Below are positions 1-64,000 of a DNA stretch of 64,000 nt, in pieces. The stretch spans positions 44,856,440 to 44,920,439 of the forward strand of contig OX485807.1 in NCBI GenBank assembly GCA_950295325.1, read 5' to 3'. A program made the position numbers and the translations under genes. The DNA comes from Polytrichum commune. Its lineage: Eukaryota > Streptophyta > Polytrichopsida > Polytrichales > Polytrichaceae. Every line of letters starts with the position of its first letter. Positions within the stretch are counted from its first letter, which is position 1. The notes under the pieces are model-generated. The model saw only the letters and a list, made by a program, of their open reading frames with translations, was not told where the DNA came from and did not search any database.

Positions 1-1243
1 TGAAGTTTGTAATGCATAAATCATCACCTAATTGTCAGTTTGAAGTTGAAACAATATGAAATAACCTTGTGTTTTCCCTTAATAACTTATCCAAGACACC
101 TAGATATAAAAAAAATCCATCTTTTAAGTCTTCCTTGAGTGTTTTTTTCTGGATGTATTCCCTAACCAAAATCTTATTACAATATTTTATGGACAATCCA
201 AAGTTGTAGGCACAGTAGTCCGGGATCCCACCATGACAATACTATAATTCTAGGAACCAATGGCAATCAATCGTTTGCCACAACCTTTACTTTTGCATTA
301 GACCCAACTCATTTTGTGAGCCCACGGTAATATCCAATAGACCATGTAGGATGCCAAACACATTTTACATCCCTTCAAATTTCTATGCATTCAGGGCTAG
401 TGCAAAGTGAACTTGGACCATCTTTGACTTCTTGACCAATCACATAATTTGTATATCATAGGTCAAGAGCCCTCGAGTTGTATTGTAAAGTGCCCCCAAC
501 CTGTCTATTGAAAAAGTGAAAATCATATCATAATGGATGCAAGCATGGTAACCCGGACCAAAAAAATGCTCTAGTGTAAAATTTTTTTTGGCTCAAATGC
601 CTAAAAGTAGTAGCAATTTGTTGTCTAATATGGATTTCGTTCATGAGGTCCCTATTGCTATGTTAAGTGCTCAAATGTAGAATATCAATATGAGTTCCTC
701 AAAACTTATCATTATAAATGATACTCAATTTGCATTTCTATTTCCAATGGTACGGCCTTTAAATGATTTTCAAGAGGCCTTAAGGTAGACAAACATGTGT
801 CCGATAACATAATCAATTTAGCATATGTGTGGTTTATGTGTGATAATGGAGTGATTTATTATAGGCTTGGAAATGGTTATCATGATGTTTAACAAAGAAA
901 GTTCACAACTTTTTTTTAGTTTTTGAAATTACAACAAATTTCTCAAGACAAGATTCTCTTCCAACCCATAACATACCATAGGTTGACCTATTTTCGATAA
1001 TTGGTAGACAAAAACTTGAGTGGCCTTTTCAAGGAACTCAAATCCGTGCCCTTTGAACTTACTTTGTCCATCACTCTAAAGTCCTCAATGACTATTACTC
1101 GTCTCTCACTTGGTCACTACTTATTTCCAACATTCCATATTAGAAAATGACTACTACTTATGTGAAACTGCTACATGTGTGGAACTACTAAATGACTACT
1201 TGACAACTTTAGGGGACTTTATGTATTAAGATTAGGATGGTTA
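1..1243. other. Non-coding AT-rich DNA with a dispersed repeat
   Basis: No coding region is supported here. Bases about 434-472 are, in reverse complement, closely similar to sequence at about 51.53-51.56 kb and 53.13-53.16 kb (the phrase CACATAATTTGTATATCAT followed by GGTCAAGAGCCC), so at least part of the block is a dispersed repeat. No terminal structure could be assigned to that repeat. Confidence 0.5.
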
Positions 1244-1514
1244 CTTGGGGGGTTTCACTCCCTCTTATATTTTGCATACACGTGCGTTCGGGACCTATTT
1301 ATTGGGGGCCTATTTTACCTTGCAAAAAAAATTATAAGGTATGGTATTTTTCAAAATAAAGGTGTGATGGTATTTTACATGTAATCATTTTTCACTATTT
1401 TAAAACCCCCTATATTATATGTAGGTTTTTTGTAAAATTTATCTACAATGAATATATTAGACCCTATTTTTAATCGCACGTTGTTCTACGATTTTCGCCA
1501 GTGAACCCCCCGAG
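1244..1514. mobile_element. G-tract MITE, family 1 (8-bp TSD)
   Basis: A 271-bp non-coding element. Its left end reads CTTGGGGGGTTTCACT and its right end AGTGAACCCCCCGAG, forming an imperfect terminal inverted repeat. The flanks are an exact 8-bp direct repeat, GATGGTTA, at 1236-1243 and 1515-1522. A second copy of the same family sits at 16,055-16,340. There is no transposase inside, so it is non-autonomous. The 8-bp duplication would fit hAT-like or other 8-bp superfamilies, but the G-run termini do not look like canonical hAT ends, so the superfamily stays open. Confidence 0.88.
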
Positions 1515-2100
1515 GATGGTTATTGGAAATGGGTTTGTCTGTCATAGAATAACTTCATGGTCATGGCTCTTGCTCTATGTGAAGAGCACCTCTTTAATAA
1601 AGTCTTCTCATGTTCATAAAATCGAGTCTCACAATCTCATCCTTTTGAAAGTTAAAAAAAAAATTGAATTGTCAAGCCAACCTTGTAAAATTGAGCAATT
1701 TGTCTGACAACTTTCGCTCCCATGACGAATTAATTGCACACACATTTGCAAATATTCTTAAGTCTTTGCTTTAATAGCTTGAGAATAGTTTTCACGATTT
1801 ACAAGAAATTAGAAACCCAACTCAATTGAAAGGTAGAGAAATTTCAAACAATGAAGTTCCATGTACAATTTTAAGCCCACATTGAATGAGGCCAAGATTC
1901 TTACATCCCGTAGATTTCACCAATTCATAAAAATAAACACAAACACCAACATTTGCACTTTGTCAGCCAGAAATCCCCACCCTTATGCGTCGTAGTCCGG
2001 GTGAGAGCTTGTGGCTTACATGTACTTCCTCCTTCCACTTACCATTGGCACACATCCATCGCGTACCTCCCATAAAATGTCAACATACTTTATTTAAATA
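1515..2100. repeat. Dispersed repeat, second copy near 20.88-21.11 kb
   Basis: Bases about 1735-1970 align in direct orientation with about 20,882-21,110, sharing GCACACACATTTGCAAAT and similar blocks. A continuation of the 21.11-21.17 kb sequence is found at about 3600-3690, so the first copy seems to be interrupted by the material between 1.98 and 3.59 kb. No coding region is supported. Confidence 0.55.
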
Positions 2101-3490
2101 TTATTCAGGGTGCAAGTATTGAGAAATACTATACCCCCGAATGTAATAAACATACACACGGATCCACAAAGTGCACAATCCCCCCCTACACTATATCCTT
2201 AACTATATCATTAACTAGCCTAACCCATAATTATTCCTTCGGTTATTGCTCTCCCCTTACAGTCCACCTTAATACCCAGTGTGACCGACCCCCTGGCCCT
2301 CCTCCAGCTCATTGGCCTTCCACCTCAGAATTCCCACCGAGCCTCTAGAGTGCTCCCTTACGGTTCCCTGGCTCGCCCTTAGTCTAACAGCGGTGGGCCA
2401 CGGAGGCCAAGATCTGCCCACATGTCGGTTGATCCTTCCCTGGTATGGCTAACCCACCAGGGAGGGCCTCTAAATTCTAGCTGGCCAAGCACCGCCACGC
2501 TCCTGGTTTCGGCACAAGCTCCCCTTCGGCACGTTGAAGCCCATCCTTACTTTGGATTCTGGCTTCTGTAGCCAGCATCAATTCCAGGCAGGGGTCTGTG
2601 TGAGGGCGCCGCAACCTGCATAGGCAACATTGTGTCCTAATCAACCCACATTGTGGGTTCCCATTTTGAGTTCCCCTTCGCCCAGGAATCCAATCCTCTG
2701 CCTCTCCTTTGTGACATTTTTGAATCAGCGCCCAAATTCAAAGGTGAAAATGTGGTACCTCTCCTGCCTCCAACTCCCTCCGCCTTACATTCCCGAATTC
2801 CAACAACCAGAATTCCTTCACACCCTGATGAGAGTCCCAAATAGCACATGGTACCAGGTAACCGAATGTCTCATTCCCTGAGTCGAGCCAGGAAACTGTG
2901 TCCCCTACCCCACAACTTAACAACGCTTGCCTCCTTTGTTCCTTGGCCAAATGAGCTGATCAAATGCTCCTGAATTCGGCTCTCACTCATCTCGCCATCC
3001 CATCTGGGTTGCCCCCTTTGTTTTCTCGTCGCCCCATTCAACCGCTACCAGCTCTTTTCCCTTGCCACTTCCAGCCGTTCTCGGCTCTCCTACCTTCAAC
3101 CTTAGAAGAGAGAATGAACAGTGCTGCCCCGGCCGATCCAGGGCCACCTCCCTTGGATCCAGAGTTTCCGGCCTAATCCACAGGATTGAGAGATCCCCCC
3201 CTTCTAAAAGGAACACCCTCCTACCCTTAAACAAATGATTTAATTTGGCCTAAGCCGCAACTCAAAATAATTAAAACCTACCTTCTACCCACCCTTACTC
3301 TAGGTTTCTCTTAACACTAATTAACACCCAAGCTAATCCCTCACCCGTCAATTCAAGAGTCACACCCACACCAGCCTTGAGACTTAACTATCAATTTAAC
3401 CAAAGGCATCCAGTGCATCACTTAACTATTCTTTTATGCTTTTAAGCATTCAGTGCAAACATATAGCCCCATGTTCTTATGTTATTAGAG
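2100..3490. other. C-rich block, possible inserted element
   Basis: The base composition changes sharply to C-rich with many CCC and CCT runs, unlike the AT-rich sequence on each side. The block lies within an interruption of a dispersed repeat (see 1515-2100), which would fit an inserted element such as an LTR-retrotransposon remnant. I could not find convincing terminal repeats, a target duplication or a conserved protein domain. Several short overlapping open frames on both strands are what GC-rich DNA gives by chance. Confidence 0.3.
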
Positions 3491-4190
3491 TCAAGGACAC
3501 ATGTGAGCACAATTTCGGGCTCATACACTTGGTTCATGAATGGCTACTTAGAGGGTTTGCGAATTGCCTCTACATTCATGCTTTTCAAATCCTCGTGTGA
3601 ATTTTTAATGCAAAAAGTGAATATGAGTGGGTGATCATGAATCCACACATAGGTGTGTAATGTCTTCCTCATTTGAATGGTCACCGATGGATCTCTCATC
3701 GATGTTGTTATATTCATAAATGTTGGATCAAAGTTTGTCAAATTAGCAATATGAACCGAATGTGTAGTTAATGCGGGAGAAGATCTCTTAGTGGTCTTGT
3801 CTACAACCATATCCAATTCATGCAAAGTAGAGCAACTTTGCTTTAAATTAGGTACAAAAGGCTTCAATTGAAAGGCCTAGAGCAGCCTACAAGAAGCTTA
3901 AGATCAATGAATGCAGAGAACATCAAAGTCATACCAACCAAGAATCAAACTAATCTCAAATTTAAGGCTTAAACATGTAGCCAAGAAATCAAGACTGGAT
4001 CCAATGCCACAACTGTGAAGGAAAAAAAGGCAAACTTGAAGAGAAACAAGCCATAAGCCCAAAGCTTGAGATAGATACAAGAAGTTGAAGTCCAAGCAAG
4101 TAGCCAAGAGATTTTGTGACACACCACATCTTCATGACATATTATATGGTCATCACAATGTAATGTGAAGGCAAAATCTATAGAGGTGTA
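3491..4190. other. Non-coding stretch
   Basis: Nothing supported beyond the fragment near 3600-3690 that matches about 21.11-21.17 kb. A 107-codon open frame on the minus strand (3544-3867) has no recognisable domain. Confidence 0.35.
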
Positions 4191-5290
4191 GAGAATAGAA
4201 TTCATGCATATTGATGAATAAATTGAAATCAAATTTTTTTGGACTTTGTATGAAATTTTGAAGATGGTTGATGGAGGGTCACACAAATATTTCAGAATAT
4301 TAGACTTGAATGACAAAGCTCATATAAATATGTAGTGGAAAAATTTCAATCATTATTGAAACAAAAAACTGCAATCGGAGTTGATTTGCACTTTGTATGA
4401 AATTTTGGACATTGAGGGCTTGAGGTCAGCACAAGTGTTGAATGAAAATGTTCTTATAAATGTAGAGGAGAGAATTTCATCAACATTTTTAAATTAAAAA
4501 AAAATCAGAGTTTGTTAGCAGATTGTATGAAATTTTGGAGATTGAGGGCTTGAGATCAACATTAGTACTGCACAATATTAGTGGTGAATGACAATTCATT
4601 TAAATGTTGAGAAGAGAATTCCATTAATATTTTCATAAAGAAAATGAAAACTGGAGTTCGTTTGCACTTTGTATGCAATTTTGAAGATTGAGGGCTTGAT
4701 GTGGGCATTGCTATTGCATAATACTAGTGTTGAATGACAAAGCTCATATACAGTAATTATAGAGGAGAGGATTTCATTAATATTGGATTTTTTAAAATTG
4801 GTAGTGTTGAATGACAAAGCTCATATACAGTATTGTAGAGGAGAGGATTTTATTAATGTTGGATTTAAAAAAAAAATGCACTGTATATGAAATTTGGAGG
4901 TTGAGGTTGAGGTTGAGGTTGTTACTAGAATTGCGTAATACTAGTGTTGAATGACAAACTTATATAAATGCAGAGGAGAAAATTTCATCAATATTGTAAT
5001 AAAAAAAGAACTGAAATTGGAGTTCATTTGCACTTTGTATGAAAATATGAAGGGCTTGAGGTCGGCACTAGTATTACATAGTACCAATGCTAAATTGCAA
5101 AGTTCATATAATTGTAGAAAAGAGAATTTAATCAATACTAGAGGGAACAAAATTGAAATTGTAGTTTGTTTGCACTTATTATGAATTGTGGAGATTGAGG
5201 GTTGAGGTTGGCAATAGTATTACATATCTAGTGTTGAATGACAAAGCTCATATAAATGTAGAAGAGGACATTTCATTTATATTATAAAGA
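4190..5290. repeat. Diverged tandem repeat, period about 130-150 bp
   Basis: The phrase TTTGCACTTTGTATGAAATTTTGGAGATTG, with variants, recurs at about 4241, 4393, 4523, 4667, 4881, 5032 and 5173. Each is followed by a block like GTGTTGAATGACAAAGCTCATATAAATG, then GAGGAGAGAATTTCAT and an A-run. This makes about seven degenerate units. Short open frames inside are by-products of the repeat. Confidence 0.8.
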
Positions 5291-6740
5291 AACTAATATT
5301 TTACAAATTGGCATTTAAGCATATTTGGAAGAATATTTTTTCCAAAAAATTAATAGATGTGCACTTCTAGAGACCCAAAAAAAAAAACCACGAAAACAAC
5401 AACATAACAACCACAACTTCAAATGTTTGCATTCCATGTTCGTCAACCACCATATTTGTGTAGTTTTGTGCTCTAGTGTACATCATAATGACAGTTAGAT
5501 ATGTCCAAAATTCATGCATAAATTCAAATCTACTTAAATCCTAGTTTAGTGCCTTGTGTGTGAGCCAATAAACAAATATTCAAAACAAAATCATTGGCAG
5601 CCAACTCCTAAAGTGGTTAAAATGCACAAAAAAAAAACATCGGATCCTTTACTTCATCCAAAAAAGAATGTTTGAAACTAAATATCTAATGCCAAAGTAA
5701 ATCTCAAGTGGTCCAAAAAAATGACAGAACTCCTCAGCTACAACCACTGGGGCACTTGAGGAATCCAAATACAAATCATAAAACATAAGCTCTTGAGCTC
5801 AACCATATTAATGTACAGTATGAGGGTTTAGCTCCTAAGTTCACAAGGCCGCTTCAATCCTTGGGACCTATGTGAGCCAAGAAGCAAATATTTGAAAGTG
5901 ATAATCAATGAAAGCTTGACTCTAAAATGATCCAAATAAATTAAAAAGCCCCTCAAGTTGCAACTAGGGGGGGGGGGGGGAGGGCAACTAAGGGATTTAG
6001 AAACAAATAATAAAACTTGTTCCAAGTGACATGTGGAAAGTTTAGAGACTCGGAATAGTATAATATCTTTGCTAGTGGGTAGCCGCATTCATTAGAATAG
6101 TTTGTGGACAACTCTTCTCTTCATTCTACCCTTTGGCCTCCTCTTTTGTAATTTGAAGCTTACAACACCCACCAAAGTAGTATCAAGATGGGCTCTTGCT
6201 TGCCTCCCAATCTTGATGACCCATATTTGGAGTGCATTTTGAAGGTGATTATGAAGGGTACATTTGATGAGGTTATTTCTAAGTTGATAGAGATTTGTCT
6301 TGTGAATACTGACTAAAGCTGGGTGATTAGGAATCATCCAGAGTGGCTTGCCCGATTTCAAGCGATGCGACCCAATCAACACTATGCAATGCATGTTTTT
6401 ATTTTTTGTTTCCAGGTTTTGGGTAAGTGTCTAGAGTTGAACCTAGATCACGACTAATAAATGCAAGACTTGGAATATTATAATTAATATGCACAGCAAG
6501 TGGAGAACCAAGTGGGGACGTGGTTGTTTGAAATGTTCTTAAGGTTGTCGTTGCTACGATATAGCATCCTCAAGTCTTCATGTGTGATTGGAGCTTAGGG
6601 TTTTGGAGTTCAATGATTGAGCAAGGTTTAGTGGTTATAGGGGTTGGTGCAGCCTTTAAAATAATCCCCCATAAAAGTAGGCATGCCCCAAAATGTTGGT
6701 AAAAGAGACTTGCTCATGCTCATGATCTAACCTTCTTTCC
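5290..6740. other. Non-coding stretch with a poly-G run
   Basis: AT-rich, with no supported gene. A run of about 15 G lies near 5967-5981, resembling the G-runs that end the nearby MITEs, but no partner end was found. Confidence 0.4.
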
Positions 6741-7215
6741 TCTCTACTTCAACAATCTTGAGATGAATCATGGTGCGCCTAGTGCAGGGGATCCGTCCGT
6801 TGGCAGCAAGCCAGCAATTTAGAGTGTCCAGAAGAATAGAATTTTGAAAAACCTCTGTTCCTTTGAGTCTAGAGTCACACATTGATATGGAATATATCAT
6901 CATGATTATGTAACACAAAATACATTGGCAAACGATCGCCTGCATCCTGGTGATGTTTCTAATAATGCATAATTTTGTGCTGGAAAAATGTGACTATTCC
7001 AATCCAAGGAAACAAGAGGATCCTTGAATTTGAGAGCTCCTTCTCTCCTCGGACACTAAGTTGTAAGTTCATTACCTGAAGAAGACACTGAAAATGGAGG
7101 CAAGAAACCGCTCGCTCTCTTGTTTGATGATTCTTCACCCTGGTCAACCTACTTTGAAACACCCAGCTGACAAAAAACACCAGAAACAAAATACTCAAAA
7201 CAAATCACAACACCA
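6740..7215. pseudogene. Fragment of a dispersed, decayed gene-like family
   Basis: This piece is collinear with about 46,545-47,000. Related pieces occur at about 12.75-12.95, 13.85-14.13, 45.1-45.3, 45.9-46.2 and 47.3-47.6 kb. Shared landmarks are GAGATGAATCATG, a motif around GGGGATCCG with CAGC, GTAAGTTCATTACCTGAAGA and CGCTCGCTCTCTTGTTTGATGATTC. Read on the plus strand, several copies keep the pattern Thr-Pro-Glu-(Ile/Met)-Asn followed by His-Leu-x-Arg-Gly, so an ancestral coding exon is possible. No copy is open over a useful length and I do not recognise the protein. Confidence 0.4.
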
Positions 7216-7726
7216 TTAACAATACACGACAAAATTGTTAGCATCTAAGTATGCAATATGTATAATAGAAGCTAATGCAATAACCGTTTCCAAGTCTATT
7301 ATCAAACGATCAGTAGGATGTAGTGTCGATTTGTTGTTGGTTCCTATTTAACACTAATATAAGCCAATCTCCATGTTTCATGGATGGTTGATCAAATCAA
7401 TTGGATCCATGTGCTTCACCCATCGAATACCAAACTTCTTATACATCCTATAAAGTCTAGTAGTGACACTACCATACAACTTATAATTTTTTTGTAGCAT
7501 ATGTACATGTAGTATGGCAAAGTTCAAGTTAATACCCCTTTTGTGCACTCACATACAGTTGTACGTGCTTAGTAGAACATGCACCCCCCCCCCCCCCGAG
7601 CATTTGACTACATAATTATGATAAACACCATGAAATATTTCAAAGACTATGATGCTCACTTGACAATATTTTGTATCGCTATATAGTAAGAAAGAAGAAA
7701 GAAAAAAGAAAGATGACTCCGATGCT

Positions 7727-8067
7727 CTCGGGGGGGGGGGGGGGCAGTGTGTTAAAAAGTTAAGGATATAGGTGCGAACAACCACTATTTTATAGGGGGG
7801 TATTACTTTCAAGTCTTTTTTTTTTTCACATGCTATTATTATGTAAATTTCTACTTTGGGTTAATAGAAAAATGGCTTGCATTACTTATAATTCCAAATT
7901 ACCTATTATTCCATACCCTATAGTACTTTAAAGATGTCCAGTGCCATTTTTGATACCCTATATTACTCTTAAGTCCATTTATAATTTTTAGCCCCCATGT
8001 TTTTAAAATACCCTATCATTTGTTCGCACGAATATCGCTACTCCAACCAATGACTACCCCCCCCGAG
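7727..8067. mobile_element. G-tract MITE, family 2 (8-bp TSD)
   Basis: A 341-bp non-coding element beginning CTCGGGGGG (a long G-run) and then CAGTGTG, and ending ATGACTACCCCCCCCGAG. The flanks are an exact 8-bp repeat, CCGATGCT, at 7719-7726 and 8068-8075. A highly similar copy is at 9698-10,035. The G-run at the left end and C-run at the right end differ in length between copies. A lone right-type end (C-run then GAG, ending near 7600) lies just upstream and may be a remnant of a third copy. Confidence 0.9.
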
Positions 8068-8169
8068 CCGATGCTACCACTGGCATCAATTATGTTGTTA
8101 CTGCACTTTCAATTGGTCTAAGTTTATATGTAATTCCCAAACGTGCATTATTTAAATTAGAGGACCCCT

Positions 8170-9690
8170 AACAACATTTGTCTCCTTTCCGAAGGTGAAA
8201 AGCTTCAACGGGCGCGGATAAGCTGGCTAGCACCTATCTCCCCCAAGGGCAAGCCTCTAGGTTGAATGGTTGGTTGAAAATATGTACTTCCCTCTTCACC
8301 CCATTATGATTAGGTGGATTAATATGTGGTAGGGTCCACCAAAAATCAAGTGCTACGAAGGCCATCCATGTGAATACTATTGCGGCCTTAGGCAACTTAA
8401 CCTCGGAGCTCCTACAAAATCTGGGTTACAGCCTTGGATTCAAGCCACCCTACCTATGTAGTATGTATAGTTGAATATAGGAGTAAATGTATGAAAGACA
8501 TATATTTGGAGCACAAAATATTACTCTATGTCCAATTTATAGATCTATAGTTGGATATCAAATAGCTAATTCAACTTTTCAGGGGTTCAAACATATACTA
8601 GACATAGGATGATCAAACATAGGATTTTCATATGGTAGATTCCTCATTTGCATTTGAGTCCTTTGAATATTCTTCCAATGAATTTTGAGTCTTTGAATAG
8701 TAGTTAGGATTTGATGTTTCATCACATTGAGAAGCTCTAAGAGCAATGAACAGGGAGAACCAACTGCCAGCTATAGATGAACCGGTTGAGTTTGAAAAAT
8801 AACTAGTTGAAGTTCAAGTCTTTAGGATAATCACCCGTTGTTTTAGGGAATATACAGAATATACCTCAATATAACATAGAAAAACCCAAAAGATGAGAAC
8901 ATATAGCCGGTTGGACTTGGAGACACTAGGATCTCAATTGATTATGCTCAAAAATCTCCCTGGACACTGTCTGAGAGGGAGCTGCAAAAATCAAGCTCTT
9001 AACTCACTTGGAAAGGCCTTCATTAATGGAATCTTCCTAGATTATGAATCCATCTTTCGTGGATTTCATTACATTGGTAACGTTAAATATGATGGGTAGA
9101 TGTACTGTGGGGGGTTCTCATGCATTTCTTGAAAGTTAATGTCATTTACAGCTACACTATGTAATGACCATACTAATTCCACATTGAAAGTAGTGTAGTG
9201 CACAGCTAAAGCATATATGTTAATAATAGACACATGCCACTGTGAGTGTGGGAAACAAAGGGAAAGTAGCCACAGCACAAGGTAACATGACAAGATAAAG
9301 ACTACATACTTCATAATTCTTACCATGCATAATTGTACTCGTTGGATCTTAATTGAAAAAGTCGATTCTATTAAACTTGAAAATCCCAAAGAGTTATTGG
9401 AATAATCCCAATTATTTTGTATGAAGCACGCTTCTTCAGGAATTTCATGATCATGAGGACTAACCTAATCCAAGGAATTCAGGAGCCCATGAACATATAT
9501 ATCCAAGTACACAATGGCGAGTGGATTTGAAACATTAAAATGAACAGCAAAGACCAACTTACAAAGAGCCTGATGTGCTATCTGACAACTTTATGTTTAG
9601 TCATTTGAAAGAGAGACAAACGTAGTATCTGTGAACCGTTTGCAACTATCCACATGACTAAAACTCTCCACACTTTGAGCCTATAAAGAC
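8170..9690. repeat. Segmental duplication A, first part
   Basis: Collinear with about 21,230-22,487 plus 26,222-26,515, the match continuing across the position where segment B carries the PIF/Harbinger element. The unoccupied TAA for that insertion is at 9403-9405. A short open frame at 8893-9099 is largely preserved at 21,970-22,176. A core of it, coding roughly Leu-Asp-Leu-Glu-Thr-Leu-Gly, recurs near 51.72 and 53.33 kb, so it marks a dispersed repeat rather than an evident gene. Confidence 0.8.
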
Positions 9691-9697
9691 CTAACAT

Positions 9698-10035
9698 CTC
9701 GGGGGGGGGGGGGGTAGTGTGTTAAAAAGTTAAGGATATAGGTGCGAACAACCACTATTTTATAGGGGGGTATTACTTTAAATTCTTTTTTTTTTCACAT
9801 GCTATCATTATGTAAATTTCTACTTTGGGTTAGTAGGAAAATGGCTTGCAATACTTATCATTCCAAATTACCTATTATTCCATACCCTATAGTATTTTAA
9901 AGATGTCCAGTGCCATTTTTGATACCCTACATTACTCTTAGGTCCATTTATAATTTTTTGCCCCCATGTTTTTAAAATACCCTATCATTTGTTTACATGT
10001 ATATTGCTACTCCAACCAATGACTACCCCCCCGAG
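9698..10035. mobile_element. G-tract MITE, family 2, second copy with unoccupied site
   Basis: A 338-bp copy of the element at 7727-8067, with ends CTCGGGGG and CCCCCCGAG. The 8-bp target duplication CCTAACAT lies at 9690-9697 and 10,036-10,043. The homologous position in segment B (near 26,511-26,518) reads straight through with a single CCTAACAT, confirming both the boundaries and the 8-bp duplication. It lies just downstream of the 3' end of the small minus-strand gene at 10,082-11,010. Confidence 0.93.
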
Positions 10036-10081
10036 CCTAACATAAGATCTTGTAAATCCACTACATTTCAATCTTGGACAT

Positions 10082-11010
10082 TTAGAGCATCTCCGCCACC
10101 ATCTCCAAAATAAGAGCATACGGGGTATTTGTGAGAACATACACCCCTGAGTTGGGTACACGCAAATCTATGCTCTGCACAATCCTCAATTCTTTGATCA
10201 ATGCCTCCACATAGGATTTCCAATTGGATATGATGTCTTCATCATCATTCTTGATAATTGATTTGTTTGTTGGAGGAAGGACTTGTATTTCCTTTCCTAT
10301 CATATGTAGCATTTTCTTCGTCCAAATTTTGTTGTGACATGGAGGTTCACGTGCATGTTGCTCAAGAAAACTCGTCAAAAACTCAATACAATCACCAACA
10401 TTGATGGAGCGTGGGAGGGTGATAGCTTCTCCCTCAAGCCTTGGCACATTCTTTTTTGCACCTGCCACTGATCAAGCCATGAGGGAAGTCATCAAAAAAA
10501 ATTAATTGAACAAGGACAATATATATAACCTAGTTTAACTTGTACAATTAAAGGGTAGATGGTGAACAACACTCACATTTAAAGTAGGATGAAGATGCCT
10601 AACTCAAATGCCACACAACTTAGAAGACCAAAACAAAACTTGCATCAAGTAGACTTTACATGATGTACCCATGTCCAACCCACTGATTTTAAAACATGTG
10701 CAACGATGTTTAGTGAATCTTCTTTGCTTCCTACATTAGTCAAATACATGAAGACATGGGGAAAGCCTCACTCACGGGAGGAACTTGCTTCACAAATTTG
10801 ATGCCCCTCCTCCATCATGACATGCATAGCTTCATGGCCTCCATCGACTTGTTCAACCACTTCCACTTCCTCTTCCTTGATTTCTTGGAACACCTCCATT
10901 TGTTCGATTTTTGATGCATAGCCAAGTTCCATGACTTCTTCAAAGCTCAAGAAATTCTCCATGGTTGGTTTGGATTGAACAGTAAACTGAACATGCATGA
11001 CGAAGGTCAT
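10082..11010 (-). CDS. Hypothetical two-exon protein, copy A
   Basis: On the minus strand, exon 11,010-10,776 is followed by a 314-bp intron (10,775-10,462) with GTGAGT donor and GGCAG acceptor, then exon 10,461-10,082. The splice restores one frame, giving about 204 residues. The first exon has an acidic stretch rich in Glu-Glu-Val; the second has a segment around Asp-Cys-Ile-Glu-Phe-Leu and Cys-His-Asn-Lys-Ile-Trp. I do not recognise a domain. Both exons and both splice sites are kept in the duplicate at 26,558-27,485, which supports a real gene or recently real gene. The start is uncertain: an alternative acceptor (TTCAG near 10,989) would join to an upstream exon, and a 60-codon open frame at 11,281-11,463 is also preserved in copy B and could be 5' coding sequence. 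Confidence 0.5.
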
Positions 11011-11280
11011 CAGAAAAAAACTTTGAGCGAAACATATGGAAAATGAGTACCTTTTAATTCATGCACTTTCCCCAACCAAATTGAATCTATTTCCATGCCA
11101 CATCCACTGTATCACTGCTTTCGACCAATCGTTGTGTGACAAGTGTGAAATGCGGCATTGCCACTCGAGAAAATTTATCTTGTTCGGAAATTGATAAGGT
11201 TTTGGGTTCCGAAATCAAATTTCAAGGAATTGACACCTTGCATACCTTGAATACCCTCTCTGATTTACAAATGCACAAAG

Positions 11281-11463
11281 TTATGAAGGACACATAACAA
11301 CCTCATTCTCAGCATGGACACATGTGAGTGGAAGATTCAGGCACTGATAAACGTTACACTGGAATTTCAAGCTAAGAATACATGAATTTTCAACCCAATC
11401 ACCAAGCTCAACAAGTCGTTTCAACTGGCACACCCTTGCAATCATTTTACATTTCTCAAACAC
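11281..11463 (-). other. Possible upstream exon of the hypothetical gene, copy A
   Basis: An open frame of about 60 codons starting Met-Phe-Glu-Lys-Cys-Lys-Met-Ile. The counterpart at 27,740-27,937 is nearly identical in protein for about 54 residues before the two diverge. It lies upstream of, and on the same strand as, the two-exon gene at 10,082-11,010. I could not find a splice junction joining it in frame, so it may instead be non-coding sequence shared by recent duplication. Confidence 0.3.
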
Positions 11464-11464
11464 T

Positions 11465-13241
11465 ACACTAAATATCCCAATTAGTGAGGGTGGGCTAATT
11501 AGTGTGTGTGGGAAATTAGTGATGGTGATACTAAATTTCTTTACACTATGAAATTATTGCCACCCGAATATCTGGTAGGCAATGTTCATTTTGGCATTAT
11601 TCATTGAAAATACTATTCATAATGGCATTATTCACAATATTCATACCATTCATACCACCGTGAGTTTCTTCCTATTATCTAGGTTTCTTCCCATAAAGGA
11701 TTTCATCACTCTAGAAACACCAAAGAACACACACTAAGTTTTTTCAACTGTATGGTAAATGAGCATGTATTCATGAATTTAGTATCACTCAATAAAGAAT
11801 TAGGCCCTCACTAATTTTTAGATTGGACAAATTAGTGCATGTTTTAGGAATTGGTAACATATGCACTAGTTGGGATAATCAGTGTAGTAGGAAACATGGT
11901 TCTTGAATGCACATCCATTTTGAGATGGGGGGTCATTAGAACACAATATGATGGACAAGAGCCTAGTCCAATCTACATAATTCATAGCTTTCACCACGGT
12001 TCTTACTAATGTAGGGCTACAAAAACAAACTTAAGGTATGACTCAATGTTCAAGGGGATTAGAGATCCAAGACCTTGTCCATCCTAGAGGGAGTATGCGA
12101 GGTTGACATGAGCAATTTAGAATCGAACGTGAATCTTGAATTTCACTCCTCCATTATAAAACTACACCTAGATATTAATAAATGTTTTAAGTAGTTCAGC
12201 ATAATTCTTATAATATATTACATTACTTTTTGTTGAGTCATGTTTGTAATCAAGAGAGGAATTCAATACATCTGGGCATGGAGTTTTTGACACCATATGA
12301 TAAGATCATGAATAACAGAATGTTGATTATAGGTGTGTTCAAAACTAACCATACACTTTGTCGTGTTCAAACTATGTTCAATTTAGGAAATAATCTTTGG
12401 AGGTTGATTTTGAAAAATGATCACATTACCTATTTTGAATTGCACACTCCCGAGATAAATCAATTCCATCTAGAGCGGGGGGCCGCACAAGCAGCCCCAC
12501 CGGGTCGGAGGGGAAATTTTCGATACTCAAATTTTGAGACAGCACTAAAATACTCGATTCCAAACGCAAGACTGACAAACGCAAATATGTGGACATGAAC
12601 CTGCTGGATGCCAATGACTATGAATACATTACCATGATGAGGATGATAGAGATTAAAATTAGTGAAACCGTAGTTCGTCTGAATATTCAACTAAATAAAA
12701 CACTATTCCAACTTCCAAGCCATCAAAACAGAGGATCCTGAATCTTGAGAATCCCCTCTCTTCTTGGACACTGTTTGTAAGTTCATTACCTGAAGAGAAG
12801 GCAAACGAGGACAAGAAACCGCTCGCTCTCTTGTTTGATGATTCTCCAATCGAATGGCATGCAACCTACTTTAGACCACGCAGCTGGGACAACACCAAAC
12901 CACAAAAAAGGAAATGAACAATGAAGATAGGTTGAGAGGATTGCACCTAGATTCAGTGTTCTGCAAATCCTGCTACATAAAAGGCCGACGAATTTGTTCG
13001 ATGGTAGCTGCTGGACTCAAACTAACCACTTAACTTACAATCAGCTAATCCTGAGCGAATGTCCAATGCCCACAAGAATATTAGAATTGGTACGGTGAAT
13101 TAGAATATAGTTTTTCGATGCGCAAACAAAAATAGAATATCATTCCGATGCGCGAGGCACCGGAATGGGAAGGAAATCGGTTGGAGCTCAGGTGACCCCT
13201 GCTAGCACCGATCCTTCTAAAACCATTAACCCATTCCCCAC
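11465..13241. repeat. Segmental duplication A, middle part, with unoccupied giant-element site
   Basis: Collinear with about 27,960-28,071 and then 44,247-46,440 in segment B. The two B pieces are separated by the 16.2-kb element, and the single unoccupied ATTA is at 11,596-11,599. An open frame at 12,230-12,598 reads on the plus strand through Thr-Pro-Glu-Ile-Asn-Gln-Phe-His-Leu-Glu-Arg-Gly. The counterpart in B at 44,974-45,189 is cut by a stop, so I treat both as decayed. Near 12,487 segment A lacks about 520 bp that B has at 45,137-45,656. Confidence 0.8.
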
Positions 13242-13820
13242 CCTCAGCACTAGGCGCTCCTCGTTTGTGAGGAGCTGCCGCTGCCCGGCTGCCCTCAAGA
13301 CTCTGCTGCCCTGCCCGAGACTTTGTTTGCTGCAGAGTCTGTTGCCCTCGACTCTGCCCGGCCCAAAAGTCCCTATTCCAAATTCAAATCATCAGATTTT
13401 TAATTCTACATTAATCCTTCCACGAGCTTAATTAACTAACAATTTGAAACAAGTTTAAACCCTTCAAAAATTACATCATCAAACCCTAAACTATGAAAAT
13501 TAGAACCTAAACCTCAAATTCTAAATCCTACTTTGGTTGAATGGGTTTGGTTTTAGAATTTGAGGTTTAGGTTCTAATTTTCATAGTTTAGGGTTTGAGG
13601 ATGTATTGTTTGAAGGGTTTAAACTTGTTTCAAATTGTTAGTTAATTAAGCTCATGGAAGGATTAATGTAGAATTAAAAATCTGATGATTTAAATTTGGA
13701 ATAGGGACTTTTGAGCCGGACAGAGTCGAGGGCAGCAGACTCTGCAGCAGACAGAGTCTCCAGCAGGGCAGCAGGGCAGCGGCAGCTCCTCACAAACGAG
13801 GAGCGCCTAGTGCCGCGGAG
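13242..13820. mobile_element. Fold-back element with long inverted arms
   Basis: A 579-bp element in which nearly its whole length is an inverted repeat. Arms of about 270-280 bp (about 13,248-13,525 and 13,548-13,812) flank a loop of about 20-30 bp. Arm ends read CACTAGGCGCTCCTCGTTTG. The 7-bp direct repeat TCCCCAC flanks it at 13,235-13,241 and 13,821-13,827. Segment B has the unoccupied site near 46,436-46,443. The near-identity of the arms suggests recent origin or gene conversion. A Mutator-like (fold-back MULE) origin is possible, but the duplication is shorter than the usual 8-10 bp. Confidence 0.85.
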
Positions 13821-13827
13821 TCCCCAC

Positions 13828-14300
13828 TTTTCAAGAGTTGTAAGTTAATTACACTTACAGACCGATTCATCCTGAGTGACTATGACGGACACAGGAAAGC
13901 AGCTATCACTTTCTATCTCTACCTCGACACTCCTGAGATGAATCAAGAGTGTCGTTTGATTATTCTTCACCCTGGTGAACGTAATTCCTAACACACAGCT
14001 GAAAGAAAACACCAGAAACAAAATACCGAAACAAATTAAGACAACACCGGAAGCAAAAGGCATGCAACACCAGAAATTAACACACCATTGAGCAAGGAAG
14101 ATAGTTTCAAAGGATCGCACCTGGAATCAGAGTGGCACTATCCGAGCTCAGCGTTTGCTTGATCGTTTGAATTGTGCTTCCGTTTGTGCTTCCTTCAAAG
14201 TGACTCCTCCAACTTGCTCAGCGTATGAGGCAATGAGACTTGCGAGAGTAGAGGACGCAACCTTCGCTACAATCTAATAATGCATCACACATGAATTCGC
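13828..14300. pseudogene. Decayed gene-like fragments shared with segment B
   Basis: Matches about 46,443-46,560 and 46,910-47,590; B has extra sequence between. The B region has itself a partial internal duplication, around 46,940-47,070 and 47,310-47,420. A 91-codon minus-strand open frame (13,845-14,120) is hydrophobic in its N-terminal half, but its frame is not kept in B, so it is not called as a gene. Confidence 0.4.
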
Positions 14301-14861
14301 TACTTCATCAGCAGAAGTAGTTGGTGTCTGTGTGTGTTATGGCCGGTACTGGTATATATTTAGGCCAAAATCGTTGGTGTCTGTTCAATGTTATGGCCGG
14401 TATATGTATATATATATGTCTGTTCAATTTTATCGGCTGAATCCTGTGTTAACCAGTCGATCCTGTAACTAACCGCCGGTTCTCCCTGTGACATAACAAT
14501 CCCGAGGTCAGAACAGGAAGTTCCTGGAACCTGATTTTTGGTACTCATTCACTCCAAGGGACTAAGGATTTCCCTCCAAGGGTTTTCGCTAGTTTATGAT
14601 CAAGAATATCTAGAGTTGCTCCTTCGTCGAACGCTATGGTCGGCAATCTGATGATTGAATCTGCATGGGTGCGGGCTCAGCCGGTTATGGTAAGGGCTCA
14701 GCATCGTTTAAGGAATCCGCAACGGCCCAGATTTCTCAAACTCAACCAGATCTCTCAAATTCAACCAGTCCATCCTGTAACTAACCACCGGTTCTCCCTG
14801 TGACATAACTAGCTCGAGGAGAACAGCAGGTTCCTGGAACCTGATTTTTGGTACTGGTCCC

Positions 14862-14979
14862 ACCACGGGACTAAGGTATTTCCTATCACCAAGGGACTAA
14901 GGTATTTCCTATCACCAAGGGACTAAGGTATTTCCTATCACCAAGGGACTAATGTATTCCTATCACCAAGGGACTAACG
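14862..14979. repeat. 26-bp tandem repeat
   Basis: About four and a half units of ATCACCAAGGGACTAAGGTA followed by TTTCCT. The third full unit is unchanged, and the fourth has a one-base loss and a G-to-T change. A divergent first unit begins CACCACGGGACTAAGG. Confidence 0.9.
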
Positions 14980-15099
14980 AAAGTGGCATTGACAAAGTCA
15001 GGAATTTTTTTTGTATATTATTTCCCTCCTCGGAGACTTGGAGTGAACTGCTGGGAACAGCTGCGGCAATAAATTTATTGTATGGTAGACCTCCGGTCC

Positions 15100-16046
15100 T
15101 CCACCCCATTTCCATAGCTTAGGACAACATATTTTCGTGCAACACAGTATCAATTTTTGATCAATGGTGACATGTCACGATTGAAATCTAACTTAGCCAA
15201 ATATTGGTGGTTAAGTTGGCAATTAGGTTTACATTGCAAGCATACTTAAGTGCTACGATTAACAATTACATGAATCAAGCATTCTCAGTTTTGTGATTGA
15301 TTGGTGCTCAACAAGAGGGTAGCTTATATCATGTGTACAGGTCGAATCCACCTAGAAACTTCAAAGAATTTTGGTTATTGTAGAAAGAATTATGAAAGAA
15401 TTATGAAAAATTGCTTCTTATTTCTATTTCCTTTCATGAAGATTTTTACTTAAACCGCAAGTATGGTAGGAATACGGTAGGATTGCATGGTAACGGACTC
15501 TCAAGTCTCTTGAGATTGCCCTTTATGTTGCCTATGATGATATTTTGAAGAAGTTTAATAAGATTTGGTGGGGTAAAGGTGTTATTGCCATTGGGAGTAA
15601 TTTAGTGGTTACTTGGAAAGTTAGACCCAAAATGGGTATTATTACTTGATGCCCCATGGGCCCCTAAGGGGTTTTCCCTCGGCAGTTGTTCTGGTCACCT
15701 CTTGCAATTGAATTGGTTTTCAATATGTACCAAATATTTTTTTCCTAAACCCACATATATCCTAAGTTGCTTAACCAGTTTCGAATGGGTCGGCTCTTAT
15801 TTAGGGCCACTTAAAATTATACCTTGAGGGCCCTTCCCAAGGGCTGCACCTTTAATAACATGTATGAGTATGTGTGAGTGCACAATAGGGGGATTTAATA
15901 TGAACTTTGTTGTACTACGTATACACATGCTTCACAAATTGTAACTCATAGTTGTATACATGTATGAAGGACCTCTAGAAAACGTACAACGTTTGTACTT
16001 GTATGGTAGTGTCACTAGACTTTATGGGATGAGTATTTAATATGGG
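15100..16046. repeat. Segmental duplication A, last part
   Basis: Collinear with about 48,900-49,800, starting at TTTCCATAGCTTAGGACAAC, and the match continues beyond the MITE at 16,055-16,340 to about 16,570. Small open frames here are not preserved between the copies. No gene is supported. Confidence 0.8.
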
Positions 16047-16054
16047 ATGAAACT

Positions 16055-16340
16055 CTCGGGGGGTTCACTCCCTCTTATATTTTGCATACACGTGCCTTCA
16101 GGACCTATTTTTTGGGGGGGTTATTTACCTTGCATAAAAGATTATAAGGTGATGATATTTTACATGTAAAAAGCCTGAAAATATTATATGTGATGGTATT
16201 TTACATGTAAACATGTTTCAATATTTTAAAATCCCCTATTTCACATGTACATTTTTTCCAAAATTTATCTACAATGAATATATTGGGCCTTATTTTTTAT
16301 CTCACGTTGTTCTACGATTTTCGCCAGTGAACCCCCCGAG
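16055..16340. mobile_element. G-tract MITE, family 1, second copy with unoccupied site
   Basis: A 286-bp copy of the element at 1244-1514, with intact inverted ends CTCGGGGGGTTCACT and AGTGAACCCCCCGAG. The 8-bp target duplication ATGAAACT is at 16,047-16,054 and 16,341-16,348. Segment B has a single ATGAAACT at 49,800-49,807 in otherwise matching flanks, an unoccupied site that fixes the boundaries to the base. Confidence 0.95.
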
Positions 16341-17069
16341 ATGAAACTAGGATGAATAATTTCTCATTTCCTTATCTCATCCATGCATGTATGCAAGAGG
16401 CCGTAAAACTAGGATTTTGGAAGAGGGAGCTGAGAATGAGACCACTTCTTGCTTAGAGTTGCAAGAGGAATCGTAACCTCAAGACCATGTGGACAGCTTT
16501 GGCAAAGTATTAGAGCCCGTGCAATAGGGCCTGGGAAGTTGAGCATGGAATAGTGCCTGGGAACGGTGAATGTTACAAGCCAAGAAAACAGAGGATCCTC
16601 GAATTTGAGGCACAGATATAAGTTACTTAATAAAAGTTCTACAAGAAAAGCGTCTAGATATAAGGTACTTTAAGTTTTACAAGAAAGATCTGACTATTTG
16701 CAATAGTAGATCAGAAGAAAAGGGTCTGACTATTTGCAATAGTAGATCAGATCGGCAAGTTTCCTTGGATATAGAGCCATTATTTTGGATCGGATGATGT
16801 TTTCATAATATTACTCAATGACGTGGGCCCTCTGAATATAATAATGGGATGTTGTGAGTTCAATCTGAATCTAAGTTTCCCTGCCCAACTTTTTGAGCAT
16901 CTCACTGTTTTATTCTAAGGGTCTAGGGGACATGAACTGCACATTGAGTAATGTTATGTCCAACAAGTTCCCACTTATAATTGTTCCGATTTGAAAATTA
17001 TCAGTGACATCCAAAGAGTCAAATATAGAAAATCAATCAAGTTATTATTCAAAATTTGGATTAATGATT

Positions 17070-17840
17070 CCATCCTACAAACAAGAAATCTAACTGCTAC
17101 TCTATTTTGTCTAATTAGTGTGGGTTGTCATTTGGAGTTACGTGTTGGGTGCAAGCACAGTAAAAGTGGACAATTCTTAATCATTGCACATGTTTAAGTG
17201 AAAGTGATTCAAACAATGTATTGTAGTACCTTTCACCACTTTGGCTATTTATAGGGAAATCGGTATTATTTATTTTAAAATTTGACAATCCCGTATTTAA
17301 AGGAAAACTCGTTTTCTCCACATAATTTTTGTACATTTTATAAAACAAAATTGAAATGTTTGGTCATTCTTAAAATAGTCTAATGTGCCAAAGTGGTAAA
17401 GGTACTATCGTAAGAGCTTTGAATGTTGCAAAAAAATAGATCATAAACATTTTGATCAACCAAGTTATGTCATAGTCTTTAGTGTGCATACTAACTTTAC
17501 TATACTTAGAGCCACTTACAATTTGGAATTACACAACGCCAAAATTGTTTACTATACATCTTTTTTTTGCCACCAAAGGTCAAATTGGTTGTTTGGACAT
17601 TATAGAACATCAACATCTTTACTTGGTAAAAAAAATACAATAATAGTAAAAGATATAGGGATGTGTAACTCTGATTTGTAAGTGACACTAAATAACATAT
17701 TTAGTGTACTTATCTTATTTGGGTAGAGGATACTCTCGGCAAAAAGTTATAGCAACACGTAACTCCAAATGGTGTAACCCACACTAATCAACACAAAATA
17801 ATGTAGTTACAGATTGGCCGAATGAGTTTGAGGAATCACT
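17070..17840. repeat. Nested inverted repeats, possible fold-back element
   Basis: Outer arms: AATTAGTGTGGGTTGTCATT and following at about 17,112-17,150 are the inverse of about 17,748-17,790 (CAACACGTAACTCCAAATGG). Inner arms: GTACCTTTCACCACTTTGGC near 17,226 is the inverse of GCCAAAGTGGTAAAGGTAC near 17,391. Two inverted pairs inside one 0.7-kb stretch suggest a fold-back or nested MITE. No clear target duplication was found, so the boundaries are approximate. Confidence 0.5.
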
Positions 17841-18129
17841 ACACTAAATATTGTATCTAATGTTACTTATTATTTGAGATTACACAATGCTATATCTACT
17901 TATAGTATATCTCATACATGAACGCAACTTCATACATTACGTAACCTTGTGATTTAGTTCTATTTTTATATTTAGCATTTCACAAAGGCCTCCACCATCT
18001 TATCTTTATGGGAATAAACCTAGATAATAGGAAGAAACTCTTACCGGTATGAATAGTATGAATATTATAAATAATGCTAGGATGAAAAATGCCATCTAAA
18101 TTTTCATGTGACATTAATTTCATATCGTC

Positions 18130-19030
18130 AAGAAGTTCAATGTCACCGTCACTAATTTCCCACACACACTATATAGCCCACCCTCACTAATTGGGATAAT
18201 TATTTCATGTTTGAGGGATGTAAAATGCTTGCATGGATGTGCCAGTTGAAACAACTTGTCGAGCTTGGTGATTGGGTTGAAAAATTGTGCACATATAGCT
18301 CAAAATTCCAGTGTAACATTTATCAGTGCCTGAATCTTCCACTCACATGTGCATATTAAGTGTGAGTTTGTCCCATGTTCTTCATAACTTTGTGCATTCG
18401 TAATCAGAGAGGGGTTTCAAGGTATGTAAGGTGTCAGTTCCTCGAAAATTGATTTCTTAACCTGAAACCTTATCAATTTTGGTACAAGATAAATTTTCTC
18501 AAGTGGCAAAGCCATATTTTACACTTGGCACACAATGGTGGGTCGGAAGCAGTGATAGAGTAGATTTGGCATGGAAATAGAATCAATTTTGCTGGTCAAA
18601 GTGCATGAATTAAAAGGTACTCATCTTCCATCTGTTTCATCCAGAGTTTTCTCATGATTATATTGTCATGTTTGTTTAGTTTATCGGTCAATCCAGACCA
18701 ACCATGGAGAAGTTCTTGAGCTTTGATGAGGTCATGGAACTTGGCTATGCATTGAAAATTGAACAAATGGAGTTGTTCCAAGAAATCAAGGAAGAGGAAG
18801 TCGAAATGGTTGAACAAGAGTGGAGGCCATGAAGCTGTGCATGTCATGGTGGAGGAGGGACATCAAATTTGTGCAGCAAGTTCATCCTGTAAGTGAGGCT
18901 TTCTCTATGCCTTCAGTTTATTTGATTTATGTAGGAAGCAAAGAAGATTAACTAAACTACGCTACACATGTTTCATAATCAGTGGGTTGGGCATGGGCAC
19001 ATCACGTGAAGTCTATTGGATGTAGGTTTT
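18130..19030 (+). pseudogene. Third, decayed copy of the hypothetical two-exon gene
   Basis: In inverse orientation this matches about 27,080-28,000 (copy B of the hypothetical gene and its flank). The acidic first exon is recognisable at about 18,705-18,892, including an ATGGAGAAGTTCTTGAGC start-like segment and a GTAAGTGAGG donor after it. A one-base change in length at GAACAAGAGTGGAGGCC shifts the frame relative to copies A and B. The downstream exon is not found here, so this copy is broken. Confidence 0.7.
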
Positions 19031-19384
19031 GCTTATGTACCCTAAACAAAATACCAATAGTTAGATTGTAGTGAAGGTTGCATCCTCTACTTTGCCACGC
19101 CTCATTTTGGGATACGGTGACCAATTTGGAGGAGTCCGACATGCACACTTGAAGAAAGCACACAAGGACGAGGAAGTTGAAGTGGTCGACCATCTCCAGC
19201 AACTACCAAAACACGTGGGCGGGCGACGTGGACGGCTGTAAGTAGACCTAATTCTAATTGGGATAGAAAACTAATGATTTGTGTTAGGATACAGTTGAGG
19301 TATGTATTTTTAAGACCATATACATCATATGATGCCCCGACTACTCAAGGGTATCATGGGGTACCTGTAATTGCCACAACTCCT

Positions 19385-19486
19385 TCTTAAAGAGGGAGAC
19401 CTCGAAAGAACCCTCTAGTATTTGTGAATACTAATCCGACATCTACATTGAATACCCCTCTTAGACGCTCTACAAGGTTAAAAAAC
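19385..19486 (+). pseudogene. Remnant with AT-hook-like and Arg-rich C-terminal motif
   Basis: One plus-strand frame reads Arg-Gly-Arg-Pro-Arg-Lys-Asn-Pro, an AT-hook-like core, and later Leu-Arg-Arg-Ser-Thr-Arg-Leu-Lys-Asn before a stop. A stop precedes the AT-hook core, so this is a remnant only. Such tails occur in several plant transposon and DNA-binding proteins; the parent gene cannot be named. Confidence 0.3.
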
Positions 19487-19489
19487 TAG

Positions 19490-21230
19490 GTGTTTCAATT
19501 GTCTATATACGTTGGAGTTTTTTTTTAAAAAATATGCAACCCAACTTTTTTTTCATCTCAATTTACTTAATTTGGTCTTCATCCAACATTTTGATCATTT
19601 TAATTTGATATAATTTGATATAATTTTTACAAAAGCCGTCCTCTAAGCCGTTTTTAATACGATGGCCCCTGCGTATAATATGAGAGTTGCGTACACGGGA
19701 TATAAACATCATATAAGCTCACAAAAGGGTCTTAAGGTAGGCCTACTTTTAATAAGGATGTTTGATTCTTAAGCTATGAGCGCCCAAGAGGTCCAATTTG
19801 GGCTTGTCTATGCACACAAAAGTCAGAATTTAGCTACACAAATTTATTCATAAGCTAATTGTGTCAAAAAAGTGAACTTATACAAAAATAAGCCATTTGT
19901 AAGTGCACCATGTATTCAACCAAGTGTAAGCATTCATTCGAATCTAGAAAATCCAAGATAGTTTCAACTATCCATATGTCACCAATTGGAATTATCTAAC
20001 ATATATTGAGTGGTCTAATTTGGGCAACACTAGGGCCAGTGGGAGTTGGGGAGGGCCTAGGGGAAACCCTATTGAGAGGGACTGTAGGAATATCTAGTTT
20101 GACGGAGTGCCAAACACTAGAGTGAAAAGGAAATCAGTTGGAGCTCTGCTAACCCCTGCTTGTATCGCTCCTCTTAATACCCTAAACCCATTCCCCACCA
20201 TTCAACATACCTTATAAATTACTTATGGAATCATCATGGGTATATTTTATTCTATTGCAGAAGTGACTGTGAACAATATGTTTAGCCACTAACAAACAAA
20301 CCCAATCACAAAGGTCACAACTCCAACATTGGACAAATTTGAGATATTTACAATGCAAATTGGAATGAACACGGACACAAGATACCAACAATCACTTTCT
20401 CTTTCTACGGGGGTTTCTCTAACATAAGCATGCTCATGTCAGAGTGCACAAACATAGATGTCATAAGTCTCCGACATACGTACATAGGCGGTGCTAATGT
20501 ATCTAGGAGGCTTGCCCTTCAGCAAACCGTGCTAGGACATCCAATTGGAACATCGTGCAAAGATAATCGATAATTTAATGATAAAAACATTGTTTTAGTT
20601 GTTCTAGAATGCGAGTTATTTGAATAAGTTTTAATAGCCAAATGACCAATTTCCATTTTAAAGTTTGGCTACTTGTATTTCCAAATAGTTGCATGTGGAA
20701 CACAAATTATTGGAAACATGCTTCTTTGTGGTATCCCATTTTACATTGCTCCAAAGAGTATGTCTAAAAGTTACACAATTGTCATTCTCTTAGAAGTTCT
20801 TAAAGAATTTGAATTGGTAAGCTAGCTCAGTAAAATTAACAAATTTGTTTGCCGATGTAGGCTCCCATAACAAACTAGTTGCACACACATTTGCAAATGT
20901 TCTTAAGTACTTGCTTTAATAACTTCATGGAAGTTTTGACGACTTACAAGAAATCAGAATCCCAAATCGGTTGGAAAGTATAGAAATTTCAAGCAGTGGA
21001 GGTTCATGTACAATTTTGAGCCAACATTGAATGAGATCAAGATTCCTAGATCTTGTAAATTTCATCAATTCATAAAAAATAGACACAAAATCCTCACCCA
21101 AATTTTCAATAGAAAAAGCAAATATGGAGGGGTGATCATTAATCCAGGCGTAGGCGTGTGGGATTTCCTATTAATGGCAAAATAACATAGCCACAAGAAG
21201 GTGAACTAGAGAGGGCCCGACAACAATTGT
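19490..21230. other. Non-coding stretch between duplicated segments
   Basis: AT-rich, with no supported gene. About 20,882-21,170 is the second copy of the dispersed repeat seen at 1735-1970 and 3600-3690. Confidence 0.5.
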
Positions 21231-22487
21231 CTCTTTTTCGAAGCTAAGAAGCTTCAACAGGTGCGGACAAGCTGGCCGGCACCTATCTCCCCCAAGGGCA
21301 AGCCTCAAGGTCGAATGGTTGGTTGAAAATATCCACTTCCCTCTTTACCCCATTATGATTGGGTTGATAATAGGTGGTAGGGTGCATCAAAAATCAAGTG
21401 CTAGGAAGGTCATCCATGTGAATACTATTCCGGCCTTAGGCAATTGAACCTCAGAGCTCCTACAAAATCCGGGTTAAGGCCTTGGATTTCACCCACCTTG
21501 CTTATGTAGTATGTATAGTTGACTCAGTATAAGAGTGAATCTATGAAAGGCTTATATTTGAAGTGTAAAATGTTCCTCTATCTGCAATTTATAAATCTAT
21601 AGTTGGATGTTAAATATTTGGATGTCAACTATTTGAATATCAATTAGCTAATTCAACTTTTCAGGGATTCAAACATATAGACATAGGATGGTCAAACATA
21701 GGATTTTCACATAGTAGATTCCTCATTTGCAATTGAGTCTTTTGAGTGTTCTTCCCATGAATTTTGAGTCTTTAAAAAGGAGTTAGGATTTGATGTTTCA
21801 TCACATTGAGAAGCTCTAAGAGCAATGAACGGGGTGAACCAAACGCCAGCTACAGATGAAACGGTTGTTTTTGAGAAATAACCGGTTGAAGTTCAAGTCT
21901 TCACGATATTCACACATTGTTTTAGGGAATCTACAGAATATACCTCAATATAACATAGAAAACCCAAAGATGACAACATACAGCCAGTTGGACTTGGAGA
22001 CACTAGGATCTGTATTGATTATGCTCAAAAATCTCCCTGGACACTGTCTGAGAGGGAGCTCCAAAAATCAATCTCTTAACTCACTTGGAAAGGCCTTCAT
22101 TAATCGAATCTTCCTAGACTATGAATGCTTCTTTTGTGGATTTCATTACATTGGTAACTGTAAATATGGTGGGTAGATGTACTGTGGGAGGTTCTCATGC
22201 GTTTGTTGAAAGTTTCCATGTCATTAACAGCTAGTACACTATGTAATGACCATACTAATTCCACATTGAAAATAGTCTAGCACACAGCTAAAGCATATCT
22301 GTTAATAAAAGAGACATCACAACTGTGAGTGTGGGATACAAAGGGAAAGTAACAACAGCACAAGGTAACATGACATGATAAAGACTCAAACTTCATAGTT
22401 CTTACCGTGCACGATTGTAGTTGTTGGATCTTCATTGAGAACATCGATTCTATTAATCTTGAAGATGCCGAAGAGTTATTGGAATAA
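21230..22487. repeat. Segmental duplication B, first part
   Basis: Direct copy of about 8,170-9,405. It runs up to the TAA target site (22,485-22,487) of the PIF/Harbinger insertion and resumes at 26,222. Confidence 0.85.
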
Positions 22488-22721
22488 GAGCATCTCCAAT
22501 CCAGGCTGGGCAAATGGGCCCGGCATCCCATATTTCCCGGCCGTCTTCTGAAGTCCCTGCGATAGCGTTCCCCGTCCAGCGCCTCGGGAGCCAACGCAGG
22601 CTCCAGACCTGCAACCCTAAAATCGCCACGTCGACCTCGGGATGGCCACGGTGGCGGTTAGCCGAGGACCCCTCTCTCCGACCTCGCTCCAGGGAGTTCT
22701 CTCCGACCTTGCTTCGGCGCT

Positions 22722-24047
22722 GTGAATGCTCCGACAGCCCTGCTTCGGAGTGCGAAGATGGAGCGATGGCGGGCCGACCTTGCCGGTGCTATTCAACAGG
22801 CTCTCGATGATTCCGATGACGACGTGCAGGAGCATTTTCTTGCAGCAATCCACCATGATTCAAGTGAATCTGATGAAGAGATGAGGCAGAGGCCAAGAAG
22901 AGGGAGCTGCATTGGGAGGGCGTTTGTGCACAGAGACAGAGAATTGTGGCATGAACACTTGGTGCGGGATTATTTTTCTCCTACTCCTGTTTTCGACAAT
23001 GTCAAGTTTCGTCGTCGGTTCAGGATGCGAAGGGAATTGTTTCTGAGAATTGTAGACTCTGTGGCTGCTTTTGATTCCTACTTTGTCCAAAAACGTGATG
23101 GCTTGGGGAGACTAGGACTGTCTTCTCTTCAGAAGTGCACTGCAGCAATTAGGATGCTAGCGTATGGTGTTGCAGCTGATGCAACCAATGAGTATTGTCG
23201 TTTGGGAGAGAGTACTGCTACTGAGGCAATGCGTCGTTTTGTCAATGCCATTCGCCATTGCTTTGAGAGTGAATACCTTCGCCTTCCCACAGAATCTGAT
23301 CTTCAAAAACAATTACAAATTAACACCCAGCGAGGTTTCCCTGGCATGTTTGCTTCACTGGATTGCATGCATTGGCAGTGGAAGAACTGCCCCGTTGCAT
23401 GGCAAGGGCAATTCCAAGACAAAGATAAGAAGCGCTCTGTGATTTTGGAGGCAATTGCAGATCAATCCCTATGGATTTGGCATTCATTTTTTGGCCTTCC
23501 CGGGGGAAACAACGACATCAACGTCTTGGATCGGTCACCCATTGTGAGAGATATGCTAAGTGGTGACGGTCGGCACTTGAACTTCACGGTGAATGGTAAT
23601 GTCTACCCCCGCTATTACCTACTCACGGATGGGATATACCCCCCATGGGCTTGTTTTGTTCAAACTATCCATGAGGCGCAAGAAGAGAAGAAAAAACATT
23701 TTGCGAAGATGCAAGAGGGGGCAAGAAAGGACGTTGAGAGGGCATTCGGCGTCCTTCAGGCACGATGGGAGATCTTGCGCAACCCTTGTCGACAGTGGGA
23801 AATTGAGGCTATGACCGACATCATTCAAGCATGTGTTATCATGCACAACATGATAATACAAGACGAGAGTGGTTTAGACTTGGAACCATTTTTTGATGAG
23901 GGACTCAGGGGAGGCCGCATGGGTGGGGGACTGTCATTCCACGAGCTCCGAGAAGGGACTAGGGAAATAGAGAACGCAGACAGTCACTTCTCTTTGCGGA
24001 ATGACTTGATCGAGCATTTGTGGCAAAGGAGAGGGGAGTCTTACTAG
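22722..24047 (+). CDS. PIF/Harbinger DDE transposase
   Basis: A 441-residue, single-exon protein of normal length for the family. After a helix-turn-helix-like region it carries the hallmark Leu-Asp-Cys-Met-His-Trp-x-Trp-Lys-Asn-Cys-Pro (first catalytic Asp, about residue 214), then Gly-Gly-Asn-Asn-Asp-Ile-Asn-Val-Leu (second Asp, about residue 263), and Asp-Val-Glu-Arg-Ala-Phe-Gly-Val-Leu-Gln (catalytic Glu, about residue 338). The full DDE triad is present. In this family the enzyme cuts at the element ends and integrates at TNA sites, together with the Myb-like partner. The ATG at 22,722 is taken as start; no in-frame stop interrupts the gene, and its upstream GC-rich sequence lies inside the element. 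Confidence 0.95.
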   Translation: MNAPTALLRSAKMERWRADLAGAIQQALDDSDDDVQEHFLAAIHHDSSESDEEMRQRPRRGSCIGRAFVHRDRELWHEHLVRDYFSPTPVFDNVKFRRRFRMRRELFLRIVDSVAAFDSYFVQKRDGLGRLGLSSLQKCTAAIRMLAYGVAADATNEYCRLGESTATEAMRRFVNAIRHCFESEYLRLPTESDLQKQLQINTQRGFPGMFASLDCMHWQWKNCPVAWQGQFQDKDKKRSVILEAIADQSLWIWHSFFGLPGGNNDINVLDRSPIVRDMLSGDGRHLNFTVNGNVYPRYYLLTDGIYPPWACFVQTIHEAQEEKKKHFAKMQEGARKDVERAFGVLQARWEILRNPCRQWEIEAMTDIIQACVIMHNMIIQDESGLDLEPFFDEGLRGGRMGGGLSFHELREGTREIENADSHFSLRNDLIEHLWQRRGESY

Positions 24048-24049
24048 TG

Positions 24050-24788
24050 AGCTGAATGTAGTTCTCTGCCTATTGTGTGCAAAACATTCATTGAATAAAT
24101 TGGTGCATTGCATGTATTGAAGTGCCTGGATTGAGCTGCCTGAATCTGAAACCATTCAATTCTACCTACGCCTGAATCTGTAACCATTCAATTCATAACC
24201 ATTCAACGAAAACATAACCATTCAACTCCGTGAATCCATAACCATTCAATGATAACTGCTTGCATCAGAATCCATTCAATGTGAACTCGCTGAATCCATA
24301 ACCATTCAATCTGCAACCTGTAACCAGACCCTAAACCTGCAACCTGCATTCAACCTGCATTCTGTCCGAAATTCAACCTGCCCTCAACATTCTGTCCGAA
24401 ATTCTCAATTATGCCTGCATCCTATCCGAAATTCAACCTGCAACCTGCATTCTTCCCGAAATTCAACCTGCACTCAACCCAATATTCAACCTGCAACCTG
24501 CATTCATCCTAAAAATTTATCTGCAACCTGCATTCAACCTAATTCAACCCGAAATCCAACGTGCAACCAGAAAACATTCAACCTGCGATAATTCAACCCG
24601 AAATCATGCAACCAGAATTCATTCAACCCTAATCCCGAAATCATTCAACCATTCACCACGATCATTCAACCACAAATCATTCAACCATTCAACCTCAAAG
24701 CATTCATTCAATCATTCAACCTCAAAGCAATCAACCTGAATACATATTCGACTCAATCCTGATACTGAACCTCAAATTTTATTACAAA
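24050..24788. repeat. Simple repeat between the convergent PIF genes
   Basis: From about 24,140 to 24,740 the sequence is built of variants of ATTCAACCTGCAACCTGC and AACCATTCAAT. It separates the 3' ends of the two convergent transposon genes. No coding potential is supported. Confidence 0.85.
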
Positions 24789-26156
24789 TCAATGGGAGCT
24801 GCCATGGAAATTGTCCAGGCTGGGGCTCCTCGGAGCATAACCAGAATCACACCCATCTCTCGAACCTAACCCCACGCCCAAGCCTACGTTCGATCCCCAC
24901 ACGTTCTGGAAATTCGGAGGAAAAAAGGGAAACGGGATGGGAGGACGGTGAAGGCCGAGGCTGTGCACTCCCGCATCCCTGAATTCCTCAACCCTGTCTA
25001 CAGGTCCGCCACAGAAATCCGGAGGAAACGTGCCAACCTCGGAGGAATGTCTTGCACTCGCATTCGTAGTAGGACTGTGGAGTGCTTCCACATGCGGCAC
25101 TGCTCCCACAGGCGGCACCGCAGGTTGCTGTGCATGCGGCTCAACCACAGCAGGATTGGTGCACTCGAAATCTGCCTTGGACGCCTGAATTCGCCGCTTA
25201 ACCTTCGTCAATTCCTCCTCGCGCCGCAATTGAATGTACTCTCTGGCCATGTCGCTCATGGCTGATTCATCGGGAATTGAGAACAGTTGGAGTGCGGCTT
25301 GATCCCACATGACCGCAACCTTTTCGGCATTGGCAGCTGCCATCTCTGCAGTCGCTCTCGCCTGTGCACGCATTGTACTCTCCTTCACCCGCACCCTGTT
25401 GAGTTCTTCCTTGGCTGCTTTGTTGCCTGTGGGACGCTGCGGCCGCCGAGAGGCTGGAGGTGCATCAACTTCGACGCACTCCTCTCCGTCGTCATCGTGG
25501 CAGGTTGGCTCCTCTGCTCCCTCCGAACTCAAGCGCCTCTTCTTCAGCGGCTGCGGCGGTGGAGTCTTCATCGCCTGTCGCACTCGCACCTCGACAGCCG
25601 AATCGAACCACCACGGGATGTCCTTCAGGATTGTCCAGCAATGGATGTAGAGGAAGCCCTGTTGCTTAGGGTGCTTGACACGATAGAGCTCCAGCGCTCG
25701 TTGCAGAACGTCCTCTAGCGATGTGCCACTCTCCTTCAAATTCAACACCTGTGAATGCACGGCAACAAATTTCGCAACATCGTGTTTTATCGCCCCCCAT
25801 TTGGTTTCCAAACTCCTCGCTGGCCTATCCTCCCTCCCCTGCGGCTTGTGCTCTTGGTAGTGTCGCGCAATCCGATCCCAAAACGCCCCCGCACGCTGTC
25901 CGTTGCCTGCGATCGGGTCCTGCGACACATGAAGAAATGACCGACATAGCTGCCGCTCCTCCTCCGAAGCGAAGTTCTTCCCCTTTTTCGCCTTGGATGC
26001 CATGGTCGTCGCCATCGTGGCAGGTTGACTCTTCGAAGGGACCTTGGTAGCGGGCGCAAGCGAGAGCGCGTACTTGCCGGCCACAGGAGCTTCTTTGGCG
26101 GGGCCAGGTCCTTTACTAGCGGTGCCGTGTATGCGTTGGACCCCGGCAGGAGCCAT
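24789..26156 (-). CDS. PIF/Harbinger Myb/SANT-like accessory protein
   Basis: An open minus-strand gene convergent with the transposase. A Lys-rich start is followed by a trihelix Myb/SANT-like region (Phe-Ala-Ser-Glu-Glu-Glu-Arg onward, with Phe-Trp-Asp-Arg-Ile and Leu-Glu-Thr-Lys-Trp). Then come Trp-Trp-Phe in the linker, a nuclear-localisation-like Lys-Lys-Arg-Arg, and Arg-Pro-Thr-Gly-Asn-Lys-Ala-Ala-Lys, the signature seen in NAM-associated C-terminal domains of plant PIF second proteins. The C-terminal part is helical and then Pro/His-rich. In the family this protein helps the transposase bind the ends and enter the nucleus. The open frame extends to 26,273, beyond the element end at 26,221, so the start must be internal; ATG at 26,156 or at 26,015/26,003 (nearer the conserved domain) is likely. 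Confidence 0.88.
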   Translation of the reverse strand: MAPAGVQRIHGTASKGPGPAKEAPVAGKYALSLAPATKVPSKSQPATMATTMASKAKKGKNFASEEERQLCRSFLHVSQDPIAGNGQRAGAFWDRIARHYQEHKPQGREDRPARSLETKWGAIKHDVAKFVAVHSQVLNLKESGTSLEDVLQRALELYRVKHPKQQGFLYIHCWTILKDIPWWFDSAVEVRVRQAMKTPPPQPLKKRRLSSEGAEEPTCHDDDGEECVEVDAPPASRRPQRPTGNKAAKEELNRVRVKESTMRAQARATAEMAAANAEKVAVMWDQAALQLFSIPDESAMSDMAREYIQLRREEELTKVKRRIQASKADFECTNPAVVEPHAQQPAVPPVGAVPHVEALHSPTTNASARHSSEVGTFPPDFCGGPVDRVEEFRDAGVHSLGLHRPPIPFPFFPPNFQNVWGSNVGLGVGLGSRDGCDSGYAPRSPSLDNFHGSSH

Positions 26157-26224
26157 TGGGAGGCGCGCCGCAGGAGGCCCAACGGTCTTGCGGCCTGTTA
26201 TGCGCTGGACTGGAGATGCTCTAA

Positions 26225-26557
26225 GCCCAGTCTTTTTGTATGAGGCACGCCCCTTCAGGAATTTCACGATCATGAGGACTAACCTAATCCAAAGAATTCA
26301 GGAGCCCACGAAGGAATATATCCAAGTACACATTGATGAGTAAATTTGAAACATTAAACTGATCAACAAAGACCAACTTACAAAGAGCCTAATGTGCTAT
26401 CTGTCAACTTTATGTTGAGTCATTTGAAAGAGAGACAAACGTAGTATTTGTGAACCGTTTGCAACTATTAACCACATGACTAAAACTCTCCACACTTTGA
26501 GCCTATAAAGACCTAACATAAGATCTTGTAAATTCACTACATTTCAATCTTGGACAT
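26225..26557. repeat. Segmental duplication B, after the PIF insertion
   Basis: Continuation of the match to 9,406-10,081. It contains the single CCTAACAT (about 26,511-26,518) that is the unoccupied site of the MITE at 9698-10,035. No gene here. Confidence 0.85.
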
Positions 26558-27485
26558 TTAGAGCATCTCCGCCACCATCTCCAAAATAATAGCATACGGG
26601 GTATTTGTGAGAACATATACCCCTGAGTTGCGTACATGGAAACCTCTGCTCTGCACAATCCTCAATTCTTTGATCAATGCCTCCACATAGGATTTCCAGT
26701 TGGATATGATGTCTTCATCATCATTCTTGATAATTGATTTGTTTCTTGGAGGAAGGACTTGTATTTCCTTTCCTATCCTATGTAGCATTTTCTTCGTCCA
26801 AATTTTGTTGTGACATGGAGGTTCACATGCATGTTGCTCAAGAAAACTCGTCAAAAATTCAATACAATCACCAACATTGATGCAGCGTGGGAGGGTGATA
26901 GCTTCTCCCTCGAGCCTTGGCACATTCTTTTTTGCACCTGCCACTGATCAAGCCATGAGGGAAGTCATTAAAAAAATTTAATTGAACAAGGACAATATAT
27001 ATAACCTAGTTTAACTTGTACAATTAAAGGTAGATGGTGAACAACACTCACATTTAAAGTAGGATGAAGATGCCTAACTCAAATACCACACAACTTAGAA
27101 GACCAAAACAAAACCTACATCCAGTAGACTTTACATGATGTACCCATGCCCAACCCATTGATTTTAAAACATGTGCAACGATATTTAGTGAATCTTCTTT
27201 GCTTCCTACATTAGTCAAATACATGAAGACATGGGGAAAACCTCACTCACGGCAGGAACTTGCTTCACAAATTTGATGCCCCTCCTCCATCATGACATGC
27301 ATAGCTTCATGGCCTCCACCGACTTGTTCAACCACTTCCACTTCCTCTTCATTGATTTCTTGGAACAACTCCATTTGTTCAAGTTTCAATGCATCGTCGA
27401 GTAACATGACATCAACAGAGCTCGTGACATTCTCCATGGTTGGTTTGGATTGAACAGTAAACTGAACAAGCATGACGAATGTCAT
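26558..27485 (-). CDS. Hypothetical two-exon protein, copy B
   Basis: Counterpart of 10,082-11,010. Exon 27,485-27,251, a 313-bp intron (27,250-26,938) and exon 26,937-26,558 splice in frame to about 204 residues. The GTGAGT donor and GGCAG acceptor are unchanged. The two copies differ by scattered substitutions, including several amino-acid changes in the acidic first exon, but no frame disruption. No domain is recognised. A 65-codon open frame upstream (27,740-27,937), also shared with copy A, may be 5' coding sequence. Either the gene is under some constraint or the duplication is too recent for decay. Confidence 0.5.
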
Positions 27486-27739
27486 CAGAAGAAAACTTTG
27501 AATGATACAGATGAAAAATGAGTACCTTTTAATTCATGCACTTTCCCCAACCAAATTGAATCTATTTCCATGCCACATCCACTGTATCACTGCTTTCGAC
27601 CAATCGTTGTGTGACAAGTGTGAAATGCGGCATTGCCACTCGAGAAAATTTATCTTGTTCGGAAATTGATAAGGTTTTGGGCTTCAAAATCAAATTTCAA
27701 GGAATTAACACATTGAATACCTTGAATACCCTCTTTGAT

Positions 27740-27937
27740 TTACAAATGCACAAAGTTATGAAGGACACGAACAAGCTCATTCTTAGCATGGACACATGTG
27801 AGTGGAAGATTCAGGCACTGATAAACGTTACACTGGAATTTCCAGCTAAGAATACACGAATTTTCAACCCAATCACCAAGCTCAACAAGTCGTTTCAATT
27901 GGCACACCCTTGCAATCATTTTACATTTCTCAAACAC
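27740..27937 (-). other. Possible upstream exon of the hypothetical gene, copy B
   Basis: Counterpart of 11,281-11,463, with nearly identical protein over about 54 residues and a longer, different tail. Same caveats: no in-frame splice to the downstream exons could be demonstrated. Confidence 0.3.
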
Positions 27938-28071
27938 TACACTAAATATCCCAATTAGTGAGGGTGGGCTAATAAGTGTGTGGGAAATTGGTGATGGTGA
28001 TACTAAATTTCTTTACACTATGAAATTAGTGCCACCCGAAGATCTGGTAGGCAATGTTCATTTTGGCATTA

Positions 28072-28100
28072 AACACTATATTCGTTAATCGGAGACTTTT
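28072..28100 (+). repeat. Left terminal inverted repeat of the 16.2-kb element
   Basis: Starts AACACTATATTCG and differs from the reversed right end at positions 14, 19 and 20 of 29. It is followed by a short inner inverted pair, GAGACTTTTGAAAGTCTC, immediately inside. Confidence 0.9.
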
Positions 28101-28473
28101 GAAAGTCTCAAAATAAAATATGCCCATAGTTTGGGATGCCAATATTGTGGGCATATGGAATATTGGGAACATCAAGAACATGACGATTTAAAAATTCGCA
28201 CGTAAAGCATATTCTTATTACTAAAAATAGAGCATTTCAATTAAAATGAAAACGTGAGTTCCATGTGGAAAATAACAATCGACTCTAAAAAATAAATGGT
28301 TTATGTCATTATAGAGTTTGGGGTGCGCATCCCATAAGTAAGGCTCTTATGAATTTGGATGGCACATCCCAAACGTATACCACAATGGAATGTGACAAGT
28401 CCACTAAATCTATTAAAAACCAAGTCTACTAAGCGTCCATGTTTTTCGCCATTAACTCCCACCTATGTTATGT
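28101..28473. other. Left subterminal region of the 16.2-kb element
   Basis: Non-coding. It contains inverted GGGATGCC/GGCACATCCC-like motifs (TTTGGGATGCC near 28,131 and GGCACATCCCAAAC near 28,360) that could be subterminal binding sites. It separates the terminal repeat from the 3' end of the DUF7869-like gene. Confidence 0.4.
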
Positions 28474-31400
28474 TTACACATCTCCATCTTCCGCTTCATA
28501 TCCATTCTCGGCGTCATTTTCTGCCGCTGCAATACGTGCCAAGTTGTCTTTGGCAAAATCTATATGTTTTTGGGGGATGGTCATTGTTTTTGTTTTGGAA
28601 CCTTTACGCGGCTTCCAAGCACAAAGTATAGTGTCTGTGTTTATCCAAACCGGTGTATACGCTGAGTCCATTGTCCACTTAAAATTCTTTTTGGTGTCCC
28701 AACCTAAATAAGTGCGTAGCACGTTTTGGTCTTTAGTGCTTGGACGACAATATTCCACCTCAATTTGACGAAAATTGGGGCTAGTTCGAATAAAATTGGG
28801 TGAAGACAATGCTTTCACCAACCAAATTGGCTTGGGATGTTCCTCATCCCCTGCTCGTACAAGGACCAAATAACCTTCATGGCAATCAACACCTACACGA
28901 AACGACGGTGCCGGTCGATTGCGGGCAGGGCCAACGTAATGCTCGTCCATTGCGAACTCTTCACGAACGTCTCCATTGCTAAAAAACATGGTGTCTGACT
29001 CGACAACCGTTAAACGGCTTTGTGGCCAAAATCCTTGTGTTAAAGTTGTACAGGTGTCGCCACCAAATGTCATTAGGGCCGAGCGAATGCGATCCCAATA
29101 CGCAATCAAAGGTTCATGAGTATCTCTAACACGTCTAGTGATGTCCTCCTCACACAACTCTTTCCAATATTCAATGAATCTGGATATGCCTTTGATGATT
29201 TCCGGCCCATTCCTCATGGGGTCGGGTTTGCAAGGCTTTGGATCCCCATCCGGAAGCAAACATTTGCCATCATTGTCTTGACGCCATACGAGTATACCAT
29301 TATCCGGGCCCCAATTAGGAGATGTGCACAAAAGCTTGAATTGCATGGCCGGGAGACCATCGTCCCTTATATAGAATCGGAATTGTTGTGCTTTGGTATG
29401 CCCCACCAAACGGTCCCCTCCCTTCAACATGTATGGCTTGATGAAGGCCTTGAAATCTGGTACTTCCTCAATCAAGTGCGGAATTACTGGCATATGGTCC
29501 AAATCCATATACGATTTCATAAGAGGTATGGTTGGAAAATCTTCTTCATGCAACTTCATGCTCCACCGTCCGAATGATGCATCAATGTCGTCGTGTGTAT
29601 GTCCCACCATCAAGAAAGACACAAACACCTCCTTGAAGATTTCTTTCGCCACGAGCAATGACCAAAAACAAAATACGTATCGACATTTGTTGTCCTTCGC
29701 ACAATTATCAAGTTGAGCGTGGAGAGTTGGAGGCAATGGTTTTGCACAAATGGGTTCTCCGGGTGGTTCTGGCAATGACGACATACAAACCTCCTTCCCC
29801 GCAAGCACTGCCTCATAAAGGGATGTGGTTCCACAACCATCAAAAAGTGCACGGGAAGAATGTACCGATGGCTTCTCAAGATCGCGCAAGAGTTTTGCAA
29901 ATGAACCCACCGTGTGGTTAGCATCCCCAGGGTAAAAATCCAAACCATAATGGGCATACTTTACGTCCCCATGGCCGTGGGCAATCATACCTGGAAAAAA
30001 CAAACGATGCGTGACCAAAATAATCAAATAACCACTAAACGGATGTATGAAGTTGGACATTTGCCAAACACACCCAAGAAAATTGGATAGACTTTAAACA
30101 CGTAGTTGTGATTTCATACAAACCTGTGACAGCTACGGGCAATTTGAAGAGACCATCCGTGGCCTTTATTTTGCGTGCATAACAAGGGCATGCGGTTTTG
30201 GCGTGGTCCATTTTATCATGGATGACTGTTAGAACCTCTGTGGGCCTCATTATGGATAGAGCACGATTCTTATAGTAATTTTGACGGTGTGCCTCTTGAT
30301 TGTTGACATGCTCAATATATTTTTTCTGGTGTCTGGAATGAGATTCAGTGCCTATGGGGTGGGCGTCTCGAAGACCTTTGTATTTTTCACACGTCGTACA
30401 TCTAGCGAACTTGTCCCCGGGTCTTTTCAAAATGTATTCCGCAAACTGCTGGTTTTTAATCACACTCAACTTAGACAAAGAAATGGGCCCACATCCCGCT
30501 ATGCGACCCACTTCATTGATGTCCGTTAAGATGTTCTTCCATTTTGTGCCCGTGGGCAACACCATTTGAACAACCTTCTCCCCTGACGACAATGTCCTCG
30601 TCTTGTGGGGCATTGCATCGGCCAATGGCACTATGATGGTGGATAGTGTCGCGGACGCTTGCAGTGTAGCCTCCCTAGGTTTCTTTGTGCCCGAGTTGCC
30701 ATGAAATCGAGAGCGGCGACCCAACGATGAATACTTTCGAAACTTATAAAAGTCAGCCTTGGAGACGGCGTGGATGGTATACCACGCTGTACAACACACA
30801 TTAACATTCTCAAGTGTCACCACCTTATGCCCATGTGTATCAAGGTGCAAATTTCTATGGACCTCGAGTTTCTTAGCCGACCTCATATGAAAATCCGCAA
30901 GCCACATCTCTTGACGCAGAGACCTAATTTTCTCCCGCAGGAAAAATTGGCAACATTTCCTCGCGCAACAATCCTTGCCGAACACTAGACGGATAGATTC
31001 GTCCCCCAAAAGCCGATCCCGTCGACGCTCCTTATCTCCGCGAGGCACACGGTTTGAATCATATCTACGGAGGCCTTTGCGAGGACGTGTTTTGGCCAAC
31101 AAAGCTAATTGTGTTTGCTTATGCCGCCGCTCATGATCCCACAAACTCACTTCCTCATGTAGAACTTGACGAAGCGGCCATCGACGCAAGGAAAATCTCC
31201 ATGTCACCGGGACCTCTAGCGGAAGCAAAGAGTTCAAGATGCACACGCCAACATCATCGAGACCTAGGGCGTTGGCATCGACACAATCACGGGGATTGGA
31301 GTTTCTACATATGCCATCTACCACCGGGACACCAACCTCGTTGAATAAAACGACATCAAGGCCAACCCATTGCTCCCTCCCGAAACCGGCACACAACGGA

Positions 31401-31600
31401 ATGTCATCGTGGTCATCTCCGGAATGCAGAGATTGTTCGTGAACTTCCAAAGATTCATGGGAGGATGTATCCACAAACACCCCCCTCACGTTTGGCACAC
31501 CATTACTATCTGCCGACGGGGAAGACACTTCACATTCAGCATCGGATGACGATGCATACGTCGACAACTCCAATGAACTAACACCCACATGCAACGCCAT
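28474..31600 (-). CDS. DUF7869-like putative DDE-type transposase, two exons
   Basis: Exon 31,600-30,124 and exon 29,990-28,474 flank a 133-bp intron (30,123-29,991; donor CACAG/GTTTGT, acceptor TTTTTTCCAG). The splice keeps one frame and yields about 997 residues without stops. The N-terminal third is acidic; a Cys-rich part (Cys-Ala-Arg-Lys-Cys-Cys, Val-Cys-Cys, Cys-Thr-Thr-Cys, Cys-Pro-Cys) follows. Candidate catalytic acids are Asp in His-Asp-Lys-Met-Asp-His (about residue 462), Asp in Gln-Leu-Asp-Asn-Cys (about 587), and Asp in Gly-His-Thr-His-Asp-Asp-Ile-Asp (about 626-629), the layout of DUF7869 proteins with an RNase H-like fold. The start is chosen because ATG 31,600 follows a splice-acceptor-like CTAG, aligned with the same context in the decayed copy at 60.6 kb; an in-frame ATG at 31,654 exists. 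A transposase role is inference. Confidence 0.82.
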
Positions 31601-32330
31601 ACCACCTAGACCAACGACCAGGAAATGATCAACCCAACCACCACCGCAATGCATTCAAGAGAGGATAGAATATATGTGGAGATACATGGCCCAAAATTGA
31701 CAAACAAATTTTGGTGCACCATTGGAGAACCTCACGCACAAAGACGAACGTGCGTCCCAAAAAAACATTTTCAGCATAAGTCTAGGAGCCTCACTAATGT
31801 AAACAATACATGGACAAAGAGGAGAACAATCGTTAGTCGTCCAGGAGGGCCCTGCTGTTCGGACCAGCGCCTGTCCCCATACAACCGACGACGAAATCAT
31901 AAATCCGAGAACGCCACATTCATTTACGAACGCGCATTCGTGACCTCAATAACTTCTCCATGTGCATCCGGCGGCCTTCGAGATCCCTCATCTGAGAGCA
32001 CCCTCAGGAATATCGGTTTTGTAGGTCAAAGTACCATGTTGACTTAGGAACCTGCGCGATATATTATCACAAGAGAACACTTGTCCATACGCACAAAAGT
32101 AGTAAATCTGAAGATGATGCCTGAATCAAGTCCAACAATATTTTGAACACTGAGCACCTTCATATTGTGAATTTGATTATGTTGACTTTTGCTTACCTAC
32201 CCATTCACGAACGGACGTTCGTAAATGGGTGCGACCCTGTGTTCACATCCTTTACGGACGAGCGATGAGCATATTTTTCTTGCTATTCTGTGTTCGTATA
32301 TAACTGTCATACTGATGTGTATAAATGAAG
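31601..32330. promoter_or_regulatory. 5' region of the DUF7869-like gene with first palindromes
   Basis: Upstream of the minus-strand gene. It holds one near-perfect palindrome (31,923-31,943, imperfect right arm), one with a single arm mismatch (32,204-32,225), and partial half-sites near 31,745 and 32,245. A 140-codon plus-strand open frame at 31,625-32,047 is antisense to the gene start and palindrome-containing; I do not call it. A 5' untranslated exon is likely here because the start codon follows a splice-acceptor-like sequence. Confidence 0.45.
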
Positions 32331-32925
32331 ATGCGTTGCTGGATGCGTAGACAATAATGACATGTATTTACGAACGCATGTTCGTAAATTACCGACCATC
32401 AGGTACCAATAGACACGGGTCAAATATGTATGTATGAACCTCGAAGGCATATTTACGAACGCACGTTCGTAAATAAATGCCATGGATGATGTGCATGTGA
32501 CTATCCATGAGTAGCTCAATCCAAAACATGCTCTCCTGTGGGATTTACGAACGCACGTTCGTAAATTACCGACCATCAGGTACCAATAGATACGGGTCAA
32601 ATATGTATGTATGATCCTCGAAGGCATATTTACGAACGCACGTTCGTAAATAATTGCCATGGATTATGTGCATGTGACTATCCATGAGTAGCTCAATCCA
32701 AAACATGCTCTCATGTGGGATTTACGAACGCACGTTCGTAAATTACCGACCATCAGGTACCAATAGATAAGGATCAAATATGTCTGCATGGTCCTCGAAG
32801 GCATATTTACGAACGCACGTTCGTAAATAACTGACATGGATTACGTGCATGTGACTATCCATATGAGTAGCTCAATCCAGAACATGCTCTCATGTGGGAT
32901 TTATGAACGCACGTTCGTAAATCCT
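32330..32925. repeat. 177-bp tandem repeat with two palindromes per unit
   Basis: Just over three units. The 22-bp palindrome starts at 32,367, 32,452, 32,544, 32,629, 32,721, 32,806 and 32,900, so spacings alternate 85 and about 92 bp for a period of 177-179 bp. Inter-palindrome sequences are well conserved (ACCGACCATCAGGTACCAAT in one arm, CATGTGACTATCCATGAGTA in the other). Nearly all palindromes here have CA as the two central bases. The array sits 0.7-1.3 kb upstream of the DUF7869-like gene. Confidence 0.93.
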
Positions 32926-32973
32926 TGCCATGTACAGGTCCGAATCATTTGTCTAAACCTGAAGCTCCTCATC

Positions 32974-32995
32974 TTTACGAACGTGCGTTCGTAAA
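32974..32995. repeat. Perfect 22-bp palindrome
   Basis: TTTACGAACG, centre TG, CGTTCGTAAA. It lies just beyond the 177-bp array and marks the end of the first palindrome cluster; none is seen from here to 36,305. Confidence 0.9.
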
Positions 32996-32999
32996 GTTC

Positions 33000-35140
33000 C
33001 GGTATTTACGGCGGTATATGCGGTAGGTACAGCCTGTACTGTACCTGGTTGGTGTAGGGTTGGCGCACACGAAATGGCTTGAGCGCGTTCAGTGAGGTCT
33101 GTAGAGCGCACACTTGCATGTGCCGCTGAAAAGAGCTTTGTTGTGGGGGGAAGAGCTTTAAGTACTTCACCCCGCTGGTTCAAAATCCCTTGGATGCTCT
33201 TTAAAAAACGGATTCCCGCCACCTTCTTTGACCTAACAATCTCCCATTCCATCCATGCGGAATTATATAAATAGCACTGTCATGTATGGAACATGCCTTG
33301 CATGCACGCCAAAATATTGAAAATATATAAATCGGTTGCACATCTTAGTTGTGACCAAGGTCTCATCGAAATATATGTATATACATATATATATATCTAT
33401 ATCTATATATACACATAATGTCTAAATATGGAGATGGTTAACATTGAATATTTAATGATTTGCGACTAAGATATGAAGTCCAAGTTAATTGACAATTGAT
33501 GCCTAATAAAGTTATGAATGTCTAAGTCATAGATATATAAAAATATATCTATACATATATACACATACACACACACACACACAATGAGGTCAGAGTGGCT
33601 AAGAACATGTTGCGGACGCCCCTAAAATTATAGGTATCATATGTTTCACATCAAAAAATGACTGTAATATGGTCACCAAGTGCATGAATACAACTAAAAA
33701 ATCGGGTTAATCCATAATGGCTTGCACTAGGGTAGATTGAGGACATTATGAACTAATTATACCTAATAATATATGTAAGTTAGGTCTTCTTTCAAATGGT
33801 ATCTAGGTGTGAAAATAAGGAATTAAAATGGCATGAGTAGGAAGGATTAATCAATTTGTAATGCTGCATAGTATGATAGCGTAATGATCATTGAGACTTG
33901 AAACCATACTAGCTACCGTAACGTTGAATCATAGTTACAATTATTATGTGTTTGACGTCCTATTGTAAATTGAATTTTCCTCCACTTGTTGTAAGGGTAC
34001 GGATACACATTGGTTAAATGTTTATTAGATCAATGGTGATATTTATAGTAAAATGCATTATTCGATTGTTAGTTTAAGTTGACACATGATTAAATGAGTT
34101 GAGGTCCTATTGGAAATAGACTTTTAGGGTTTGGGGAAATGCACTATTAATTTAGAATGGTGCATACAATAGTATGTACTTACAATTAATATATGTTTTG
34201 CATCCTATGAGAAGGATGTGCATCATCATAGCTTAAAGTGTTGATATAAATTGAAGTCTTAAGACATGCATGTTATTATAATAAGATCGTGGATTGTGTG
34301 ATGAAATTTCACTCAAAACTATTAAGGTGAAAGAGGGAATATTTGAAATTTCACTTATCACCTAAACCAAAGTTTTATCTCAAATCTATTAATTTGGAAT
34401 GTGAAAATGACAATTGGCATCATTATCAATTATTATAGTTGTTATGAACGGAATTAAGCATTCTCCATCCAACCAACATTGGTAGACCAATTTGACCTGC
34501 CCTCAAACAACAACATGGCCACATATAAGATAGGTTGGTAAGATAAAAAGATGCAGGGATGTAGGATTTAGGGTTTGCGGTTAGGGTTTAGGGTTAGGGT
34601 TAGGGTTTGGGGGTAGGGTTTAGGGGTTTAGGGTTTGTGAAAGTTGTGTATGTGGTATTTGGGTTTATGTTTTAGATTGTTACTAGGATACATTACACAC
34701 ACAAACAATATTGACTCCTCAAAAACCCTTGTAATTGCACTAACTTCATTCATCGCAAGCTCGTAGTTGATGCTAGCAAAATAGTTGACCACTCCAGAAA
34801 TGCATTAGTTCAAGCTAACACCTAATATTGGAACTTGAATTGACATCCTATCATATAGAAACTCTCCGCAATCTCATATTATGAATTCCTTTTTGCATGT
34901 AATATTTGTTTGAGGAACCATCGAATTAATTGAAAGATATCTAGCTCTTACATAAACTATATTTTAAAACACTATATACATATCTTGGGGGTGGATTCTA
35001 CATTGACAACCTAGGAAATGACATGCATTGTTTATTACGAATTAACTGAGCATACTTTTCTAAAATATGTTTACAAGGAATCCAAATGTAGAGGTACTAA
35101 GGAAATAAAACGAGTAAAATTCATGTATTTGAACTAAGCT
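33000..35140. other. Spacer between the divergent element genes
   Basis: AT-rich and without a supported gene. It is homologous, in inverse orientation, to about 55.0-59.3 kb in the older copy; for example 34,240-34,500 matches about 55,815-56,110 and 33,100-33,350 matches about 59,030-59,290. It contains AT/TATC and CA microsatellites (33,371-33,418 and 33,540-33,585) and the telomere-like tract at 34.57 kb. Position 33,345-33,347 is the unoccupied TAA site of the composite MITE at 58,402-59,029. Confidence 0.75.
34566..34638. repeat. Interstitial telomere-like repeat
   Basis: About ten imperfect units of TTTAGGG and TTAGGG in one direction. The homologous spacer of the older copy (near 55,770-55,790, read in reverse) passes directly from the left flank to the right flank without the repeat, so the tract was gained, or lost, in only one copy. 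Confidence 0.9.
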
Positions 35141-35209
35141 TTTCAAGTTAATGCCCTAAACGCGTCCATTACATATAAATATGTCAAAGCATGAGTATAA
35201 CATGAAGGG

Positions 35210-35470
35210 TTCCAATATACAACCATGTCCCATCTCCCATCGCATCCCATCCCATCCCATCCCTTCCCATCACCTCCCATACCATCCCATCCCATCTCCC
35301 TCCCAGCCCTAGCCAGTGGAGCTGTGCCACGTGGCATGTGCTGGGAAACCCTAGCGGCGCAGCTACCTCCCTGCGCCCCTTCCTCTTCTCCTCATTTGTC
35401 ATTTCGAGGAGAGGAGGAGCGGAGCGCTTAGAGAGCGAAGCTCTTGCTTTTTTTAGTCTTGAAGTTTTAA
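35210..35470 (+). promoter_or_regulatory. Probable promoter of the four-exon gene
   Basis: A pyrimidine-rich CCCATC repeat (about 35,227-35,302) precedes the perfect G-box-type palindrome GCCACGTGGC (35,326-35,335) and the telo-box AAACCCTA (35,346-35,353), followed by a C/T-rich and GAGGAG-rich tract. These motifs are known from plant promoters; their use here is inference. The block is GC-rich in otherwise AT-rich sequence and faces the plus-strand gene. Confidence 0.45.
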
Positions 35471-35474
35471 ATTA

Positions 35475-35860
35475 GCTTTGTTGCAAGTTTTGAGAGATTT
35501 CAGATTGAGAGTTTGTGTGAAAGCTTTTGAGTTTGTGAAAGCTTTCATTGTGAAAGCTTGTGAGTTTGTAAAAGCTTTCAGTGTGAGAGTTTGTGAGTTT
35601 CAAAAGCTTGAGAGCTTGAGTAGGAAAGCTTCAGAGTTTCGGATTGAGAGCTTGAGGGTGATCTTTAAAAGCTTGAGAGTTTAAGGAAGCTTCAGAGTTG
35701 AAGCTTGAGAGTTTAGGGAAGCTTCAGAAGTGAAGCTTGAGAGTTTAGGGAAGCTTCAGAAGTGAAGCTTGAGAGCTTAGGGAAGCTTGAGAGTTAAGGG
35801 TTTGCTTAAGAGTTCAGAAGCTTGAGAGCTACAAGCTTGTGAGTTTTGTGTACATGAGAG
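35475..35860. repeat. AAGCTT-rich degenerate tandem repeat in the 5' leader
   Basis: Many variants of GAAGCTTGAGAGTTTAGGGA. From about 35,690 to 35,800 there is a clear 32-bp unit, AAGCTTGAGAGTTTAGGG followed by AAGCTTCAGAAGTG. It lies between the promoter-like block and the palindrome-rich intron, so it is probably transcribed as 5' untranslated leader. Confidence 0.75.
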
Positions 35861-36229
35861 TATACTAGGGTTTGTATATAAGCTGTGAATGCTTGAGGTC
35901 TGTATTAGAGAGTTAACTGAGTGTGCATTTGAAAGGCAATTGAGTGTGCAGTTGTGAGGATTTCTGGGATTTTCAGAAAGAGAAGAAGCAGGATTTGAAG
36001 TGTGCAGCAATTCAATGTAATTTCTTATCCTTTCCAACTCCTCTCACATTCTGAAAATGTTGCTTCTTGAATTCAATTTGTTTTGTTACATGCAATGTGA
36101 ATTATCACTTTCTTCTTCATGTTTCATTCTCAATCTCATTCTGCATCTCAATTGCGTTCTGATTCAAGATTTGCATCATTCTGACCAAGATCTGCAGACA
36201 TGGCTGCAAGCAGGTTGCTAATAAATGAG

Positions 36230-36965
36230 ACATATACATATATATATGTATTCGTATATGTACGAATACGTATATGTACGGACAGGGGATCCCAAAACCA
36301 TCACATTTACGAACGCTCGTTCGTAAATGGACATACACTGCATACCCACCTCCATTTACGAACGCTCGTTCGTAAATGGACATACACTGCATACCGAACC
36401 TCCATTTACGAACGTGCGTTCGTAAATACGCACTCCACGTTCATTGGAATGCTTTATATTTACGAACGCACGTTCGTAAATATACGCCAAATATCACTCA
36501 GATGGAACCTTAACTTTAATATGAACCTGTCCGAATATCTAAAGAACAAATATAAAATTGCGAACACCAATAAAACAACTCACATGTACTTACGAAAACT
36601 AAATCAACCAAATGTCCGAAAAGATAGACCAAATGGACATACTTACGAACGCGCGTTCGTAAACAAAACCAAATCTAGAAAACCTATATCTTTTACGAAC
36701 GATCGTTCGTAAAAATAACCAAATATATTGCAAATACATTCATGACGAGTAGTCTCTTTGATCTTCATATCTTTTACGAACGCTCGTTCGTAAACTCAAT
36801 ACTAAAAATTTATATTATCTTGCAACCCCTCATTTACGAACGAACGTTCGTAAATATAATTACATCAATTGCAAAGACGCATTAACAATGCGCAGTATGT
36901 GGGATATGCATGTCATTTACGAACGTTCGTTCGTAAAGTCACTAATTATTTATATTCTGTTGCAG
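36230..36965 (+). repeat. Second palindrome cluster, in the probable 5' intron
   Basis: Palindromes of the 22-bp family start at 36,305, 36,355, 36,405, 36,459, 36,642, 36,692, 36,773, 36,833 and 36,915. The first three are about 50 bp apart, with the intervening GGACATACACTGCATACC kept between the first pairs. Centres vary (CT, TG, CA, CG, AT, AA, TT) while both arms stay nearly invariant. The stretch ends in TTCTGTTGCAG directly before the ATG at 36,966, which looks like a splice acceptor, so I infer that most of the cluster is intronic. The last palindrome and the acceptor region have a diverged counterpart near 54,171-54,192. Confidence 0.85.
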
Positions 36966-38260
36966 ATGGCAAGATCAAGCAGAAGCGCCATTGAGATGTT
37001 CGCGGTGAAGGTCGATCGCCTCCAAGAGTCGGTGTTAGACGACAACGGCAACGACAACTATGTCCCCAAGGAAGACTTCATGGGGGAGTGGACGGCACTG
37101 CTAGAGAAGATCGGGGACGGCCTCTTCTGCATGCGCTTCACCTACGAGCTGGAGACCAAATCGGACCAGCCTGAACAGTGGGTTCAAATGAAGACGTGGG
37201 AGATAGAGTTCATAGAGGCCCAGGGGGAGTATGTAATTCTGGACATGAAGAACAAGAAGGATCATATCAACCTCTTGTTGCATTTCCAGAAACATACCTT
37301 CTCCTACCAATACGCCACCAACAACGTAGTGGAAGATGCCAAACACTTCGACCTGGACGCACTCTTCTCGAAGTATGCCTTGAGCCCATACTGGACGGCA
37401 AGGAAATTGACAGCCCTCGCCTTGAACATCTCGAAGTACAACAGTGTGGTCACCGAGGCCAACAAGAAAAAGAAGAGCCCCAGGAAACCATCCACATCAA
37501 GGGCAGGAGGATCAAGAAGTGCACCCAGGCCTGTGCCTTCCGCGAGTAGGGCGACGGAGGGCCCCAGCAGGCATTCCACGCCATCCAAGAGGACAAGGGA
37601 AGAGATGGAGAAATCGGTAGTCACAGATATCGCGGAGGTGAGCTCGCCGGTATTGATGCCTACCCCCTTGAAAAAGGGCGAGAACCCAGACGCTGTGAAG
37701 GCCACCATAATCCTTCGAGACTTCAACAACTACTCGAAGGATTGCTGGCCTATGAGACGCCACTTCACATTCAACGTGGACTGCTTCAAGTGCGAGAAGT
37801 CCCCCAACAAGTAGGTGGTTCGGTCTCGCGAGAGCGGTGGTGTGAAGTGGCAGATCAACAATCTCATGAACAACGTCAAGTGGGATAGGCAGACCGTCTG
37901 CGTCATGCCGAAGGGGCTGACATCCCGTCCGACGGAGAAGGACTGGCCACGGATCCAGAATGGGGAGTTCTGGATCATAGACGACCAACACAGCTTGGAG
38001 GCGTCCCAGATAATCCTCAAGGACGACAACTTCTAGCACGAGCTGAAGGCAGATTTGCGCTATTGGAAGGCGTTCATGGTGTGGTCGGATGACTGGGACA
38101 AGCTGCGGAAGATTTCCACCTTCCTCAACTCCGGCAACAAGATCAAGGCATTCGAGGCGTCGTGGGCTGCCAACATAGTGGCTGCAAGAGACGTCTGGGT
38201 CGCCCACGGGTGCCCCCCCAAGGAAAGGGAGAATGCCAAGACCCGTCTCCCCAATGGAAG

Positions 38261-38375
38261 GTGAGTTTACGAACGTTTGTTCGTAAAGTTGGGCGCATTT
38301 CTAGTTCTTTTACATTCAAATTTACGAACGTGCGTTCGTATTGTGTGCATCACTGACTTTTGTTTTTCTCTTCAG
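38261..38375 (+). other. Intron 1 of the phosphatase gene, with two palindromes
   Basis: GTGAGT donor and TTCTCTTCAG acceptor. One palindrome starts five bases after the donor (38,266-38,287, one arm changed at a single base) and another is at 38,321-38,340. Palindromes thus fill over a third of this 115-bp intron. Confidence 0.85.
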
Positions 38376-39700
38376 GCTTTTTGCGATGCGATGGTGGACA
38401 AGTTCTCCTCCATCGATATGAAGTCCACAACAACCAAGTCTGTCCTGGAGCTCAAGGGCGAGCTCCGCCTCATCTGTTGCACCAGGGACACTTAGGACTT
38501 GTGGACCCAGTTTTTTGATGACACAGCTCGGGAGATCTTGTCAACCCCGACACCGAGGAAAAATATAGCGCAGAAAAGACCGGGGAGGCCCCTCCACTGC
38601 TGAGGGAGTTCTTTAGGTCCCTTCAAGGGTTGACGGAGTCCGAGTTGCAGAGGTGCGCAGTGCATCTTCTTGGGAACACAGTGGGTAGAACCATACCCTA
38701 CCCCAAGATATTTTTGAAGAGGCCAAGGCACAAGCCCGGCACGTATTCCATAAAGGAATGGTGCGACCATTGCAAGATGAAGACGGCGGCAATGAGGGAA
38801 TTGAGTGCCCTCATACCCGAGTACGCACTCTTCCTGGCCGACAGGGACGTGAATTGGGCCAGTTGGAAGATGTTGAAGGTCGACTACAACATCTCGGGAG
38901 CCTCAATGCGTTGCCTTGTCAAGGAGCACGCCTCCATTTTGAAGCAGAAGGGGAACAAGAGGACAAAGAAAACCGAGACGGATCCCCAGGAGGTGGAGCA
39001 ATACAAAAGGTTTTTGGCGCGGAAGAGGTTGGCCACATTCGAGGGAGTGGCCAGATTTTGTGTGGTGACAGCCGGCGTAGAGAGAACAACTTTCTCTAAG
39101 TGGGACGGCACCATCAGCAGGTCCGAGGTTAGGGAGGACCGACGGGGGTGCCCATTTGCCATGATCGATTTCAGGGGGATCCCGGGTGCGTCGAGGCAGG
39201 GGGGGAAGGACATGCCATTCTACAACCCCTTCATGACCAAGTTCAAGGAGCACAAGTCGCCGGACATGAGGGAGCCTCACGTTTGGCTGTGGATAGTCGA
39301 GCAGGAGAAGCTCTCTGCTGTAGTCGACCTGTACGAGAAGTTGATCAAATTTGAGTACAACATCTTCCACAACACTTACATGCCCGCCAAGGCGGAAGGG
39401 ATCGTGGCCATCAACGAGGCCAGGGGAAACAAACAGGTGGGGGCGGTCAGCCTCGTCTTCTTGACGTACAACGCGCTTCGGAATGGGCGAGCCCCTGTCA
39501 GGGCGAATACTGCGTTCAAGAAGATCTACAGCATCCCCCATTCCCCTCCCAAGGATCTGCTGCAGGAGATCTTGTACACTATCTTCCCGGCGCAGGAACT
39601 CAGGTTGAAGTTCTACGTTTCCGTGTTGCAAAGCATGGCAATAAGCGGAGAGACTGTATACAACGTCTGTGGAGGCATCAAATTCATGTACGCTGCAATG

Positions 39701-39925
39701 GTAAGCTCTCCAACTAATATTTACGAACGCTCGTTCGTAAAGTTCACCTCAACTTGTTTGGTTTTCATTAAAATTTGCATTGTTTCTCGTCGTTGATGTT
39801 TACGAACGCTCGTTCATAAAGTTCACCTCAACTTGTTTGATTTTCATTAAAACTTGCATTGTTTCTCGTCGTTGATGTTTACGAATGCACGTTCGTATAT
39901 TCTAACGTATTTGCTTGGATCTCAG
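39701..39925 (+). repeat. Intron 2 with a 79-bp tandem repeat and three palindromes
   Basis: GTAAGC donor and GATCTCAG acceptor. Palindromes start at 39,720, 39,799 and 39,878, exactly 79 bp apart, with AGTTCACCTCAACTTGTTTG and GCATTGTTTCTCGTCGTTGA conserved between them. Later copies carry one or two arm changes. Confidence 0.9.
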
Positions 39926-40926
39926 ATGCTGGGGCTGGTCGTCAACAGCTTCATTGACGCCATCGACGAGGAGGACTTCCAGGTGCACAGGGCGAAGGCC
40001 TCCACGATGGACCTGGAGGACATGTCCCTCCCGAGGACGGACATCAACATGCCCGTCGACGAGGGCATGCCCGCCATGGAGACGGACGACGACGAGCCCG
40101 CGCCCGCGCCCTCCTACAACGTCGAGGCGATCCTCCGATCCTTGGACGTCACGCCTCTGCGAATTTTGGGGCCGTTGGGAAACCCATCCGACGTGCAGGG
40201 GACTCCGGGTGGATACACGGGGTCGTCCGCGGGGACAACCCAAGATGTCCTCCCCGCGAGAACGTCTGGAGCGGAGGCATTCGGCACTCCAGGGGGGTGC
40301 TCGACATCGGTGTCGCCCAGGCCAGTCGTGGTTCCCAAGATGGAGAACCTCGACCTTCTGGACCAACGCTCCCGCCCGTCGTTGGACCACTTCCGCAACA
40401 CTAGGCGGAAGATGAAGAAGACCCCCTACGTGGAGCTGCCTCCGGGGGCAATCATCGAGGTCTCCGACGAGGACGAGGGAGATATGGAGATAATGGTCGA
40501 GCTGGGGGTCGACTTCGACAAAAACAAGCGGGTCAAGGAGGAGGCCCTCTCCGTCGCCGAGCTTAACGCCAAGCTCGAGCAGAAGATGAAGGAGGACATG
40601 GCGAAGGCTGCTGAGGAGAATGCGAAGAAGATGAAAGCAATTCAGGAGGAGCTAAGGCAATCCAACGAGAAGACGGACGCCATCCTCGCCATGCTCAACA
40701 AGATGCAGAGCTTCTCAGCGCCCCCCCAGCCGGCTTACCCCTTCCCTGGAGGATACCCATCGCAATACCCCCTGCCAGGCCAGTACCCCCCGCAGGGCCA
40801 TTTCCCAGGAGGACCATCACACCACTCCGCGCCCCACCCTACGCCTGTTGGGACTCCTCCGCCCCCAGAAGTTCCCTCGACTGCCTCCCACGATGCTGTC
40901 GCGGCGGCCATCCAGGAGGACGAAGA

Positions 40927-40948
40927 TTTACGAACGCGCGTTCGTGAA
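40927..40948. repeat. Palindrome inside coding exon 3
   Basis: TTTACGAACG, centre CG, CGTTCGTGAA, one arm change. It is read in frame as Leu-Arg-Thr-Arg-Val-Arg within the phosphatase gene, after an acidic stretch. Confidence 0.9.
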
Positions 40949-41308
40949 TCTTCAGGTCCTCCAGTCCTCACCCCTCCCCCTTCAAGGGTAGGACTGCCCT
41001 CAGACACTGATGCGTCGTCTTTCACCGTCGTCCCCAGGGTAGTAGACAGACTTGGCAATGACTCTGCGCGACACACTGACATGGTCATTGTGGAGGACAC
41101 GCAGGGGAGCCCCAATGACGCACCAGGAGTGCATGGGATGGACGTGGAAGACACCCATGCGGCGTGGATGGAGGATGTCAGGATGGACGCGCTCGACCTG
41201 GGCGCCGAGGAAGAAGACGCGCTGCGCATCCAGGCGACACAGGCGTCTCAGTCGGAGCGTGAGGCCGACGCCATGGAAATGGAGGCGGCTGCGGCTGCGG
41301 CTGTGGAG

Positions 41309-41330
41309 GTTACGAACGCGCGTTCGTTAT
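41309..41330. repeat. Second palindrome inside coding exon 3
   Basis: GTTACGAACG, centre CG, CGTTCGTTAT. It is read in frame as Val-Thr-Asn-Ala-Arg-Ser-Leu after an Ala-rich stretch. The reading frame differs from that used at 40,927. Confidence 0.88.
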
Positions 41331-41389
41331 TCGTTGAGGAGGGACCTGCTGCTCGGTCCAGCGCCGCTTCCCCTCCCCCCGATGACGAG

Positions 41390-42004
41390 GTAAATCTCCT
41401 CTGAGAATACCATTTTTTACGAACGCGCGTTCGTAACCTCACTAACATCGCGGTGTTTTTCTCTTCATCGACACCCTTGGCCCACGCGAGCCCTCTTCAG
41501 CGACCCCCCTTATGGACGACCAGTTTTGTAGGACACGACATCATTTTGCCTTAGGAAAATGTGATAGACTATCACGTGAGAAATGTAAATATTCAACGGA
41601 TTAATATATAGACCCATGTTATCTGCATCGCATTTCTTCAAATTCTTTGCCCTCGACCCCTTCTCGTATATTGTGGATGTTGATGCGATTATGTTCATTC
41701 TTGTGTATCCACCTCATTCACGAACGCTCGTTCGTAAAAGGGTGCGACCCCCTGTCCACCTCCTTCACGAACGACCGCTCGTAAATGTACGTGTAGCCTC
41801 GCTCACGAACGAGCGCTCGTAAATGATGCGCACCGCCCCCGCAGCCTTCATTTACGAACGCTCGTTCGCAAGTGTGCCCTTGAGCACATTTTCCTTGCAC
41901 TCTCCTCACTTCCTCGTCTTTCCCCATAATGCATCGTCTTCATTTTCTACGCAAAATTTCATTATTGGATCATAGCATTAAACTAGTCGCGTTGTTCATC
42001 ACAG
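41390..42004 (+). repeat. Intron 3 with five palindromes
   Basis: GTAAAT donor and CATCACAG acceptor. Palindromes or close variants start at about 41,416, 41,717, 41,764, 41,802 and 41,850. The four in the second half are spaced 38-48 bp and several have TTC ACG or CTC ACG in place of TTT ACG in the left arm. Confidence 0.88.
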
Positions 42005-42907
42005 GACCCCCCGGAGATAGGTCGCAACCCCTCGACCAATGGACCTCCCACCCGGAACAAACCTTTCATCGTTTTTGACCTCAACGGGGTGTTGTGTCAC
42101 ACCCAACACATCCCAAGGGTCCCCACGCGTCCCTTCCGTCACCCTGACGAAAGGGACTACGACGGCGAGCTCGACACCCTCATTAACCGCAAGGCTGTCC
42201 GCTCCCGTCCCGGCTTGCGTGACTTCCTTCGCGAGGTGGTCGAGTTCGCTCACGTCATTGTGTGGAGCTCCATGGTCATGGAGAACACGGAGCCCATCGT
42301 CCACTTCTTGTTCCGTGATCTCCCGAGCCCTTGCCTCGTCCTCGGCCAAGAGGACTGCGACGAGCTGCTCGACGAGAAAGGTCAACCGGTGCCCAAGTTT
42401 GGCGGTCGGGGCGGAGGACAACAGTTCCTCAAGGTCCTCCGCTCCAAACTCTGGCGAGGCGTCCCCCGTCTGCAAGGGACGCCGCACGGGTGGTGGCCGA
42501 CTCCAGAGAACACCGTCCTCATCGACGACAGCCCCACCAAGAGCGTCTTGAACCCCCCGGGGAACGTCATCTTCCCGGACACTTGGACCGGCGATAGGCA
42601 AGACACATTTTTGGTCGATAGGCTAGCCCCCTACCTTAGAAGGCTCGTGCTCCACGCCGGTAGCATCCCATTTTTTGTTAGGTCCAACCCCTTCGGCAAT
42701 GCGGCACTAAGCCCCCGCGATAATGTATTCAAGAGCATCATGAGGCTCGCCAAACTCAATAAATTGATTTGAAATGCCTCCATGTCTTTGCTTGTTATCA
42801 TGTGGTTCACATATCTAATGCTTGCTCCGTTTTTGGATGTCTTTTGTTGTTGTGATTGTTGTTGTTCTTGTTCTTGCCCATAGTCTGCCCCCATATGCGA
42901 CGCCCCT

Positions 42908-43827
42908 ATGGTCGACGGCTCTTCCCGTCCCCTCTCACCCCCCGCATCCCCTTCCCGCGACGTCACGGACTTCCAAATGCCATCCCTCTACCACTTCTCG
43001 GCGGTCGACGCGGCCTCGGCCGTGGATTACTCCCGCGACGTCGGCATCGACGACGGCGTCGTCAACAGCCCGCCCCCAGCACTTGTCCCCCGCGCGTACG
43101 CCCCGTCGCCCTCCCCCCTCTCCAAGGAGAAACGGACGCTCATTCGTTTGGGACACCTCTCGCCCTCGAGGGACGACGCCGTCGCTCGTTGCGGGCCGAG
43201 CCGGCGTCTCCGCATGGACTTTGCCCCCGCCGACTCCGTTCCTCCCCCCGCAACGTCCTCCGCGATCGTGGGCCCTCCACGCCTCGACTCACCCCCGCCA
43301 TCCAACAGTGCAATAGTTCCATCGGCTCCCGTCGACGCCCCCCTCGTTCCCACCGTTCCCCGCATGGACGTCCCCAAAGCCAAGGTGCCCTCCTCAACCC
43401 TAAACCCCTTTCCCATTTTTGCTTTCCTTGTCTTCCGTTTGCGTGCCGTTCTCTTTACGAGCGCCCATCCCAAACCGCCCTCATTATTTTCCCCACTCCA
43501 TTCCTATTCTTATCTTCCTATGACGTTGTTTCGCAGGTGGCTACCCGCTCGCTTGGTGCCCGGCCCTCCTCCACGTCCTCCTTGGACAGCCACGCCCTCA
43601 AGGCCGCATCTTCCGAGTCCGATCGTTGTCTGGCCCTCCGGAGAAGCGCAAGACGTTCCCTTTCGCAAACGCCCTCGTATTCTACTTATAATACCACCTC
43701 GTTAAATTCGGGAGCGCGTCCTGAAACATGCAAGAACGACACATATTCCTTTCCAGGCAACACACAAGGATACAGTCGTGGGCCTGAGATTTTTAGAGCC
43801 TTGGAGGCCGCCAAAAAAAAGACTTAG
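42908..43827 (+). CDS. Ser/Pro-rich hypothetical protein, two exons
   Basis: Exon 42,908-43,384 and exon 43,537-43,827 flank a 152-bp intron (donor AAG/GTGCCC, acceptor TTTCGCAG) in phase 0, giving 255 residues. The first exon is Ser/Pro/Asp-rich without predicted fold; the second is Ser/Thr-rich with Arg-Arg-Ser-Ala-Arg-Arg and ends Ala-Ala-Lys-Lys-Lys-Thr. No domain is recognised. It lies 135 bp after the phosphatase gene on the same strand and could be its partner or a late exon of a longer transcript. A degenerate palindrome (about 43,133-43,152) falls in its first exon and a partial one (about 43,455) in its intron. Without splicing, the first exon's frame runs on to 43,705 with different residues. 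Codon choice is strongly GC-rich, as in the phosphatase gene. Confidence 0.55.
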
Positions 43828-44246
43828 CCGCCAAAAAAAAATAGTGGGTTGGACTAGTGTGACTAGAAGCGTACTAGTGGGACGGACTCCCTAAATGGGC
43901 TTAGGTGTAGAACATATTTAAGTGCTTACTTTCTATGCTATTCCAAGTTACTCAAGACATTGATGGTATTTCCATTATAATTGTATTTCAATCCCAATTA
44001 ATTCATTCAACTTCCATTCATTCTTCGCATCTTCCCTTCCATTCATAACGAGTTGTCATTTCATACGCAACTATTTTCATGTATGCCTCACATTTTTGTT
44101 CACTTTCATGACTTTATGTATAATAATAGTAGCATACCATTATACATATGGGATTTTTAGTCGTCATTACTGGTCCAATTTTGAAATGTGCATCCTTATA
44201 TAGTCTCATAATCAACAAAAAGTCTCTAATTACCGAATATAGTGTT
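43828..44246. other. Right subterminal region and right terminal inverted repeat
   Basis: Non-coding and AT-rich. The final 29 bases are the right terminal repeat, reading AAAAGTCTC then TAATTACCGAATATAGTGTT on the plus strand. A duplicated short phrase AGCCGCCAAAAAAAA occurs at about 43,809 and 43,827. Confidence 0.8.
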
Positions 44247-44250
44247 ATTA

Positions 44251-47200
44251 TTCATTGAAAATACTATTCATAATGGCATTATTCACAATATTCATACCAT
44301 TCATACCATTCATACCACCGTGAGTTTCTTCCTAATATCTAGGTTTCTCTCCATAATGGATTTCATCACTCTAGAAACAGCAAAGAACACACACTAAGTT
44401 TTTTCAACTGTATGGTAAATGAGCATGTATTCATGAATTTAGTGTCACTCAATAAAGAATTAGACCCTCACTAATTTTTAGATTGGACAAATTAGTGCAT
44501 GTTTTAGGAATTGGTAACATATGCACTAGTTGGGATAATCAGTGTAGTAGGAAACATGGTTCTTGAATGCACATCCATTTTGAGATGGGGGGTCATTAGA
44601 ACACAATATGATGGACAAGAGCCTAGTCCAATCTACATAATTCATAGATTTCACCGCAGTTCTTACTAATGTAGGGCTACAAAAACAAAGGTCTTACTCA
44701 ATTTCAAGGGGATTAGAGATCCAAGACCTTGTCCATGCTAGAGGGAGTATGCCAGGTTGGCATGAGCAATTCAGAATCCAACGTGAATCTTGAATTTCAC
44801 TCCTCCATTATAAAACTACACCTAGATATTAATAAATGTTTTAAGTAGTTGAGCATAATTCTTATAATATATTACATTACTTTTTGTTGAGTCATGTTTG
44901 TAATCAAGAGAGGAATTCAATACATCTGGGCATGGAACTTTTGACACCATATGATTAGAGCATAAATAACAAAATGTTGATTATAGGTGTGTTCAAAACT
45001 AACCCTACACTTCATCATGTTCAAACTATGTTCAATTTAGGAAATAATCTTTGGAGGTCGATTTTCAAAAATGATCACATTACCTATTTTGAATTGCACA
45101 CTCTCGAGATAAATCAATTCCATCTTGAGCAGGGGGCCGCCTTGAGGCTACATGGCAGAGAGCCAACAAGAGTGTCCGGATGGAAGTAAAATTTGAAGAA
45201 CCTGTGTTTTCTAGTCCCTTCCATAGTATGAACACCTTCACTTGGAATCATGGTAATTTATGTTACATAACATTACTCTGTTGATGAGCTATGGTCATGT
45301 GCCCCGTAGTAGATTTGAGAATAAAACCTTCGGATACTGGAATCACAAGACTGAATCTGAAGTGAAGGCGGAGTAATGTTATGCACACAAAAGATTCGCC
45401 AAACATTGGCCTGCATTCTAGTGATGATCTAGACGTGCGCCACCCGTCGGAGAAGGGAGATGAGGTTTGTACAAAGTTCATGTTGCACCCAACCTTAATA
45501 ATTTCAAGACTCGCAGGGCATGGGTTCATGATTCCTCGTCCACTCCAGCCGTTCCCAAACACGCAGCTGGAATCTCTGGAGTCACTAAACATTTCTGAAA
45601 GCGAGTGGTTCTCAGTTCGATGTGCACTACTCATCAAGCAAGGAAACACCGCATAAGCAGCCCTGACAGGCTGGGAGGAGAAATTTTCGATACTCGAATT
45701 TTAAGACAGCGCTACAATACTCGAACCAAACGCAAGAAAAACAAACGCAAGAGTGAGTGACAAACGCAAACATGTTGACACGAACCTGCTGGATGCCAAT
45801 GAATATGAATACATTACCATGATGAGGAGAAGCTGGGGGATGATGGAGATTAAAATTAGTGAAACCGTAGTTCGTCTGAATATTTTATTAAATAAAAAAC
45901 TATTCCAACTTCGGAGCCAACAAAACAGAGGATCTTGTATCTTGAGAGTCCCCTTTCTTCTTGGACACTGTTTGTAAGTTCATTACCTGAAGAGAAGGCA
46001 AACGAGGACAAGAAACCGTTCGCTCTCTTGTTTGATGATTCTCCAATCGAATGGCATGCAACCTACTTTTCACCACGCAGCTGGGACAACACCAAACCAC
46101 AAAAAAGGAAATGAACAATGAAGATAGGTTGAGAGGATTGCACCTACATTCAGTGTTCTGCAAATCCTGCTACATACAAGGCCGACGAATTTGTTCGATG
46201 GTTGCTGCTGGACTCAAACTAACCACTTAACTTACAACCACCTAATCCAGAGCAAATGTCCAATGCCCACAAGAATATTAGAATTGGTACGGTGAATAAG
46301 AATATAGAGAATATAGTTTTTCGATGCGCAAATAAAAATAGATTATAATTCCGATGCGCGAGGCACCGGAATGGGAAGGAAATCGGTTGGAGCTCAGGTG
46401 ACCCTGCTAACACCGCTCCTTCTAAAACCATAAACCCATTCCCCACCTTTCAAGAGTTGTAAGTTACACAGACCGATTCATCCCGAGTGACTATGACGGA
46501 CACAGGAAAGCAGCTATCACTTTCTATCTCTACCTCGACACTCCTGAGATGAATCATGTGCATCTAGTGAGGGGATCCGCCTCGTTGGCGGAGAGCCAGC
46601 ACTTCAGAGTGCCCGGAAGAAATTAAATTATGAAGAACCTCCGTTTTCGAGCTCCTTCCAGTCAAGTACACCGCCTTTATTGGGAAACATTGTCATTATG
46701 TAGCAACAAAAAAATCAGCAAACAATCGCCTGCATCCTCGTGATGTTCTACTAATGCACAACTTTGTGCTGGAAAAACGTGAATCAAGCCAAGAAAACAG
46801 AGGATCCTCCAATTTCTCGAGTTGGCTCAAACACGCCATGCCAAACACTACTTGTAAATTCATTCCCTGAAGACGACACTGAAAACGAATACAAGAAATC
46901 GCTCACTCTCTCGTTTGATTATTCTTCACCCTGGTGAACGTAATTCCTAACACACAGCTGAAAGAAAACACCAGAAACAAAATACCGAAACAAATTAAGA
47001 CCACACCGGAAGCAAAAGGCGTGCAACACCAGAAATTAACACACCATTGGGCAAGGAAGATAGTTTCAAAGGATCGCACCTGGAATTACAGTTGCACTAT
47101 CCCGGCTAGCTCAGCGTCTGCTTGATCGTTTGAATTGTGCTGCAAATCCTGCTCATACAAGGCCGACGAATTCGCCCGGTGGTAGCTGCTGGGCTCAAAC

Positions 47201-47640
47201 TAACCACTTAACTTACAACCACCTAATCCAGAGCGAATGTCCAATGCTCACAAGAATATTAGAATTGGTACGGTGAATAAGAATATAGTTTTTCGATGCG
47301 CAAATTAAAACCACAGCGGAAACAAATTAAGACCACACCGGAAGCAAAAGGCATGCAACACCAGAAATTAACACACCATTGAGCAAGGAAGATAGTTTCA
47401 AACGATCGCACCTGGAATCAGAGTGGCACTATCCCAGCTCAGCGTCTGCTTGATCGTTTGATGAATTGTGCTTCCGTTTGTGCTTCCTTCAAAGTGACTC
47501 CTCCAACTTGCTCAGCGTATGAGGCAATGAGACTTGCGAGAGTAGAGGACGCAACCTTCGCTACAATCTAATAATGCATCACACATGAATTCGCTACTTC
47601 ATCAGCAGAAGTAGTTGGTGTCCACCGAGTCTATGGCCGG
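44251..47640. repeat. Segmental duplication B, after the giant insertion
   Basis: Collinear with 11,600-14,330, interrupted by a B-only block at 45,137-45,656 (short CCGC at both edges, single CCGC in A, so a deletion in A is likely) and by extra copies of the gene-like family at 46.5-46.9 and 47.3-47.6 kb. Several plus-strand and minus-strand open frames below 130 codons occur; none is preserved between A and B except as fragments. The fold-back element of A is absent, leaving one CCCCAC at about 46,438. Confidence 0.75.
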
Positions 47641-47910
47641 TGATCGTCTTTAAGGGCCCCCATAGCTGCCCGCCCTGCTCCGCTTCTGGCTTCCAACTTT
47701 GTCTGAACATGGTCAACTTATTCCAACTTCCAACTTCCAACTTCCAACATCCAACTTCCAAATATGTCTGTACATAATTATTAATTCAGCCGATTATCCA
47801 TCGTTCCAGGGACCCGCAACGGCCCAGATTTATCGTCCACGAGTCCTTACATAAAAGGGCTTTCCCAGTTCCTTTCGGATACTTGTTGCCAACTTCTAGT
47901 GGTGCTTTTA

Positions 47911-48201
47911 GGATCTGCCTAAAAACCCCCATCGAGCGTGGCTCGGAGGCTAGGTTCGGGAGGGGGTGGCAGGGTTGGGGTAAAACTTGCCCCCTATTTT
48001 TTTAATTGGGTGGGGCCTTACTTAATCTCATAGGGGGCTTCCTAGAGTAATTTGGGGCCGCAGAACCCAAATTTAGCAAAACAAAAACCAAAAAAATTCC
48101 CCAAGGGGCCAAAACGGGAAGGGCCAGAAAAATGAACCCCACCGAACCTGGCCTCCGAGCCTGACAGCTGCAACGCTCGTCGGGGGTATTTAGGGAGCCC
48201 C
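47911..48201. mobile_element. Mutator-like MITE with 9-bp TSD
   Basis: A 291-bp element flanked by the exact 9-bp repeat GTGCTTTTA (47,902-47,910 and 48,202-48,210). Imperfect inverted ends share CCTAAAAACCCCC / CCTAAATACCCCC, GACGAGCG-like and GGCTCGGAGGC blocks over about 50 bp. Length and 9-bp duplication fit a non-autonomous Mutator-like element. No coding capacity. Confidence 0.85.
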
Positions 48202-48503
48202 GTGCTTTTATTCATGTGACATATAGTCTATAGATTCCTCTCAAATGATCAGTAATTCTCCTGAAGTATAGACTAGGACTAACGCACTCCCACTCACTTG
48301 AAACTGGGGTTGACACATGTCAAATGTTTGTATATTATCATCGGTCTATCGTCGATAATGGCTGCGGCAATAAATTTATTGGCTCTGTCTGTAGGACGGA
48401 GACTATGCATCAACTTCTTTGTTTTAAGAGCACTTTGTGTTCACACTTGGACGTTACTTGTTCTTGTTATATTTGGTCCACTTTATTTAATGTGGATGTT
48501 AAC

Positions 48504-48592
48504 TATATATATATATATATATATCTTTGTGTGTGTGTGTATATATATATATATGTGTATATGTATATGTATATATGTATATATATATAACA
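48504..48592. repeat. TA/GT microsatellite
   Basis: A mixed run of TA, GT and TATG repeats. Short open frames rich in Tyr-Ile or Cys-Val here come from the repeat. Confidence 0.95.
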
Positions 48593-48899
48593 CTATAATT
48601 GCTCCCTAAAATGCATTGAAAGAAATATACTTAACTATAGTTATTTCGGTAGTTCTTGATTATTTATTCTAAAAATTTCGGGTGATAAATCAGTAGCTTT
48701 AATCCTTGACTTCCATTGGAGGAGAAGGTGCACAAAATCCAAGAAAGGTTTGGTATAGTAAATAACCATGGATTGGCATGAGCAAAGTGGACAACTATAA
48801 TTGTAAGCTTTCATAGTAAAGGACAGAGCCTCATGGTTCTACCGTTTTCTTGTTGTATAATAGACAAACCCGACAAACATCCCATTCCGACTGACATCC

Positions 48900-49930
48900 C
48901 ATTTTCATAGCTTAGGACAACATATTTTCGTGCAACATAATATCAATTTTTGATCAATGGTGACATGTCACGATTGAAATCTAACTTAGCCAAATATTGG
49001 TGGCTAAGTTGGCAATTAGGTTTACATTGCAAGCATACTTAAGTGCTACGATTAACGATTACATGAATCAAGCATTCTTAGTGTTGTGATTGATTGGTGC
49101 TCAACAAGAGGGTAGCTTATATCATGTGGACAGGTCGAATCCACCTAGAAACTTTAAAGAATTTTTTTTATTGCAGAAAGAATTAAGAAAGAATTATGAA
49201 ATATTGCTTCTTATTTCTATTTCCTTTCATGAAGATTTTTACTTAAACGGCAAATATGGTAGGAATACCGTAGGATTGCATGGTCACGGACTCTCAAGTC
49301 TCTTGAGATTGCCCTTTATGTTGCCTATGATGATATTTTGAAGAAGTTTAACAAGATTTGGTGGGGTAAAGGTGTTATTGCCATTGGGAGTAATTTAGTG
49401 GTTACTTGGAAAGTTAGACCCAAAATGGGTATTATTACTTGATGCCCCATGGGCCCCTAAGGGGTTTTTCCTTGGTGGTTGTTATGGTCACCTCTTGCAA
49501 TTGAATTGGTTTTCAATATGTACCAAATCTTTATTTCTAAACCCACATATATGCTAAGTTGCTTAACCAGTTTTGAATGGGTGGGCTATCTTATTTAGGG
49601 CCACTTAAAATTATACCTTGAGGGCCCTTCCCGAGGGCTGCACCTTTCATAACATGTATGAGTATGCGTGAGTGCACAATAGGGGTATTTATTTGAACTT
49701 TGTTGTACTACGTATACATATGCTTCACAAATCGTAACTCATAGTTGTGTACATGTATGAAGGACCTCTAGACTGTATGGGATGAGTATTTAATATGGGA
49801 TGAAACTAGGATGAATAATTTCTCATTTCCTTATCTCATCCATGCATGTATGGAAGAGGCCGTAAAACTAGGATTTTGGAAGGGGTAGCTGAGAATGAGA
49901 CCACTTCTTGTTTAGAGTTGCAAGAGGAAC
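48900..49930. repeat. Segmental duplication B, last part
   Basis: Direct copy of about 15,110-16,046 and 16,341-16,450, with the unoccupied ATGAAACT MITE site at 49,800-49,807. The match fades after about 49,925, the right end of the duplication. Confidence 0.85.
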
Positions 49931-50700
49931 GGGCCGTGCTTCTTTGTAGAGGTTGATCAAAGGGGAGGTGCATGGTTCATGCAGGTAGTTACGTGACTAC
50001 CGGCATAAATTGCAAGCATTAGGTGACTTCAAAGTTAAATCTTGTCACAAAGGCATATAGAAAAGTTTGTTGAAATTGCGAAGGTGCTCAAAAATCCTCC
50101 ATTCCTCGTTTGTTTTGTGTGTTTCACATTGCTCCTACTTCTATTTGGGTGCTCATCACATTAGCGATTTCGTGTATTTGATTGTTAAAGCGATTGTAGG
50201 TGTTTATAGATAAACTCTCCCACCAATTGAATTATTGGTTTTGTATAGAGAGCAAAATGCTTGTCTTGCCTTTGAATGAAGTTGTGGCTATCCTTAAAAC
50301 ATTAATGGTAGAGGTTAATTAACAAGTGGAATAAAATGGCTCAAGTAGCTTCTTTTTGTTCAAGATACTTTGAGTTTTGATTGATGTCAGAACTACAAGA
50401 TCCAAGCAAGGAAAGTCAAGACATTGTTAGAGAATTAGAATTAGATTCATTCATACAATCTGATGTATTAGTTAAAGACCAACAATGGTATATGATGCTT
50501 AAGGTAGAAATGGCCTTTGAGCCTTAGGGTAGATACCCTAGCCCAGGTTGTAAGACATTAGTTTGCCCCGGATATCCCGAGGGTATCAGCCCACAGGGAT
50601 TAACACTAGAAGTTGGCCCCCGGATATCCCGAGGGTATCAGACTGTGATTAGACTTAAACAAAGACTAACCCCGGTCATCCCAAGGGTATAGACCAAGCC

Positions 50701-51036
50701 ATGACCGGATATCGGCTTGAGCAGGTATGGCCAGCCTTACCGGTGAAGGTAGATGATGACAAGTGGCAGACTTATTATTTTAATTATTTTTGCTATTATA
50801 AAACCCCTCTTCTACCACTCTGGGTAGTTCTAGAGGATTACACCGATAAATTGCTTAATTACTATCTGCCTTATTATCCTCTCACAACAACAAGATCACA
50901 CCTAAAGCTAGAATTGTCAAAAATTGGTAGACCCAAAATATCAGCTTCAATTAAGATTTGGTTTGTTAGGAGGGTTTATAAGATGTGTAGAAGATTTGGT
51001 TATCGTCGGGTAAAGCATAGAGATCCAATTGACTAG
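50701..51036 (+). pseudogene. Open-frame fragment, unrecognised
   Basis: An open frame of 111 codons with an aromatic central part and a basic C-terminus (Ile-Gly-Arg-Pro-Lys-Ile-Ser, Arg-Arg-Val-Tyr-Lys-Met-Cys-Arg-Arg). The C-terminal 50 codons are repeated almost unchanged at about 52,500-52,640 without the N-terminal part. Just upstream, near 50,385, another short frame starts Met-Ser-Glu-Leu-Gln-Asp and stops. A segment at 50,560-50,700 has three variants of GGATATCCCGAGGGTATCAG. I do not recognise the protein; it is likely a gene fragment. Confidence 0.35.
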
Positions 51037-51899
51037 ATGGACCATCCATCACACATGGAGATTGGTTGATGTTGGTATCAAAAAAGGCCAACAACAAGTA
51101 GACTTACGATCATATTGATTATTTAATGAAAAACTTTTTATGATTTTACCAATCTTTTCAAACAATAATTGCATTAGCTTCTATGATACAAGTGTATTGT
51201 AGACTTAGATGCTTATGAGTTACATATGGGGAATGAAAGACTTTTCGATGATTTTTTAGTGAATGCTAGGGTTTTGCATTTTACATATGATGGCGGTTGA
51301 TTGCTATTCAAAAGTATATTTGTATACTTATGTTAATGTCTATATATTAATGAATTTTTTTAATGTGTACAGATTGTCACTTGCATTTTTTTCATTGAAA
51401 TTGTACATATATTGCTTGATTTTTTTAAATAACCAAAAACTTGTATATAGTGGTTTTTTTTAGAGTTTGTTGCGAACGCACATGATTCTTGGATTTCAAT
51501 GAAAGGTGCATCCCTTGGGGGGGCTCTTGACCCATGATATACAAATTATGTGATTGGTTCAGAAGCTACGGATAGTCCAAGTTCACTTTATACTAGACCT
51601 TGAAGGCATGAGGGACCAAAGAAGTTGAATTGATGAAAGCTCTACATGGTGCCTACATGGCAAAAAATGGACTCTACCTCAAATTATTCAAGAAAACCAA
51701 GCATTCACGGCATGTAACCAATTGGACTTAGAAACACTAGTAGGATTTTGACCAATTATGCCCAAAAACCTCCCCAGACATTAACATAAGTATGCAAACA
51801 TACTTTGGATTTTTTCATTTACAAATATATAAATACACATTTTTCCATTGATACTAAAGCAACTTTTGATATATCAGTGGCTTCAATGACTCCAAATTT

Positions 51900-52400
51900 C
51901 TCCATGTCGTCCCTAGACCTCTTGGACTGTATACTAGGTCCCTGGGTTTGCTTGCTCACATAGGGCATTGGTTTGGGTGCATCTCTAGAACCTCTAGCCT
52001 TGACGCATATGGGTTTTTTGGACTCTTCTTCTTTTTGGTCACCTTAGCGACCACATTATTAAATTTGGAAATGTTTATTGCGAGGGTTGTTAATTTCCTC
52101 ATAGTCCAGTATGGGCTAAGGGTGTAGCGTGTGAAGAGAGCCTCTAGGTTGAATGGTTTGGCTTCTGGTCATACCGAAGTACACGTAGGAGAATGAGTGT
52201 TTTCGGAAATGGAATAAAAGATTTATGTGATTATTCTTAAGTTTAAATATAGTATTGCGTATTATCCCTGGGCTTGTATGGACTCTATCTCCCGTGTCTT
52301 CATCTACATCCATTGTTATGGTTGGTTGGGAGTGGTTTCAAGCTCGTACATGAAATATCGAGCAAATTGCATGTCATCTGTCTACTTCAGTATTGCCACG
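51900..52400 (-). pseudogene. Decayed exon-1 fragment of the phosphatase-type element gene, first tandem copy
   Basis: On the minus strand this matches about 37,170-37,560 of the 16.2-kb element; preserved words include His-Ile-Asn-Leu-Leu-x-His-Phe-x-Lys-His-x-Phe-Ser-Tyr. Stops and indels break the frame. Base changes are dominated by loss of C and G relative to the GC-rich element copy, as expected of long methylated decay. Confidence 0.85.
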
Positions 52401-53499
52401 TGGAATAAAATGGGTCAAGTAGCTTCTTTTTGTTCAAGATACTTTGAATTTTGATTGATGTCAGAACTACAAGATCCAAGCAAGGAAAGTCAAGACAAGA
52501 TCACAACTAAAGCTAGAATTGTCAAAAATTGGTAGACCCACAATATCAGCTTCAATTAAGATTTGGTTTGTTAGGAGGGTTTATAAGATGTGTAGAAGAT
52601 TTGGTTATCGTCGGGTAAAGTATAGAGATCCAATTGACTAGATGGACCATCCATCACACATGGAGATTGGTTGATGTTGGTATCAAAAAAGGCCAACAAC
52701 AAGTAGACTTACGATCATATTGATTATTTAATGAAAAACTTCTTATGATTTTACCAATCTTTTCAAACAATAATTGCATTAGCTTCTATGATACAAGTGT
52801 ATTGTAGACTTAGATGCTTATGAGTTACATATGGGGAATGAAAGACTTTTCGATGATTTATTAGTGAATGCTAGGGTTTTGCATTTTACATATGATGGCG
52901 GTTGATTGCTATTCAAAAGTATATTTGTATACTTATGTTAATGTCTATATATTAATGCACATTTTGTAATGTATACAAATTATCACTTGTATTTTTTTTC
53001 ATTGAAATTGTACATATATTCCTTGAATTTTTTTAAATAACCAAAAACTTGTATACAGGGTTTTTTTTTAGAGTTTGTTGTGAACGCACATGATTCTTGG
53101 ATTTCAATGAAAGGTGCATCCCTTGGGGGGGCTCTTGACCCATGATATACAAATTATGTGATTGGTTCAGAAGCCAGAGATAGTCCAAGTTCACTTTATA
53201 CTAGACCTTGAAGGCATGAGGGACCAAAGAAGTTGAATTGATGAAAGCTCTACATGGTGCCTACATGGCAAAAAATGGACTCTACCTCAAATTATTCAAG
53301 AAAACCAAGCATTCACGGCATGTAACCAATTGGACTTAGAAACACTAGGATTTTGACCAATTATGCCCAAAAACCTCCCTAGACATCAACATAAGTATGC
53401 AAATATACTTTCGATTTTTTAACTTACAAATATATAAATACACATTTTTCCATTGATACTAAAGCAACTTTTGATATATCAGTGGCTTCAATGACTCCA

Positions 53500-54211
53500 A
53501 ATTTCTCCATGTCGTCCCCTAGACCTCTTGGATGGCGTGGACTGTATACTAGGTCCCTGGGTTTGCTTGCTCACATAGGGCATTGGTTTGGGTGCATCTC
53601 TAGAACCTCTAGCCTTGACGCAGATGGGTTTTTTGGACTCTTCTTCTTTTTGGTCACCTTAGCGACCACATTATTAAATTTGGAAATGTTTATTGCGAGG
53701 GTTGTTAATTTCCTCATAGTCCAGTATGGGCTAAGGGTGTAGCGTGTGAAGAGAGCCTCTAGGTTGAATGGTTTGGCTTTTGGTCATGCAAAATTACACG
53801 TAGGAGAATGAGTGTTTTCGGAAATGGAATAAAATATTTATGTGATTATTCTTAAGTTTTAAATATAGTATTATGTATTATCCCTGGGCTTGTATGGACT
53901 CTATCTCCCGTGTCTTCATCTACATCCATTGTTATGGTTGGTTGGGAGTGGTTTCAAGCTTGTATGTGAAACGTAGAGCAAATTGCATGTCATTTGTCTA
54001 CTTCAATATTGCCATCCAATCCCCCTTGAAGTCTTCTTTCGAAAAAAAATGTGTCGTTGCCATTTATACCATGTATGGATTTTGGTAAGGGCAAGACTAT
54101 AGGCACTGCGAACTTTTCAATTGCGCTTCTTTCTCGCCATTTGTAGAGAAACAACACAATTAAATTCATTTTTATGAACGTTAGTTCGTAAGTGACAATA
54201 CCGTGTGGCAT
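53500..54211 (-). pseudogene. Decayed exon-1 fragment of the phosphatase-type element gene, second tandem copy
   Basis: Same content as 51,900-52,400, but it extends further to the first codons of the exon: Arg-Ser-Ala-Ile-Glu-x-Phe-Ala-Val at about 54,110-54,140 corresponds to residues 5-13 of the 36,966 gene. A degraded palindrome (54,171-54,192) sits beyond it, as the palindrome at 36,915 sits before exon 1. This shows that the copy is inverted relative to the 16.2-kb element. Confidence 0.87.
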
Positions 54212-54650
54212 CCATTACTTAAGGCATTGTGGGCACGGTTGTAGTATGTGCATTATGTTGAAAATTAATGTGCATCATAAAAGTATATTCATAATGAATT
54301 GTTATAATAGATTTTAGCAGCATATTTATGAACAATTGTTCATAAATATGGAACTTTAGTGTAATAGAAGGTTCATAATTATGTGGATGGGCCAACTAGC
54401 TACTGTGTCATAGCGTTTCACCAATTTTAAAAGTAAAATATTGTAAATATTTACGAACGCGCGTTTGTGAATATGTAGCCTATGTTTTTAAAAGAAGAAG
54501 TTTATGAATGCCCGTTTGTAAATATGTAGCTTGTGTTTTTTAAGAAGAAGTTCAGAAATGCCCGTTTGTAAATGGGTTGGTGTTCATTTTCTTTATTTAC
54601 TAGTTGTTTTTCCTGCGATGCTGCACAATTTACGAACGCGCGTTCGTAAA
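54171..54650. repeat. Palindrome cluster of the older element copy
   Basis: Members start at 54,171, 54,325, 54,450, 54,501, 54,551 and 54,629. The last is perfect (centre CG). The one at 54,325 is TTTATGAACA, centre AT, TGTTCATAAA: still a perfect palindrome, but every CpG is lost symmetrically. Others show single-arm changes such as CGTTTGT. Open frames on both strands through this stretch are palindrome by-products. Confidence 0.88.
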
Positions 54651-54659
54651 TGGCTGCGT

Positions 54660-57600
54660 CTATATGTTTGTGTATAATAGTGTATATGTTTGGAGGATGG
54701 GGGAAAATTTGTTTTACAAGGAAATATGTTGTTCTCATCCAATTCACAATTACATCAATTGTTGTAATATTATGGTCATCCATGACTACCTTGTCCATTC
54801 TTGTTAGGAAGAAAAAACGTTCAATGACTCTCTCATTGGAAAATGAAATTTGGATGTATAAGTAATAAAGGCATGTTTAATTCATGCTTTGTAGTTCATA
54901 TTGTAGTGGAGGCATTCATCACATTAATTTGAAAAGTTGAGTATAAATACATGAATTTATTTTCTCACAGTCCATTAGTACCTATACAGTTGGCTTATGT
55001 GAAAACTTCTTGTATATAAGGAGTATAATTTCATAGTGAACAATGTACATCATTTAGGTATATGATGAAGAGTCCACCCCCCAAGATGTTCATACAATGT
55101 TTTGAGATATAGTGTTTTCATGAATGAAATATCATTCAAGTTTTTCAATGTCTCCTCAAATTATTATTAGCTTCATAAGGGACCCAAATTGAGATTGGGT
55201 GGTGGGGGGTGTCATTTTACTTACTAGATATGGAGGAAAATTCAATTTCCAAATGGTCGTTGATTCATTTGATTAGGTGAACTTGAACTAACATGTGTAT
55301 AGTTCCTAATAATGAGTGTGAAAATGACCCCAAATAAGTTAGTCGTTACAACACTTAATTGATTGAGAAGTGGAAGGCAAGGGCAAACAATCGTTTGTAC
55401 AATGATTAGAGAACAACCTTAGAAAAATACTTCTCAAGCTACACACATTCAAAAACATTGATCTTGAGCTTATGTGGCCTCCATAGGAGGTAATCCCAAG
55501 TGTGCATTTGAGCCATGTAGTCGGGACCATTTCTCATTTGACATGACGTGATTTTTTTCTTCTTTCTTCTTTTTTTTCTAATTTTTAAAATTTTTATCCC
55601 TATCAAGCATGGGAGAGGGATAATGTTGTTGATGAATCGAATTTCACAAAAACTTGGCTAGCATCAAATGTGCATTCTACATAAAGTAAGTTAGTGCGAC
55701 GTGGGTTATTGAGTAGTCAAAATTGTTTGTGTGTAGAAACTATTGTATTAACTACCGGACATGCACAACTTCCACAAACCCAAAACCTTACATCCCTAAA
55801 TCTATTATTCCTCCCAACCTTTAAGATATGTGGCCCTATTGTGGTCTAGGGGCATATCCAACTAGTCTACCAATGTCGGTTGGATTGGGAATTGCTTCAT
55901 CCGATTAATAGCAACTATTATGATTGTTCATGCCAATTGTCATTTCAAGTTTCACTTTGGAGTTGAAATACAACTTTGGTTTAGGTCAAAAGTGAAGTTT
56001 GAAATCCTCCTTCTTTCACCTTAATAGTGTTGAGTGCATTTTGATTACACAATCTAGATTTCAATCTTATTATAACATGCATGTCTTATTTACTTCAGTC
56101 TATTAACTACAAGCCTTGTCATATACCACTGGAATGTAGGTGTAATAATAAAGTAACTATGTAAAATAAAGGATAAAATGTCATGGAGAGAGCATTTACT
56201 AGCATTGGCAGGAGGTTTGACCATGATAGGGAATACATTGTATTTTGGAATAAGAATAAATTGCCCTCTTTGTTTTTATGCCTTTAAATATACTTTTAGC
56301 ATTGTAGAGGGAGATCTAGATGAGGTGGGATGTGACATGATGAATCAACAAGATCGTTATGACTACGCTTTCTCCAAAGTTGTTGAGGTTGAGGGAGACG
56401 TCATGCAATGGTGAAGATGCCCTAAGAAGGTAAGGATTTAAAGGATGCAATAAAAATGTGTTGGGGCATCCTAGTCTAAGACTCAAGTTAAAATGAACAC
56501 TTTTAATTATGCACCTACTTCTTGTAGGATGCAAAATACACAATTAGTGTGACTTGACCTAGGTATGGTTTGAATTCATATGCTTACTCTACCTTACACA
56601 CCATTCCTTATTTATTCAATCTTGCCACACCCGGGTTTACACTTGAATTAAAACCAAACACGTATGTATTGGTTGAATTCATATCCTTACACCTTCAATT
56701 GGCAACATTCCGGATTAATTCAATCTTTCTACACCTAGGTTTGCACTTGAATTAAGACCAAAATTATACCTAGGTATGGTTTGAATTCATTATCCTTCCT
56801 CTACCTCAAAAGCCATTTGTGAACCATCGTATTGGCTCACAATTTAGTTGTAGGTAATTCAATAGAAAAAACAAATTTAATTAGAGTAATTCGTTGGTTT
56901 ATTTTATACTTAGCCCTTTAAAATATGATTTGTAGATATAAAGTGAGAAGTCACTGAAAAACTTAGGCAAATGTGTTGGACCGCAAAGTAGAAATGAGAG
57001 TATAAAATTGATTGAGAATCTCAACTAAGTAGTAGAATTAAAGAATTTTCAACATTAGGTGGTAGAAAAATTAGAAAAAATGAGAGTTGATGGTAGAAAA
57101 ATTAGACATTTTAGATGAGAGATAATGATTCCTATCTCATCTTTTTTTAATATTTCCTTCTCTTCCTTTTTCTTCTCTTCTTCATTTATTTACTTTTTTA
57201 TTTTTCATTATCTTCTTTTACCTTTGTCATCTCTCTCATCCCTTATGGGGTTTGTCTCTTTGATGGCTCATTCTCTTGTGTGGTGTGTCTCTTGAGAAAT
57301 TGAAGGAAAATATGGGAAGCATACATGTTCATGGAGCGGGATTATAGAAAGTAGTAGGTTTAGAATATGGATAGAGGCATCTTGATATATGTCATGATAG
57401 ATGTGTGAAGAAAGCAAGAAAAATGGAATTTGAGGTAGATTTCACCAAGACAATGGAGGTGTTGACTTGGAGAGTGATTATGATTGATTGGAGGCAAGGC
57501 TTGAAGAGCCCACTGTGTAAAGAAGCATCTTGAAGTCGGCCTTCCAACAAGCCCAAGCTCATTATGAGAGGTGCAACGAAGAGGAAGTTATGGCAGATTT

Positions 57601-58400
57601 TCCAAGACAACGTATTGTTGGAGGCGATCTAGCAACGCTAACTTTGAGAGACAATTTCGAGTGACTGTTGGTGATTCTTAAAGAGACATTTCGAAAAGAT
57701 GAGCATTTTGAGGTTAGCTTTCCAAATAAAATAGTTTTGTCTTCATCTAATTAAGGATGAAGGAGTAGTAGTCAAATAAGCGGAGGTATGTCTGCTAGGG
57801 TAGCGATTTTTGAAAGAATATGGACGATGGACTTTGACCAGCCATATCTCCCAATTGGAGGACAATCAAAAGCTTTAATGTTGAATAGTTTAGCTTCATC
57901 AAATTAGCTTTCCATAGAGCCCTTACTTGCTTCAATCAAAACAAGTATAAATGAGACATGGTCATTTTAATGGCCAACAGTCCAACTGCCTTGGTTAAGG
58001 TTGTTTCTTTATTGCATTAATTTATTTTCTTAAAATTTTGATTACAAATTGCACACTTATGTGTACTTGCCATATTCGAGAAGTATATGCATGTATGATT
58101 GTCTCTACAATAATGTATCTTCTCATTTTTTTTTCTGAGTATAGAGTCTATTGCTTGGAAGGGTTAGGGATCTTCACTCTTGACCGGTCCATTTCTAGGG
58201 TTGTTCGCCTTGCGGGGTGAATCTCTCGTACCATTTTAGATTAATTTGTCTTTTTATTGGTGTTCACACACTTGGTGAGCATATTATAGGCATGGTTTTA
58301 TATGATTATATGATATTTGCAATTTTGAGGGCCTCCACAACTATTTTTGATCCAATCCCACTTCATTATATATATGTACCTTAGGCCTTGGTAAAACCTA
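54660..58400. other. Spacer of the older element copy
   Basis: Partly homologous in inverse orientation to 33.3-35.1 kb; about 55,815-56,110 is the clearest match. It is longer than its counterpart, with unmatched AT-rich sequence at about 56.6-58.2 kb. The promoter-like GC block and AAGCTT repeats of the younger copy are missing. Open frames up to 78 codons (for example 56,178-56,414) are not supported as genes. Confidence 0.65.
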
Positions 58401-58401
58401 A

Positions 58402-59029
58402 GAGCATCCTCAGCCCACACAAGGTACTCGCTCCCGGCATCAAAGTTTGCAGGGAGCCCGGCGAATGGGAGGGAGGAAGAGGCGGGAGGGGGGTCCAGCC
58501 CTGCGCCCGGCAAGCGCCCCTGGCAAGCGCCCCCGGCACACAAGCTTTTACACAAGCTTCGCTCCTCCTCATGCCATGGTGGCCTCTGCCAGTACAGTAG
58601 CGGGAGGACAAATTCTCACTGCAAACTTGAAAAAAGTGCCGAGAGCGGGAGTACTTTTGACGGGACCCGCTCCATAACGGGACGGGTAGCGAGGCCGTTG
58701 GCCCGAACCCTGGGCACCCTAATCCCGGCAGTTACCGTTGCTGGGAGAACACCATGTCCGACTGAGGATGCTCTGGCTGGGGATTCGTGGCACTCAAGTA
58801 AAATCATCCATCCAAGATATCGTGGATGAAGTGGCTCTAATAAAAAAAAGCCCCCCTATGGGGTTGAGGGCCGATTCATTCGAATGTGACGTCACTAGAC
58901 TAATTCGGGGCCTTTGACTCTATTTCCGGAATCAAATTGCCCAAAAATAGCCATTTAGATGATTCCTGTGTTTTTTTCATCCGCACGGATGATTTTACTT
59001 GAGTGCCACGAATTCCCGGCCGGATGCTC
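58402..59029. mobile_element. Composite PIF/Harbinger-type MITE (TAA TSD)
   Basis: A 628-bp element with ends GAGCATCC and, at the right, GGATGCTC, flanked by TAA at 58,399-58,401 and 59,030-59,032. The homologous spacer at 33,345-33,347 has a single TAA, the unoccupied site. Inside, 58,402-58,773 has its own inverted ends (GAGCATCCTCAG and CTGAGGATGCTC). The rest has a 28-bp inverted pair, GATTCGTGGCACTCAAGTAA onward, at 58,782-58,809 and 58,987-59,015. Two related MITEs thus seem fused or nested. Ends resemble those of the complete PIF element at 22,488. Confidence 0.88.
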
Positions 59030-59397
59030 TAAGGTGTGCAACCGATACTAGTATTTTTTATATGTTGCATATATTATATACATGTTCTATACATAGCGTC
59101 ATCCATGTTCCGCATGGATAGAATGACATATTATTAGGTCGAGGTAGCTATCAGGAATCTTCTTTTTAAAGAACATCCAAGGAATTTTGAACCACTCTAG
59201 AGCACTACTTAAAACCCTTCCCCTCCCCCCCCCCCCCCCCTTCTCCATCAAAGTTTTTTTTTGTAGTAGACGTCCAATGTGCACTCAAGAAACCCGTCGG
59301 AGTGCGCCCAAACCGCGTTTAATATGTGCGTCCACACTACACACCCCATGTATATAACAACGTATATCCACTACATATACCGCCGCTTATACCAAAG
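59030..59397. other. Spacer remainder with poly-C tract
   Basis: Inverse match to about 33,100-33,345, including CCGCATGGAT and AAGAACATCCAAGGAATTTTGAACCA (compare 33,175-33,265). A C-run of about 16-18 bases at 59,224-59,241 is at the place where the younger copy has only CCCCCC. Confidence 0.7.
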
Positions 59398-60390
59398 GTT
59401 TACAAACAACCGGTTGTAAAGCTCAAGTCAATGCATTTGTAATAAGGGTTCAATCTTATATGATGGCTGAGACATTACCAGAAACATTTATACACCCAAT
59501 CAATACGTCATGGTAATATACAAACAACCGTTTGCAAAGAGACGAGCCATAACTTTATGAACGGTTGTTCGTATGTCGACACCGATCCATTGTCCCAAAT
59601 ACCAATATGATGGCATACGCTTTACAAACGTACGTCCCTAAATATCACCATTGTTAAATTCTATGTTTTCATTGATATAAACAGTACGACCTGGGACATG
59701 TGATAGGTTGTTTGTAAAGATACCCTCATGAAATGTATGTATGGAGGTATACAAATGGCCGTTCGTGTATCCCAACTCATACGGTTTCTGTATCATAAGT
59801 TTGATTGATAACATACGTCTTCCCGATTGGGGTATGCAAACAATTTTTTGTACATCTATATCATACAACCTTTTACCTTTTGCATAGATGTTGTTCTTGG
59901 ACACTGATGTAAATATTTGTTTTATGTGATCTTCAAAATTACGTGTAATTTGTCCCCTCCAGATTTGATTATGCAATGGGAGGGTTTGCAAACACGCGGT
60001 CATGAATACATGTGAAAGAAATATGTTCGATTGACTTACAACCATGTCCATGATTGCTCCGAACTTCTTTTCAACACCTTTTGAGAATAATCATATTATG
60101 GGTGAATGTTTCTTGGTCGTTGCTATGGTTCCGTAATAACCTACGTTGATAGATATCACCCCCATAATAACTTGTTTCAGTTGATGTGTTTTCATGAATG
60201 CTCGTTCGTTATCAAAGTCGGATGTTCAATTACTATGGGTATGAAGTGAACGCATGTCTTGTAATCACCACATGTTTTCAAAGGCACCTTCGTGCACTCC
60301 CCCATAACATCATGAGACACAAAAATCTATCGGAATGGGAAAATAAGGATTGTTTGTACATGACTTTGGACTGTTTCGGAACGTCCGTTC
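59398..60390. repeat. Degenerate palindromes upstream of the older DUF7869 copy
   Basis: Decayed members of the 22-bp family at about 59,398, 59,518, 59,553, 59,620, 59,755, 59,985, 60,190 and 60,376, often with ACAAAC in place of ACGAAC. They occupy the position of the 32.2-33.0 kb cluster. A 137-codon minus-strand open frame (59,638-60,051) crosses them and is not called as a gene. Confidence 0.7.
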
Positions 60391-60568
60391 GTGTTTCTTG
60401 TATGAGGTCCTCCAATGGTACCCCAACACTTGATTTTTGATGCTCACAATATGAGCGAATCTCTGGTTTGCTATTCGTTGTTGTCTATCTATTTAAATAC
60501 TTTATGTATTTCACGCAATATACATATACACAACATGTGTACGCTCTTGTCTGCATTGCATTGGTTTT

Positions 60569-60809
60569 GTGGTTGTTCATTCCATGGTTGTTTTTTTAGG
60601 TGGGATGACGGTGGATGTAGTAGATGGTGCATTTGAACTGGCGATGGATGCTTCGTCATCTGATAGTGAATCCAAACTTTCATCCCCGACAGTTGACAAT
60701 ATCAACGGGACACACGTGGTGGGTGTATCTATGAATACATCCACCAGTGGATCTTTCGAAGTGCACGAACAATCTTAGCATTTGGGGGATGATCATGATG
60801 ATATTCCAT
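60569..60809 (+). pseudogene. Truncated 5' end of a DUF7869-like gene
   Basis: The plus-strand reading matches the first about 55 residues of the gene at 31,600: Ala-Ser-Ser-Ser-Asp, Ser-Ser-Pro, Glu-Val-His-Glu-Gln-Ser, Gly-Asp-Asp-His-Asp-Asp-Ile-Pro. A TAG at about 60,776 interrupts it, and the homology stops at about 60,809, where the sequence becomes simple AT-rich repeats. The start region TTTTTTTAG/GTGGGATG supports a splice acceptor just before the start codon in both copies. Confidence 0.88.
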
Positions 60810-63800
60810 AATCACAAATTACAAATAAATTACAAATTACAAATTCCTCAACTACAAATAACAATACGATTAAAATGGGGGCCAATTTTCTCATATGTAA
60901 AGGCCTTAGGGCCAAGAAGCTAGGCCGATTCAATAAATCTAGCATAATCCAACGGATTTAGCATAATCTAGCATAAAGCTGCTCAAATTTCTACATAATT
61001 CAACGGATCTGGTTCATTGAAAAAATCATATCTTATTAAAAAAAAATTGACATTGGCCCTTCATTTTGGGTGCATCCATTCAACGAGCTTGGGCCATGTC
61101 AAACCATGCATTTTTTAATTTAAAAATTCATACCACTAAATCGGCCCGGCCTCGGTGTAAAGGGGTTGGGGCCAATTTCAGCCTTTTGGCCAATCACAAG
61201 TGAGGATTTCAAGCCTCTAACACAACCAATTGGCCCGGCTTCTAGGCGTAAAGTGGCCCTAATACACATTGAAACAATCCATGCGTCATAGATATATCAT
61301 TGGCTATGAGACGTGGTTGGGAGGTACTGCCATAGTGGTCCGACATGAGTGGGAGGGTAGCAAGGTTGGCTCTCATTAGCCTTTTGGCTAAATGGACTTT
61401 ACAATCAATTTCATTCATTGGAGAAAGTGTGGCTTGGCCCATCTAGGTGTACACCCTAGCACCTAAAAAAAACCTAGTTGTACACTTACCCCGCCTAGGC
61501 AATGACCTAGGGCCTACTAAAGCTTAGCATGGCATGGCTATGCCAATATTGAATTATTAAGAGTGTAGATAGATAGCAGTAGCTTGCCCTTGGCCCTCTC
61601 CAGATTCAATATGAGTTGATGGACATGCCGGCATCTCAATTAATTTTGAATAATTCATTCATGTTCCGGGGGTCCCACAAAACAAATATGGGCTCCTAAG
61701 CAATGTTATGATAGTGGGCTCGATTACATGATCCATGGTTCAAACCTAGTACTTCATGGTGCTCACATGGATGCCTTACCCAAAACCCCCACACCATGAG
61801 GCGCAAGCATGGTTAAGTACCCTACATAGGTTTGAGCAAAAGTGATTCAAAACTATATACTAACTTTGAATTGTTACGATGAGATTGAACTATGTGCTTA
61901 CGAAACATAGAAACCATTCAAAGTTAAAATAATGGACAATGGAGAGGGCCGACATATCACTTGAGAAAGAAATGGATTCTTAATACTTTAACCTATTCTA
62001 GCTTTTGCAATTGAGCTCCAATTCTAAACTTGAAATGACAATCTTCTTGGTTTGTAATTACTTACCCGATATATTGGTTTACAAATGGAGCACATAGCCT
62101 ACAATACCAAATATAAACCTCTTTGGTAACTACTAAGGGGCTACTAAACATCACTTAGTAGCTCCTGACCTTGCAAGTGCAATAAATACTCTTATTATTA
62201 TGGGCCAAATTAATTCTCGAGAGCCCACACTTAATCTCATAATGAAAATTAATTGAGCTACATGAATTTTTCACCCACACTAGATTTCTAGTAGAAAATA
62301 AGCTTGGGCCACATAAATTGTTAATTAAGAAAATTAGTATGGATGATTATTTAAATTTAAAATTTTAAAATTTTAACTTTTGTCTTATTAGTGTGAGTGG
62401 AAAATTAGCATGGAATTAGTCAACGTGGGGCACACTAATGTTCTAGTCAATGTGGGTCCACGACCTCAGGTCTTTACCTACCCCTTCAAGAAGACATCCA
62501 ACCAACACATTAAATATGATTTGTAGAACAAAAGTAGGTCTTATGTATGACACTCAATAGATTTTATCGCACGCATAGGTGCAGCGCAAAAATACGCGTT
62601 GCAATTGATTATTCAAGCAAATGAATCTAATGTATTGATAATTGATTTTGATATCGCTTGAAATACAATATCCTGCTCTGAATTTGTTGAGGGCATGCAA
62701 ATAGTCAAATAGCCAAACATTTGGAGAAAGCGTGGACGTGTGCAAAGCCATAAATTGAAGGTTTTGAAATCACAAGCTTTTAACAAAATGTGTGCAATGT
62801 AGTTGCAAATTCATAATATTTTGTGAGATTGAATATTGCGTTATTTTGGTCATGTCAGCGTTGCATTTATGACACAAAACTGCGCAAGCATGTAGGGTGT
62901 GTCGTCGGCACTCTTAATTGTCATGGCTGAGAGGTTCGACGCAGCTGCAAATCAGTGAAGACAACATGTCAGCTTCAACTGGTTGATACATATCTCACAA
63001 ATAAAAAACAAGTGCAAAAATATTTGTTAAGAAGATTGGTGCATTCAATACAATATTACATTGATTTGGAGGCAAGTTCCTCAAAATAACCAACCAAAAG
63101 CACATCTAGAAATAAACAAGCGTTTCACAAACAAAGCTTCTGTACACTCTTTCAATAAGTTGTTAGTGACAAACAATGAGAACTAGCAACACCAAATAGT
63201 CTATGGGTGCCACAATACTCTTGGCTATAAGGATTTCCACTTCATCTTTGCATGTCAGTAGAGTTATTTGTAAAGTAAAGTAGATGAAACCATGGGTTTA
63301 GTCCCAAACTTTGAGCTCATGAAGAATTAACACAAAGTTACCCAAGTTTTCTTAATGCTTAAATTATCATACACAAAGAGTGGTGTCATGCAATTAAAAA
63401 CCATCTTGTTGTAACGCAATCTACAACCAAACTACACTATACAATGTATTTTGTGTCATAAGGTATTTTATGGCATCGAGGCAATTTTTTTACTGACATT
63501 TCTTATGAATAAGTTTACAAACACTCTCATCTCAACTTTACATGTATGGTATGATCTACATCCTAACATTTATGTAATAAAATATTGTCATGGATGATTG
63601 AAATTTATCAACTTCCTACGTGCCAAAGTCTTCCTTGTGGACTTCTTCTCCCACCGGCGGTGAGCCTTTGCACATCCCACGAGAAGTGGGTGCTTAAATG
63701 TTTCAATCATTGTTAATTAGCTTCAACCTGATCCTTCATCAGGCATCCCCTTCCATACGCCAAGTGGCCATCATATTTTCAAGCAGGATGTTTTTATCTG

Positions 63801-64000
63801 GTTATACTGGGCATTGTACTCCTTACTTTGTTTTCTTAATATTTTTCCTTTATAGTGCTTTCTTGGAAACATCAACCCTGGTGAATATCAGGTGTCTCTT
63901 TGACATATTTAATTTTGTAAATATATCTGCAGGGCGAGGGCAGTAGAGCAAGAAGGAGCAATGTCCGGGGAGAACCGGTATTTATTAGTGTAATGGCAGC
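60810..64000. other. Non-coding stretch, nothing recognised
   Basis: Begins with ACAAATTACAAATAAATTAC-type simple repeats. Two short segments near 61,140-61,260 contain GGCCCGGC with GTAAAG and may be an inverted pair. No gene, structured RNA or bounded element is supported. Confidence 0.5.

Follow-up and report, generated by a model that had tools for sequence, protein, structure and literature searches.

The window, a stretch of 64,000 nucleotides of the Polytrichum commune genome, contains a complete DNA transposon of about 16 kb at positions 28072-44246. Its left terminal inverted repeat of 29 bp (28072-28100, forward strand), whose pattern recurs throughout the genome, is paired with the right repeat on the reverse strand (44218-44246). 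Hereby, 26 of 29 positions match, a value that was reached by none of 20000 random 29-mer pairs. Both flanks carry the target duplication ATTA (28068-28071 and 44247-44250), and a paralogous unoccupied target site with a single ATTA is present at 11596-11599, to which the joined flanks of the element align in a single 400-column block with 94.5% identity and 11 gap columns. The imperfect repeats with their 26 matches, the 4-bp duplication and the empty site, all claimed in a preliminary description of this stretch, are thus confirmed. The sequence CACTATA lies two bases inward of each end, and the outermost AA..TT belongs to the repeat.

On the reverse strand, the element encodes a DUF7869 protein in two exons. 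Exon 1 (30124-31654; dN/dS 0.17-0.33) encodes the first conserved Asp (in HDKMD) as well as Cys pairs, and exon 2 (28474-29990; PF25273, E = 8e-39; dN/dS 0.13-0.16) supplies the second and the third Asp; both exons are separated by a GT..AG intron of 133 bp (29991-30123). Of the long open DUF7869-like gene described initially, the domain is therefore present, while the single long open frame is not. The conserved pattern reads D..DN..GH(T/I)H(E/D)D(I/V)D, and its acidic residues (D..DN..D-D) are kept down to 33% core identity. In the alignment the row of the fourth lineage (see below) shows S at the second D, a position at which other copies of that lineage (L060, L061 and L063) have D.

Pfam scanning of the DUF7869 core revealed no domain besides DUF7869 and no link to a named transposase. 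A PDB profile search with the core found no relative, the best E value of a single-sequence search being 0.29, and AlphaFold2 (L084 with both window exons) yielded no fold (pLDDT 32, pTM 0.25). Relatives were found neither in viral contigs (three scans) nor, as PF25273 matches, in any of 14 control genomes. A scan of prokaryote genomes returned one 4.3-kb contig, L084, labelled as a cyanobacterial MAG, with an open frame of 963 amino acids, the best segment of which shares 63% identity with the query core; this contig is probably plant contamination. Our literature search found no paper mentioning DUF7869, a statement limited to that search.

Gene 2 lies on the forward strand and comprises exon a (36966-38260) with a (D/N)GQH ParB-like motif, exon b (38376-39700) and exon c (39926-41404), which encodes an acidic Pro/Ser-rich tail (dN/dS 0.18 and 0.28). 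In the window copy the gene is broken by stops: exon a, which here reads DDQH, has in-frame stops and exon b has one. The signature of the protein is FWIIDGQHSLEA. Its likeness to ParB is weak (PHROG ParB, E = 0.095 and 0.2; hhalign, 10%, E = 0.003). An interpretation of exon b as N6/N4 DNA methyltransferase, derived from a GG motif, found no support when motifs I/IV were compared with PF01555 (hhalign probability 0.6, E = 0.09, single template), and a Pfam scan gave no match. The Ser/Pro-rich gene mentioned in the preliminary description holds if it denotes the gene-2 tail, but not if it denotes the open frame 42856-43827, which we discarded as a gene as it shows no coding constraint (dN/dS 0.59-1.62; three frames, two copies).

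Gene 3 (41987-42772, forward strand; gene start not found) encodes an HAD phosphatase of the NIF/FCP1 type (PF03031, E = 3.6e-16; dN/dS 0.09 and 0.28), in line with the phosphatase-type gene noticed before. The usual motif of such phosphatases is DxDG. Like NIF/FCP1/dullard-type enzymes, the element genes of three families possess the PF03031 domain and keep the first D, WSS and DDS; they differ in being transposon-borne and in an invariant N at the usual second D (DLNG/DVNG, DLNG in the window). In window-type copies all three genes are under purifying selection, with dN/dS values of 0.02-0.33.

Genomic copies and families

The window-end pattern has 1470 + 1475 matches genome-wide (at most 3 mismatches), compared to 0 for the control. 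Full-length as well as internally deleted copies exist in the window-type family, and an exact end was found 352-411 bp from 15 of the 16 DUF7869 copies checked on contig C1. The window element is a single member of a cut-and-paste DNA transposon family with many copies; the large family claimed initially is substantiated by copies of full length, by deleted ones, by 4-bp duplications and by the DUF7869 gene lying just inside one end.

Four diverged DUF7869 lineages reside in families with defined boundaries, among which three types of ends occur; we refer to the families as window type, 502 type, 692 type and fourth type. Fuller copies measure about 12, 16, 17 and 25 kb across the four families. 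Besides the window, 48 end pairs were read in these families, 42 of which show exact 4-bp duplications of varied sequence: 15 of 18 pairs for the window type, 10 of 10 each for the 502 and 692 types, and 7 of 10 for the fourth type. The six non-exact pairs include the copy at C1:5765316, which has open genes (AAAT vs TAAA), and the pair C1:63035834/63068917, an inverted duplication with mirrored flanks. TTAA is absent among all duplications read, the window included. The ends of the 692 family start with ATGGGG. Among the matches listed, 39 of 51 692-type DUF7869 genes stand beside their own end and 12 are without one; for 32 of the 39, the mate end is 19-31 kb away.

The 502 and 692 families carry the same three genes, DUF7869, gene 2 and phosphatase. 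For each of the four families, the element read encodes a large (D/N)GQH-motif protein (that of the fourth family was matched by hhalign, 86%, E = 4.7e-6), and for three of the four it also encodes the NIF-type phosphatase. For the best 80 listed DUF7869 copies, gene 2 is in the expected place in at least 66, the phosphatase in at least 65 and both in at least 60 cases, compared to 4 and 4 (same-strand control) or 2 and 3 (other-side control). Among the matches listed, 20 of 80 window-type DUF7869 genes have one partner missing or both; for 9 of these, both are missing. Since gene 2 occurs in four of four and the phosphatase in three of four families, the term cargo, under which these genes had been introduced, is not supported. 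As judged from this conservation, the supposed passenger genes are constituent parts of a giant plant transposon. A literature search found no paper that joins NLI interacting factor, transposase and terminal inverted repeats.

Palindromes

The window element contains 31 palindromes of the type TTTACGAACGNNCGTTCGTAAA (at most 3 mismatches), compared to 0.01 expected in the whole window. Ten are located upstream of the DUF7869 gene (31924-32994), nine upstream of gene 2 (36307-36936), two in gene-2 intron a (38267-38341), three in gene-2 intron b (39721-39898) and seven across the gene-2 tail and the region preceding the phosphatase frame (40928-41871). Exact palindromes, with two arms of 9 bp around two free central bases, number 17 in each of four sequences, namely the window element, a full copy, the 692 locus and the left part of a 502 element, and none was found in three shuffles of each. 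Each family possesses its own multicopy palindrome, which is imperfect in the fourth family. In the other three the sequences differ, but the design (arms of 9-10 bp around two free central bases) and the placement (in intron b of gene 2 as well as upstream of genes) are common. Two palindrome types occur 5060 and 11977 times genome-wide (controls 0). Among the matches listed, each of the 85 distinct window-type palindromes has an element gene or end no more than 12 kb away; for the 502 type, 91 palindromes were listed, of which 52 fall into two properly paired end-defined intervals, 17 into two intervals set from one end and 22 outside any. Coding-poor derivatives also retain palindromes.

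Discussion

Taken together, we consider it very probable that the locus represents a multi-gene DNA transposon with DUF7869 as transposase. Hereby, the DUF7869 protein would bind the element ends, cut by means of a D-D-D triad (HDKMD; Q-DN; GHTH(E/D)D-D) in a presumably RNase H-like core and insert the element into the target with a 4-bp stagger. The large (D/N)GQH protein of gene 2 would be a second core component, and the phosphatase the third gene in three of the four families. DUF7869 is a likely transposase because 15 of 16 copies adjoin an end and because its four lineages are bounded, with 4-bp duplications that are exact in 42 of 48 pairs. Its presence in all four lineages is given by construction, since these were located through DUF7869, and thus is not independent evidence. 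Hence, with regard to the role proposed initially, DUF7869 stands as the best candidate on account of its acidic pattern, its position next to the end and the four bounded lineages, whereas the structure prediction (pLDDT 32) yielded no fold. The reverse assignment, with gene 2 as the true transposase and DUF7869 as an accessory protein, could draw on the occurrence of gene 2 in the elements of all four families, which is not by construction, and on a PHROG transposase match of part of the 692-family gene 2, which is as weak as those to ParB (E = 0.064). In view of the retained acidic pattern and the end-adjoining position of DUF7869, this assignment appears quite improbable; the deleted copy C1:21542854, in which gene 2 is gone and the remaining DUF7869 gene is broken, decides for neither candidate.

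Regarding the palindromes, an element-encoded protein, most likely that of gene 2, may bind the family-specific sites as a dimer and thereby set expression and activity of the element, a part of the model of which we are less sure. Because coding-poor derivatives keep them, the palindromes probably have a cis role in mobility or in countering silencing, beyond a role as promoter sites. That they are tiny parasitic repeats spreading within the element, without a role in its life, would agree with their high number, the tandem arrays formed by some and the location of others inside reading frames; this is unlikely, given that three families share design and places despite different sequences and that all distinct window-type sites listed keep close to element genes or ends. 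More speculatively, and rather doubtfully, the element could harbour a bacterial-partition-like pair in a eukaryotic transposon, in which a ParB-like protein, parS-like family-specific sites and a phosphatase directed at the transcription machinery of the host jointly regulate, mark or protect the element. In that case the parS-like set would have changed its sequence in each family with design and place kept, and coding-poor relatives with long palindrome arrays would be parasites of that system.

With respect to known superfamilies, CACTA (En/Spm) elements are likewise large and occur in plants, encode a second protein that binds DNA and carry repeated binding motifs, and arrays of subterminal motifs are known in them. 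Together with CACTATA two bases inside each end, this might suggest a CACTA element with misread ends. The probability of this is practically nil: AA..TT forms the first bases of the repeat, the 692 family starts differently, Pfam scans of the given frames found no CACTA transposase domain, and the exact 4-bp duplications, in place of the 3-bp duplications of CACTA, refute it, in agreement with the misfit noted beforehand. PIF/Harbinger elements likewise combine a transposase with a partner gene, but duplicate 3 bp (TAA) and use a transposase of another kind (Plant_tran/DDE_Tnp_4), both unlike the window element. Plant_tran and NAM-associated matches occur elsewhere in the window, which also contains a PIF/Harbinger element at 22488-26221 (Plant_tran match). 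PiggyBac and Kolobok, with TTAA-specific duplications, were rejected on the varied duplications, and Ginger, with a Gypsy-type integrase, as Pfam scans of the frames given found no integrase domain.

According to the parts of the literature on which we draw, Sola elements have 4-bp target duplications, a DDD transposase, inverted repeats of 11-1124 bp and sizes of 2-9 kb, with some exceeding 15 kb (PMC10741241); Sola1 is reported from Physcomitrella (PMC10741241, PMC9033089). The 29-bp repeat of the window element and the fuller copies of about 12-25 kb fit these ranges (PMC10741241). We therefore regard the lineage as probably a branch of the Sola superfamily with enlarged elements, by analogy in duplications, transposase type (here by motif), variable inverted repeats and occasional size above 15 kb (PMC10741241, PMC9033089). 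In this comparison by description, those parts mention only a transposase for Sola, whereas two or three conserved genes and family-specific palindrome sets are found here. Such conserved extra genes, a size above that of most Sola elements (PMC10741241) and the lack of a named transposase linked to DUF7869 in Pfam searches would favour a separate superfamily with 4-bp duplications by coincidence. We judge this rather less probable, as the 4-bp duplications, the DDD-like pattern and the occurrence in a moss fit the Sola description (PMC10741241, PMC9033089). Accordingly, the extra genes and the size speak for the distinct family of the preliminary description, while its distinctness from known superfamilies is doubtful, because a 4-bp duplication with a DDD transposase is what is published for Sola (PMC10741241).

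In conclusion, the conserved multi-gene plan and the palindromes that diverge along with the families are new here. A likely function can be assigned to the unnamed Pfam domain DUF7869, and the families form a natural series across which a DNA site has changed together with its presumed binding protein, so that the specificity of self-recognition by the element can be tested directly. The 408 Mb of the Polytrichum commune genome contain 2945 matches to one end type, which makes this lineage a major builder of that genome.

Results

The two terminal inverted repeats, the ATTA target duplication and the paralogous empty site reported for the window element (28072-44246) in the preliminary description were all re-found as described. 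The gene for the DUF7869 protein, the candidate transposase, is likewise present, but consists of two exons with a 133-bp GT..AG intron instead of the single frame assumed before. Gene 2, which encodes a large ParB-like protein with a (D/N)GQH motif, shows in-frame stops in the window copy that are absent at those places from a copy at C1:5765316 (C1 and C2 are contigs of the host genome), suggesting that the window copy is probably not fully autonomous. When the window was compared with two other window-type copies, dN/dS amounted to 0.13-0.33 for DUF7869, 0.02-0.28 along gene 2, 0.09-0.28 for the NIF-type phosphatase (gene 3) and 0.59-1.62 for the stretch at 42856-43827.

The surrounding window contains a segmental duplication (7726-15979 and 21210-49772; main direct blocks about 86-98% identical), which is the source of the empty sites for both the window element and a PIF/Harbinger element at 22488-26221. 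The latter has GAGCATCTCCA-type ends, a TAA duplication, a Plant_tran transposase (22662-24047) and a NAM-associated-domain frame (24789-26297); its paralogous site near 9403 is empty.

Genome-wide, the window-type end pattern gave 1470 forward and 1475 reverse matches at up to 3 mismatches, with none for the reversed control. Besides the window, the flanks of 18 end pairs were read, and 15 show exact 4-bp duplications, all 15 different. The remaining three are a pair with a one-base difference (CTTA/CTTG), an inverted duplication, and the C1:5765316 copy, which has open genes and whose flanking 4 bp do not match. Element length in the pairs selected for reading ranges from 7.6 to about 25 kb (inverted duplication left out). 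This inverted duplication, at C1:63035834-63068917, consists of two mirror-image copies with mirrored flanks and is either genomic or an assembly artefact. At C2:18577-18734, two element ends stand back to back, separated by just the dinucleotide AT; one element thus seems to have inserted at the edge of the other.

The 80 scored window-type DUF7869 copies (of 1915 candidates) are 93-100% identical. Further lineages were separated by a Pfam search, in which 150 of 1491 candidates were scored. The 502-aa lineage has nearly the same end as the window type, with exact duplications in 10/10 pairs. A different end, ATGGGGATATTAACTAAAATGAG, is found in the 692-aa lineage (49+46 genome matches, control 0; duplications exact in 10/10 pairs); ungapped, it has 14 of the first 25 positions in common with the window-type end, a value reached by 212 of 100000 shuffles. 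The fourth lineage, whose DUF7869 core is 33% identical to the window protein, ends in AACACCGGTTTCGTTAAAAGTGC (73+70 matches, control 0; 7/10 pairs exact).

Since the lineages were found through DUF7869, the presence of this gene in each is by construction, unlike its position beside an end. On C1, the gene is followed by a zero-mismatch end at a distance of 352-411 bp in 15 of 16 window-type copies. Among the matches listed, 39 of 51 692-type genes have their own end beyond the domain match, at a distance of 1491-1836 bp, the mate end lying 19-31 kb off in 32 of those 39. The preliminary description had named as support copies in which the gene is accompanied by delimiting ends; such copies occur in four lineages, and the opposite case, a gene never bounded by these ends, did not arise. 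An uninterrupted DUF7869 frame of 963 aa, with 63% identity in the core, also occurs on a contig assigned to a cyanobacterial MAG; this public prokaryote genome is likely contaminated with plant DNA.

Gene content was sampled from one whole 692 element and, for the 502 family, from the left part of the copy at C1:7843608, whose own DUF7869 match lies near its right end, and from the DUF7869 side of two further copies. At the end opposite DUF7869, a homologue of gene 2 (38% and 24% identity to that of the window type) and a NIF phosphatase (44% and 35% identity to that of the window) are present in the two families. Gene 2 was also detected in the fourth family (hhalign 86%, E 4.7e-6), while Pfam searches of large frames and tblastn in one copy found no phosphatase. 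Of the 80 window-type DUF7869 copies, at least 66 have gene 2, at least 65 the phosphatase and at least 60 both, in the expected orientation and within 30 kb; 9 have neither among the matches listed. Control counts for gene 2 and phosphatase were 4 and 4 (same strand) and 2 and 3 (other side).

Allowing up to 3 mismatches, the window element contains 31 copies of the palindrome TTACGAACGNNCGTTCGTAA, against an expectation of 0.01 for the entire window; they are located upstream of DUF7869, gene 2 and the phosphatase frame and in gene-2 introns a and b, with a few in the gene-2 tail. Its place is taken by GTTTGGGTCGNNCGACCCAAAC in the 502 family and by CCACGGGTGNNCACCCGTGG in the 692 family, each again preceding genes and also present in gene-2 intron b; in the fourth family, a search confined to the region upstream of DUF7869 revealed an array of the imperfect palindrome GTGGGGCATATGCCTCAC. 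With up to 1 mismatch allowed, the genome contains 5060 sites of the TTACGAACGNNCGTTCGTAA type and 11977 of the GTTTGGGTCGNNCGACCCAAAC type (control 0 each). Each of the 85 distinct window-type sites listed has a listed gene or end of an element no more than 12 kb away. Of 91 listed 502-type sites, 52 fall in two intervals delimited by paired ends, 17 in two that were set from one end, and 22 outside.

The internally deleted copies p1 and p16 (9.5 and 10.2 kb), which bear matching target duplications, have lost gene 2 and retain only 49 residues from exon 1 of DUF7869 and a fragment of the phosphatase, together with 32 and 39 exact-armed palindromes, respectively. The retention of the palindromes in these gene-depleted copies suggests a role in cis that goes further than regulating genes. 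A decayed, reversed relative of the window element, at window 51889-60807, contains gene-2 fragments, p1/p16-like pieces and six palindromes, of which one is exact.

Discussion

The insertion products are cut-and-paste-like, deleted derivatives occur, and in the window type three genes are under selection. DUF7869 would be the catalytic protein, judging from its D..DN..GHTH(E/D)DxD pattern; the second and third Asp are about 40 residues apart, a spacing that agrees with DDE/D enzymes. Gene 2 is a putative palindrome-binding protein, as suggested by its ParB-like signature (weak scores) and its occurrence in four families. Compared with the usual first motif of HAD enzymes, the invariant Asn in that of the phosphatase may indicate altered chemistry.

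The preliminary description had regarded the partner genes as cargo. This label does not hold, as gene 2 occurs in elements from four families and the phosphatase in three, with low dN/dS in the window type; DUF7869, gene 2 and the phosphatase are thus maintained parts of the element. True cargo may also be present in some copies. A 24.6-kb copy at C1:34337052-34361702, flanked by an exact ATCC duplication, was read over 6 kb from either end; these 12 kb contain an apparently captured frame resembling a protein kinase (PF00069, E 1e-7) and, of DUF7869, no more than a short piece.

The literature searched contains no mention of DUF7869. The Sola superfamily is described in a review (PMC10741241) as having a DDD transposase, 4-bp duplications and lengths of 2-9 kb, some above 15 kb, and as occurring in the moss Physcomitrella, for which PMC9033089 lists Sola1. 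The window-type element agrees with Sola in the features tested to a result; its candidate DDD triad is a resemblance at motif level. Placed by the published description of Sola, the element lineage is probably an unusually elaborate branch of this superfamily.

Follow-up and report, generated by a model that had tools for sequence, protein, structure and literature searches.

Within the 64,000-nt window (the whole stretch of DNA that was analysed), a 22-bp palindrome, TTTACGAACG-NN-CGTTCGTAAA, is confined to one DNA transposon and its diverged inverted copy. It looks to be under selection as two-fold DNA, and the strongest evidence for this, which is new, is its codon-inferred retention in the read-through sequences of related elements. 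We give an even chance to the reading that the palindromes form an array of sites for a dimeric protein, the product of the element's second gene being the most likely binder and anti-silencing the most likely purpose; we infer that a dimer is involved, which protein binds and that it counters silencing.

The element and its two genes

The element extends beyond the span of the palindromes (31,923 to 41,872) to positions 28,072 and 44,246. It splits an older repeat, of which an unbroken copy lies at 10,036 to 12,486 and whose halves rejoin at 28,071/44,247, equivalent to the empty site. The features are as follows.

28068..28071, no strand: left target-site duplication, ATTA, flanking the element
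28072..44246, no strand: whole element, 16,175 bp, inserted into the older repeat
28072..28100, + strand: left terminal inverted repeat, 29 bp, 26/29 identical to the right end
28477..31654, - strand: DUF7869 gene, two exons (~31,654-30,119 and 29,991-28,480; start codon uncertain); PF25273, E = 8.1e-39
31923..32995, no strand: 10 palindromes on the upstream side of the DUF7869 gene, some of them within a 177-bp tandem array with two motifs per unit
36216..36965, + strand: second gene, leader intron with 9 palindromes (36,306-36,937); acceptor TTGCAG before the ATG at 36,966; left border uncertain
36966..38260, + strand: exon 2, ORF1 family, broken; aligned with P0049 (93%)
38261..38375, + strand: intron 2, 2 palindromes, the first abutting the splice donor
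38376..39700, + strand: exon 3, of the ORF2 family and without a known domain; its frame is broken close to the start by a stop and a frameshift
39701..39925, + strand: intron 3, with a 79-bp tandem repeat that holds 3 palindromes
39926..41389, + strand: exon 4, low-complexity, 488-codon open frame, phase 0 at both ends, 2 coding palindromes (40,927 and 41,309)
41390..42004, + strand: intron 4, 5 palindromes (41,416-41,872)
42005..42772, + strand: exon 5, NIF/FCP-type phosphatase domain (PF03031, E = 3.3e-16), frame continuous with exon 4
44218..44246, - strand: right terminal inverted repeat, 29 bp, pairing with the left end
44247..44250, no strand: right target-site duplication, ATTA, flanking the element
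50890..60807, - strand: second copy, diverged, incomplete and inverted, with 13 decayed palindromes at ≤5 mismatches (54.17-54.65 and 59.40-60.40 kb)

The product of the DUF7869 gene is a probable DDD transposase. Among 32 aligned relatives (of 120 listed), an HDKxDH motif is nearly invariant and the aspartates of QxDN and GHTHDDID (D105, D145 and D147 of P0080) are identical in all 32; homologues P0086, P0095, P0100 and P0120 cover both exons. Named relatives come from Ceratodon purpureus and Physcomitrium patens (40 to 47% identity). The gene matches DUF7869 and no MULE model, its profile reaches at best E = 1.6 against PDB sequences, and we found no paper on DUF7869. Searches of viral contigs for relatives gave 53 pattern-matching stretches, none of which was confirmed.

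With conserved acidic residues, 29-bp inverted repeats, the ATTA duplication and the empty site all present, we call the element a DUF7869 DNA transposon, a term of our own for which we found no published definition. The Sola superfamily has 4-bp duplications and a DDD transposase; the likeness seen here lies in the duplication length and the DDD-like pattern. CACTA/Spm elements have ends that start with CACTA, a 3-bp duplication and subterminal repeats of a motif. Here, the ends read AACACTATATTCG, in which CACTA starts two bases in, but we rejected this class: the duplication is a 4-bp ATTA outside the AA/TT, excision at CACTA would leave 3-bp flanks that do not match, and the palindrome is absent at ≤5 mismatches from the terminal 3.85 kb on the left and 2.37 kb on the right, where subterminal repeats would lie.

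The second gene has multiple exons, ends in a CTD-phosphatase-like domain and is broken in the window: exon 2 has two in-frame stops relative to P0049 and a frameshift near its end (judged by length and by eye), so the window copy would need the protein of another copy. Searches of ORF1 and ORF2 against Pfam, NCBIfam and PDB sequences, and of ORF1 against PHROGs and PADLOC, gave nothing convincing and no significant DNA-binding domain. The lowest E value in these domain searches belongs to PADLOC PDLC01828 (CARF2--CARF_HEPN; 2.2e-4, 2/17 members), and helix-turn-helix matches are subthreshold (PF02270, E = 0.14, in 2/17 ORF1 members; PF23671, E = 0.094, in 1/5 proteins). By eye, exon 4 is partly coiled-coil-like, and it has a weak, below-cutoff match to HAUS-augmin3 (E = 1.4e-4). 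A tblastn search of phages with the ORF1 C-terminal domain returned two records at E = 3, which we disregarded, and none of 26 pattern-matching stretches for ORF2 in viral contigs was confirmed. A literature search combining NIF factor, transposon, terminal inverted repeat and plant found nothing.

Distribution and conservation of the palindrome

At ≤3 mismatches, the window contains 36 matches to the palindrome, against none in each of 100 dinucleotide shuffles. The earlier note had counted about 30 copies between 31.9 and 41.9 kb, and 31 of the 36 do lie at 31,923 to 41,872, 15 of them exact; the other five are in the second copy (54.2 to 54.7 and 59.6 kb). The absences that it described also hold. 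No match is found at ≤6 mismatches from 33,000 to 36,250; the stretch with the DUF7869 gene (28,072 to 31,900) has none at ≤5 mismatches and one at 6 (31,741); and the 33.8 kb outside both copies (1 to 28,071 and 44,247 to 49,929), mostly repeats and thus little informative on host genes, has none at ≤6. Its placement of the motif in satellites, introns, leader and coding exons is accurate for noncoding DNA, which holds 29 of the 31 copies, and applies to coding exons in just the two exon 4 sites. Ten copies lie upstream of the DUF7869 gene and 19 in the leader and introns of the second gene, which with exon 4 carries 21 of the 31 sites; the tandem units bearing palindromes measure 177, 79 and 49 bp. 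Elsewhere, the exact palindrome occurs in no viral contig searched and in two stretches of bacterial and archaeal genome contigs, which we took as chance.

The arms are nearly invariant and the center varies freely, as had been proposed: arm positions 2, 4, 6, 7, 8, 10, 16 and 17 are identical in all 31 copies, against ten kinds of central dinucleotide (CA in nine copies, CT in seven, CG in five, TG in three, TT in two, and GA, AT, AA, AC and AG in one apiece). Sequence flanking the 31 copies carries almost no information. As for the palindromes being small mobile units, no common flanking duplication was seen on looking over the flanks. The motif-bearing stretches of the second copy align to the first mostly at the palindrome alone.

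The observed/expected ratio of CpG is 0.94 in the element, 0.59 to 0.63 in its surroundings and 0.54 in the second copy, and deamination-type changes affect 25 of 104 palindrome CpG cells in the second copy versus 6 of 248 in the first. The low CpG decay of the element counts in favor of the anti-silencing reading, but young insertion alone may account for it.

Related elements are known from predicted proteins only (some of them near-duplicates), so their DNA was inferred from codons, in open frames that continue beyond exon borders and with at most one residue mismatch. The palindrome is spelled in all three reading frames, at 58 places in 39 of 79 ORF1/ORF2 proteins, against none of the 120 DUF7869 proteins listed; permuted motifs averaged 0.44 of 48 and 0.17 of 31. 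Among tails of at least 10 residues, 34 of 43 contain it and five have no recognizable motif. In 19 intron 3 tails, the palindrome is found close to the donor, and identity over the residues that separate the two is just 10.6%. It is common to relatives at about 50 to 93% protein identity. Some subgroups appear to have changed both arms symmetrically (LRPRGRK in P0030 and P0032, FTDARP in P0021 and P0028), and P0022 has a one-sided change. A possible TTTCGGTCG-NN-CGACCGAAA form of the palindrome lies behind P0045, and the second gene and the palindrome were seen only among this element's relatives. We relied on the specific motif because searching the proteins de novo for palindromes compatible with their codons proved too permissive (100, 90 and 284 windows in real versus 80, 30 and 227 in shuffled ORF2, ORF1 and DUF7869 proteins).

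The earlier note had read the motif as a homodimer binding site with a spacer. Its two-fold symmetry, 2-bp spacer and ownership by the element are well supported, because the arms are fixed, the center is free, the motif is confined to the element copies in the window, and relatives keep it, with some symmetric arm changes, despite scrambled neighboring residues; binding by a homodimer is the part that we infer.

Candidate binders and roles

With 31 copies, and with the motif kept in relatives while adjacent DNA changes freely, the palindrome resembles a site at which a dimeric protein docks. In the mechanism to which we give an even chance, a sequence-specific dimeric DNA-binding protein on the palindromes would let the element recognize its own noncoding DNA, namely, what lies 5' of the transposase gene, together with the second gene's leader and introns. 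The most likely binder would be the predicted product of the second gene (ORF1, ORF2, the coiled-coil-like region and the CTD-phosphatase-like domain), and the most likely purpose would be to counter silencing by the host so that the element stays transcribed, as VANC does on VANDAL elements. A fuller version, possible but doubtful, is an independently evolved second anti-silencing system, in which a CTD-phosphatase-fused dimer would dock on palindromes within the introns of the gene that encodes it and ahead of the transposase gene, modify the transcribing polymerase and thereby mark element DNA against silencing.

Binding by a transcription factor or chromatin protein of the host, the element having gathered the sites as an enhancer or insulator, is unlikely. 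The sites occupy promoter and intron positions, and palindromes suit many dimeric plant factors, but the symmetric arm variants of one element subgroup better suit a co-evolving element protein than a conserved host factor, and the 33.8 kb without matches also speaks against a host factor, if weakly given its repeat content.

We consider it improbable that the palindromes serve the DUF7869 transposase, for synapsis or internal binding: gene and motif share an element and ten copies lie just upstream of the gene, but transposase sites lie at or near element ends, here motif-free. Moreover, read-through of the DUF7869 proteins yields the palindrome in 0 of the 120 listed, a weak argument because those proteins may derive largely from elements that differ in lacking the second gene.

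A role of the palindrome as an RNA hairpin, acting within leaders and introns on splicing, stability or small-RNA control, is also highly improbable. The palindromes fold as RNA, and the first sites of introns 2 and 3 lie at or near splice donors in the window and in relatives, although this placement is partly ascertainment, since read-through mostly sees intron starts. However, the innermost pair (positions 10 and 13) would close a 2-nt loop, too short for RNA, yet G10 is kept in 31/31 copies and C13 in 29/31; the letters themselves are kept, so pairing is not the sole constraint, and the element has no Rfam match.

Least probable of all is ParB/parS-like loading, in which the ORF1 protein would load at the palindromes and spread along the element. 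ORF1 homologues end in IIDGQHS...LNSGNK, which we take to resemble DGQHR/ParB-Srx-type motifs, and residues 330 to 351 of P0053 (QNGEFYIIDGQHSLDASKILLK) touch PF20188 at E = 0.15 (1/17 members), but no significant match to ParB-like models or solved structures was found.

Comparison with known self-recognition systems

The earlier note knew of no plant repeat class that explains the motif. This holds insofar as the motif differs and no identified domain is common to both systems, but the arrangement closely parallels the VANDAL self-recognition motifs, as described in excerpts of PMC5735166. There, VANC21 sites lie upstream of VANA21, in introns of VANB21 and VANC21, and in tandem repeats; here too, a short motif recurs many times in noncoding DNA, both ahead of the transposase gene and within the introns of an accessory gene, partly in tandem. 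The VANC21 motif is a 9-bp YAGTATTAY arrayed in one orientation (PMC5735166 and PMC10398659, excerpts), whereas ours is a 22-bp palindrome; neither the second-gene ORFs nor the scanned homologues have DUF1985 or DUF287, and there is no MULE transposase. VANC motifs vary considerably among related elements, and the greater stability of the palindrome counts against our reading. For VANDAL21, binding, hypomethylation and rarity of the motif elsewhere in the genome have been demonstrated (the same excerpts), whereas the present system was analyzed at the level of sequence.

Half-site searches of the literature did not find the full palindrome as written among the matches listed. In maize, TnpA of Spm acts on repeated motifs, and its sites are subterminal. 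An Spm-encoded protein activates the element, correlating with demethylation (PMC10398659, excerpt). The likeness lies in repeated motifs and an element-encoded activator there; the difference lies in the motif-free terminal 3.85 and 2.37 kb here. Anti-silencing transposon proteins are known from a handful of plant elements, of which the same excerpt names VANDAL, Spm and MuDR. If our reading is true, an unrelated transposon family would combine the VANDAL layout with another motif architecture and unrelated proteins, which would suggest more than one origin of the strategy. Because the palindrome is traceable across about 50 to 93% protein identity, co-evolution of motif and protein would be testable over larger distances, and, with its phosphatase-like domain, the protein may act by way of the polymerase tail, a route not met for VANC in the excerpts of its papers.

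Element bounds and predicted genes

In a self-comparison of the window, an older repeat that is intact at 10,036-12,486 is split between 28,071 and 44,247; ATTA is duplicated (4 bp) at the insertion junctions, and a 29-bp inverted repeat (26/29 identical) forms either end of the insert. On these grounds, the element spans 28,072-44,246 (16,175 bp). CACTA is present two bases into the ends (28072-28084 and 44234-44246, AACACTATATTCG); despite this, the 4-bp duplication does not fit the CACTA superfamily, whose members are flanked by 3-bp duplications.

The minus-strand gene of the element encodes a DUF7869 protein, relatives of which occur in mosses (among those listed), which at most points to a moss or a related plant as host. 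The aspartates of QxDN and GHTHDDID are invariant in all 32 relatives aligned (from 120 listed), and we infer that this protein would be a DDD transposase. The plus-strand second gene was modeled from splice-like junctions and homologues, such that its splicing is predicted.

Features of the element and its surroundings, with sites of the 22-bp palindrome (n)
13303-13774: inverted repeat, 226-nt arms, 94% complementary, 20 nt between arms; might form a hairpin that gives rise to small RNA
22662-26297: PIF/Harbinger-like gene pair
within 22662-26297, plus: PF04827 transposase, E 4.7e-88
within 22662-26297, minus: ORF with NAM-associated domain, E 1.2e-12
in element, minus: DUF7869 gene, PF25273, E 8.1e-39; n = 10 upstream of it
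to 36,965 (left border uncertain), plus: leader intron, n = 9
36,966-38,260, plus: exon 2
38,261-38,375, plus: intron 2, n = 2
38,376-39,700, plus: exon 3
39,701-39,925, plus: intron 3, n = 3
39,926-41,389, plus: exon 4, n = 2
41,390-42,004, plus: intron 4, n = 5
42,005-42,772, plus: exon 5, NIF/FCP-type phosphatase domain, E 3.3e-16

The window sequence puts introns 3 and 4 between codons, and the homologues indicate likewise for intron 2. Two in-frame stops and, judging by length, one frameshift interrupt exon 2 of this copy, and a stop plus a frameshift lie close to the start of exon 3, leaving the gene broken here. In the phosphatase-like domain, whose activity is uncertain, the first catalytic motif reads DLNGVL; Asn stands where DxDx(T/V), the usual form, has its second Asp. 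Part of exon 4 looks, by eye, like a coiled coil, as would befit a dimeric protein. Domain searches of the second gene gave no significant DNA-binding match.

Array of palindromes

The motif TTTACGAACGNNCGTTCGTAAA has 36 matches in the window at ≤3 mismatches, versus none in 100 dinucleotide shuffles. The earlier note had counted about 30 copies over 31.9-41.9 kb, and 31 of the matches (15 exact) indeed lie within 31,923-41,872. Its reading of near-invariant arms around a free center also holds, with ten different center dinucleotides among the 31 sites; flanks carry little information past the first few bases (23 sites, with 8 tandem-repeat copies set aside). At the scale of the window, the motif is confined to the element copies, as had been claimed: elsewhere, there are no matches, even at 6 mismatches. 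Within the element, the terminal 3.85 kb on the left and 2.37 kb on the right are motif free at ≤5 mismatches, and a motif-free stretch at 33-36.2 kb contains a telomere-like TTTAGGG/TTAGGG array (34562-34636), near which lie (TCCCA)n (35235-35309) and AAGCTT-rich tandem repeats (35515-35828). Placement of sites in introns and leader is borne out (19/31; in all, 29/31 are noncoding), whereas placement in coding exons applies to only two sites, both in exon 4.

Some copies lie within tandem arrays with units of 177, 79, and 49 bp, as if sites had multiplied through tandem duplication. A direct repeat joins 31830-32264 and 41324-41777 (66% over 464 bp), as though the exon 4/intron 4 region, motifs included, had been duplicated to a place upstream of the DUF7869 gene. 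The first motifs of introns 2 and 3 (38266 and 39720) are at or up to ~20 nt from the splice donor, likewise in relatives, although this position may reflect ascertainment, since read-through sees mainly intron starts.

A symmetric dimeric protein is the candidate reader of these palindromes: such dimers recognize two-fold arms that stay fixed around a free center of 2 bp. RNA hairpins are a less likely explanation, since their innermost pair would be unable to form and yet is among the best-kept positions.

Palindromes in related proteins and in the second copy

Protein searches returned 48 relatives for exon 3, 31 for exon 2, and 284 for DUF7869, of which the 120 listed served for comparison. 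Many exon 2 and exon 3 relatives are open frames continuing beyond the exon border into the equivalent of the window's intron, and these read-through parts spell the palindrome in its three reading frames (FTNxRS, LRTxVRK, and YERxFV[N/K]). Exact residue forms occur in 16/48 exon 3 relatives, 8/31 exon 2 relatives, and 0/120 listed DUF7869 proteins (shuffled-protein averages, 0, 0, and 0.035). With ≤1 residue mismatch, the counts are 26/48, 13/31, and 0/120, the last an imperfect control because DUF7869 proteins may derive from elements without a second gene; column-permuted motifs average 0.44, 0.17, and 0.62 proteins (maxima, 8, 4, and 8). These 58 places are divided 17, 21, and 20 among the frames; a script assigned 51 to tails (read-through past the exon end), the tail survey placed 3 of the other 7 there, and the remaining 4, which belong to P0075 and P0077, precede the exon start as judged by eye.

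In that survey, the exon end was recognized in 52 of 79 proteins (27 set aside); tails of at least 10 residues occur in 43 of the 52, and 34 of these carry the motif. Among the nine motif-less long tails, P0021, P0030, and P0032 hold symmetric variants, and P0018, P0026, P0027, P0033, and P0046 have no recognizable motif; the P0045 tail repeats VSVARPK or VWVARPK, encoding, at a guess, TTTCGGTCG-NN-CGACCGAAA.

In 19 exon 3 relatives whose first motif starts within ~8 residues of the exon end (picked for the motif, and some closely related), the residues between donor and motif (up to four) are 10.6% identical on average (171 pairs), and the motif is kept, in differing frames. Inferred from codons, LRPRGRK (P0030 and P0032) reflects A8 to C plus T15 to G, and FTDARP (P0021 and P0028, the latter also with a standard form) reflects A7 to G plus T16 to C; both double changes preserve two-fold symmetry, and P0022 has a one-sided arm change. 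Retention in different frames beside scrambled residues, together with symmetric arm changes, suggests that selection acts on the palindrome as DNA.

The diverged, inverted second copy is largely collinear with the element from 60,807 down to 53,492 (67-76% in blocks of at least 100 bp). Its motif-bearing stretches align mostly at the motif alone, except for 62- and 97-bp blocks near 60.4 and 59.4 kb, and it has 13 motifs at ≤5 mismatches. Deamination-type changes affect 25/104 motif CpG cells (plus 4 changes of other type) versus 6/248 in the element, and CpG observed/expected is 0.54 versus 0.94, consistent with a second copy that is old and methylated and an element that is either young or unmethylated. 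This copy also contains a 1.6-kb tandem duplication (50890-54014, 96% identical) with remnants of the exon 2 (ORF1) family.

Comparison with VANDAL21

In Arabidopsis VANDAL21, PMC5735166 places motifs bound by VANC21, the anti-silencing protein, upstream of VANA21 and in VANB21 and VANC21 introns, in tandem repeats, and PMC5735166 and PMC10398659 describe methylation lost over the element upon VANC action. The earlier view that no known repeat class explains the motif stands insofar as VANDAL/VANC membership is ruled out by another transposase, other domains, and another motif; it yields in that the layout (upstream of the transposase gene, in introns, and in tandem repeats) matches that of VANDAL21 as so described. 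The anatomical evidence that the element may work like VANDAL/VANC is good; the second-gene product is the putative VANC counterpart and candidate binder of the palindromes.
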